A DNA stretch of 34,079 nt. It comes from an uncultured Spartobacteria bacterium (GTDB lineage: Bacteria; Verrucomicrobiota; Verrucomicrobiia; Chthoniobacterales; Chthoniobacteraceae). Of this stretch, positions 1 through 34,079 are shown piece by piece. The notes under the pieces are model-generated. The model was not told the DNA's origin. It saw only the letters and a program-made list of their open reading frames with translations, and searched no databases. The position numbers and the translations under genes are program-made. The stretch spans positions 1 through 34,079 of the forward strand of contig CAIZLD010000063.1 of the NCBI GenBank assembly GCA_903933715.1. The letters are read 5' to 3'. Positions within the stretch are counted from its first letter, which is position 1. Every line of letters begins with the position of its first letter.

Positions 1-161
1 AAAACCGCGAGTTTACAGATCAAGCCTTCTGGATCATCTTCGATTTTTTACGCAATCCACGATTGTCGAAACAGAGTTTCGCGGACACTTGCGTTCCCAT
101 CGGAGATTGGGAACGAGGCTGGGCTTGTGTCTTTACCCATCGCTTAAAGTGTGACAGCCCA
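1..161. other. Intergenic stretch, no gene seen
   Basis: No convincing reading frame, RNA gene or terminator is visible in these bases. Together with the palindromic element and repeat fragment that follow, they form the roughly 400-base gene-free stretch downstream of cydB. Confidence 0.5.
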
Positions 162-320
162 CTAGAGCGTCTTAAAATACTGTGGCCAGTGACTTGGGAG
201 CCGAGGATCGTTGAGATTTGAGCGCAGCGGCTGTATTTTTAATACTGCCCAAGCTCGAAAACCCGGACAACGACCCTCGCCGCCCCAAGACGCGGCTATA
301 TTTTTTTAAAATTGCTCTAA
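162..320. repeat. Imperfect palindromic intergenic element
   Basis: The left arm (162-223) and the reverse complement of the right arm (253-320) share blocks in the same order: TAGAGC, TTAAAA, CTTGGG, a block around CGAGG-TCGTTG, and GAGC. The centre contains an AT-rich self-complementary stretch (TGTATTTTTAATAC). A transcript of either strand could fold into a long hairpin. The size and lack of coding potential suit a MITE-like or REP-like repetitive element, but copy number cannot be seen from one window. Confidence 0.55.
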
Positions 321-360
321 TGAGCGTGATACACAGAAGATAACCTCGAAAACAATTTCT

Positions 361-381
361 GAAAATCTGCGTAATCTGCGG
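361..381. repeat. ATCTGCG-type repeat fragment
   Basis: A short stretch with two copies of AATCTGCG (AAAATCTGCGTAATCTGCGG) just downstream of cydB. It nearly matches the right arm of the hairpin repeat at 9483-9501, so the same repeat family occurs at least twice in this window. Confidence 0.6.
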
Positions 382-398
382 ACTTTTCTGTTATAGGT

Positions 399-1427
399 TT
401 AGTAACTCAGCGGCGAAATTTTGACCTTTCCGCGGAAGATGCGGTAAATGATAAACGTGTAGGTCAAGACAAGCGGGATGCCGATCACCGCCACGATCAA
501 CATGATGACGAGCGTTTTTTGAGATGAAGCGGCATTCACCAGCGTGAGGCTATGCTCCGGATTCGGCAGGGAACGGACCATGTTCGGGAACATGCCGATC
601 CCAAAGAGAGTCATGAGGGCCAGCATCGCCGCACAGGAGGAGAGAAACGCGTGGAAATCGTTCCCTCGCCGGAGCGCGCGCGGAATATTGGCAATCGCCA
701 GGATGTTTGCCACGACGATGATGAACAGCCACGGGTAGTTGCGCAAAACGTCGGTCATATGGGGAACATAGAGAAAAGTGGCCACTGAAACCGTGACATA
801 CAGCAGGACGAACACGACGATGCAACGCTGAGCCCAGGAGCGGAGCTTGTCATGAAGCTCCCCCTCGGTTTTCATCACCGCGTAGATGCCTCCGTGCATG
901 GCAAAGAGCGCGACGGTGGTCACTCCGACCAATAGCGGATAAGGTTTCAGGAGGCCAAAAAAACTGCCCGCGAACTCGTGTTGGGCATCGAGCGGCACTC
1001 CGCTGGCGATATTACCGATGGCAACCCCGATCAAAAGGGCCGAAAGAACGCTCCCCGCGCTGAAACCGATGTCCCACATCTGACGCCACCACGGCATCGG
1101 CAATTTGCTGCGAAACTCGATGGCCACCCCCCGGAAGATGAGGGCCACCAGGAGCAGCATGAACGCCATGTAGAAACCGGAAAAGACCGTGGCGTAGACG
1201 ACCGGGAAGGCGGCAAACAGAGCGCCACCGCCGGTCACGAGCCACACTTCGTTGCCGTCCCATACCGGGCCAATCGAGTTGAGCATGAGCCGTCGCTCGT
1301 CGTCGCTTTTCGTAAAGAGATGAAGTGACCCGACCCCGAGGTCGAAGCCGTCGAGAATGGCGTAGCCGGTGAACAGGATGCCCACCAGCATATACCAGAT
1401 CACATTGAGAAGAGGGAGGTCAGACAT
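399..1427 (-). CDS. cydB: Cytochrome bd ubiquinol oxidase subunit II (CydB)
   Basis: This is the second integral-membrane subunit of cytochrome bd oxidase, which oxidises quinol and reduces O2 to water with high affinity without pumping protons. The protein is about 342 residues and very hydrophobic. It has the N-terminal CydB signature ([12 protein letters not shown]) followed by the conserved [20 protein letters not shown] region. I start at ATG 1427 ([14 protein letters not shown]) because the longer frame adds 30 polar residues that only shadow the end of cydA. This start overlaps the cydA stop by 8 bases, which suggests translational coupling. No cydX-like small ORF or cydDC follows; downstream is repeat DNA. 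Confidence 0.96.
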
Positions 1428-2787
1428 CGGCGCGGGGTTCCTGGCTGAACGGTTCGAGAGGGACGAGGTCCGGCTCTTCCGGTCCGTGTTGGATTTTGTG
1501 GTTAAGAAGGAAAACAAAGACGGCGAACAGCAGTGCGTAAACCGCCGAAAATAGAATCAATGAGCTGACAATCGCACCGCTGCCGACGACCTTGGAAAGC
1601 GCATCAGAGGTGCGCAAGAGGCCGTAAACGATCCACGGCTGCCGGCCGACCTCCGCCGAAGCCCAGCCAAGCTGGTTGGCCAGTTGCGGCCCCAAAACCG
1701 AGGCGACCAGGAGCATCAAAAGCCAGCGCTGCTCGAACAGTTTGCCGCGCCACCATTGCACCGTGCTAAAGAGGGCCAGCGCGATCAACCCGCCGCCGAT
1801 CGCGACCATTGCGTGATACATCTGAAAAACCAGGTTGACCGGGGGACGGTCGCCGGGGGCAAACGCATCCAGCCCTGTCACCGGCTGGTTGGGATCGCCG
1901 TAAATCAAGTAACTGAGCATCCGGGGAACCTCCAGGCCGAACCGGACTTGCTGCCCTTTTTCATCAACCCATCCGAAGAGGTAAAGCGAAGCAGGGCCGG
2001 TTTTGTAAAGCGCCTCGAAGGCGGCGAGTTTGGCCGGCTGATTCCGACCCACCCCGATGGCGCTCTCGTGGCCGGTGACTAACTGAATCGACGAAGAGAT
2101 GAGCGCGACGGCGAGCCCGATTTGAAGCGAACGCCGGGCGAATTCAAGATGGCGGCCTTTCAGCAAATACCAGGCGCTCACGCTCACCACCATCCATGCC
2201 CCGGCCTGCCATGCCCCGCAAACCGTGTGCTCCAGGCGGTCCATGGATGAGGGGTTGAACACCATGCCCCAGAAGTCGGTAATCTCGGCCCGGGTCGCGC
2301 CCCCCTGCCCCACGAGATGATAACCGGCGGGCGTCTGCTGCCAGGAGTTGGCCACGATGATCCAGACGGCGCTGAAATGAGCCCCCAACGCCACCATGCA
2401 GGTGGAAAAGAAATGGAGTTTGGGCCCGACCCGGTCCCACCCAAAAAGGAGCAGCGCGAGAAAACCCGATTCGAGGAAAAACGCAAAAATCCCCTCCGCG
2501 GCAAGGGCGCTTCCAAACACGTCGCCCACGTAGCGGGAATAAGTTGCCCAGTTGGTGCCAAACTCAAATTCCATCACGATTCCGGTCGCCACGCCAATCG
2601 CAAAGATCAGCCCGAAAACGCGAGTCCAATAACGGGCCATCTGGTGATACACGGCTTTGCCGGTTTTCAGGAACGCCCCTTCCATGATCACCAAAATCAG
2701 CCCCAAACCAATGGAGAGCGGCGGGAACAGGTAATGAAAAGCGATGGTGAACGCAAACTGGACCCGGGCAAGTGTAAGTACATCCAT
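1420..2787 (-). CDS. cydA: Cytochrome bd ubiquinol oxidase subunit I (CydA)
   Basis: This is the haem-bearing, quinol-oxidising subunit of the bd oxidase, in the cytoplasmic membrane. At 455 residues it is shorter than the roughly 520 of E. coli CydA, consistent with the short Q-loop class. Residues matching known ligands and proton-path residues are visible: His18 (b595 ligand), Glu98 and Glu106, His187 and Met327 (b558 ligands), and the GRQPW motif at 381-385. Correspondence to E. coli numbering is by eye. It is the first gene of a cydAB pair. The roughly 100 bases upstream, before the palindromic element, should hold its promoter, but I see no clear -35/-10 there. Confidence 0.97.
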
Positions 2788-2896
2788 CGGAAGAGAAAAG
2801 TTGGCATAGTTTTCATCGCAGCCGCCTCAAAAGACAGCCTAAAAATCGGTCGAGAGTATGATTTTGTCCCGCTCCCGAAAGCCAATCCAAATCCGG

Positions 2897-3166
2897 CTAA
2901 GCTGAATCGACATTAAGATCGAGCCAAACCCAAAGGGTTTGAAGCCGCATAGCCGGTGGTTGAGCGGAGCGATACCACCGGTTCAATGCGAAACTGCGTC
3001 TCACCCCAAAAGGGGTGGCAGAAAACGAGGCGGTGGCCTCTGCCACCCCTTTGGGGTGAATTCTTTCCAACACCTCATCCGGTGGTGTCGCTAACGCTCA
3101 ACCACCGGCTATTCGCTGGCAACCCTCCGGGTTGCAGCGGTTTTTTTGAATGTCGATTCAGCCTAG
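2897..3166. repeat. Large palindromic element (about 270 bp) with 18-bp terminal inverted repeats
   Basis: The gene-free stretch between cydA and the PLD gene is mostly one long imperfect palindrome. The ends (2897-2914 and 3149-3166) are 18-bp inverted repeats with one mismatch. Inside, AGCCGGTGGTTGAG (2951-2964) is mirrored exactly at 3097-3110. The AGCGATACCACCGG block is mirrored with one mismatch. The innermost arms (3001-3022 and 3039-3059, around CACCCCAAAAGGGGTGGCAG) differ by one T. Small AACCC/GGGTT hairpins sit in both outer arms. It has no coding potential and resembles a non-autonomous mobile or REP-like hairpin element. The flanks (2788-2896, 3167-3253) show nothing recognisable. 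Confidence 0.75.
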
Positions 3167-3253
3167 ACCGAAGCGGGCCGATTCTTTACAGTAAACCTGA
3201 ACAGAAGCCGAAGGACAGACCCATCGCCGACAGCCGATTTTAATGGGATCGCC

Positions 3254-4459
3254 ATGCCGAATACCAATCCCCAGCCCTCAACGCCCCCTCCGGTCGAGCG
3301 GTCCAGCTTCCGCTGGCTCGCAACGGGCGCGGAGGCGTTTGAAATGATGCTGGCAGCCATTGGCGATGCACAGGTTTCCATCAAGCTGGAGATGTATATT
3401 TTCACGCCGGGAAGGTTGGGAACCCGTTTCCGCACGGCCCTGGTGGAGGCCCGGAATCGCGGCGTGCGGGTTCAGGTCTTGATCGACGCTTTTGGTTCGC
3501 TTGGATTGCCTTCCAATTTTTGGACTCCTTTGACTGATGTCGGGGGCGAGTTCCGCTGGTTTAACGGGTTGCGAGCCGCTTTGCGTTACGGCCGCCGCAA
3601 CCATCGCAAGTTGCTCGTCATCGACGGGCAGCGGGCCTTCATTGGCGGGTTTAACGTAAGCGAGGAATACCACGGGGACGGCGTCAATAAAGGGTGGCGC
3701 GATCTCGGGCTGGATATTCACGGACCCCTGGCGGCCGCCCTTGAAAAAAGCTTTGCCCAGCTTTTTGACGAAAAGACGCATCCCCTGCTCTCCCGTTTCA
3801 GCCCGGATACCACGGTTCAGGGCGACAACTGGACACTCCTCTTGAGCAAGCCGGGCTGGGGACACCGGGCGTTCAAGGGAGCCATCATCAAAGAACTCTC
3901 CAGTGCCCGAGATGTGCGGATCGTCTGCGCCTACTTTGTCCCAACCTGGCGGCTAAGGCGGGCTCTCATGAAAGTGGCGCGGCGCGGCGGAAGAGTGCAA
4001 CTCGTTTTGGCAGGCCGCAGCGACCTGGAACTTGCCCGCTTGGCCAGCCATAGTCTTTATTCCAAATTCCTGGATGCGGGGGTGGAAATCTACGAATACC
4101 AGCCCCAAATCCTGCATGCCAAGCTGTTCCTCATTGATCAGGCTGTCTATGCCGGGTCCGCGAACCTCGACACCCGCAGCCTCAACATCAATCACGAATT
4201 GAGCGTCCGGATCGCCGATCCGAAAATCGCCGCCGAAGCAGGAATCCTCATTGAGGGCGACCTGACCCACTGCCGCAGGGTCGATCCGCAAACCTGGCGA
4301 GCTTCCCGGAGCTTCCTTATCAAGCTCCTGGAACATGCCGCCTACTTTCTGATGGTGCGCATCGATCCGCATATCACGAGCCTGCGCTGGCGTCGGCGCG
4401 CCCGCAAGGCGTTGGAAAAAAGAGCCCGCCGGAATGCGAAAAAAGCGGGGGATGGTTGA
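3254..4459 (+). CDS. Phospholipase D-family protein, cardiolipin synthase-like
   Basis: The protein has two HKD phosphatidyltransferase motifs. The first is at about residues 117-135 (HRKLLVIDG...GGFN) and the second at 288-305 (HAKLFLID...GSANLD, followed by TRSLNINHEL). This arrangement is characteristic of cardiolipin synthases, which join two phosphatidylglycerols or PG and PE at the inner membrane. At 401 residues it lacks the two N-terminal membrane helices of ClsA and is closer in layout to ClsB-type enzymes. The C-terminus is strongly basic (RRRARKALEKRARR), which may aid membrane contact. It stands alone upstream of infA; another PLD-superfamily function cannot be excluded. Confidence 0.85.
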   Translation: MPNTNPQPSTPPPVERSSFRWLATGAEAFEMMLAAIGDAQVSIKLEMYIFTPGRLGTRFRTALVEARNRGVRVQVLIDAFGSLGLPSNFWTPLTDVGGEFRWFNGLRAALRYGRRNHRKLLVIDGQRAFIGGFNVSEEYHGDGVNKGWRDLGLDIHGPLAAALEKSFAQLFDEKTHPLLSRFSPDTTVQGDNWTLLLSKPGWGHRAFKGAIIKELSSARDVRIVCAYFVPTWRLRRALMKVARRGGRVQLVLAGRSDLELARLASHSLYSKFLDAGVEIYEYQPQILHAKLFLIDQAVYAGSANLDTRSLNINHELSVRIADPKIAAEAGILIEGDLTHCRRVDPQTWRASRSFLIKLLEHAAYFLMVRIDPHITSLRWRRRARKALEKRARRNAKKAGDG

Positions 4460-4543
4460 TAACAATGTGATGTCAAGATCAACCCCAAAAGTGGCGTTGT
4501 TTCTCATTGAATTTCGCTCCAAATCGCGCGATCATCCGCAGCC

Positions 4544-4762
4544 ATGCCCAAAGAAGAGGGAATCCAAACCGAAGGCACCGTGGTCGATGTTTTGCCTGGC
4601 ACCATGTTCAAGGTGAGACTTTCCAATGGCACCGAAGTGCTGGCTCATATCTCCGGCAAGATGCGCAAAAATTTCATCCGCATCGTTCCCGGCGACAAAG
4701 TGACTATCGAGCTTTCTCCCTACGATCTCACCAAGGCCCGCATCACTTTCCGCGAAAAATAG
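4544..4762 (+). CDS. infA: Translation initiation factor IF-1
   Basis: This 72-residue OB-fold protein binds the ribosomal A site during initiation. The near-invariant stretches [42 protein letters not shown] and ARITFR are all present, and the length is typical. The ATG follows the PLD gene by 84 bases. That gap carries a 7-bp inverted repeat (GGTTGAT/ATCAACC) near the end of the preceding gene, which could be a weak terminator. Infs are usually in ribosomal operons; here it is isolated, as in several phyla. Confidence 0.96.
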
Positions 4763-4835
4763 GGGAAATCCCGGGAGCCGCGTAGTGGAATTTGTTGTCT
4801 TGCCGGGGTTTCATGGTTCACATTGAACCCTTCCA

Positions 4836-6743
4836 ATGGATCGTTTTGTTTATTTCATCTTTCGCGCCTTAAGCCATCTGATCTCGCTTTTGCCCATTGT
4901 CGCCGTCTACCGGGTGGGGGCTTTGCTGGGAGGCGTGGCCCATTGGGTTCTTCTCCCTTATCGGCGGCTGGTCATTGCCAACATGACGCTTGCCTTCGGC
5001 GCGGAAAAAACGTCCCGGCAAATCCGGCATCTGGCCTGGGAACATTTCACCCGGTTGGGCGCGAACTTCTTTTCCACAATCAAATTGGCCCAAATGCCGG
5101 GGGAGGAAATCCTCAAACACGTTCAAGTCGAGGGGCTTGAGGTGTTCGATGAGATTGCCCGATCCGGCTCCGGTTCCGTCTTCGTTTGTTCCCACCTTGG
5201 CAATTGGGAAGCCCTCGCGCAGATGGGGCCGCTTGTGTTCCCGTGCAAGACCGGGACCATTTATCAACGGCTGGGCAATCATTACATTGACGCTGAAATC
5301 CGCGCGGCGCGCGCTCGGCTGGGGCTGGCCCTCTACGAGCGCAAGGCCGGGTTCCTTAACGCCGCCCAGCGTGTAATCGAAGGCGGTGCCGTGGGCGTTC
5401 TGGCCGATCAGCACGCAGGCGATGCCGGGCTCTGGTGTCCCTTTTTCGGGCGGCTGGCCTCCACCTCCCCCCTCGCCGCCACCCTCGCCATTCGGACCAA
5501 GGCCACGCTGCTGTGCACGGCGGTTTACACCGTAAAACCGGGCTACTGGAAAATGGTGGTTGAAAAACCCGTTTTAAGCCGGACTGAGAATGTCGAAACG
5601 CTGACTGCCGAGATCAATCTCGTCCTCGAATCGCAAATCCGGCGCTCCCCCGCCGACTGGTTCTGGGTTCACAATCGATGGAAAACGCCGAACCCCAATT
5701 TCCTGCTTGCCCGTTACAAACGGGGCGTCGCTTTTGCCCCGGAGTTCGATCCGGCCCAATTGAAGCCGTTCAAAATGGTCGTTCGCTCGAGCAACTGGCT
5801 GGGAGACGCCGTGATGTCAGCCCCGGCGGTCCAGGCGCTCAAACATGGGCGGCCCGACGCGCATGTCACGGTGCTCGTCAAAGCCAAGCTGGCCGATTTC
5901 TGGAGGCGCATCCCGGAAGTGGACGAGGTACTCACGATTGATCCGAAAGATTCCATTTGGGACGTCGCCCGCAAACTGAAAGGGAAGTTTGATGTGGCGA
6001 TGGTGCTCCCGAACTCGATCCGCTCCGCGCTGGAGCCATGGCTCGCCGGGGTTCCACGGCGCGTCGGCTACCCGGCCCAATGGCGGCGGAAGCTCCTCAA
6101 TCAGCCGCTCGTCATCCCGCTGCGGAAGCAAAAAAACCAGCCCGCCCGGCATCAGGTCTACCATTACCTCGAACTGGCTCGCTGGATCGGGGCCGAAGTT
6201 CCCGACACGCTACAACCTTCGGATTTCTTTCCGGCAACCCGGCAACCGGCTTCGGAATCGCCCATTAAAATCGGGCTTTGCCCCGGGGCGGAATACGGCC
6301 CCGCCAAACGCTGGATGCCGGAACGGTTTGCCCAAACCGCCAATGCCGTTTCCGCCCAGCGAGAGGTGCAATGGGTGCTCTTCGGAGTTGCAGGGGACGC
6401 CCTGGTGGGGGAAGCGATTTCGCGGGAAATCACCGGGAAACAAATGAATCTCATTGGTAAAACCACCCTTTCCGAGTTGATGGATCGGTTGAGCGAATGC
6501 GCCGTCTTGCTCACCAACGATACCGGAACAATGCACCTGGCCGCCGCATTGGGGGTTCCGACGGTTTCCATTTTTGGTTCCACCGAGCCGAGCCTTACCG
6601 CGCCGCTCGGCGCCCGCCATCACATCCTCCGCCATCAGGTCGAATGCAGCCCGTGTTTCCTGCGCGAGTGTCCGCTCGATTTCCGCTGCATGAAGGCGGT
6701 TGGCGTGGAGGAAGCGGCCCGGGCGGTTTTGAACGCATTGTAA
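4836..6743 (+). CDS. Fused LpxL-like lipid A acyltransferase and WaaF-like heptosyltransferase
   Basis: Residues 1-300 match the lipid A late acyltransferase family (LpxL/HtrB): H120-LGNW-E125 gives the HX4E catalytic pair, followed by ADQHAGDAG (190-198) and SPADWFWVHNRWKT (271-284). Residues about 312-635 match the GT9 heptosyltransferase II family (WaaF): VVRSSNWLGDAVMSAPA, NDTGTMHLAAALGVP (561-575), FGSTEP, and a Cys-rich tail CSPC...CP...CM (604-619). The frame is continuous with no stop or obvious frameshift. The first domain would add an acyl chain to lipid A and the second would add heptose to the LPS core, both at the cytoplasmic face of the inner membrane. These are separate genes in enterobacteria. 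The ATG at 4836 begins directly at the expected N-terminus of the acyltransferase. Confidence 0.92.
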   Translation: MDRFVYFIFRALSHLISLLPIVAVYRVGALLGGVAHWVLLPYRRLVIANMTLAFGAEKTSRQIRHLAWEHFTRLGANFFSTIKLAQMPGEEILKHVQVEGLEVFDEIARSGSGSVFVCSHLGNWEALAQMGPLVFPCKTGTIYQRLGNHYIDAEIRAARARLGLALYERKAGFLNAAQRVIEGGAVGVLADQHAGDAGLWCPFFGRLASTSPLAATLAIRTKATLLCTAVYTVKPGYWKMVVEKPVLSRTENVETLTAEINLVLESQIRRSPADWFWVHNRWKTPNPNFLLARYKRGVAFAPEFDPAQLKPFKMVVRSSNWLGDAVMSAPAVQALKHGRPDAHVTVLVKAKLADFWRRIPEVDEVLTIDPKDSIWDVARKLKGKFDVAMVLPNSIRSALEPWLAGVPRRVGYPAQWRRKLLNQPLVIPLRKQKNQPARHQVYHYLELARWIGAEVPDTLQPSDFFPATRQPASESPIKIGLCPGAEYGPAKRWMPERFAQTANAVSAQREVQWVLFGVAGDALVGEAISREITGKQMNLIGKTTLSELMDRLSECAVLLTNDTGTMHLAAALGVPTVSIFGSTEPSLTAPLGARHHILRHQVECSPCFLRECPLDFRCMKAVGVEEAARAVLNAL

Positions 6744-6803
6744 GTAGAAAAATAGAGATTTCTAAAGGCCGATTACGGGGCGGCTTGCGATGAAATTTCT
6801 GCA

Positions 6804-7907
6804 ATGCGTCCCCTACTCACCTTAGCGCTCGTAACCTACAACCAGGAAAAGTTTATAGCGCAGGCGGTTCAATGCGCATTCGCCCAGACCTATTCCCCGC
6901 TGGAAATCATTCTCTCCGACGACGCTTCCACCGATGGGACGTTTGAGATTTTGCGGAAAATGACGGAACAATACCGGGGTCCGCACCGGGTCGTTCTCAA
7001 CCGGAACGAGCAAAATTGCGGTCTTGCCCGGCAGGTCAATCAAATCGCCCGCCTGGCCAAAGGGGAACTCGTTTTAGCCGCAGCCGGAGATGATTTATCC
7101 ATTCCGGAACGCACCGAGATTCTTTTCAAAGCCTGGAACGATACCGGACGCGAGGCGACCTGTCTGCATTCCCGGGTCACCCACATCGATGTCGCGGGCC
7201 AGCCAACAGAAGCTCCCGCCTGGGAGCATCTCGGCGAACCGACTTATCGGATCATCTCGCAAAAAATCACGCCACTCGAATACATCAAGACCCAGCAACC
7301 GGATGTTCTGGGCTGCACCTGCGCCTGGGCTCCGTCGCTCTTCAAGACGTTTGGCGATCTCCCCGAAGATGTTATTCATGAAGATAACGCGATTGTGTTC
7401 CGGGCGTTATTGCAGTCCGGCTCGATCCTTTTCGTCGATACCCCTTTGGTGAAATACCGGGTACACGGCGGGAACCTGTTTAACTCCCGCAACGAAAATC
7501 AGGATACCATTCAGGAGATTGAAAACCAGGGCAAGAGGATGGCTCGCAATTTCACTCGCCGCGCCATCATGCACCGCGTCTTTGGCCACGATATCCGCAC
7601 GGCATTCCTCGAAGGGCTTATCGCGGAACCGGAGTTTTATCCCGCTTACCACTTGACGCTTCGAATGCAGCGGCTTTTCAAGCAGCAGCGAGAGTTCATG
7701 ACGGCGCGCTTGCCGCGAAAGCTCAGCCTTTTAATCCAGCTTTATTTCACCGATATCAACCGATCCCGTCTCGGAAAACTGGCGCTCCGGCTGCTCCCGC
7801 CGCGCGCCATTCACGTTCTTAAAAAAGCGCGAAACGGCGTTCGGTCTCCCCTCCAAAAATGCCCTCCTGAAAACAGGGCTCAACCCGTGGATGCTGTATG
7901 CGAGTAA
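6804..7907 (+). CDS. Family 2 glycosyltransferase
   Basis: An N-terminal GT-A domain opens with LTLALVTYNQEKFIAQAVQCA, the nucleotide-sugar binding ILSDDASTDGT and the AAAGDDLS acidic motif. HEDNAIVFRALL and VDTPLVKYRVHGGN follow near residues 190-230, as is usual in GT2 enzymes of O-antigen and exopolysaccharide loci. It is expected to transfer a sugar from a nucleotide donor in the cytoplasm; donor and acceptor cannot be read from sequence. The C-terminal third is basic with no clear membrane anchor. Its stop overlaps the start of the adenylation gene by 10 bases, so both are likely co-translated. Confidence 0.9.
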   Translation: MRPLLTLALVTYNQEKFIAQAVQCAFAQTYSPLEIILSDDASTDGTFEILRKMTEQYRGPHRVVLNRNEQNCGLARQVNQIARLAKGELVLAAAGDDLSIPERTEILFKAWNDTGREATCLHSRVTHIDVAGQPTEAPAWEHLGEPTYRIISQKITPLEYIKTQQPDVLGCTCAWAPSLFKTFGDLPEDVIHEDNAIVFRALLQSGSILFVDTPLVKYRVHGGNLFNSRNENQDTIQEIENQGKRMARNFTRRAIMHRVFGHDIRTAFLEGLIAEPEFYPAYHLTLRMQRLFKQQREFMTARLPRKLSLLIQLYFTDINRSRLGKLALRLLPPRAIHVLKKARNGVRSPLQKCPPENRAQPVDAVCE

Positions 7908-9424
7908 ATGTGATCGAATACTTTGAACAAGGCGCGCGGATTCAATGCCCGGATAAAATCGCGGTTCACGACCCGTGCGGGCAATACACTTTCGCGCAAC
8001 TTGAAAGATATGCCAAAAATTGCGCCGCGCTGATCCTTCAGCGCACCACCGAAAAGCGGCAACCGATCGCCGTTTTCCTTCCCAAGAGTGTTCAAAACAT
8101 CGCGGCCGATCTGGGCATCCTCTACAGCGCCAACGCGTATGCGAATCTCGACATCAAATCGCCTCCCATGCGGCTGAAGGGAATGCTCGACCACCTTAAT
8201 CCCAGCGTGATCATCACCACTTCCTCCTGCGCGGGAATGCTCTGCGAATTGGGAATCTCGATCGACAGGCTCCTGATGATCGAGCAGGCGATGGGCGATA
8301 AAATGCTTTTCGAAAACAGCGTGCTCCTGGAGAGGGTCGAAACGCTGATCGACACCGATCCTTACTGTTTTATTCATACTTCCGGATCGACGGGAAACCC
8401 CAAGGCCGTTGCATTAAACCATCGCAGCACGATGGACTTCGCAGATTGGGCTTTTGAACGGCTCGGGCTGGATGGCACTGAAGTGATGGGCAGTCTCGCC
8501 CCGATTGTTTTCGACGCGTACACGCTGGAGTTTTGCCTGCTTCTGGCCAAGGGAGCTACCCTCACGGTCGTTCCGGAAACGTTGTCCGCGTTTCCGACGC
8601 GGCTCGTCGAGTTCATCGCCTCCGAACCGGTCAATTTCCTATTCTGGGTGCCCACCATCATGGTCAACATCGCCAACCAGGATCTGCTCGCGGGAATCAA
8701 TCTGGATCGAATCCGGAAAGTGTTTTTCATCGGCGAAGTTTTCCCGACCCGGCATCTTAATTACTGGCGGCGTCATCTGCCCAAGGCCCAGTTTGTGAAT
8801 CTCTACGGCCCGATTGAAACCACCGTGGCGTCCACCTATTTCATCGTGGACCGGGAAATGGCTGACGACGAGAAACTCCCGGTCGGGTTCCCTTGCAAAA
8901 ACACCGATATTCTCATCCTCAACGACCAGAACCAGCCCGCCAAAACCGAGGAGCCCGGTGAAATCTGCGTTCGCGGAAGCTCCCTGGCGCTTGGCTATTA
9001 CGACAACCCTGAACGGACCGCGCTGGGGTTTATTCAAAACCCTCTCAATCCGCATTACCCCGAATGGATCTACCGCACCGGCGATAGCGGGTATCGGAAC
9101 GAACGCGGCGAGATCATGCTTCTAGGGCGCAAAGATTTTCAAATTAAACATCAAGGCTACCGCATCGAACTGGGCGAGATCGAACACGCCGTGCTCAAGA
9201 TCGATGGGGTCCGCAACGGCTGCGTGGTCTACAACCACGCCAAGAAAGAGATCGTGCTTTATTACGAAAGCGCGGAGGAGTTGACGCCCGCATACCTGCG
9301 GGAATCATTGATGCCGATCCTGCCCAAATACATGCTCCCGACGGCCTTCCGTTGGATGGAGTTAATGCCGCGCAACGGCAATGGAAAAATCGACCGGGCC
9401 CGCTTGGTCGAAAGCGTTCATTAG
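7898..9424 (+). CDS. Stand-alone adenylation enzyme (amino-acid or acyl activating, NRPS/DltA type)
   Basis: This ANL-superfamily enzyme would activate a carboxylic acid as acyl-AMP and pass it to a phosphopantetheine thiol. All core motifs are visible: TSGSTGNPK (161-169), VFDAYTLE (204-211), NLYGPIETT (301-309), YRTGD (392-396), GRKDFQIKHQGYRIE (410-424) and NGNGKID with the catalytic Lys at about 497. Asp206 in the FDA motif matches the residue that binds the alpha-amino group in NRPS A domains, favouring an amino-acid substrate. A by-eye reading of the ten pocket positions gives roughly D-A-L-F-F-I-L-V-A-K, which I cannot assign. It has no fused carrier or condensation domain; two free carrier proteins lie just downstream and are the likely partners. 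Confidence 0.9.
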   Translation: MRVNVIEYFEQGARIQCPDKIAVHDPCGQYTFAQLERYAKNCAALILQRTTEKRQPIAVFLPKSVQNIAADLGILYSANAYANLDIKSPPMRLKGMLDHLNPSVIITTSSCAGMLCELGISIDRLLMIEQAMGDKMLFENSVLLERVETLIDTDPYCFIHTSGSTGNPKAVALNHRSTMDFADWAFERLGLDGTEVMGSLAPIVFDAYTLEFCLLLAKGATLTVVPETLSAFPTRLVEFIASEPVNFLFWVPTIMVNIANQDLLAGINLDRIRKVFFIGEVFPTRHLNYWRRHLPKAQFVNLYGPIETTVASTYFIVDREMADDEKLPVGFPCKNTDILILNDQNQPAKTEEPGEICVRGSSLALGYYDNPERTALGFIQNPLNPHYPEWIYRTGDSGYRNERGEIMLLGRKDFQIKHQGYRIELGEIEHAVLKIDGVRNGCVVYNHAKKEIVLYYESAEELTPAYLRESLMPILPKYMLPTAFRWMELMPRNGNGKIDRARLVESVH

Positions 9425-9434
9425 TATGCAGCAT

Positions 9435-9501
9435 CCGCAGATTTCGCAGATGAACGCAGATTTATACTGAAATAATCGGCGAGAATCTGCGCAATCTGCG
9501 G
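9435..9501. repeat. Hairpin repeat of the GCAGAT/ATCTGC family
   Basis: The left arm CCGCAGATTTCGCAGATGA (9435-9453) is nearly complementary to the right arm (9483-9501), with a third GCAGATT in the loop. The right arm nearly matches 361-381. The element fills most of the 117-base gap between the adenylation and GNAT genes and is the only real break in the gene order between 6804 and 13147. It may act as a transcript-stabilising or attenuating hairpin, or simply be an inserted repeat. Confidence 0.7.
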
Positions 9502-9541
9502 ATTCTCTTCTTCCGAAAAACCACAACTTACTAGTTTCGGC

Positions 9542-10363
9542 ATGATTCCCGTTCAAAGCCCCGAAGAGATCTACGGAGCGATCGCGCTGATCAAAGCGGA
9601 TGCGAGTGACTTCCGCACGAATTTCTATCCCACGCCGGGCAAACTGGCAGGGTGGGTCGCGCAGAAACAACTCTGGATGGCTGTCGGCAGAGAAGCCGCG
9701 TTTTTTCTGCGCCAGGAATGTGATTTCTGGCATCTCTATTTCTGCGCTGCGGACCAGGATGGGCTCGGGCGGGGACTTGACGACTTGCCGGAATTGAGGA
9801 CGCAAAAAATAATCAGCGACGTGATCGGGGGGGACGACTCATTGCTCGCCACCATGGAAGCGGCTGGGCTGAGGCGTTATAAACGGCTTTTTCGAATGAC
9901 GCGTGCGGCACAGCAGGAGAGGCCGGTCGTTCCCGATGACCCTTGGCGGGAGCAACTGTTTTTCGCGCGGGAATCGGATGGGGAGGCTGTGCGCGGGTTG
10001 ATCGAGTCTGCGTTCGACCGTTACGCCAAGCAAATTCCCCCGGCCCAAGAAATCCATGCCGCCATCGAAGCCCACCATGTGTTCGTTCTCAAACTCGGAA
10101 CTGAAATTGCGGGTTTGCTCCATTTTGATCTTCATGGGGCGACCTCGACGCTCCGGTTCTGGACGGTGGCACGGAGATTCCGGGACCGGCATGTCGGCGG
10201 AGCCCTGATGCGGCATTATCTGGCCTCCCAATGCGACGTTCGCCGGTTTGTGCTCTGGGTCGATGAAGGCAACGACAACGCCATTTCGAAGTATCGGCGC
10301 TACCATTACGATCACGATGGGGTGTCTGACCATATCCTGGCAAACGAATGCATTCCTGCATGA
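9542..10363 (+). CDS. GNAT-family acyltransferase (putative)
   Basis: This 273-residue protein has a recognisable GNAT core in its C-terminal half. RFRDRHVGGALMRHYL (about 218-233) resembles the acyl-CoA/pantetheine-binding motif A, and WVDEGNDNAISKYRRYHY (about 244-261) the C-terminal strand-helix that precedes the acceptor loop. The N-terminal half could be a degenerate second GNAT domain, but I see no motif there. Position between an adenylation enzyme and an ACP suggests transfer of an activated acyl group from a carrier or from CoA to an amine, possibly an amino sugar. Its stop overlaps the ACP start (ATGA). Confidence 0.7.
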   Translation: MIPVQSPEEIYGAIALIKADASDFRTNFYPTPGKLAGWVAQKQLWMAVGREAAFFLRQECDFWHLYFCAADQDGLGRGLDDLPELRTQKIISDVIGGDDSLLATMEAAGLRRYKRLFRMTRAAQQERPVVPDDPWREQLFFARESDGEAVRGLIESAFDRYAKQIPPAQEIHAAIEAHHVFVLKLGTEIAGLLHFDLHGATSTLRFWTVARRFRDRHVGGALMRHYLASQCDVRRFVLWVDEGNDNAISKYRRYHYDHDGVSDHILANECIPA

Positions 10364-10590
10364 AATTAATCGCCAACATCCTCTCGGAAATTCGCCCTGA
10401 ATACGACTTCACTGCGTCACACGACTTCATCGGCGAAGGAATGCTCGATTCGTTTGACATTGTGACGCTCGTTTCGGCTTTGGAAAAAAATTATTCCATC
10501 TGCATTCGCGGAACGGACATCGTACCCGAACATTTCCAAAACGAAGCCGCGATCCAAAGCCTGCTGAAATCCTACGGAGTCTGCTTATGA
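10360..10590 (+). CDS. Acyl carrier protein, first of two
   Basis: This small acidic helical protein has the phosphopantetheine attachment motif GMLDSFDIVTL, with the target Ser at residue 31. I chose ATG 10360 (MKLIANILSEIRPEYDF, 76 residues) rather than the in-frame ATG 10348, because it forms an ATGA overlap with the preceding stop and begins at the expected first helix. It is probably loaded by the adenylation enzyme at 7898 or serves the adjacent ketoacyl synthase. It is not the housekeeping AcpP, whose motif is usually GADSLD and which normally sits beside fabF/fabG. Confidence 0.85.
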   Translation: MKLIANILSEIRPEYDFTASHDFIGEGMLDSFDIVTLVSALEKNYSICIRGTDIVPEHFQNEAAIQSLLKSYGVCL

Positions 10591-11654
10591 ACCTGACGTT
10601 CCACCGCAAACGCATCACCGGAATATTGTCGGTTATTCCCGCCCGCGAACTGTCGTTTATTGAGGAAATGAAGCGGTATCATTTTCCGGAGGCCCGTTCG
10701 CTCAAGCTTATGGAAGTGATGGGCTACAACAAGCGGCGCGTGGCAGAGCCGTGCACCTGCTTTTCCGATCTCGCGGTCTACGGATTGCAGCGCCTTTTCG
10801 AGCGCGGCCTCCTCAAGCCGGACGACATCGATGCCCTGCTGGCCGTCACGCATAGCGCGGACTACATTATTCCGCCCACAAGCAATGTGATCCAGGGGCG
10901 GCTCGGCTTGAAACACGATCTCCTGTGTCTGGACATCAGCCAGGCCTGCGCCGGTTTTGTGGTCGGACTAAGCCAGGCCTTCATGCTGCTTGAGCAGGAG
11001 AACATCCGCAAAGTCGTCCTCATCAACGGGGACATTTTCAGCCGGAGAACCTCCCCAAAAGATCGCAGCATCCATCCGCTGGTCGGCGATGCCGTCACCC
11101 TCACCGTTGTCGAGCGCGATTCTTCCGATTCCGTCATTCACGCCGCCATCAAAATGGATGGTTCGCGTGGAGAGGCGCTCGTCATCCCCGCGGGGGGGAT
11201 GCGCCTGCCTTGCTCGGAGGAAACCGCCGTTCTCGAAGATGCGGGCGACAATAATTTTCGCGCAAAAGATCATCTACGCATGGACGGCTCGGCGATCTTC
11301 AACTTCGTGCAAACCGAGGTGCCGCCCATGGTGGACGAGCTGCTCGCGCGCGCCGGGAGCAATGTCGATGAAATCGACTATTTTATCTGCCATCAAGCCA
11401 ACCGATACATGATCCAAAAGCTGGCGGAAAAAATGAAAATCCCGCTAACCAAAACGCCTTCCAATATTGTTGAGAAGTTCGGGAACAGCAGCGGGGCGAC
11501 CATCCCGGTTGCCATCACCTTCAACCTCGGTGACCAGCTTAAAACTTCCGAGGTCAACGCCTGCCTTTTGGGCTATGGAGCGGGATTGACCTGGGCAGCC
11601 ATGCTGCTGCGCCTGGGCAATTTGAATTTTTGCGAGTTGATTGATTTCCCCTAA
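10587..11654 (+). CDS. 3-oxoacyl-ACP synthase III (KAS III/FabH-like)
   Basis: This 355-residue thiolase-fold enzyme has a complete KAS III triad: Cys121 in DISQACAGFVVGL, His269 in FICHQANRYMI and Asn300 in EKFGNSSGATIP. It could condense an acyl starter with malonyl-ACP, or act as an acyl-transferring KAS III homologue. It starts within the ACP stop (ATGA, 10587-10590) and is followed 12 bases later by a second ACP, so it works in a carrier-protein context. Pseudomonas flagellin-glycosylation loci encode KAS III and ACP homologues thought to make a 3-hydroxybutyryl group on viosamine, which is the closest precedent I know. No ketoreductase is seen nearby. Confidence 0.9.
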   Translation: MNLTFHRKRITGILSVIPARELSFIEEMKRYHFPEARSLKLMEVMGYNKRRVAEPCTCFSDLAVYGLQRLFERGLLKPDDIDALLAVTHSADYIIPPTSNVIQGRLGLKHDLLCLDISQACAGFVVGLSQAFMLLEQENIRKVVLINGDIFSRRTSPKDRSIHPLVGDAVTLTVVERDSSDSVIHAAIKMDGSRGEALVIPAGGMRLPCSEETAVLEDAGDNNFRAKDHLRMDGSAIFNFVQTEVPPMVDELLARAGSNVDEIDYFICHQANRYMIQKLAEKMKIPLTKTPSNIVEKFGNSSGATIPVAITFNLGDQLKTSEVNACLLGYGAGLTWAAMLLRLGNLNFCELIDFP

Positions 11655-11666
11655 AACGGAGTATCT

Positions 11667-11903
11667 ATGGACGATTTTCTCAAAAAACTGGCTGCTGTTT
11701 TGGAATTGGAAACAATTGAACCGCACGACTCCCTCAAAGCATTTCCGCTGTTGGACTCGCTGGGGGTTCTATCGATCATCGCCATGCTCGACACCGAGTA
11801 CGGCGTCAACATCCATACAGCAGACGTGATGCGCATGGCGACCCCCGAAGAACTCTGGAACCATGTACTGCAGATCAAAAATTCCGAAAAACACTGCACC
11901 TAA
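11667..11903 (+). CDS. Acyl carrier protein, second of two
   Basis: A 78-residue carrier protein with motif FPLLDSLGVLSIIAML and attachment Ser31. A GGAG sequence precedes the ATG. Its sequence differs clearly from the ACP at 10360 (for example, LETIEPHDSLKAFPLLDSLG against YDFTASHDFIGEGMLDSFD), so the two are likely specialised for different partners, such as starter loading and chain delivery. It is flanked by the KAS III and the first of two paralogous GNATs. Confidence 0.85.
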   Translation: MDDFLKKLAAVLELETIEPHDSLKAFPLLDSLGVLSIIAMLDTEYGVNIHTADVMRMATPEELWNHVLQIKNSEKHCT

Positions 11904-11920
11904 CCTCCTGTCTCCCTGCC

Positions 11921-12538
11921 ATGAACCATACGATTGTAACCGAAGGATTCGGCGTCCGCATTCGCCCCGTAAAAATGGAAGACGCCTCTTATCTTGTATG
12001 GTTGCGCCACCTTGAGCATGCCAAGGGCAAGGTGGGCGACTCCGCCATGGATGTCAGGGGTCAGGAAGAATGGCTGCGGGAATATTTTAAACGCGAGGGG
12101 GATTATTATTTCATGATCGAAACGCCGTGCGGGATTCCCATGGGTTCCTTTGGCATTTACGACATGGTGGGGAAAAGCGCCGAGTTCGGCCGCTGGATCA
12201 TCGCTCCCGAATCCCCGGCGGCGATTCCCGGCGCCATTCTCGGGATCGATATCGGATTTGAAACCCTCGGCTTGCAGCAATTGCGCACCAAGGTGGTCCT
12301 GACCAACCGGCGCGTGATTCAATTGGAGCGGAGAGTCGGGTTCAAGGAGACAAACCATGAGCCGTCCATCCAAATCATCGGCGGCAAACCGGCGCCTCTC
12401 GTCCACATGGCCTTGAATGCGGAGGACTGGTTCCGGAACCGCCCGAAATTGAAAGCAGCCGCCGTCATCATGTCGGTCCATGTCGCCGAATGGGAGCAGG
12501 CGTCCAAAACGCTGTTTTCGGAAGTCTCAAAAGCCTAA
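11921..12538 (+). CDS. GNAT acetyl/acyltransferase, RimJ/RimL type, copy 1
   Basis: A 205-residue GNAT protein. FGVRIRPVKMEDASYLVWLR is the typical N-terminal strand-helix, ESPAAIPGAILGIDIGFETLG replaces the usual Q/RxxGxG/A loop region, and VVLTNRRVIQLERRVGFKE is the characteristic C-terminal asparagine-containing helix. A clear paralogue follows three bases downstream. Relatives in sugar loci N-acylate nucleotide-linked amino sugars (PseH-like); the acyl donor here could be CoA or one of the ACPs. No ribosome-binding site is evident. Confidence 0.8.
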   Translation: MNHTIVTEGFGVRIRPVKMEDASYLVWLRHLEHAKGKVGDSAMDVRGQEEWLREYFKREGDYYFMIETPCGIPMGSFGIYDMVGKSAEFGRWIIAPESPAAIPGAILGIDIGFETLGLQQLRTKVVLTNRRVIQLERRVGFKETNHEPSIQIIGGKPAPLVHMALNAEDWFRNRPKLKAAAVIMSVHVAEWEQASKTLFSEVSKA

Positions 12539-12541
12539 TCT

Positions 12542-13147
12542 ATGCGCCATTTGATTGTTGCTGAAAATTTTGGGATTCGCCTTCGGCCCGTGGGGCTGGG
12601 CGATTCCTCTTTTATTGTTTGGTTGCGGAACTTGAACCACGTCATCGGAAAAGTGGGAGATTCGGCGATCGATCCCGCAGACCAGCAGGAATGGCTGGAA
12701 GCGTATTTCGAACGCCCGGGGGATTACTATTTTGTCATTGAAACCGGTTGCGGCATTCCGGTCGGAACCTACGGTCTTTACAATATCAGCGGGACCAGCG
12801 GGGAATCGGGACGCTGGATTGTGCACCCGGAAGTTCCCGCGGCGATTCCGAGCATTCTGCTGGGATTCCAGATCGCGGTGGAACAGCTTGGCCTGAAACA
12901 TCTGGTGGCCCATACCGTCTCCACAAATCACCGCGTGCTATCGCTGAACCGGAAGCTCGGGTTTCAGGCAACCGGCGGCGAATCCGAGCTGCAAATGATC
13001 GACGGCAAACCGGTGCGCCTGGTTCAATTTGAGTATCATCTACAGAACTGGGCCAAGGCGGTTCGCGCCCTTGAACCGATGGCCCGGGTAGCGGAAGAGA
13101 ATATCCGGAGCTGGGAGCGGAATAGGGTATCGCCCCGCCCGGGCTGA
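12542..13147 (+). CDS. GNAT acetyl/acyltransferase, RimJ/RimL type, copy 2
   Basis: This 201-residue protein is a tandem paralogue of the preceding gene. They share FG-R-RPV, VWLR-L-H, GKVGDSA-D, Q-EWL--YF, GDYYF-IET, CGIP-G, GRWI--PE-PAAIP and TN-RV--L-R--GF, estimated by eye at about half of positions identical. The three-base intergenic gap suggests coupling. The duplication implies two related transfers, on different sugars or positions, or with different acyl groups. It is the last gene before a 103-base gap and may end a transcription unit. Confidence 0.8.
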   Translation: MRHLIVAENFGIRLRPVGLGDSSFIVWLRNLNHVIGKVGDSAIDPADQQEWLEAYFERPGDYYFVIETGCGIPVGTYGLYNISGTSGESGRWIVHPEVPAAIPSILLGFQIAVEQLGLKHLVAHTVSTNHRVLSLNRKLGFQATGGESELQMIDGKPVRLVQFEYHLQNWAKAVRALEPMARVAEENIRSWERNRVSPRPG

Positions 13148-13194
13148 TTAGACCGCTTTTGGCGCAATCCCCCCTGCAAAATTGAACCGTCTGG

Positions 13195-13212
13195 TCGCAT
13201 CGTTTGATGCGA
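13195..13212. promoter_or_regulatory. Short perfect inverted repeat upstream of the secreted protein gene
   Basis: TCGCATC-GTTT-GATGCGA is a perfect 7-bp stem with a 4-base loop, 38 bases before the next ATG. With no T-run after it, an operator or mRNA hairpin is more likely than a terminator. Confidence 0.35.
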
Positions 13213-13240
13213 TATGAACACAACGGACTTCAAAAAACGA

Positions 13241-13246
13241 AGGAGG
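13241..13246 (+). promoter_or_regulatory. Strong Shine-Dalgarno (AGGAGG) before the 1220-residue gene
   Basis: AGGAGG lies 4 bases before ATG 13251 and 10 bases before a second in-frame ATG at 13257. Most genes in this window lack such a site, so this one stands out. The spacing slightly favours the second ATG, which would shorten the signal peptide by two residues. Confidence 0.7.
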
Positions 13247-13250
13247 GGAA

Positions 13251-16200
13251 ATGAGGATGATTCGATTGCTTGTCGCTATCTTGGCGGGGGGGATGTGTTC
13301 ACTGACTGCGCACGCCGCAGAGCCACGGGTCGCCATTCATGATTCGGAGTTGACCCGCGCCTTGATCAACCTCCCGGCGAGCGCCACGACCCCGCAGGGC
13401 TCCGATACGACGGGCTACGAATGGTGGCTGCTTCAGTGGCGTTACCCAATTCTTCCGGAGTCGATGAGGGAGGCTCTCACGTCCGATGGGACGCCTTACA
13501 CGGTCGTCAGCGATGCTGATATTCGCAATGGTGCGCTCCTGGACGCCAATGGCGCTCCCCAATACCCGATCGTCATCAGCTTGGCCGCGGAGGCGGTCAG
13601 CGATGATGAAGTGGCTCCCCTGCTCAAATATGTCCAGGCAGGCGGAACCGTGCTCGTCGGCTCCTCCTCGTTTACGCGAAAGGTCGATGGAACAACCCGG
13701 GGGGATTTTGCGATAGCCAATGCGATGGGCGTTCACATGGTTTATTCCAAGCTCGTCAACTGGATCGGCAATTACACGATTTCCAAGCAGATCGACCATC
13801 GTCTGGTCTCCCATATTCCCAGCGGCGCGCTCAACTGGAGAATGCCTTTATCGTCGGATGAAATCTCGTGGGGCATTTCGCCCAGCCATAGCCACTCGGG
13901 GCCGCATCTCGCCTGGCGGGTCTGGGCCGACGGAGCGCAAACGCTCATCCAGGATGACAAAGATCCTTACCTGCTCGTCAAAGATTATGGAAAGGGGCGG
14001 TTTATCTATTATGCGCCGATCAATCCCCTGCTCGGACACGGAGGTTGGGCTCCGGGGATGTATGCTTACGGGATTTTTCGGGAGGCGATCCAGTGGGCAT
14101 TTGAATCGCTGCAAACCCCGCTCCCCCGGCTCAGCCCATGGCCGTTTCCGTACGACGCCGCCTTCAACGTGCGGCATGATTTCGAGAACTTCCAGGACAT
14201 GATCAACAAGATCGAATCTTCGGCGCGGTATGAATATTCCGCCGGAGCCAAGGGCGATTATTACTTTTGCACGGGAACCTTGCGGGTTGATATGGGCAAT
14301 TCGCCCCTGACCATCGCCAGTCTGCAACGCGCGGTGACAAACTACCACGCGACGATCGGCCCGCATAACGGCGGGTTGAGCAATCCGGCCAATTCCACGC
14401 TCACCAACGCCGACTATGATTATTGGCACTGGGGACTGGACGAGGCGCTTGATACCACCCCGGCCGGCTATGCCAGCGGCAAGGCTTATGCGCAGATCTC
14501 CCTGGCCAACTCGTTCAATGATGTTGAAGGCTGGCTGGCCGGCCTGGGCAATGCCAATGGGTTGCGCGTCTGGGTCTCTCCCTATTTCAATTCCACGCGC
14601 GAGGAGTCTCTCGACATCCTGGCCCAGTTGGGCGTTTCGGTCTCGGGGGAACAAAAGCTGACTCCTTTTCCGCACTGGACGCTTTCCACTCGCACCTCGG
14701 GCAAACGCTATCCATTTATCAGCGTCCCGGTGAGCGACTGGTATGTGGGAACCTCGATGGCGCAATCGCTCGATTATCACAACTCCGCGACGATGCGCGC
14801 GGCGGTGGATTTTTATTACAATCTCGGCGCTTTGGTGAACATCTATTCGCATGCTTCGTCCGACTCGGGCTTGCCCAGCGAATACGTGAGTTATTGCGCA
14901 GCCAAGCCGAAAATCTGGCCGACCAATGCCGCCGAACTTTATGCCTGGTGGTGGAATCGCTCGGGCGTGCAAATCAGCCCGGCCCTGACTTCAAGCGGCA
15001 GTCAAAGCCGGATCACCCTGGCGATCTCGGGAACTGGCGATCCTCAAACCGCCGTGGAGGTGCGAATCCCTGATTCCGGTTTCTCCGGGCTCGAAGTCCT
15101 GCGCGATGGGGTTCCCGCTTCCGCAGATCAATTCCGAGTTGATGGGCAGCGGGTGCGCGTGCTCGCCGGAGCCCAGGCGCGCAGCGTGGAGGTCCGGTAC
15201 ATTTTCCAGGCTATTGCGAGGGATGACGCTTACACGCTCACCGCCGGGCAGAGCTTGACGACAGCCGCTCCCGGCGTACTCGCCAACGACGGCGGGACAA
15301 ACCTCACTGCCACTCTCGTCACTGCCCCTTCCAACGGAACGCTCCAACTTAACGCGGATGGCGGGTTTATTTACACGCCGACCGCCGGATTCAGCGGCAC
15401 TGACCGGTTTACTTACGTGGCACAAAGTGGCACCAGCAGCACGGCTCCGGCCACGGTAAATCTGACGGTCAACCCGGCAACAAGCGTATTGTTCTCAACC
15501 GACTTCAGCACCGGCACGATCTCTCCCTGGACGAGCATCTTTGGAACCTGGAGTTCGATCAATGGCGCGATGCAAGGCTCCAGCGCCACGCAAAATTACG
15601 GCTACGCTTATTACAATGCGGCGTGGGGGGATTACACGTTGCAAGGCCGGGTCCAGCTCCCTGCCGGAGCATATGGCGGCGGCTTGGGCGGGCGGCTCAA
15701 TGCGGCGACCGGGGCGCATTATGGAGTATGGCTCTACCCGGTAAGCTCCACGTCGTCCAAACTGTACCTCGTTAAGTTCAGAACCTGGACTTCCTGGGGC
15801 GGCACGCCAATGGCACAGGCGTCCATCCCTGCCATTGGAACAAGCTGGCACACGCTGAACGTGACGTTCCAGGGCAACCGCATTCAGGTCTCCTGCGACG
15901 GCATCCCGGGCATTGATGTGATCGACAACGGCTTTGACAGCCGGGCCGCTTACACCAGCGGCGGCATCACGGCCGATCTGTGGACCAACAACACCGCCTA
16001 TACGATGAACGTGGACGATATCGTTGTCACGGGCGTGGCGGTGGGCAATCGCGCACCGGTTGCCAACAACGATACCTACAGTCTCGTTTCGGGAACGTCG
16101 CTCAATCTCGCGGCTCCCGGCATCCTCGCCAACGACACCGATGCGGACGGGAACCCCCTCACCGCAGTGCTGGTCGCCGGGCCCGTCCACGGAACGGTTA

Positions 16201-16913
16201 ATTTAAATGCCAATGGCGGCTTCACCTATACTCCCGTTGCCGGGTTTAGCGGCACCGATCAGTTTACGTATCAAGCCAACGACGGCCAGGCGCTTTCCGG
16301 CACCGCAACCGTCAATCTCACGGTGACGTCCACGCCGACGGCAACGGTTTTATTCTCCAGCGACTTCAGCTCCGATACAATCTCCCCCTGGAATGTGATC
16401 ATGGGAACCTGGACCGCGAGCGGCGGAATCATGCAGGGGGTCAGCACGGTCCAGAATTATGCAGCCGCTTCCTATCCGGCGAGCTGGGGCGACTATACCC
16501 TTCAGGGTCGCCTCCAGTTTGCCTCCGGCGCCTTTGGCGGCGGATTGAGCGGACATTTTAACCCGGCTACCGGCGAACGCTACGCCGCGTGGATCTATCC
16601 CGAAGGCTCCTCCGGCGGCTCAGCGGTCCTCAAGCTCGTCAAATTCCGTGGGGCGACCAGTTGGAGCGGAACACCGATGGCCCAAGTGCCGCTGCCGAGT
16701 GTCGGCACCGCATGGCACACGCTCAAATTAACCTTCCAGGGCACCCGGATCCAGGTCGCCTTCGACGGCACGCCGAAGATCGACGTGACCGACAACGGAT
16801 TCGACAACCGGGCCGCCTACGCCACCGGCGGCATCACGGCAGAACTTTGGATCTATCCCACCGTCACCCCCATGAACGTGGATGACATCACCGTTTCAAC
16901 GCTCGGAAATTAG
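13251..16913 (+). CDS. Large secreted polysaccharide deacetylase-like protein with two cadherin-like/jelly-roll modules
   Basis: The protein starts with a signal peptide (RLLVAILAGGMCSLTAHAAEP). The N-terminal part to about residue 290 has a Rossmann-like look. Residues about 300-570 resemble a NodB-type deacetylase: FNVRHDFEN carries a candidate metal Asp, with IGPHNGG and NIYSHASSDSG as candidate His motifs. This assignment is tentative. From about 655 a two-part module occurs twice: a cadherin-like/Big_9 domain (DDAYTL...GVLANDGG...GTDRFTYVAQ) and a LamG/DUF1080-like jelly roll (VLFSTDFSTGTISPW...GDYTLQGR...GGITADLW). No C-terminal sorting signal or anchor is visible. Its place inside the glycan locus, between acyl genes and sugar-nucleotide genes, suggests action on the exported glycan in the periplasm or outside. 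Confidence 0.8.
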   Translation: MRMIRLLVAILAGGMCSLTAHAAEPRVAIHDSELTRALINLPASATTPQGSDTTGYEWWLLQWRYPILPESMREALTSDGTPYTVVSDADIRNGALLDANGAPQYPIVISLAAEAVSDDEVAPLLKYVQAGGTVLVGSSSFTRKVDGTTRGDFAIANAMGVHMVYSKLVNWIGNYTISKQIDHRLVSHIPSGALNWRMPLSSDEISWGISPSHSHSGPHLAWRVWADGAQTLIQDDKDPYLLVKDYGKGRFIYYAPINPLLGHGGWAPGMYAYGIFREAIQWAFESLQTPLPRLSPWPFPYDAAFNVRHDFENFQDMINKIESSARYEYSAGAKGDYYFCTGTLRVDMGNSPLTIASLQRAVTNYHATIGPHNGGLSNPANSTLTNADYDYWHWGLDEALDTTPAGYASGKAYAQISLANSFNDVEGWLAGLGNANGLRVWVSPYFNSTREESLDILAQLGVSVSGEQKLTPFPHWTLSTRTSGKRYPFISVPVSDWYVGTSMAQSLDYHNSATMRAAVDFYYNLGALVNIYSHASSDSGLPSEYVSYCAAKPKIWPTNAAELYAWWWNRSGVQISPALTSSGSQSRITLAISGTGDPQTAVEVRIPDSGFSGLEVLRDGVPASADQFRVDGQRVRVLAGAQARSVEVRYIFQAIARDDAYTLTAGQSLTTAAPGVLANDGGTNLTATLVTAPSNGTLQLNADGGFIYTPTAGFSGTDRFTYVAQSGTSSTAPATVNLTVNPATSVLFSTDFSTGTISPWTSIFGTWSSINGAMQGSSATQNYGYAYYNAAWGDYTLQGRVQLPAGAYGGGLGGRLNAATGAHYGVWLYPVSSTSSKLYLVKFRTWTSWGGTPMAQASIPAIGTSWHTLNVTFQGNRIQVSCDGIPGIDVIDNGFDSRAAYTSGGITADLWTNNTAYTMNVDDIVVTGVAVGNRAPVANNDTYSLVSGTSLNLAAPGILANDTDADGNPLTAVLVAGPVHGTVNLNANGGFTYTPVAGFSGTDQFTYQANDGQALSGTATVNLTVTSTPTATVLFSSDFSSDTISPWNVIMGTWTASGGIMQGVSTVQNYAAASYPASWGDYTLQGRLQFASGAFGGGLSGHFNPATGERYAAWIYPEGSSGGSAVLKLVKFRGATSWSGTPMAQVPLPSVGTAWHTLKLTFQGTRIQVAFDGTPKIDVTDNGFDNRAAYATGGITAELWIYPTVTPMNVDDITVSTLGN
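15217..16910 (+). repeat. Tandem duplication of a cadherin-like plus jelly-roll module
   Basis: Two units of about 840-860 bases (15217-16033 and 16051-16910) encode the same domain pair. Shared protein blocks include GVLAND/GILAND, GGF-YTP-AGFSGTD-FTY, LFS-DFS--TISPW, WGDYTLQGR-Q, SWHTL/AWHTL, IDV-DNGFD-RAAY--GGITA and MNVDDI-V. The near-identical blocks indicate an internal duplication that is still recent or kept similar. Confidence 0.85.
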
Positions 16914-16927
16914 TGGAGGAATAAAAG

Positions 16928-17338
16928 ATGCCTATCGAAGACTGCCAGCTCATTGAACTGCCAAGAATCGCGGACCCGCGCGGCAATCTGACCTTTGTCG
17001 AGGGATGCCGCCACATCAACTTCGCCATCAACCGGGTGTTTTATCTCTACGACGTGCCGGGCGGGGCTGACCGGGGCGGCCATGCGCTCAAAACGTGCCA
17101 TCAGTTTCTGATTGCCATGTCCGGGAGCTTCGACGTCATCGTCTACGATGGCCGGGAAAAGCAGCGCATCTCGCTCAATCGCTCCTACAGAGGTCTCTAT
17201 TTACCGCCGATGATCTGGCGCGAAATGGACAATTTTTCATCCGGCTCCGTCTGCCTGGTCCTCGCCTCCGAAGCGTATTGTGAGGCCGACTATTACCGCG
17301 ATTACAACAGTTATCTCAAAGCCGTGTCCGAATCATGA
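16928..17338 (+). CDS. Sugar 3,4-ketoisomerase homologue (FdtA/QdtA/WxcM cupin family) with an altered active-site motif
   Basis: A 136-residue cupin. Family members convert dTDP-4-keto-6-deoxyglucose to the 3-keto isomer that a DegT aminotransferase then aminates. Matching features are [30 protein letters not shown], and [18 protein letters not shown]. Characterised members have HAH; here the codons read CAT-GCG-CTC, giving His52-Ala-Leu54, so the second catalytic-site His is lost. A GGAGG lies 8-12 bases upstream of the ATG. The stop overlaps the aminotransferase start (ATGA). Either the enzyme works without that His, has a changed reaction, or is inactive; the sequence cannot decide. Confidence 0.85.
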
Positions 17339-18441
17339 AAATCCCTTTTGTTGATTTCAACGCACCTTATATTGAACTTAAAGACGCCCTGGACGCAGCC
17401 TACCGCCGGTTCATGGGATCGGCCTGGTATGTGCTGGGCCATGAAGTGGAGGCGTTCGAGGGCGAATATGCGGCCTATTGCGGCTCCAGACATTGCATTG
17501 GGGTGGGTAACGGGCTCGACGCGCTTTACCTGATTTTGAGAGGCTACGGGATTGGCGCCGGGGATGAGGTGATCGTCCCGTCCAACACCTACATCGCCTC
17601 CTGGCTGGCGGTCTCGCAGGCCGGGGCAACGCCCGTTCCGGTGGAGCCGGACCCGCGCACTTACAATATCGATCCGGACCGCATTGCGCAGGCGATCACA
17701 CCGCGCACCCGCGCCATCATGGCCGTGCATCTGTATGGCCAGAGCGCGGAGATGGACCCGATTTGCGCTCTCGCCCGGGAACACGGATTAAAGGTGATTG
17801 AAGATGCAGCCCAAGCCCAGGGAGCGCGTTACAAGGGGCGGCGCACCGGGCATTTGGGAGATGCCGCGGGACACAGTTTTTATCCCACCAAAAATCTCGG
17901 CGCGCTGGGGGACGGAGGCGCCGTGACGACCGACGATCCCGAATTGGCTGACCGCATCCGCATGCTGCGCAACTACGGCTCCAAACAGCGTTATCATAAT
18001 GAGTTCAAGGGGGTCAACTCGCGGCTGGACGAATTGCAAGCCGCGTTCCTGAGGGTCAAACTTCGCAAGCTCGACGACTGGAACGCCCGCCGTCAAACGG
18101 TCGCCCGGTATTACCTTGAGGCGTTCGCGGATCAGCCCGACCTCATCCGGCCCTGCATCCCGGCGGGATCGCAACCGGTGTGGCATCAATTTGTCGTGCG
18201 CCATCCCCAACGCGATCTCTTCCAACAACGGCTTGCGGATGCCGGGATCGCCACCCTCATTCATTATCCGGTCCCGCCCCATTTGAGCCCCGCTTACGCC
18301 GACAGTCATTTTACCCAAGGCGACTACCCGATTGCCGAAGAACTCGCCCGGACCATCCTCAGCCTGCCGATCGGCCCGCACATGGTCCGCGAACAGATTG
18401 AAGAAGTCACCACGTCCATTCAACGCATCCTCCACTCATGA
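17335..18441 (+). CDS. DegT/DnrJ/EryC1/StrS aminotransferase (FdtB/QdtB-like)
   Basis: A 368-residue PLP enzyme that would transfer an amino group to a nucleotide-linked keto sugar. The Schiff-base Lys is K186 in [29 protein letters not shown] (156-168) supplies the Asp that contacts the PLP ring nitrogen, and [11 protein letters not shown] (59-69) is the phosphate-binding start of the fold. The upstream ketoisomerase homologue makes amination at C3, giving a dTDP-3-amino-3,6-dideoxyhexose, the most likely role. The gene overlaps both neighbours by 4 bases (17335-17338 and 18438-18441), so the three are translationally coupled. Confidence 0.93.
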
Positions 18442-19076
18442 TCAAAAAAATCGTGCGGCGGATTCGCCGTGAAGCACAGCACCTGCGCTCGCGGTGGTTC
18501 CAATGGCAACTCCGCCGGACAACCCGGAGGATCGCTATCGGTGAGACAGTGCGCTTCAATGTGCCGGTGCGCAATGGCGGAGCGGGCTCGCTGGTGATCG
18601 GGGAACACAACTGCTTTGGCTATCCCCTCGCCGCCCGGCTCGGCTCCGGCGAGATCCTTTTGCAAGCCCGCAATGCGGGCTCCGAGATCACCATTGGCGA
18701 AGGCAACACCTTCAGCAATAACATATCCATTGTCGCCAACCAACGCGTCACGATCGGCAATCACTGCGTCATGGGAGACCAGGTCGCCATCATTGACTGC
18801 GATTTTCACGAACTCTCTCCGGAAACACGCAATCGAAGCGCCGGGCACATTCGACCGGTTCACATCGGCAACAACGTCTGGCTGGGCAGCCGCGTGATGG
18901 TGCTCAAAGGGGTTACGATTGGCGACAACTCGGTCATCGGCGCAATGAGCATGGTCAACAAATCGATTCCGCCCAACTGTCTTGCCGCCGGGTTCCCAGC
19001 CCGCGTGGTGCGTCGACTCGACGAACCGCCCGAGAAACAAAGACGACCCAACGAAACCATATCCTCTTGTGTCTAA
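18438..19076 (+). CDS. Hexapeptide-repeat acyltransferase (left-handed beta-helix)
   Basis: This 212-residue protein has hexapeptide repeats from about residue 50 to 180 ([52 protein letters not shown]) and ends with the usual [17 protein letters not shown]. His124 in IIDCDFHEL is the probable catalytic base. The N-terminus is very basic ([17 protein letters not shown]). As the third gene of a ketoisomerase-aminotransferase-acyltransferase set, it is the best FdtC/QdtC candidate for N-acetylating the amino sugar. O-acetylation of the glycan is the alternative. The GNATs upstream could share or replace this step. Confidence 0.87.
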
Positions 19077-20577
19077 GACATCCCAAAAGTCTTACGGCCA
19101 AATTCTCAAATCGACGGCCCTGATCGGCGGAACGCAGCTCTGCAACCTCGCCATTGGCATGCTCCGGGTGAAGGTACTGGCCCTTTTGCTGGGCCCGTCC
19201 GGCATCGGTTTGGCGGGGATGTACCAGGCGGCGACAGGCATGATCGCAACGCTTGCCGGGATGGGGATCGGTTCGGCAGGCGTTCGGCAAATTGCGGAAG
19301 CATCGGCCTCGGGAGATGCGAGCCGGGTTGCGCGCACGGTGGCCCTTTTGCGCCGGGCCTCGGCGATTTCGGGAGTGATCGGTATGGCGCTGGTGCTGTT
19401 TCTAGCCAAGCCGCTGGCCCAAACCACCTTTGGCACAGACCGCTACGCCACCGGAGTGGCGCTGGTCTCGCTGACGCTGCTCTTCGGAGGCATCTCGGCG
19501 GGACAGACGGCTCTGCTACAAGGCTTGCGACGGCTAAAGGATCTGGCGGCGTGCAATTTGCTGGGCTCGATCTTTGGCACGATGGCGAGCATCACTTTGG
19601 TTTATTTTCTGCGCGAGCGCGGCGTGGCGGCGTTCCTGGTCGCGGTGTCCGGTTTCGGGATTCTCACATCGTGGTGGTATGCGCGCAAAGTGCGGATCGA
19701 AGCGGTCCATCTGCCGTGGCGGGAGACGTTCCGCGAGGCCCGCCCGCTGCTGGGACTGGGAGCTTCGTTTCTCGCCACGGGTCTCATCGGCGCGGGCATC
19801 ACCTACCTGATTCGCATCCTCATCATCCATCATCTCGGGATGGAAGCCGTGGGCCTCTTTACCGCTTCCTCCACCCTCTCCCTGCTTTACATCGGAGTCG
19901 TAATCAATGCGATGGGAGCCGATTTTTATCCCCGGCTTACTTCCATTGCAAACCGTCACCAGGAGGTTAATGAACTGGTGAATCAACAGGCGGAAATGGG
20001 AATATTACTGAGCCTTCCGGGGCTGTTGGGAACTCTTTTGCTGGCCCCGTGGGTGATGCGGATTTTTTATTCGGCGGAGTTTGTGGCTGCGGCGGATTTG
20101 ATTCGCTGGCAAATCCTGGGAATGGGGTTGCGGGTCGCCTGCTGGCCGCTGGGCTACATTCTTTTAGCCAAGGGAATGGGGAAGGCTCTCGTCACGATTG
20201 AGGCGATTTCTTCGCTCATTGAAATCGGCGTCATTTTCCTGGGGCTGCGCCTCTGGGGGCTTGAAGGCTGCGGTATCGGCTTCCTGGTTTTCGTGACCAT
20301 GGCCACCATAAATATGACCCTGGTCAGCCGTCACATCACCGGCTTCCGCTGGGCGAAAAAATCGGTTGCGGCTCTGTTGACCAGCATTGGGTTCACTTGC
20401 GCCTTATTGCTGGAACTCCGGTTCGCTCCGGAAAACCTTAAGCTGCCGGTCGGCTTTGCATTGGTTGCCGCCGCTGCGGCCTGGTGCCTTTCGCAACTGA
20501 ACCGGGTGCTCGGGACGGACCTCCTGTCCGCCATGCGGGAGCGTTTTTTTTCACGACCTAAAGCGGAAACACCTTAA
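19069..20577 (+). CDS. Wzx-type polysaccharide flippase (MOP superfamily)
   Basis: A roughly 502-residue polytopic membrane protein of the O-antigen/teichoic-acid translocase class. It opens with SYGQILKSTALIGGTQLCNLAIGMLRVKVLALLLGP..GIGLAGMYQ, typical of Wzx/WzxE, and has about a dozen hydrophobic segments. It should flip undecaprenyl-linked glycan units across the inner membrane. I chose GTG 19069 ([10 protein letters not shown]), since the longer frame from 18982 only re-reads the acyltransferase gene. This start overlaps that gene's stop by 8 bases. No wzy polymerase is found in the window. Confidence 0.87.
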   Translation: MSKTSQKSYGQILKSTALIGGTQLCNLAIGMLRVKVLALLLGPSGIGLAGMYQAATGMIATLAGMGIGSAGVRQIAEASASGDASRVARTVALLRRASAISGVIGMALVLFLAKPLAQTTFGTDRYATGVALVSLTLLFGGISAGQTALLQGLRRLKDLAACNLLGSIFGTMASITLVYFLRERGVAAFLVAVSGFGILTSWWYARKVRIEAVHLPWRETFREARPLLGLGASFLATGLIGAGITYLIRILIIHHLGMEAVGLFTASSTLSLLYIGVVINAMGADFYPRLTSIANRHQEVNELVNQQAEMGILLSLPGLLGTLLLAPWVMRIFYSAEFVAAADLIRWQILGMGLRVACWPLGYILLAKGMGKALVTIEAISSLIEIGVIFLGLRLWGLEGCGIGFLVFVTMATINMTLVSRHITGFRWAKKSVAALLTSIGFTCALLLELRFAPENLKLPVGFALVAAAAAWCLSQLNRVLGTDLLSAMRERFFSRPKAETP

Positions 20578-20583
20578 ACACCG

Positions 20584-21690
20584 ATGTATACTCGTTTCAA
20601 CCACCAAGGGACCACGTCTGCTTCACCGATGGAACGCGCCGCCAGCCAGTTTATGGATGAGCTGTCGATGGACGTCATCGTCAAATCGTTCAACCGCCCT
20701 TATTGTCTCGACCGTTGCCTGCGCTCCATCACCCGGTTTCTGCGCGGGGTGCGCTCTGTCCGGGTGCTTGATGACGGGACGCCCGATAAATTTCTGGATG
20801 AAATCCAGCGTCGACATCCGGAAGTCGAGATCTCCCGCTCCGAGCGTCACGCGGAAAAATCCGCCTTCCTCACAAATTACTCATCCCAAAAATCGAACCG
20901 CCTGCCCGAAACGATGTCGGTCATCCCGTGGGATCTCTGGCGCTGCGCCATCAAGACCGCATCTCATCATTTTTTACTGCTGGAGGATGATCAATGGTGC
21001 GTGCGGGAGATGGATCTCGGGAATATCGGCCAGGTCATGAAAGCGACGGATTGCGCAATAGTCCGGCTGTTCCAAAGCCCGGTGTTTGATTGCGGCCGCT
21101 TGAGCACGCTCTCCCCGGAGCTCTGCCGCGTCGAACCCTGGTATCTCAAGACTCCCCTGCATACTCTCTTTTACAAAGCCTATTTCACCAACCAATGCAA
21201 ACTGGGCAGCGTTCTCCGCCGCCTTGGAATCGCAGATGGCCGATGGGCGCTCGAAGCATACGCCGTCTACGTCGTATGCGGCATTTTTGATCGCTCGTTT
21301 TGGCTGGAAGTAACCCGGGGCGCGGGAGAGGGCATCAACGAACGCCTGCAACTCTTCCACGCATTGAAATGGGCGGCCCGGCATCGCCACGCCGCCTTCG
21401 CACGGACCACCGGAGACCAGGTGTCCACGACCTTCCGCTCTTCTTCCTCCAGTGGCGAGCTGGACCGCGCTGTTGGCTTTGACATGGTCCTCTTCAACCA
21501 AATCCTCAACGAGCATTGGCTCGCGGGGCGGCTCGATTCCAGCGCCGGAATGCCAGGCGATTTTCCCAAGGAAACGGTGCTCAACCTTCTCTCAAAAACA
21601 GCCGAGCCCCGTTGCACTCCTGAGAAATGGCTGCAATGGTGCGATCGATTTACGGAAAATTTTCGGAATTTGGGATGTCCCGTTGGATAG
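20584..21690 (+). CDS. Putative glycosyltransferase (GT-A-like, divergent)
   Basis: This 368-residue protein is only weakly recognisable. The segment MDVIVKSFNRPYCLDRCLRS (residues 29-48) looks like the opening of a GT2 domain, RVLDDGT (60-66) like the nucleotide-binding acidic motif, and FLLLEDDQW (around 134-142) like a DxD-type motif. The C-terminal half has no motif I know. It sits 6 bases after the flippase gene and is probably a transferase of the same glycan. In-frame ATGs at residues 16, 24 and 29 are alternative starts; the family fold would begin at the last, so the 5' end is uncertain. Confidence 0.6.
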   Translation: MYTRFNHQGTTSASPMERAASQFMDELSMDVIVKSFNRPYCLDRCLRSITRFLRGVRSVRVLDDGTPDKFLDEIQRRHPEVEISRSERHAEKSAFLTNYSSQKSNRLPETMSVIPWDLWRCAIKTASHHFLLLEDDQWCVREMDLGNIGQVMKATDCAIVRLFQSPVFDCGRLSTLSPELCRVEPWYLKTPLHTLFYKAYFTNQCKLGSVLRRLGIADGRWALEAYAVYVVCGIFDRSFWLEVTRGAGEGINERLQLFHALKWAARHRHAAFARTTGDQVSTTFRSSSSSGELDRAVGFDMVLFNQILNEHWLAGRLDSSAGMPGDFPKETVLNLLSKTAEPRCTPEKWLQWCDRFTENFRNLGCPVG

Positions 21691-21767
21691 CAGATTTTCC
21701 CCGATCTCCCGCTCATCCCTTCCCACACATTTGGGTTTACGGAGAGATTCGATAAACCAACAGCAAT

Positions 21768-21795
21768 GAGACGCGCCGGATCAAAAGGCCGTCTC
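21768..21795. promoter_or_regulatory. Hairpin in the gap before the export lipoprotein gene
   Basis: GAGACG-C-GCC pairs with GGC-CGTCTC around a GGATCAAAA loop (9 bp with one bulge). No T-run follows, so it is a weak terminator or leader hairpin at best. The rest of the 124-base gap shows nothing clear. Confidence 0.3.
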
Positions 21796-21814
21796 TTAAA
21801 AACAAACACTACCC

Positions 21815-22447
21815 ATGATGCTCCCCAACCCCTGCGTCGCGTCCCGATTCAAACCCTTTAGCTGGGTTTTTCTTTTCTCTCTCATGGCCCTGATGGTTTT
21901 CAGCGGCTGTCAAACCCGCAGAGTTGCAGTGATCCCGGATAGCTGGATGTCCCCGCCTCGCGGATGTCTTGCCCCCGGCGATGTCGTGCGGCTCTCGTTC
22001 TCCGGGGCTCCCGAATACAACCAGATTCAGAAAGTCCGGGCGGATGGACGGATCAGTCTGCCGATTGTGGGCGAGATTGTCGCCGATGGAAAAAAACCGG
22101 GCGAATTGCAAAAAGAACTGGCGATTCTTTACAAACCGCAAATGCAAAACAACGAAGTCGTCGTGGCTTTGGAAAACGGAGCGATGCCGGTCTACGTTTC
22201 CGGGTTTGTAAACCGGCCCGGCAAAATCATTATTGACCGGCCGACCACCGTCCTGGAGGCGATCATGGAAGCCGGCGGATTCCAGCAGGGATATGCCAAT
22301 CCCCGGAAGGTGATTCTCATGCGCAAAAGCAACGGCCAGCACGTTCCCACCCGGCTCGACCTAAGCCCCGCACTCAAAGGGCAGCCGATGTGCGCCACTT
22401 ACGTCAGCGCCTTTGACGTTATTTACGTGCCGGAAAGCATTTTCTAA
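21815..22447 (+). CDS. Polysaccharide export outer-membrane lipoprotein (Wza/BexD-like, short)
   Basis: A lipoprotein signal peptide ends in VFSGC, with the lipidated Cys at residue 32. The Poly_export domain follows: LAPGDVVRLSFSGAPEYNQIQKVRADGRISLPIVGEI. An SLBB-like domain comes next: MPVYVSGFVNRPGKIIIDRP..TVLEAIMEAGGF. At 210 residues it is much shorter than E. coli Wza (about 380) and has only one SLBB-like domain and no C-terminal membrane helix. It probably forms, or helps form, the exit channel for the glycan made by the upstream genes. No co-polymerase/kinase (Wzc) gene is adjacent. It is the last gene before the strong terminator. Confidence 0.88.
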   Translation: MMLPNPCVASRFKPFSWVFLFSLMALMVFSGCQTRRVAVIPDSWMSPPRGCLAPGDVVRLSFSGAPEYNQIQKVRADGRISLPIVGEIVADGKKPGELQKELAILYKPQMQNNEVVVALENGAMPVYVSGFVNRPGKIIIDRPTTVLEAIMEAGGFQQGYANPRKVILMRKSNGQHVPTRLDLSPALKGQPMCATYVSAFDVIYVPESIF

Positions 22448-22463
22448 TCGCGAATTTGAGTTG

Positions 22464-22519
22464 GAAAAAATGACCGGGGGTTGCCGCTGTGTGTGTCGGC
22501 AACCCCCGGTTCATTTTTC
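22464..22519. terminator. Strong bidirectional rho-independent terminator
   Basis: ACCGGGGGTTGCCG (22473-22486) pairs perfectly with CGGCAACCCCCGGT (22497-22510) around a GT-rich 10-base loop. An A-run (22465-22470) lies on the left and a T-run (22514-22518) on the right. It therefore serves both the plus-strand glycan locus and the convergent minus-strand gene. Confidence 0.93.
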
Positions 22520-22532
22520 GAACGTTGTTTTT

Positions 22533-24041
22533 TTAATAAGTGACGGTCACGCTGACCGCCGCGCTCGTGGTTGAAGCCCCCTGGTTGTCATACGCACGCG
22601 CCTTGATCACATAACTTCCCGCGGGGATTCCCGTGAAAGTCGCGCTGTAGGGACTCGTGGTGTCGGTGGCCACCAGCGTGGTCCCGTTGTAAAACTCCAC
22701 TTTGCTGATCGTCCCGTCGGCATCGCTGGCCGCGGCCGTCAGCGTGACCGTGGCAGGCGCCTTGAAGGTGCTCCCGTTGAGAGGGCTCGTGACGCTCACC
22801 GTTGGAGGCTGATTGGTGGGGGTTGCCGCTGCGATGGTCACGGTGGCCGTGGTGCTGGTTGCACCGGCCCCGAGATTGTCATAAGCGACCGCCTTCAGCG
22901 AGTAACTCCCCGCGGGCACGTTGCTGTAAGTGAACGTGTAGGGGCTCGTCGTGCTGGTTCCGATCTTGGTGGTGCCGTTGTAGAAATCGACCCGGCTGAT
23001 CGAGCCGTCGCTGTCGCTGGCCGATGCCGTGCAGACCAGGTTGGCCGGAGCGGTGAAGCTCGCGCCATTGGCAGGACTGGTGAGGCTCACCGTGGGAGCT
23101 TTGTTCACAGTCGTCGCTGTCCCCACACTCACCGTCACCGGCGCACTGGAGGTCGAGGCTCCCGCATTGTCATACGCAACCGCCTTCACCGTATAACTCC
23201 CCACGGGAACTCCCGTGAAAGTGACGGTGTACGGACTGGAAGCAACCGTCGCAACCAACGAGGTTCCATTGTAAAACTCCACCTTGCTCACGGTCCCGTC
23301 GCTGTCGCTGGCGGCAGCCATCAAACTGATGTTGGCTGGCGCAACAAAGCTCGCTCCGTTGGCCGGGCTCGTCAGGGCCACCGCAGGCGCAACGTTCGCC
23401 GGGGACGTTGCGGTCCCTGTCGTGACTGTCACCGTGACGGGAGCACTCGTTGCCGAGACCCCGAGGGTGTCATAAGCCCGCGCCGTCAACGTATAACTCC
23501 CGGCGGGCACCGAGCCCATCGTGAACGTGTAGGGCGCACTCGTCACCGTGACAACCCGGGTCGAGCCGTTATAAAACTCAACATAACTGATCGTCCCGCC
23601 GGTCTCGCTCGCCTGGGCCGCGAGGGAAAGGGTGGCAGGCGCGACAAACGTGGCCCCGCTGGTCGGGCTCGTCAGGCTCACGCTCGGTTTGCTGGAGGTG
23701 GACGAGGTCGCGGCCGCCGCCGTGAAAACGACTTCAGCGGATTTTGCCCCCTCCACCGCCGAGGTATTGTAGGCCGTCACCGCAGCGTAATACGTGGCGC
23801 CTGGAGTCAGGCTGGCGATTGTCGCCTGAGTCACTTTGCCGACGTCCACCGATTGAGTATAATTACCGCTCGACGAGCCGTAATACAAACGGTAACCGGC
23901 AATATTGGTCTCGGGGTTAGCGTCCCACCCGAAAGAGGCACACAAAGCAGATTGAGCCAAAGTCAGCCCCGAAACCAAGGCCAACACGATTCCACGTAAC
24001 GCATGCGTACGACAAATAGAGGATGTTTGTTTAAATAGCAT
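22533..24041 (-). CDS. Secreted fibronectin III/Ig-repeat protein
   Basis: I start at ATG 24041 (502 residues), giving a signal peptide (ALRGIVLALVSGLTLAQSALCA); an upstream ATG at 24068 is also in frame. After cleavage comes one fibronectin type III-like domain (SFGWDANPETNIAGYRLYYG...YYAAVTAYNTSAVEG). Four Ig-like domains of about 97 residues follow, each beginning with P-V-LTSP-NGA-F-AP and containing VEFYNGT and AYDN-GAS/G motifs. The protein ends at the last Ig strand (SVTVTY) with no catalytic domain, anchor or sorting signal. It is probably an extracellular matrix or adhesion protein. A low-complexity Ala/Ser/Thr linker (AAAATSSTSS) joins the Fn3 and Ig parts. Confidence 0.85.
   Translation of the reverse strand: MLFKQTSSICRTHALRGIVLALVSGLTLAQSALCASFGWDANPETNIAGYRLYYGSSSGNYTQSVDVGKVTQATIASLTPGATYYAAVTAYNTSAVEGAKSAEVVFTAAAATSSTSSKPSVSLTSPTSGATFVAPATLSLAAQASETGGTISYVEFYNGSTRVVTVTSAPYTFTMGSVPAGSYTLTARAYDTLGVSATSAPVTVTVTTGTATSPANVAPAVALTSPANGASFVAPANISLMAAASDSDGTVSKVEFYNGTSLVATVASSPYTVTFTGVPVGSYTVKAVAYDNAGASTSSAPVTVSVGTATTVNKAPTVSLTSPANGASFTAPANLVCTASASDSDGSISRVDFYNGTTKIGTSTTSPYTFTYSNVPAGSYSLKAVAYDNLGAGATSTTATVTIAAATPTNQPPTVSVTSPLNGSTFKAPATVTLTAAASDADGTISKVEFYNGTTLVATDTTSPYSATFTGIPAGSYVIKARAYDNQGASTTSAAVSVTVTY
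22536..23690 (-). repeat. Four tandem Ig-domain coding repeats (about 291-297 bp each)
   Basis: Units begin near 23690, 23393, 23102 and 22811 on the minus strand. The last three keep near-identical blocks (SP-NG--F-AP, ASDSDG/ASDADG, FYNGT, SPY, GSY, AYDN), whereas the first is the most diverged (SETGGTISY, RAYDTLG). Such repeats can expand or contract by recombination. Confidence 0.85.
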
Positions 24042-24318
24042 TATACGTTCGTTATTAGCAGTGATCATGCCAGCGAACGCACAGGGGCGGAAAAACTTTC
24101 CTGGAACACGGCCAAAAACGGGGAAGCCGCGAAACGGGGATTTACGGATCGGCATCAACGGCACGATCACCGAGATTTGCGTAACGGCGCCAAGCCTCTC
24201 GCAAATCGTTCATCAAAAGCGGACCAAACTATCGTTGAAAGCTTAGAGCGCATAGGGTGCCGCTGCCGAGCCGTAGACCTTTTTGCGCAATGGCCCGGGC
24301 TTGCCAGGTCGAGAGTCA

Positions 24319-24362
24319 CATGGCTTGCCAAGCCGGCGAAGATGCACGGCTTGGCAACCATG
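24319..24362 (-). terminator. Hairpin just after the alpha-fucosidase-like gene
   Basis: CATGGCTTGCCAAGCC (24319-24334) pairs with GGCTTGGCAACCATG (24348-24362), a stem of about 15 bp with one bulge, starting 7 bases beyond the GH29 gene. There is no U-tract, so it may be a 3'-end stabiliser or a factor-dependent end. The remaining intergenic bases (24042-24318) show nothing recognisable. Confidence 0.45.
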
Positions 24363-24369
24363 AAGAGGC

Positions 24370-25719
24370 TCACTGTGCGCCTGTTTCCAATTCTAGAACA
24401 ATGACCGTGTCGAGGGGATCCCACGTGTCACTTTCGGCAAGTGTGAACCGGAGCGCCTGTTCGGTTTTTTCCATCTTTACGGGATGGCCGTTCTTTAAGA
24501 GTGTCGCTGATTTAAAACTCGCAGGCTTAGCACCGCATTTGTCACAGGCCTTTGGAAGTGTCACCTCCAGGGATTTGCCTTGGGGCGCTTTTAAGACATG
24601 CAGGTAATCTTTTTTGCCGTCCAAGCTGCGGGTGGCACCATAGCCGGGCGAAGCTGAGAAATTGCTCTTGTCGGGCACCTGCCAGTTTGGACTGGCGGCA
24701 ACGCCGCACAAACTGGCACGGATCGGCTGGATATAGGCGCCGAGCTTCTGCATGACCTCGAGAGTATTGCCTGTCCAAGTCTTGCCATCGGCCGCCGGCG
24801 AGACGGCCCATGACATGCCGCCGGGCGCACCGGTGCATGCGTTCAAAACGGTGAACTTAAAGAGCGTTTCTGCAGAATAGGGACTGGTTTCCTTCAAACT
24901 CCTGCACCACCAATATCCGCAAAAGACCGTAGATTGGTTCTCATTACGCGCAATCAGGTTATTAATATCCCCAGCCGGTCCATTGGTGTAATAAGTCTCC
25001 AGGCTATAGAAATCGATAAACTCAGGAATATAACGATTCGATAAAAGGATAGCCCGCGGCATGGCCGTGAGGATCGTATTCCTAAGGCGGGGCATGTCTA
25101 GCCGATCGCCATTTGCGTGCCAGCTATCCAACCAGAAGCCGATCACGTTGGGCTTGTTCGCATAACGCCCGACCAGCTCCGCATAAACCTCGTTGATGAA
25201 ATCGTTGAACTTAGGTATCGGTGGAACTCCCTTTTTCAAAGCTTTGAGATACCCGATTTTTTCCTGCTCCTCGGGCTTTAGGTCATGGCCGTCGTTGGGG
25301 TGGGCATAGATGACCAATTTGATGCCACGCTGGTTGAGCGCGTCCGCCACCTCGCCGATCAAATCTCGCTTTGACGTGTGCCCGGGGAGCCATTTTTCCA
25401 GCGCGGCGTTGGGACCCAGGGAATACATCGCAAAATGCCATGCGGTGAAGAAAACGTATTCGACTCCCATTGACTGAACCGCATCGGCATAGGCATTCAC
25501 ATCGAATCCGTTGGCGAACTCATCCAGAGAGGCATAGCTCTTCTGCCCGTCAGGGGTGATGGTAAGGGTGTACGTAACGGTCGTGAACAAGCCATATCTC
25601 ATTGACTTGAATGCGTCGGCGCTAGGCTTTTGGGCCTCGGTCAGGGTTGTTGCGGATGCGTTGAGGGTCATCCACGCCAGGATGCCCAGGATTGCGGATT
25701 GCAGGGTTTTGGTTTTCAT
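24370..25719 (-). CDS. GH29-like alpha-L-fucosidase-related glycosidase, secreted
   Basis: The protein is 449 residues from ATG 25719. The longer frame upstream only shadows the transporter gene, and this start gives a signal peptide (KTLQSAILGILAWMTLNASA). The TIM-barrel part resembles GH29: MRYGLFTTV near residue 40, VEYVFFTAWHFAMYSLGP (87-104) at the place of the family TAKHHDGF motif, and NVIGFWLDSWHANG (191-204), where Asp198 is the candidate nucleophile. The motifs are divergent, so substrate could differ from plain alpha-L-fucosides. A C-terminal domain with a CDKCGAKP segment follows. It is the third gene of the minus-strand operon, 5 bases after the symporter. Export suggests that it acts in the periplasm or outside. 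Confidence 0.75.
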   Translation of the reverse strand: MKTKTLQSAILGILAWMTLNASATTLTEAQKPSADAFKSMRYGLFTTVTYTLTITPDGQKSYASLDEFANGFDVNAYADAVQSMGVEYVFFTAWHFAMYSLGPNAALEKWLPGHTSKRDLIGEVADALNQRGIKLVIYAHPNDGHDLKPEEQEKIGYLKALKKGVPPIPKFNDFINEVYAELVGRYANKPNVIGFWLDSWHANGDRLDMPRLRNTILTAMPRAILLSNRYIPEFIDFYSLETYYTNGPAGDINNLIARNENQSTVFCGYWWCRSLKETSPYSAETLFKFTVLNACTGAPGGMSWAVSPAADGKTWTGNTLEVMQKLGAYIQPIRASLCGVAASPNWQVPDKSNFSASPGYGATRSLDGKKDYLHVLKAPQGKSLEVTLPKACDKCGAKPASFKSATLLKNGHPVKMEKTEQALRFTLAESDTWDPLDTVIVLELETGAQ

Positions 25720-25724
25720 AAAAT

Positions 25725-27221
25725 TCAAACGAGCTGAGGAGTTTTTTGGTGTTTTGCGCGAATTTCTTCCAGGCGGTGCCGCGTAATCGGGTAACGCCAA
25801 ATAGCCATGAGAGCGGCAAGACCGACAGCCCCGCCGATGACAAAGGTCACCATTCCGACTCTCCAAATAGCGGCGGGATCCTGGATCACTTCCCCGGCTC
25901 CTTGCGGAACTTTGTAACCCACCCATTTCAAGCAGTACCCGGACGCAATCAGGCTGAAGGAAATGGCCATGCGCATGGCCAGGCTGAATACCGAGGAATA
26001 GCCCCCGTCTTTGTTTTCGCCGGTCTGCAACTGATGGATTTCAGAAATATCGGCCATCATGGCCGTGGAAATGGGCAGCATGATCCCGCAGCCGAGCCAA
26101 TAACCGGCATGGAAGATTACGAAGAGAATCAAGGAAATGGGAATGGAAATCCCGCCGAGCAGCCAATCGGCCTGGGGCTTGACGAACCCTGTCAGGAACA
26201 ACAAAGCCAGCATGATATTCGAGCCCGCACCGATCAGACCGCCGAGAATGACCGTCCCTTTTTTGTCGAAAACCCGGGCCATGGCGACCGACAGGGCCGA
26301 TCCGAGCGCAAACCCGATCATCGTGCTCCCGTGGGCAATTGAGGAATGGCTCACCGCGCCGATTTTCTGCAGGGAAAACCGCATGAAATCGTCATACACA
26401 AACATCTGGAGCGAACTGACCAGCACCATCCCGACACAGACAATGAAGATGAATACAAAAACCCAGCGCGGATTTGCATCCGTGAGGATCTGCTTCATGT
26501 CGGTTACGAAGTGCTTGAATCCCCCCTGGCCCGGGTTTCGGGGTGTGTTGCGTGTGTCTTCGCGCCAACGGAAGGTGGCGGCCACCACAATCAGCACCAG
26601 CGCTGCTGTGGCCACCGCAAAGGTTCCCCCCATCCGAACATAGTTGTCGGCGACGGTTGTGGCTTGCACCCCGTTCTTGTTCTGGAAAAAGAGGCTCCAT
26701 GCCATGGCTGGCCCCAGGAAATTGGCGGCCATGTTGAAAACGCTCCGGATACCTTGGATTTTCGAGCGGCCTTGGTAATCGGTGCAGATCTCAAATCCCA
26801 AGGCCATGTAAGGGATGAAGAACATGGTTATCCTGGTCCGCAGCAACAAATTGATGCAGACCAGATACCAGAAAATGGCTGCTTGCGAGTGGCGAAAGGA
26901 ATCAGGTACGGCCCAGATCAGGTAGGAGCAGAGCGCCATCAGCAGACCGCCAGCGAACATATAGAGGTGCCGCCGGCCCCAACGGCTGCGAGTATTGTCG
27001 CTGATGTGCCCCATTACCGGCTCAGAAAGGGCTTCCCAGAATACGGAAACGGACATGGCGATGCCTGCCAGCCCCGGATCGAGCCCGAGCGCCTTGGTGT
27101 AACACAGCATCGCGAATCCAAAAATGCCGTTCATCACCAGCGAATTGGCGCATTCGCCCAAGGAGTAAACGCACATTTGCAAGAAGGAACAAGAAGCACC
27201 GATGGACCGCGTGATATTCAT
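25725..27221 (-). CDS. GPH-family sugar:cation symporter (MFS_2)
   Basis: A 498-residue polytopic membrane protein of the glycoside-pentoside-hexuronide family. The hallmark WEALSEPVMGHISDNTRSRWGRRHLYMF (split around residues 45-72) carries the conserved Asp/Arg between helices 2 and 3. About twelve hydrophobic stretches follow. ATG 27221 (MNITRSIGASCSFLQM) is chosen, since the extended frame re-reads the end of the GH106-like gene. It lies 34 bases after that gene and 5 bases before the GH29-like gene, so it likely imports the sugar or oligosaccharide these enzymes release, with Na+ or H+. Confidence 0.87.
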   Translation of the reverse strand: MNITRSIGASCSFLQMCVYSLGECANSLVMNGIFGFAMLCYTKALGLDPGLAGIAMSVSVFWEALSEPVMGHISDNTRSRWGRRHLYMFAGGLLMALCSYLIWAVPDSFRHSQAAIFWYLVCINLLLRTRITMFFIPYMALGFEICTDYQGRSKIQGIRSVFNMAANFLGPAMAWSLFFQNKNGVQATTVADNYVRMGGTFAVATAALVLIVVAATFRWREDTRNTPRNPGQGGFKHFVTDMKQILTDANPRWVFVFIFIVCVGMVLVSSLQMFVYDDFMRFSLQKIGAVSHSSIAHGSTMIGFALGSALSVAMARVFDKKGTVILGGLIGAGSNIMLALLFLTGFVKPQADWLLGGISIPISLILFVIFHAGYWLGCGIMLPISTAMMADISEIHQLQTGENKDGGYSSVFSLAMRMAISFSLIASGYCLKWVGYKVPQGAGEVIQDPAAIWRVGMVTFVIGGAVGLAALMAIWRYPITRHRLEEIRAKHQKTPQLV

Positions 27222-27255
27222 AGGGAGGAGGTGTTGGAGCGTGTGGAACGACTTT

Positions 27256-30200
27256 TTATGACCCGAAGCGAAGGCAAACAGGACCAAGCAATCCCGACGC
27301 GCATTGATCTTCGTAAAAATAGGGTGTTGGGATGCCGATGCTGTAATGATTGGCCAAGGTGTTTGACACTTGGATTTCAATGTAATTTTCACCGGGGCGC
27401 AGCAAACCGCGAACATCGAGCCGCCATGGGGGAGCAACCAAGGTTCCCGCGGTCTGTCCGTTAATCCGGACCATCGCGGTTGCTGCCACGGACCCCAGAT
27501 CGAGGGTTGCTGCCGACATGGCTTCCTTTGGAGCGAGGTTGAGGGCGCGCCGATACCAGGCCGCCCCGGAATAGCACTCCAACCCTAGCGCACGCCAGTC
27601 TCCCAAAGGAGCCTCCCCGCTTACACATTCAAACCGCACTGGCTCGGGCAGCGGGTCTCCTGCGAACGAACCGGATGGCGCTTGCACCCGCAGAGCTAAA
27701 AGGGCTCCGCGAAACGCTGGGCGCTCAATTTCGAATCGTGTTTCGAGAAGGCCGTCAGGTCGCTCTCGTGTCTCGGATGCACTGAGCGATCGCCCCTCTG
27801 CCCACGCGGAAGTTACACCGCGCGAAATGACGGTGATTGCAGCCAAACCAGGAGGCGCCTCAAAGCGGTAGTGGCCGGCATGCGTTTTCGTCCCGGGGCA
27901 ATAATTAAATCTCGGATGCTCTGGATTGGTGAACCAGCGCAAAGCGAGCGCTTCGGTCTGTGGAAGATCAAAGGCCACATAGGCTCGGCTTCGCTGGCCG
28001 GCAGCTTGGGTGAGTTTCACCAGAAGCCGGTTTGTTCCTTTTTGCACTTCGACCAGGGATCGTTGAGGGGGAGCATCATAATGGGGCAAATCCCAAATGG
28101 ACTGGCGCCCCGGAGGCAGTTCCTCTTCTTGGGCCAGTACCGCTTGCCCGTTCAGCCAAATCCTATACCGGGCCCGGCTGCCAGCAACGAGCGGGAGAAC
28201 TTTGGTTTGCTCGGTTTCGACAGCCGTCCAAAGAAACCAGAGCGCGCCTGGAATCTCGCTGTGTAAATCAATAAACTCGTCCGGCACCTTTCCCTTGAGG
28301 CCGTGCGGTCCGCTTGCCCAATTTTTCAGATGTGCATCGTTCTCTATTCCCCACCGAAGGGAATACTCATAGGGGGTCCACCAGAAGGCGTTTCCACCAA
28401 TCATTATCGGCCGGGTCGGATCGGGTTGACCACTCCCGGACAACGCCCTTTCCAGCTCCTCGGTATCGAGGTCCGGCGGAACTGGGCCGAGTTTCCAAAA
28501 ACGCGGTCCGAATGAAGTTGTGACCTTTTGCCAAAGGGAATCATCAAAGCCCGGCAACTCCCAGTTTTCCGGAACATCTTCAGAGTAGCGGAAACGGCGA
28601 GCTTCGGGCCCAATGGTGCCGGGATGAGCCGGGAATCGAAAGTCACCAAAGCGGTTATCCATGGTCGGGAAGAGCTCGAATTCCCAAGGCCCGTCAATCA
28701 GCAGAGGCTCGACACGTTGGTCCGAGTCTGGATAAGACAATATCGGTTCGCATGCATTTTCGCAGGACTGATCAGACTCGAAAACGACCAGAGTGGCCTC
28801 TCCGGGACGCAAAGTGAGAGCAATCCGGCTACCTTCCTGAGCTACCGGTGAGGATTCCCCGGTCCAAGCATTCCAGAGCCGCGCTTGCCCGCCGGCACGG
28901 AAACCAACTGATGCGGCAACCTCCTCGTTGCGGGGGTTGAAAACGAAATAGATCTCCCGCTCTGATGTGCGGCGATGGACCGCCATCAATCCGCTTTGCC
29001 CCGGATCGAAGTCCCGTTGGATTAGCGATCCAAGAGCGGTTTCCACGGCCTCATAGGTTCCTTGAATGAAGCGGGAGCCTCCGGTGGGATTGTCGAACAG
29101 CCCGGCAACCAGGGCGTCGAGCACGGGGTCATTGCTTCCCTGGCGCTCGCTTATGCATGGCTTGCATCCGTATGCGATGACCACGCCGCCTGATCGCGAG
29201 AATTCGCGGGCCTTTTCTAGCGTGGAAAATCGCACAGCGGTTACTGCGGGCAAGATCAAAACACGGTAGGCTTCTCCGCTGACATGGAGAGCGCAATCGT
29301 GAATTTCGGCGCGTTCAAGGGATTGAAAATCAATAAAATCAAAATCGATCCCGGCTTTAACGAGGTGAAGACCGAGGCCAAAAGCATGCGCTTCACTTTG
29401 GTCCTCCCACTCCTCACAATCACCAGCCTGGATCTCCGAGTAGGGGCCGTCGGTTCGAGCAGGAACGCGCTGATCCAACCCTGCTTCAATTGAGGTAATC
29501 GGGTAGAGAATGGCCACATCACACACATGCGTGCCCTCACTGAGGGTTTGGCAAAGTCGGCTCAAATAGACGTTAAACGTCTTGGTATGTTCCCAATATG
29601 GCTGGCGGAAATGAAAATCCGGAGGCGCCCACTCCCACCAACTGCCATGGGTGCTGTAATAGAGCCCGTGGAGGTTCACCACGGTGGCACCGAAGATAAA
29701 ATCGGCATGCAACCCTTTGAGCACCTCGGCGGGCGTTGTACCCCAGCCGCTTGAATGAAAACATTCACACCAGACCCGCTGACGTCCATACAAATGGGCA
29801 ATCGAACTGCTGACCTTCAGCCCCTTGAAAGCGCGAGGCCCGTCCAATTTTGGATCGTCTGTTCCAGGCGCACTATACCAGCGCTGGGTTCGAAATGGAT
29901 CCCCGTACGCTTTTTGGCCCCTGCGTATCGCCCCGCGGCCATAATTATCGTGGCCAAAAAGAATCCCGCGTTGCTCATGCCATTCAAAGATCGGGATAAA
30001 ATAATTTTTTTCAAAAAGCGTGGTGACTACATCCTGGTAGTCGATGCGCACCTTTGAGGAGGATGGCCCAATATCATGCCAGAGCGCAGGCAGGAATAAA
30101 GTGAGGTCGTACCCTTTGTGCTTTTGAAATTCTTCAAGAAGTCGACTGGACCAGAACGGCATTTGGCTGCCAAAATCGAGCTCGTCTTGAAACGACACCG

Positions 30201-30921
30201 TGACGGTCCGACCCAGTTCCCCTCTGCAATGATGCTCAAAAGGCGCATAAAATCCCTCGATCACCTTTGTCCCCGAGAGGGGGTGCATCGGATCGAACTC
30301 ATTTGGTTCCACTCCAATCGCGACTACGAGCCAATCGCCCTCGGCAACCTCCCAGTTTAATGCTCCGTCACAGAATGGCCCAGGTATCTCCCGGGTTCCC
30401 CGATTCCCGCAGACGAATGCCTTCCAGGGGTTGGCGGGAAATTGAAGGCGTCCGGCAGCGGGGCCACTCACCAAAAGATGTGCCTCCGCCATGCTTCCGC
30501 CCTGCATTTGATCCGTGGATCGGCCGATCTCTTTGAGCACCGGCCCAAGCAGCGTGTAATCCTGAAAGCCAATTTTCATCTCCCGCGCCTTGCATTCGGC
30601 CATAACCCAGCCAAAAAGATCCCACCATTCGGGCGAAAACACCTTGGGTTCGCCACAATTCGGCGTTCCATCAGCATTATGATTGTAGCTAACAATCGCG
30701 TTTCGGATTCCTTGTTCCCGCAATTTGTCGAGTTGCCAGGCGATCCGGTCGCGCTTCAAAGGGTCGCCAACCCACCACCAAAACGGCACTGGGCCGAATT
30801 GGGTTGAAGGGGTTTGGAAGGTGTTCGGGGCGAAATTCAAACGTTGAGATTGGCACTCTAAATAAAATGGGGTCACGCAGCAATGGACAAACCCTACGCT
30901 TTTTTGTACTTTTTTAACCAT
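27256..30921 (-). CDS. GH106-like alpha-L-rhamnosidase
   Basis: The protein is about 1221 residues and of the size expected for GH106 enzymes, which remove alpha-L-rhamnose from complex glycans. Supporting features near the N-terminus are FGPVPFWWWVGDPL, WQLDKLREQGI and VSYNHNADGTP. SFQDELDFG and VWCECFHSSGWG (around residues 383-394) follow in the catalytic barrel. The C-terminal beta-sandwich ends with AWYRRALNL...VRINGQTAGTLVAPPWRLDVRGLLRPGENYIEIQVSN. There is no signal peptide, so unlike the GH29-like enzyme it may act in the cytoplasm on imported oligosaccharide. The start is uncertain: ATG 30921 overlaps the divergent AraC-family ATG at 30920. A TTG at 30840 (LNFAPNTFQTP) would leave room for a promoter. 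It leads the GH106-symporter-GH29 operon. Confidence 0.82.
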   Translation of the reverse strand: MVKKVQKSVGFVHCCVTPFYLECQSQRLNFAPNTFQTPSTQFGPVPFWWWVGDPLKRDRIAWQLDKLREQGIRNAIVSYNHNADGTPNCGEPKVFSPEWWDLFGWVMAECKAREMKIGFQDYTLLGPVLKEIGRSTDQMQGGSMAEAHLLVSGPAAGRLQFPANPWKAFVCGNRGTREIPGPFCDGALNWEVAEGDWLVVAIGVEPNEFDPMHPLSGTKVIEGFYAPFEHHCRGELGRTVTVSFQDELDFGSQMPFWSSRLLEEFQKHKGYDLTLFLPALWHDIGPSSSKVRIDYQDVVTTLFEKNYFIPIFEWHEQRGILFGHDNYGRGAIRRGQKAYGDPFRTQRWYSAPGTDDPKLDGPRAFKGLKVSSSIAHLYGRQRVWCECFHSSGWGTTPAEVLKGLHADFIFGATVVNLHGLYYSTHGSWWEWAPPDFHFRQPYWEHTKTFNVYLSRLCQTLSEGTHVCDVAILYPITSIEAGLDQRVPARTDGPYSEIQAGDCEEWEDQSEAHAFGLGLHLVKAGIDFDFIDFQSLERAEIHDCALHVSGEAYRVLILPAVTAVRFSTLEKAREFSRSGGVVIAYGCKPCISERQGSNDPVLDALVAGLFDNPTGGSRFIQGTYEAVETALGSLIQRDFDPGQSGLMAVHRRTSEREIYFVFNPRNEEVAASVGFRAGGQARLWNAWTGESSPVAQEGSRIALTLRPGEATLVVFESDQSCENACEPILSYPDSDQRVEPLLIDGPWEFELFPTMDNRFGDFRFPAHPGTIGPEARRFRYSEDVPENWELPGFDDSLWQKVTTSFGPRFWKLGPVPPDLDTEELERALSGSGQPDPTRPIMIGGNAFWWTPYEYSLRWGIENDAHLKNWASGPHGLKGKVPDEFIDLHSEIPGALWFLWTAVETEQTKVLPLVAGSRARYRIWLNGQAVLAQEEELPPGRQSIWDLPHYDAPPQRSLVEVQKGTNRLLVKLTQAAGQRSRAYVAFDLPQTEALALRWFTNPEHPRFNYCPGTKTHAGHYRFEAPPGLAAITVISRGVTSAWAEGRSLSASETRERPDGLLETRFEIERPAFRGALLALRVQAPSGSFAGDPLPEPVRFECVSGEAPLGDWRALGLECYSGAAWYRRALNLAPKEAMSAATLDLGSVAATAMVRINGQTAGTLVAPPWRLDVRGLLRPGENYIEIQVSNTLANHYSIGIPTPYFYEDQCASGLLGPVCLRFGS

Positions 30922-31786
30922 GCCCCAGGACACCACTAATCCGGCAGCCCACGCCAAAGCAGTTGCGATATTTACTCCAAGCGCCAATGATCGGGCGTTC
31001 GAAGCAGCTGAACGGGTGCGCTTTAAAATCCTGGGAATGCATTATGCGGATGTCGGGCCCGAGTGGAGTTCCCAAGGAAGGCTGGAGACGGATTATGTCC
31101 ATCATCTCGCCTTTGCGCTGAGTGGGTCCGCGTTTGTCATCCATGAAGGTAAAACGATGGAATTACGTCCCGGGTTTGCTTATTGGCTACATGGGAACAC
31201 TCCGGTCAGGCGCAAATGTCCGCGCCGATTTGAGCTCTATTACTTGCGGTTCCGCTGCGAATGGCATGAGGGAGTCGATGCGCTGCTGGACTGGCCCGGA
31301 CGCCGTCCGATTTTTCTGGGCCGATGGGATACCCGCCAGTTGCCACAAGAATGGCGACGCCCCTCGCTAAGCACGAATGCAATCCTCCGACTTAGGGGAA
31401 TGCTTGGGTTGTGGCTGGCCGAACACTTTGAGGGTTTAGACGAATTCATCACGCATCACCGGAAAGCACATGCTCGGTTTGGCAAGGTTTTGCGCCACAT
31501 TGAAGAACAGTGTGATGCAAGCGTGCGCGTGGAAGATCTTGCGCGGCTGCACGGCTCCTCATTGAGCGCCTTTTCTCGAATGTTCACGCGGAGCATGAGG
31601 ATCAGCCCCAAACTCTACATGAACCGAAAACTCAACGAGACCGCCTGCCGGATGCTGCTGGATAGTGACCAATCGCTGGCCGGCGTTGCGGCAAGCCTCC
31701 GCTTTTCGGATGAATATTATTTCAACCGCTTTTTCACGCGGATGAACGGCATCCCGCCAGGGATCTACCGCCGGCGCTTTCGATAA
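30920..31786 (+). CDS. AraC-family transcriptional regulator
   Basis: A 288-residue regulator. The N-terminal half has a cupin-like sensor (HHLAFALSGSAFVIHEGKTMELRPGFAYWL). The C-terminal 100 residues contain the double helix-turn-helix: VRVEDLARLHGSSLSAFSRMFTRSM and LAGVAASLRFSDEYYFNRFF, ending in GIPPGIYRRRF. It is divergent from the glycosidase operon and probably controls it in response to a released sugar. The ATG at 30920 overlaps the opposing gene's ATG; residue Met40 (31037) is a plausible later start. The shared AT-rich stretch at 30840-30920 is the best place for operator and promoters, though I see no clear consensus. Confidence 0.9.
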   Translation: MPQDTTNPAAHAKAVAIFTPSANDRAFEAAERVRFKILGMHYADVGPEWSSQGRLETDYVHHLAFALSGSAFVIHEGKTMELRPGFAYWLHGNTPVRRKCPRRFELYYLRFRCEWHEGVDALLDWPGRRPIFLGRWDTRQLPQEWRRPSLSTNAILRLRGMLGLWLAEHFEGLDEFITHHRKAHARFGKVLRHIEEQCDASVRVEDLARLHGSSLSAFSRMFTRSMRISPKLYMNRKLNETACRMLLDSDQSLAGVAASLRFSDEYYFNRFFTRMNGIPPGIYRRRFR

Positions 31787-31905
31787 ATTTCAACGGGTAT
31801 CTTATAGCCTGATGATCCCAGTTCTGTTGCCGGCCCGTGATGGAGCAAAGGAGGCATCTTCGGTTTCTGCGAAATTCCATCGCATCGTTGGTTTTGAGCG
31901 AACGC

Positions 31906-31934
31906 TTGATTTGCGTCCCACGAACATTTAAAAG
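31906..31934 (+). promoter_or_regulatory. Possible promoter of tRNA-Arg
   Basis: TTGATT (31906-31911), a 17-base spacer and TAAAAG (31929-31934) each match the sigma-70 consensus at four of six positions. They lie about 30 bases before the tRNA. The rest of 31787-31962 shows nothing clear. Confidence 0.35.
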
Positions 31935-31962
31935 TGCGCGGTAAGCGTTTTCTCAGTTATTT

Positions 31963-32039
31963 GCGCCCGTAGCTCAGCCGGATAGAGCAACGGATTTCTA
32001 ATCCGTGGGTCGCGTGTTCGAGTCACGCCGGGCGCACCA
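31963..32039 (+). tRNA. tRNA-Arg (UCU anticodon)
   Basis: A full cloverleaf can be drawn by eye. The acceptor stem GCGCCCG pairs with CGGGCGC (31963-31969 and 32029-32035). The D stem is GCTC/GAGC. The anticodon stem ACGGA/TCCGT encloses loop TTTCTAA (anticodon TCT at 31997-31999). The T arm GCGTG-TTCGAGT-CACGC follows, with discriminator A and encoded CCA. It reads arginine AGA codons. It marks the border between the glycan-utilisation genes and the accessory DNA to the right; tRNA genes are common integration sites, but no repeated 3' end was found in the window. Confidence 0.97.
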
Positions 32040-32268
32040 CCTTAAGTCTCTGGAATCATGAGACTTACACAGGACCACCCGCCGGTTATCCGGTTTGGAA
32101 TATTTTTGGTTTGGCAGTTGTTTGCCACTTGTGCGGACGAACCCCTCGCCTTTTTTGCCCTCCCTGGCCCCCGTGACGGCTCTGTTGCCACAGGCCGAAA
32201 CGCCCCCAGCGTCTCGCGGTATGCTCCGCGACTGACGAGGCCAGCAGCCCCACGAACAGAAACAACCC

Positions 32269-32466
32269 ATGTCCCAGCACACACAACCTCCCCAGAAAAA
32301 CGATACCACTGCCCAACGCAACCGATTCGCAGCCGCGGCAATCACCGGCATCTTGAGCAATCCCGTCAACGCCCATACGAATGCAGGCGAGGCCGTTGCA
32401 GATGCCTTCGACGTTGCCGAACTTATGATGCGCGAGTCTGAACGCAGGATCCACGCTCAGGATTAG
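32269..32466 (+). CDS. Small phage-style hypothetical protein
   Basis: A 65-residue protein, MSQHTQPPQ... with RNRFAAAAITGILSNP and AVADAFDVAELMMRESERR. In general style (a short FAAAA-TG-L segment followed by a predicted helix with A-AD) it recalls small uncharacterised proteins common in prophages, but I cannot name a family. There is no evident ribosome-binding site. It lies about 230 bases downstream of the tRNA; the intervening bases (32040-32268) hold overlapping frames I regard as non-coding. A real gene is likelier than not, on composition alone. Confidence 0.5.
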   Translation: MSQHTQPPQKNDTTAQRNRFAAAAITGILSNPVNAHTNAGEAVADAFDVAELMMRESERRIHAQD

Positions 32467-32563
32467 CCCTGATCGACATAGGCAGCGGGAGCACACGCCC
32501 ACTTGAGCCCCCGCTGCCGTTCCTGCTTGCCGGATATTGAGAATGGCATCCAGGCAGGGCGAG

Positions 32564-32584
32564 CCCCCCCCGCCCCCCACCCCC
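32564..32584. other. C-rich homopolymer tract (G-tract on minus strand)
   Basis: Runs of 8, 6 and 5 C separated by single G and A. The minus strand has G-runs that could form a G-quadruplex. The tract lies in the 32467-32715 intergenic stretch, between the small ORF and the terminator of the minus-strand gene, where nothing else is visible. It is prone to slippage and sequencing error. Confidence 0.7.
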
Positions 32585-32654
32585 GATTCGTTCGCGAAAA
32601 TCTACGTTAGGCCCCTCGGAAAAATCTGCGGGAATTTGGAAGTTTTGGACTGTG

Positions 32655-32697
32655 GGCAAAAAGAAAGCCCGTCCCGGTTCATTCCGAGGCGGGCTTT
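32655..32697 (-). terminator. Rho-independent terminator of the minus-strand hypothetical gene
   Basis: AAAGCCCG (32664-32671) pairs with CGGGCTTT (32690-32697). On the minus strand the stem is followed by a T-rich tract (TTTCTTTTT). It begins about 20 bases after the stop of the gene ending at 32716. Confidence 0.85.
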
Positions 32698-32715
32698 ATT
32701 GTGAGAATGGTGGCC

Positions 32716-33372
32716 TTAAGCGGCTGCAAGCATGTCGCGCAGCCATTCCATCTCGGCGGCGGGGATGTCCCCCTCGGCCACTTTTCTTCTCATATGTTTT
32801 AAGAGCTTAGGTGTCCACGCGGTGTGACCATCCTTTTCAAAGCGGGTGATGAGCGCCAGAACTTCATCGGTGCCTTCGACTGCCGGAATGCTGTTCTCGC
32901 TTCGATTGGTTGACAATTTGAAGGCGTGCTTAAGCGGATCGAGTTGCACACGCTGTTTTACAACCGACTTCATCCGGTCGAGATTTTCCTCAACAGCAGC
33001 GCGACGAGCTTCTGCCACCGTGCCTTCCTCAATCCATTTACGCAGCGCACTCCCAAGCCATTCAGGATCGGCGGCAAGCTGGTCGGCGTTGTGGCTAATG
33101 CAATCGTCTAGGATGGTCTCCAGAGGGACGGCAGCCCACTTTGCGAGGTCAACGGCGATGCCATACGCCCGCTGGGGTATGGGAGCCAATGAGCACCCGG
33201 CGCTCGCGGCGTCAACGTGCCGTTGGATCATCTTTTCAATGACAGCGGTGGCCGATACACCACCGGCGCGTTTCTGGAAGGGCGCGAGGGCTTCCAAGCT
33301 GGTAGTGGGGATGCGCAGGCGGATTTCGATGCTCTCGGCGCGTGCCGGGGTTTCAACGATGGATTCGGACAT
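32716..33372 (-). CDS. Hypothetical protein, possibly DNA-binding
   Basis: I do not recognise this 218-residue protein. The N-terminal segment (SIEIRLRIPTTSLEAL, then SATAVIEKMIQRHVDAA) has a strand-helix-helix look that could be a ribbon-helix-helix domain, which is weak. The middle is helical and charged (RKWIEEGTVAEARRAAVEENLDRMKSVVKQRV), and the C-terminus reads WTPKLLKHMRRKVAEGDIPAAEMEWLRDML. No signal peptide or membrane segment is seen. It ends in a clear terminator and is preceded, about 15 bases before its ATG, by a terminator-like structured leader. Surroundings (tRNA, phage-style ORF, IS) point to accessory DNA. The ATG 33372 has no Shine-Dalgarno. Confidence 0.7.
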   Translation of the reverse strand: MSESIVETPARAESIEIRLRIPTTSLEALAPFQKRAGGVSATAVIEKMIQRHVDAASAGCSLAPIPQRAYGIAVDLAKWAAVPLETILDDCISHNADQLAADPEWLGSALRKWIEEGTVAEARRAAVEENLDRMKSVVKQRVQLDPLKHAFKLSTNRSENSIPAVEGTDEVLALITRFEKDGHTAWTPKLLKHMRRKVAEGDIPAAEMEWLRDMLAAA

Positions 33373-33383
33373 AGGATTTGAAT

Positions 33384-33463
33384 AAAAAAAGTCCTGTGTC
33401 TACGGAAGGGTGAGACCTTATCACCCCAAGAACTACCAAGGGGCTATCCAGCAGACACAGGAC
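33384..33463 (-). ncRNA. Structured leader or small RNA ending in a terminator
   Basis: On the minus strand GTCCTGTGTCT pairs perfectly with AGACACAGGAC (33453-33463 and 33391-33401) and is followed by seven T (33390-33384). Inside the 11-bp outer stem are two inner pairings: GGGTGA/TCACCC (33421-33426 with 33408-33413) and CCCC/GGGG (33440-33443 with 33424-33427). They share bases and exclude each other. The end of the T-run is about 12 bases from the ATG of the 218-residue gene, so it could be an attenuator, or the 3' end of a separate small RNA. Confidence 0.55.
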
Positions 33464-33488
33464 GTTTCTCTCTTTGTTTAATTCGCCT

Positions 33489-33603
33489 CTCTGGATTAGT
33501 GGTCCAGAGTTAAAGAATTGGCGTGCTGCCGTCTCACCGGCAACGTCGAAGGAATACGCCCGACCTGAGCCGGGTGCAAGCGGAAAATCCGCGCAGGCTG
33601 GGT
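33489..33603. other. Cluster of nested hairpins, candidate structured RNA
   Basis: Three structures follow one another. CTCTGGA/TCCAGAG occupies 33489-33509. GGCGT...TGCCG/CGGCA...ACGCC is nested at 33520-33560. The third, at 33563-33603, uses ACC, AGCC, TGC and GCGGA pairing with TCCGC, GCA, GGCT and GGT around an AAA loop. No gene lies in 33373-33693. On the plus strand this would be the 5' leader of the lipoprotein gene. On the minus strand it would be the upstream part of the transcript ending at 33384. Confidence 0.45.
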
Positions 33604-33693
33604 GAATCTTTTGGAAAATGTGACTTGATGCCCGCGTTGGAAGGGATAAAACGAGGGCTGGTTCGGTAATACTGAAAAATCGAAAGGAATTCA

Positions 33694-33972
33694 ATGAGAC
33701 TAATTTTCCCTATTCTTGCGGCGTGCGGCTTGGCGGTTGGCGGGTGCGCCACAAAAACTTTCACCGTTCGAGTCATCTCCGATCCTTCTGGGGCTACGGT
33801 GTGGCAAGATGGCAATCGTTTTGGGAAGGCCCCCTTCAACTTGGTGTATTATCCCAATTCTCAGGATCGCAAAAATGGATACGTCAAGACGGCTCCCATC
33901 ACAGTCACATGGCCGAGCGGCACATCGAAAACCTGCTCATGGTCGGGCCCCGAAAAACTGGACAGGTTTTGA
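33694..33972 (+). pseudogene. Lipoprotein gene with PEGA-like segment, 3' end interrupted by an IS
   Basis: The frame starts with a lipoprotein signal (LAACGLAVGGC, lipidated Cys18) followed by FTVRVISDPSGATVWQDGNRFGKAPFNLVYY, which resembles a PEGA domain, a short surface-exposed beta module. After TWPSGTSKTCS the reading frame appears to pass at about 33940 into the left end of an IS3-family element, so its last dozen or so residues (WSGPEKLDRF) would be IS-encoded. The 92-residue product would then be a truncation of a longer lipoprotein. A GAAAGG sequence lies 7-12 bases before the ATG. If the IS end is placed wrongly, it could instead be an intact short protein. Confidence 0.6.
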
Positions 33973-34079
33973 TGAGAGTTCTGCGATAACAGGCAGAACC
34001 AATGAAGAAAAGACACAGCACAGAGCAGATCATTCGAATCCTCAAAGAAGTTGAGGCAAGTGGGCTGAAGGTGAGCGAC
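33940..34079 (+). mobile_element. IS3-family insertion sequence, left part, running off the window
   Basis: The proposed left end begins with TG at 33940 (TGGTCGGGCCCCGAAAAACT), a G/C-rich terminal stretch followed by AAAAACTGGACAGG, similar to terminal repeats I know from IS3-family elements. An orfA-type transposase start follows at 34002. The right end and target duplication lie outside the window, so the exact boundary is inferred. Confidence 0.65.
34002..34079 (+). CDS. IS3-family transposase OrfA, 5' fragment
   Basis: Twenty-six codons are visible before the window ends, beginning MKKRHSTEQIIRILKEVE. This closely follows the usual N-terminus of IS3-family OrfA (MKKRFSEEQIIxILKEAE), a helix-turn-helix protein that binds the IS ends and is joined to OrfB by a programmed -1 frameshift. 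The gene is cut by the window edge, not necessarily broken. Confidence 0.85.
   Translation, partial: MKKRHSTEQIIRILKEVEASGLKVSD

Follow-up and report, generated by a model that had tools for sequence, protein, structure and literature searches.

A set of seven genes at 7898–13147 of the window (the whole 34,079-nucleotide stretch of DNA analysed here, from a Verrucomicrobiota bacterium of a lake) is a real, conserved cassette that recurs more widely than chance would allow. There is about an even chance that it acts as a two-carrier assembly line, in which an amino acid and a short ketide are combined into a composite acyl group for the 3-amino position of a dTDP-3-amino-3,6-dideoxyhexose (Fuc3N or Qui3N) of a surface polysaccharide.

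Cassette and distribution

The contiguous set described in an earlier note on this DNA is present as seven open reading frames of the proposed families, all on the + strand and within a glycan locus (Table 1). The 117 bp gap between Aden and GNAT1 is filled by a palindromic repeat that has dozens of copies through the 2.8 Mb genome and was not found at this junction in the related loci L017, L018 and L025. As a check for foreign DNA, the GC content of the cassette was compared with that of neighbouring genes and is similar, both ACP genes being lower (47–49%). A viral origin was rejected: profile searches of viral contigs with KAS III and Aden gave no relatives, and phage records gave only FabH-type matches (25–30%) among the matches listed.

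Table 1. Features of the glycan locus, with their positions in the window.
Feature	Position	Strand	Basis and remarks
GT2 glycosyltransferase	6804..7907	+	PF00535; directly 5' of Aden, 10 bp shared
Aden, stand-alone amino-acid adenylation enzyme, 508 aa	7898..9424	+	PF00501 E 2.8e-62, TIGR01733, A3/A5/A10 motifs
Palindromic dispersed repeat, outside proposed mechanism	9430..9540	no strand	Between Aden and GNAT1
GNAT1, tandem-GNAT acyltransferase, 273 aa	9542..10363	+	PF00583 E 5.7e-7
ACP1, aminoacyl-type carrier protein	10348..10590	+	PF00550 E 0.0054; Ser35 in LDSFD
KAS III, beta-ketoacyl-ACP synthase III	10587..11654	+	PF08545/PF08541; C121-H269-N300
ACP2, second carrier	11667..11903	+	PF00550 E 5.4e-7; Ser in LDSLG
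GNAT2, FdhC-like N-acyltransferase	11921..12538	+	PF13302; FdhC kinship
GNAT3, FdhC-like paralogue of GNAT2	12542..13147	+	PF13302; 47% identity to GNAT2
BIG, secreted-type Ig/cadherin-repeat protein, 1220 aa	13251..16913	+	PF17963, PF06439
FdtA/QdtA-type dTDP-4-keto-6-deoxyglucose 3,4-ketoisomerase	16928..17338	+	PF05523 E 9e-55; PDB matches FdtA, QdtA
FdtB/QdtB-type sugar 3-aminotransferase	17335..18441	+	PF01041; PDB 2oga (Transaminase) best, QdtB 3frk next
Hexa, hexapeptide-repeat acetyltransferase	18438..19076	+	Best PDB matches galactoside/maltose O-acetyltransferases (LacA/Maa type)
Wzx-type flippase	19015..20577	+	PF13440/PF01943
Wza-type polysaccharide export protein	21815..22447	+	PF02563/PF22461

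A search for the gene set in other genomes had been suggested, and it is conserved in six of them, from two phyla: the Aden–GNAT1–ACP1–KAS III block together with ACP2 occurs in five further Verrucomicrobiota, mostly represented by metagenome-assembled genomes, and on one Paenibacillus plasmid. The whole-genome searches covered genomes of the phylum Verrucomicrobiota, and one contig scan gave only close relatives. Two congeners (L017 in G003 and L018 in G001) carry the full set in the same order, and the core is present in four more genomes. L025 and L068 have the order Aden–GNAT1–ACP1–KAS III–ACP2–GNAT–FdtA–FdtB–Wzx, with neither Hexa nor BIG; each has a single FdhC-like GNAT and a small 146-residue GNAT, and the Wzx-type gene after FdtB is 44–45% identical to that of the window. 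In L042, from a different family of the same phylum, the core is accompanied by an SDR, and in L047, the plasmid of Paenibacillus cellulosilyticus, by an SDR and an AAC(3)-family acyltransferase; Aden and KAS III of the latter are 47–48% identical to those of the window.

BIG lies 3' of GNAT3 in three congeners (66% identity in L017 and L018) and has no counterpart after GNAT3 in L025 or L068. It was rejected as an essential part for its absence from these two loci; its structure model had a pLDDT of 33.

Enzymes and carrier proteins

Aden scores 320 bits against the amino-acid adenylation model TIGR01733 (cut-off 317.4), retains K497 and carries Asp206 (the equivalent of D235) within an FDAYT motif that is invariant at this position in seven relatives, which bears out its initial description as an enzyme of amino-acid type. 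Its pocket code, mapped by hand onto the GrsA positions, reads DALFFILVAK and on this reading clearly matches no single known amino acid, and was set aside as a decisive guide to the substrate.

Both carriers keep the serine of the DS motif, and a gene for an AcpS-type pantetheinyl transferase is present elsewhere in the genome (G000:C76, 77.8 bits), in keeping with the two distinct ACPs recognized earlier. ACP2 exceeds the PF00550 cut-off and ACP1 falls under it (17.4 against 20.8 bits), with D34-S35 of the latter (DSFD) invariant in ten sequences. The ACP1 subfamily is kept in seven cassettes and also occurs with Aden alone in L043. Loading of an amino acid onto ACP1 by Aden is likely.

The Cys-His-Asn triad of KAS III is complete, as the earlier note had it, and C121, H269 and N300 are invariant in six aligned sequences. 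The enzyme scores 170.5 bits against the FabH model TIGR00747, below the cut-off of 292.1 for a housekeeping FabH, and matches PRK12880 over its full length, again below cut-off; a separate housekeeping-type FabH gene lies at G000:C19:18995. The cassette KAS IIIs form one clade (support 100/100), from which a changed substrate appears possible. The closest non-cassette enzymes (L069 and L070) were dropped as a clue to the substrate because they are nested inside this clade on a long branch.

All three GNATs proposed at the outset are present, but they are not equivalent. The GNAT1 model (pLDDT 79.8) has a tandem-GNAT fold matching VipF, MshD and WecD, and residues 1–270 superimpose on the tandem GNATs VipF, MshD and MAB_4324 with Z 15–17, a likeness of fold only and not of function. 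A search of 378 genomes of the phylum located GNAT1 in just two, those that carry the cassette in full. It is likely to be part of the acyl-making core and not a sugar transferase, and it could act as a mere N-acetyltransferase. GNAT2 and GNAT3 are FdhC-like paralogues that are also kept side by side in L017 and L018; their profile matches FdhC (PDB entry 5kta) with E 5.7e-19 over 133 profile positions, the next PDB match being at 4.9e-4. More distant relatives, H62 among them, adjoin FdtA, FdtB or KAS III genes, and FdtA and FdtB themselves adjoin the cassette in three genomes, an adjacency seen in L025 and L068. The genome contains FdtA, FdtB and RmlB (the last at G000:C48), which would make the acceptor sugar. 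The earlier proposal of GNAT transfer to the amino sugar of the locus thus agrees with the FdhC kinship and the FdtA/FdtB adjacency, but only for GNAT2 and GNAT3 as likely transferases, and their transfer of the acyl group to a 3-amino sugar is probable.

Hexa was also considered as a sugar N-acyltransferase and is disfavoured: the nearest PDB entries are O-acetyltransferases with no QdtC listed, and L025 and L068 lack the gene.

A proposed two-carrier route and its alternatives

All seven cassettes contain Aden, GNAT1, ACP1, KAS III and ACP2. An ACP2-type carrier is found near 23 of 25 other, non-cassette KAS III loci, none of which has ACP1, GNAT1 or a cassette-type Aden, and in L043 Aden and ACP1 occur as a pair alone. 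We therefore infer two modules bridged by GNAT1, with the amino acid on ACP1 and the ketide on ACP2. The two ACPs probably serve different building blocks, and KAS III has a good probability of partnering ACP2.

In the proposed mechanism, Aden would adenylate a small amino acid and load it onto holo-ACP1, while KAS III would build a β-ketoacyl group, probably acetoacetyl, on ACP2. GNAT1 would then link the ACP2-borne acyl group to the amine of aminoacyl-ACP1 as an amide, giving N-acetoacetyl-aminoacyl-ACP1. Where there is no dedicated ketoreductase this group may cyclize to a 3-hydroxy-methyl-5-oxoprolyl group, and where an SDR is present it would become N-(3-hydroxybutanoyl)aminoacyl. No match to an SDR (3-oxoacyl reductase) was found in the window, L017, L018, L025 or L068, and one is present in L042 and L047; no candidate oxoprolyl cyclase is evident. 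RmlB, FdtA and FdtB would supply the dTDP-sugar to which GNAT2, GNAT3 or both would move the acyl group, and the products of neighbouring genes would polymerize and export the acylated sugar. The best reading is that the product fits known substituents such as N-(3-hydroxybutanoyl)alanyl and 3-hydroxy-(2,3-di)methyl-5-oxoprolyl, the latter being formally cyclized N-acetoacetyl-Gly/Ala.

What the sequences establish is which genes are present, their families, the carrier and catalytic residues, the conservation and the pairing of modules; the chemical order, substrates and product are proposals, with amide coupling preferred over direct condensation. That GNAT1 carries out this coupling, as opposed to some other order of events, is a tentative choice that falls a little short of an even chance. 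The more specific proposal, in which a tandem GNAT joins an ACP2 ketide to an ACP1 amino acid with no condensation domain and the product, perhaps cyclized, passes to a 3-amino sugar, is possible but rather doubtful.

ACP1 and KAS III lie next to each other in every cassette (7/7), which would also fit KAS III acting on an ACP1-bound substrate. KAS III could then condense aminoacyl-ACP1, N-acylated by GNAT1, with malonyl-ACP2 to give a β-keto-γ-amino acyl group (statine-like if reduced) for transfer by GNAT2 and GNAT3. Such a condensation needs exactly two carriers, and the distinct clade of the cassette KAS IIIs and the pairing of ACP2 with an SDR in L042 and L047 are in its favour. This reading, which is the closest to the earlier note's extension 'by one condensation', is nevertheless unlikely: other KAS III/ACP2 loci work without ACP1, and we know of no bacterial glycan that bears a γ-amino-β-hydroxy acyl group. 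The groups documented on glycans are instead N-acylaminoacyl and oxoprolyl (PMC10609480).

The presence of two FdhC-like GNATs could be a sign of two separate acyl groups. In that case ACP1 would supply an aminoacyl group and ACP2 a 3-oxo- or 3-hydroxybutanoyl group, and GNAT2 and GNAT3 would place them on different sugars or positions. The two GNATs are diverged paralogues side by side in three species, and the modules do occur apart as well. Such independence is improbable, since L025 and L068 with their one FdhC-like GNAT, and L042 and L047 with one evident candidate transferase apiece, all keep both modules and GNAT1.

A still less probable explanation is simple D-alanylation or N-acetyl-aminoacylation, in which Aden and ACP1 would be Dlt-like, GNAT1 would only N-acetylate and KAS III and ACP2 would contribute little. 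N-acetyl-alanyl Qui3N is known (PMC3210612), and DltA models do match Aden at 268–285 bits, but these fall far short of the equivalog cut-offs (268 against 559.85 for TIGR01734 and 285.3 against 476 for PRK04813), and KAS III, with its catalytic residues intact, and ACP2 are kept in all seven cassettes. Finally, although adenylation enzymes, carriers and KAS III are natural-product enzymes too and no Fdt genes lie near the cassette in L042 or L047, synthesis of a lipid or of a small natural product for secretion is very improbable given the FdhC-like GNATs and FdtA/FdtB/Wzx genes adjacent to the cassette in three genomes and the glycosyltransferases that flank it in L018.

Significance and comparison with known systems

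Many bacterial O-antigens and capsules contain amino sugars that carry an N-acylated amino acid or an oxoproline ring, and these structures are published; the open-access literature searched yielded no biosynthetic account of these composite acyl groups. The cassette could account for such odd amino-acid decorations of O-antigens. It is a portable set, known from two phyla, and assigns a defined gene to every inferred step, so that the question of their biosynthesis becomes directly testable; it also offers a genomic marker for predicting composite acyl groups. If the two-carrier proposal is true, it would provide a genetic route to O-antigen substituents of the 3-hydroxy-(2,3-di)methyl-5-oxoprolyl type and a new role for GNATs and carrier proteins outside peptide synthetases. 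Lineages would swap the amino acid through exchange of the Aden substrate core, and this apparent pocket exchange would be a source of surface variation.

Some capsule or flagellin-glycan loci have a similar mix of enzymes (ACP, AMP ligase, KAS III or SDR), presumably the Cj1303–Cj1308 locus of C. jejuni among them. The Parabacteroides plasmid locus L049 is another, but its adenylation enzyme scores 52 bits against 820–935 for cassette members and GNAT1 is absent. In the D-alanyl carrier system a stand-alone adenylation enzyme (DltA) likewise charges a small carrier (DltC) with an amino acid; Aden differs in its low DltA scores, and no dltB or dltD is found among the annotated neighbours of the cassette.

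The O-antigens of E. coli O123, S. enterica O58, P. vulgaris O4, P. shigelloides O74 and V. cholerae O5 bear N-(3-hydroxybutanoyl)alanyl or oxoprolyl amino sugars (PMC10609480, PMC8074265). Examples are N-(3-hydroxybutyryl)-D-alanyl-Qui4N in O123, 3-hydroxy-2,3-dimethyl-5-oxoprolyl on Qui3N in O74 and 3-hydroxy-3-methyl-5-oxoprolyl on Fuc3N in O5 (PMC10609480). Like the expected product of the cassette, these groups combine an amino acid with a C4 unit, partly on 3-amino-3,6-dideoxyhexoses, a likeness of structure alone.

The earlier view that the set is not described as a unit needs qualification for the open-access literature, in that some of its elements are known from P. syringae (VioS, ACP, VioR and VioB) and E. 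coli O103 (FdhC). In the P. syringae viosamine island the synthesis of N-(3-hydroxybutanoyl)viosamine is ascribed to VioS (a KAS III), ACP, VioR and VioB, and this island and its P. aeruginosa PAK homologues resemble the cassette in using a KAS III and a dedicated ACP, within a glycan locus, to provide a dTDP-amino sugar with a C4 acyl group; unlike the cassette, its seven ORFs include no adenylation enzyme, second ACP or tandem GNAT, its sugar is a 4-amino sugar (viosamine) and it includes a reductase, of which the window cassette has none (PMC3927599). FdhC of E. coli O103 and S. enterica O55 acylates dTDP-Fuc3N, and there too an FdhC-type GNAT adjoins FdtA/FdtB and the product is an N-acylated 3-amino-3,6-dideoxyhexose; in contrast to the cassette, 3-hydroxybutanoyl is its sole acyl group, and the description of the pathway consulted mentions no KAS III, ACP or adenylation gene (PMC4869667; PDB entry 5kta). 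The cassette adds a variant to a kind of system already known, in which amino sugars of glycans are acylated by means of ACPs.

Gene content and conservation of the cassette

The seven genes singled out in the earlier note (Aden, GNAT1, ACP1, KAS III, ACP2, GNAT2 and GNAT3) are genuine ORFs at the coordinates given. They belong to a series of genes read in one direction that opens with a GT2 glycosyltransferase (6804) and closes with a Wza-type export gene (22447). Neighbouring genes in it overlap or lie close together, save for 117 bp 5' of GNAT1, 103 bp 5' of BIG and 124 bp 5' of Wza; the window is a single contig of a 2.8-Mb genome. An ATCTGCG-rich palindromic repeat between Aden and GNAT1, dispersed in dozens more copies genome-wide on many contigs and in both orientations, is absent from this junction in L017, L018 and L025 and looks like a REP/MITE-type element inserted within the run. 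BIG (1220 aa; structure prediction of very low confidence, pLDDT 33) adjoins the cassette in three congeners. The genes near tRNA-Arg are a probable deoxysugar-glycan utilisation locus.

Coordinates of features in the window and in loci compared with it
Feature	Record	Position
Lipid A acyltransferase (PF03279) fused to GT9 heptosyltransferase domain, single ORF	window	4836-6743
Aden	window	7898-9421
Aden	L017	10896-12410
Aden	L068	280-1803
Palindromic repeat	window	9430-9540
BIG: bacterial Ig/cadherin and 3keto-disac_hyd domains; N-terminal ~640 residues without assigned domain	window	13251-16913
FdtA/QdtA ketoisomerase and sugar 3-aminotransferase	window	16928-18441
368-aa ORF between flippase and Wza, no Pfam match	window	20584-21690
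AraC-type regulator, GH106 rhamnosidase, MFS_2 sugar transporter, alpha-L-fucosidase-like gene; adjoin tRNA-Arg at 31963	window	24370-31786
Aden and ACP1 alone, then 603-aa ORF with ferredoxin-like cysteine motifs	L043 (G095)	8510-12085

The gene set, proposed as a unit, proves to be conserved: the whole run including BIG recurs in two congeners (L017 and L018; KAS III identity 74 and 73%); the congeners of the window's genome are MAGs from the Verrucomicrobiota, one of which bears the label Spartobacteria. The order Aden-GNAT1-ACP1-KASIII-ACP2-small GNAT-GNAT2/3-FdtA-FdtB-Wzx is shared by L025 and L068, of which L068 belongs to a different family; both lack BIG and the hexapeptide-repeat acetyltransferase Hexa. 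In L042, which represents a further family of the phylum, the five core genes (Aden to ACP2) precede an SDR and a 373-aa protein that matches no Pfam family and is guessed to be a transferase. Paenibacillus cellulosilyticus (L047) groups ACP2, an SDR, an AAC(3)-family acyltransferase, Aden, GNAT1, ACP1 and KAS III.

With 320 bits (cut-off 317.4), Aden clears the model for amino-acid adenylation, in agreement with its earlier assignment, and it fails the DltA equivalog models. KAS III retains the Cys121-His269-Asn300 triad read from the sequence; another FabH-type gene, on contig C19, rules it out as the housekeeping enzyme. GNAT1 has a weak GNAT match in its C-terminal part, and its predicted model (pLDDT 79.8) is a tandem GNAT over the whole length, resembling VipF and mycothiol synthase. 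GNAT2 and GNAT3 are paralogous to each other, and their profile hits FdhC (E 5.7e-19), with all other solved structures far behind.

Probable carrier pairing and the adenylation pocket

Profiles from these cassettes were run on KAS III loci of the phylum and of two plasmid records, most of them picked for their KAS III score. An ACP2-type carrier lies close to KAS III in 23 of the 25 non-cassette loci; none has ACP1 or GNAT1, as judged by cassette-trained profiles that favour their own kind, or a strong Aden (maximum 68 bits, against 820-935 in cassettes). L043 holds Aden (671 bits; pocket code that of Paenibacillus) and ACP1 without KAS III, ACP2 or GNAT1. Among 378 genomes of the phylum, GNAT1 was found in just two, each of which carries the complete cassette. 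From these distributions we infer that ACP1 works for Aden and ACP2 for KAS III, GNAT1 being required only where both modules coexist. The cassette is absent from L069 (G158) and L070 (G337), where two or three KAS III genes occur together with ACP2-type carriers, SDRs and a different AMP ligase; even so, the top KAS III of these loci falls within the cassette clade, with a long branch.

Alternatively, KAS III might condense aminoacyl-ACP1 with malonyl-ACP2, with which the constant ACP1-KASIII neighbourhood and the separate clade of cassette KAS III are compatible. That the cassette makes two separate acyl groups is less likely, because both modules persist in L042 and L047, where a single candidate transferase is evident in each; a non-glycan product is the least likely.

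The Aden substrate-binding core (about residues 150-310) is 70-82% identical between L017 and L068, and mostly 42-60% identical between these and the window, L018 and L025. The N-terminal part of L068 Aden groups with the window and L018 (97/96), in conflict with the core tree. In the C-terminal part, L068 Aden shares 68-88% identity with L025. Pocket codes differ in line with the core grouping (L068, DNLFLALVDK by hand reading). The selectivity core thus looks exchanged between genera, as is known for peptide synthetases, uneven evolutionary rates among the seven sequences being a less likely alternative; exchange and differing codes together suggest that the activated amino acid differs between lineages.

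Probable acceptor sugar, proposed acyl group and known systems

In other members of the phylum, and also in Paracoccus, genes resembling GNAT2/3 adjoin FdtA, FdtB or KAS III genes, and FdtA/FdtB directly follow the cassette in L025 and L068; this gene context supports transfer to a dTDP-3-amino-3,6-dideoxyhexose, Fuc3N or Qui3N. RmlB and AcpS are both encoded in the window's genome. In E. coli O103, FdhC with RmlA and FdtAB is described as yielding Fuc3N(3-hydroxybutanoyl) (PMC4869667).

For the KAS III/ACP2 half, the precedent is P. syringae, where N-(3-hydroxy-1-oxobutyl)-viosamine synthesis is assigned, with mutant glycan masses in support, to VioS, ACP, VioR and VioB (PMC3927599). Sugars of this kind that bear both an amino acid and a C4 unit are described from O-antigens: E. 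coli O123 has N-(3-hydroxybutyryl)-D-alanyl on Qui4N, P. shigelloides O74 has 3-hydroxy-2,3-dimethyl-5-oxoprolyl on Qui3N and V. cholerae O5 has 3-hydroxy-3-methyl-5-oxoprolyl on Fuc3N (PMC10609480); P. vulgaris O4 has (R)-3-hydroxybutyryl-L-alanyl-Qui4N (PMC8074265). By our structural reasoning, aldol cyclisation of N-acetoacetyl-alanine and of N-acetoacetyl-glycine would give the two oxoprolyl groups. Such a route would consume the putative products of both modules and need a ketone, which would fit the absence of an SDR from the five cassettes that have FdhC-like GNATs.

The assembly line of the earlier note is largely right in outline, its observation being confirmed and its product and step order standing as proposals only. 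Parabacteroides distasonis plasmid NZ_OY725812.1 (Bacteroidota; L049) bears a capsule-type locus with an acetyltransferase, two ACPs, an AMP-binding protein, KAS III and an SDR, a parallel two-carrier set whose ligase is much more distant than the cassette Aden. Present in two phyla, the unit represents a conserved variant, with two modules, of the ACP-based route by which amino sugars of glycans are acylated.
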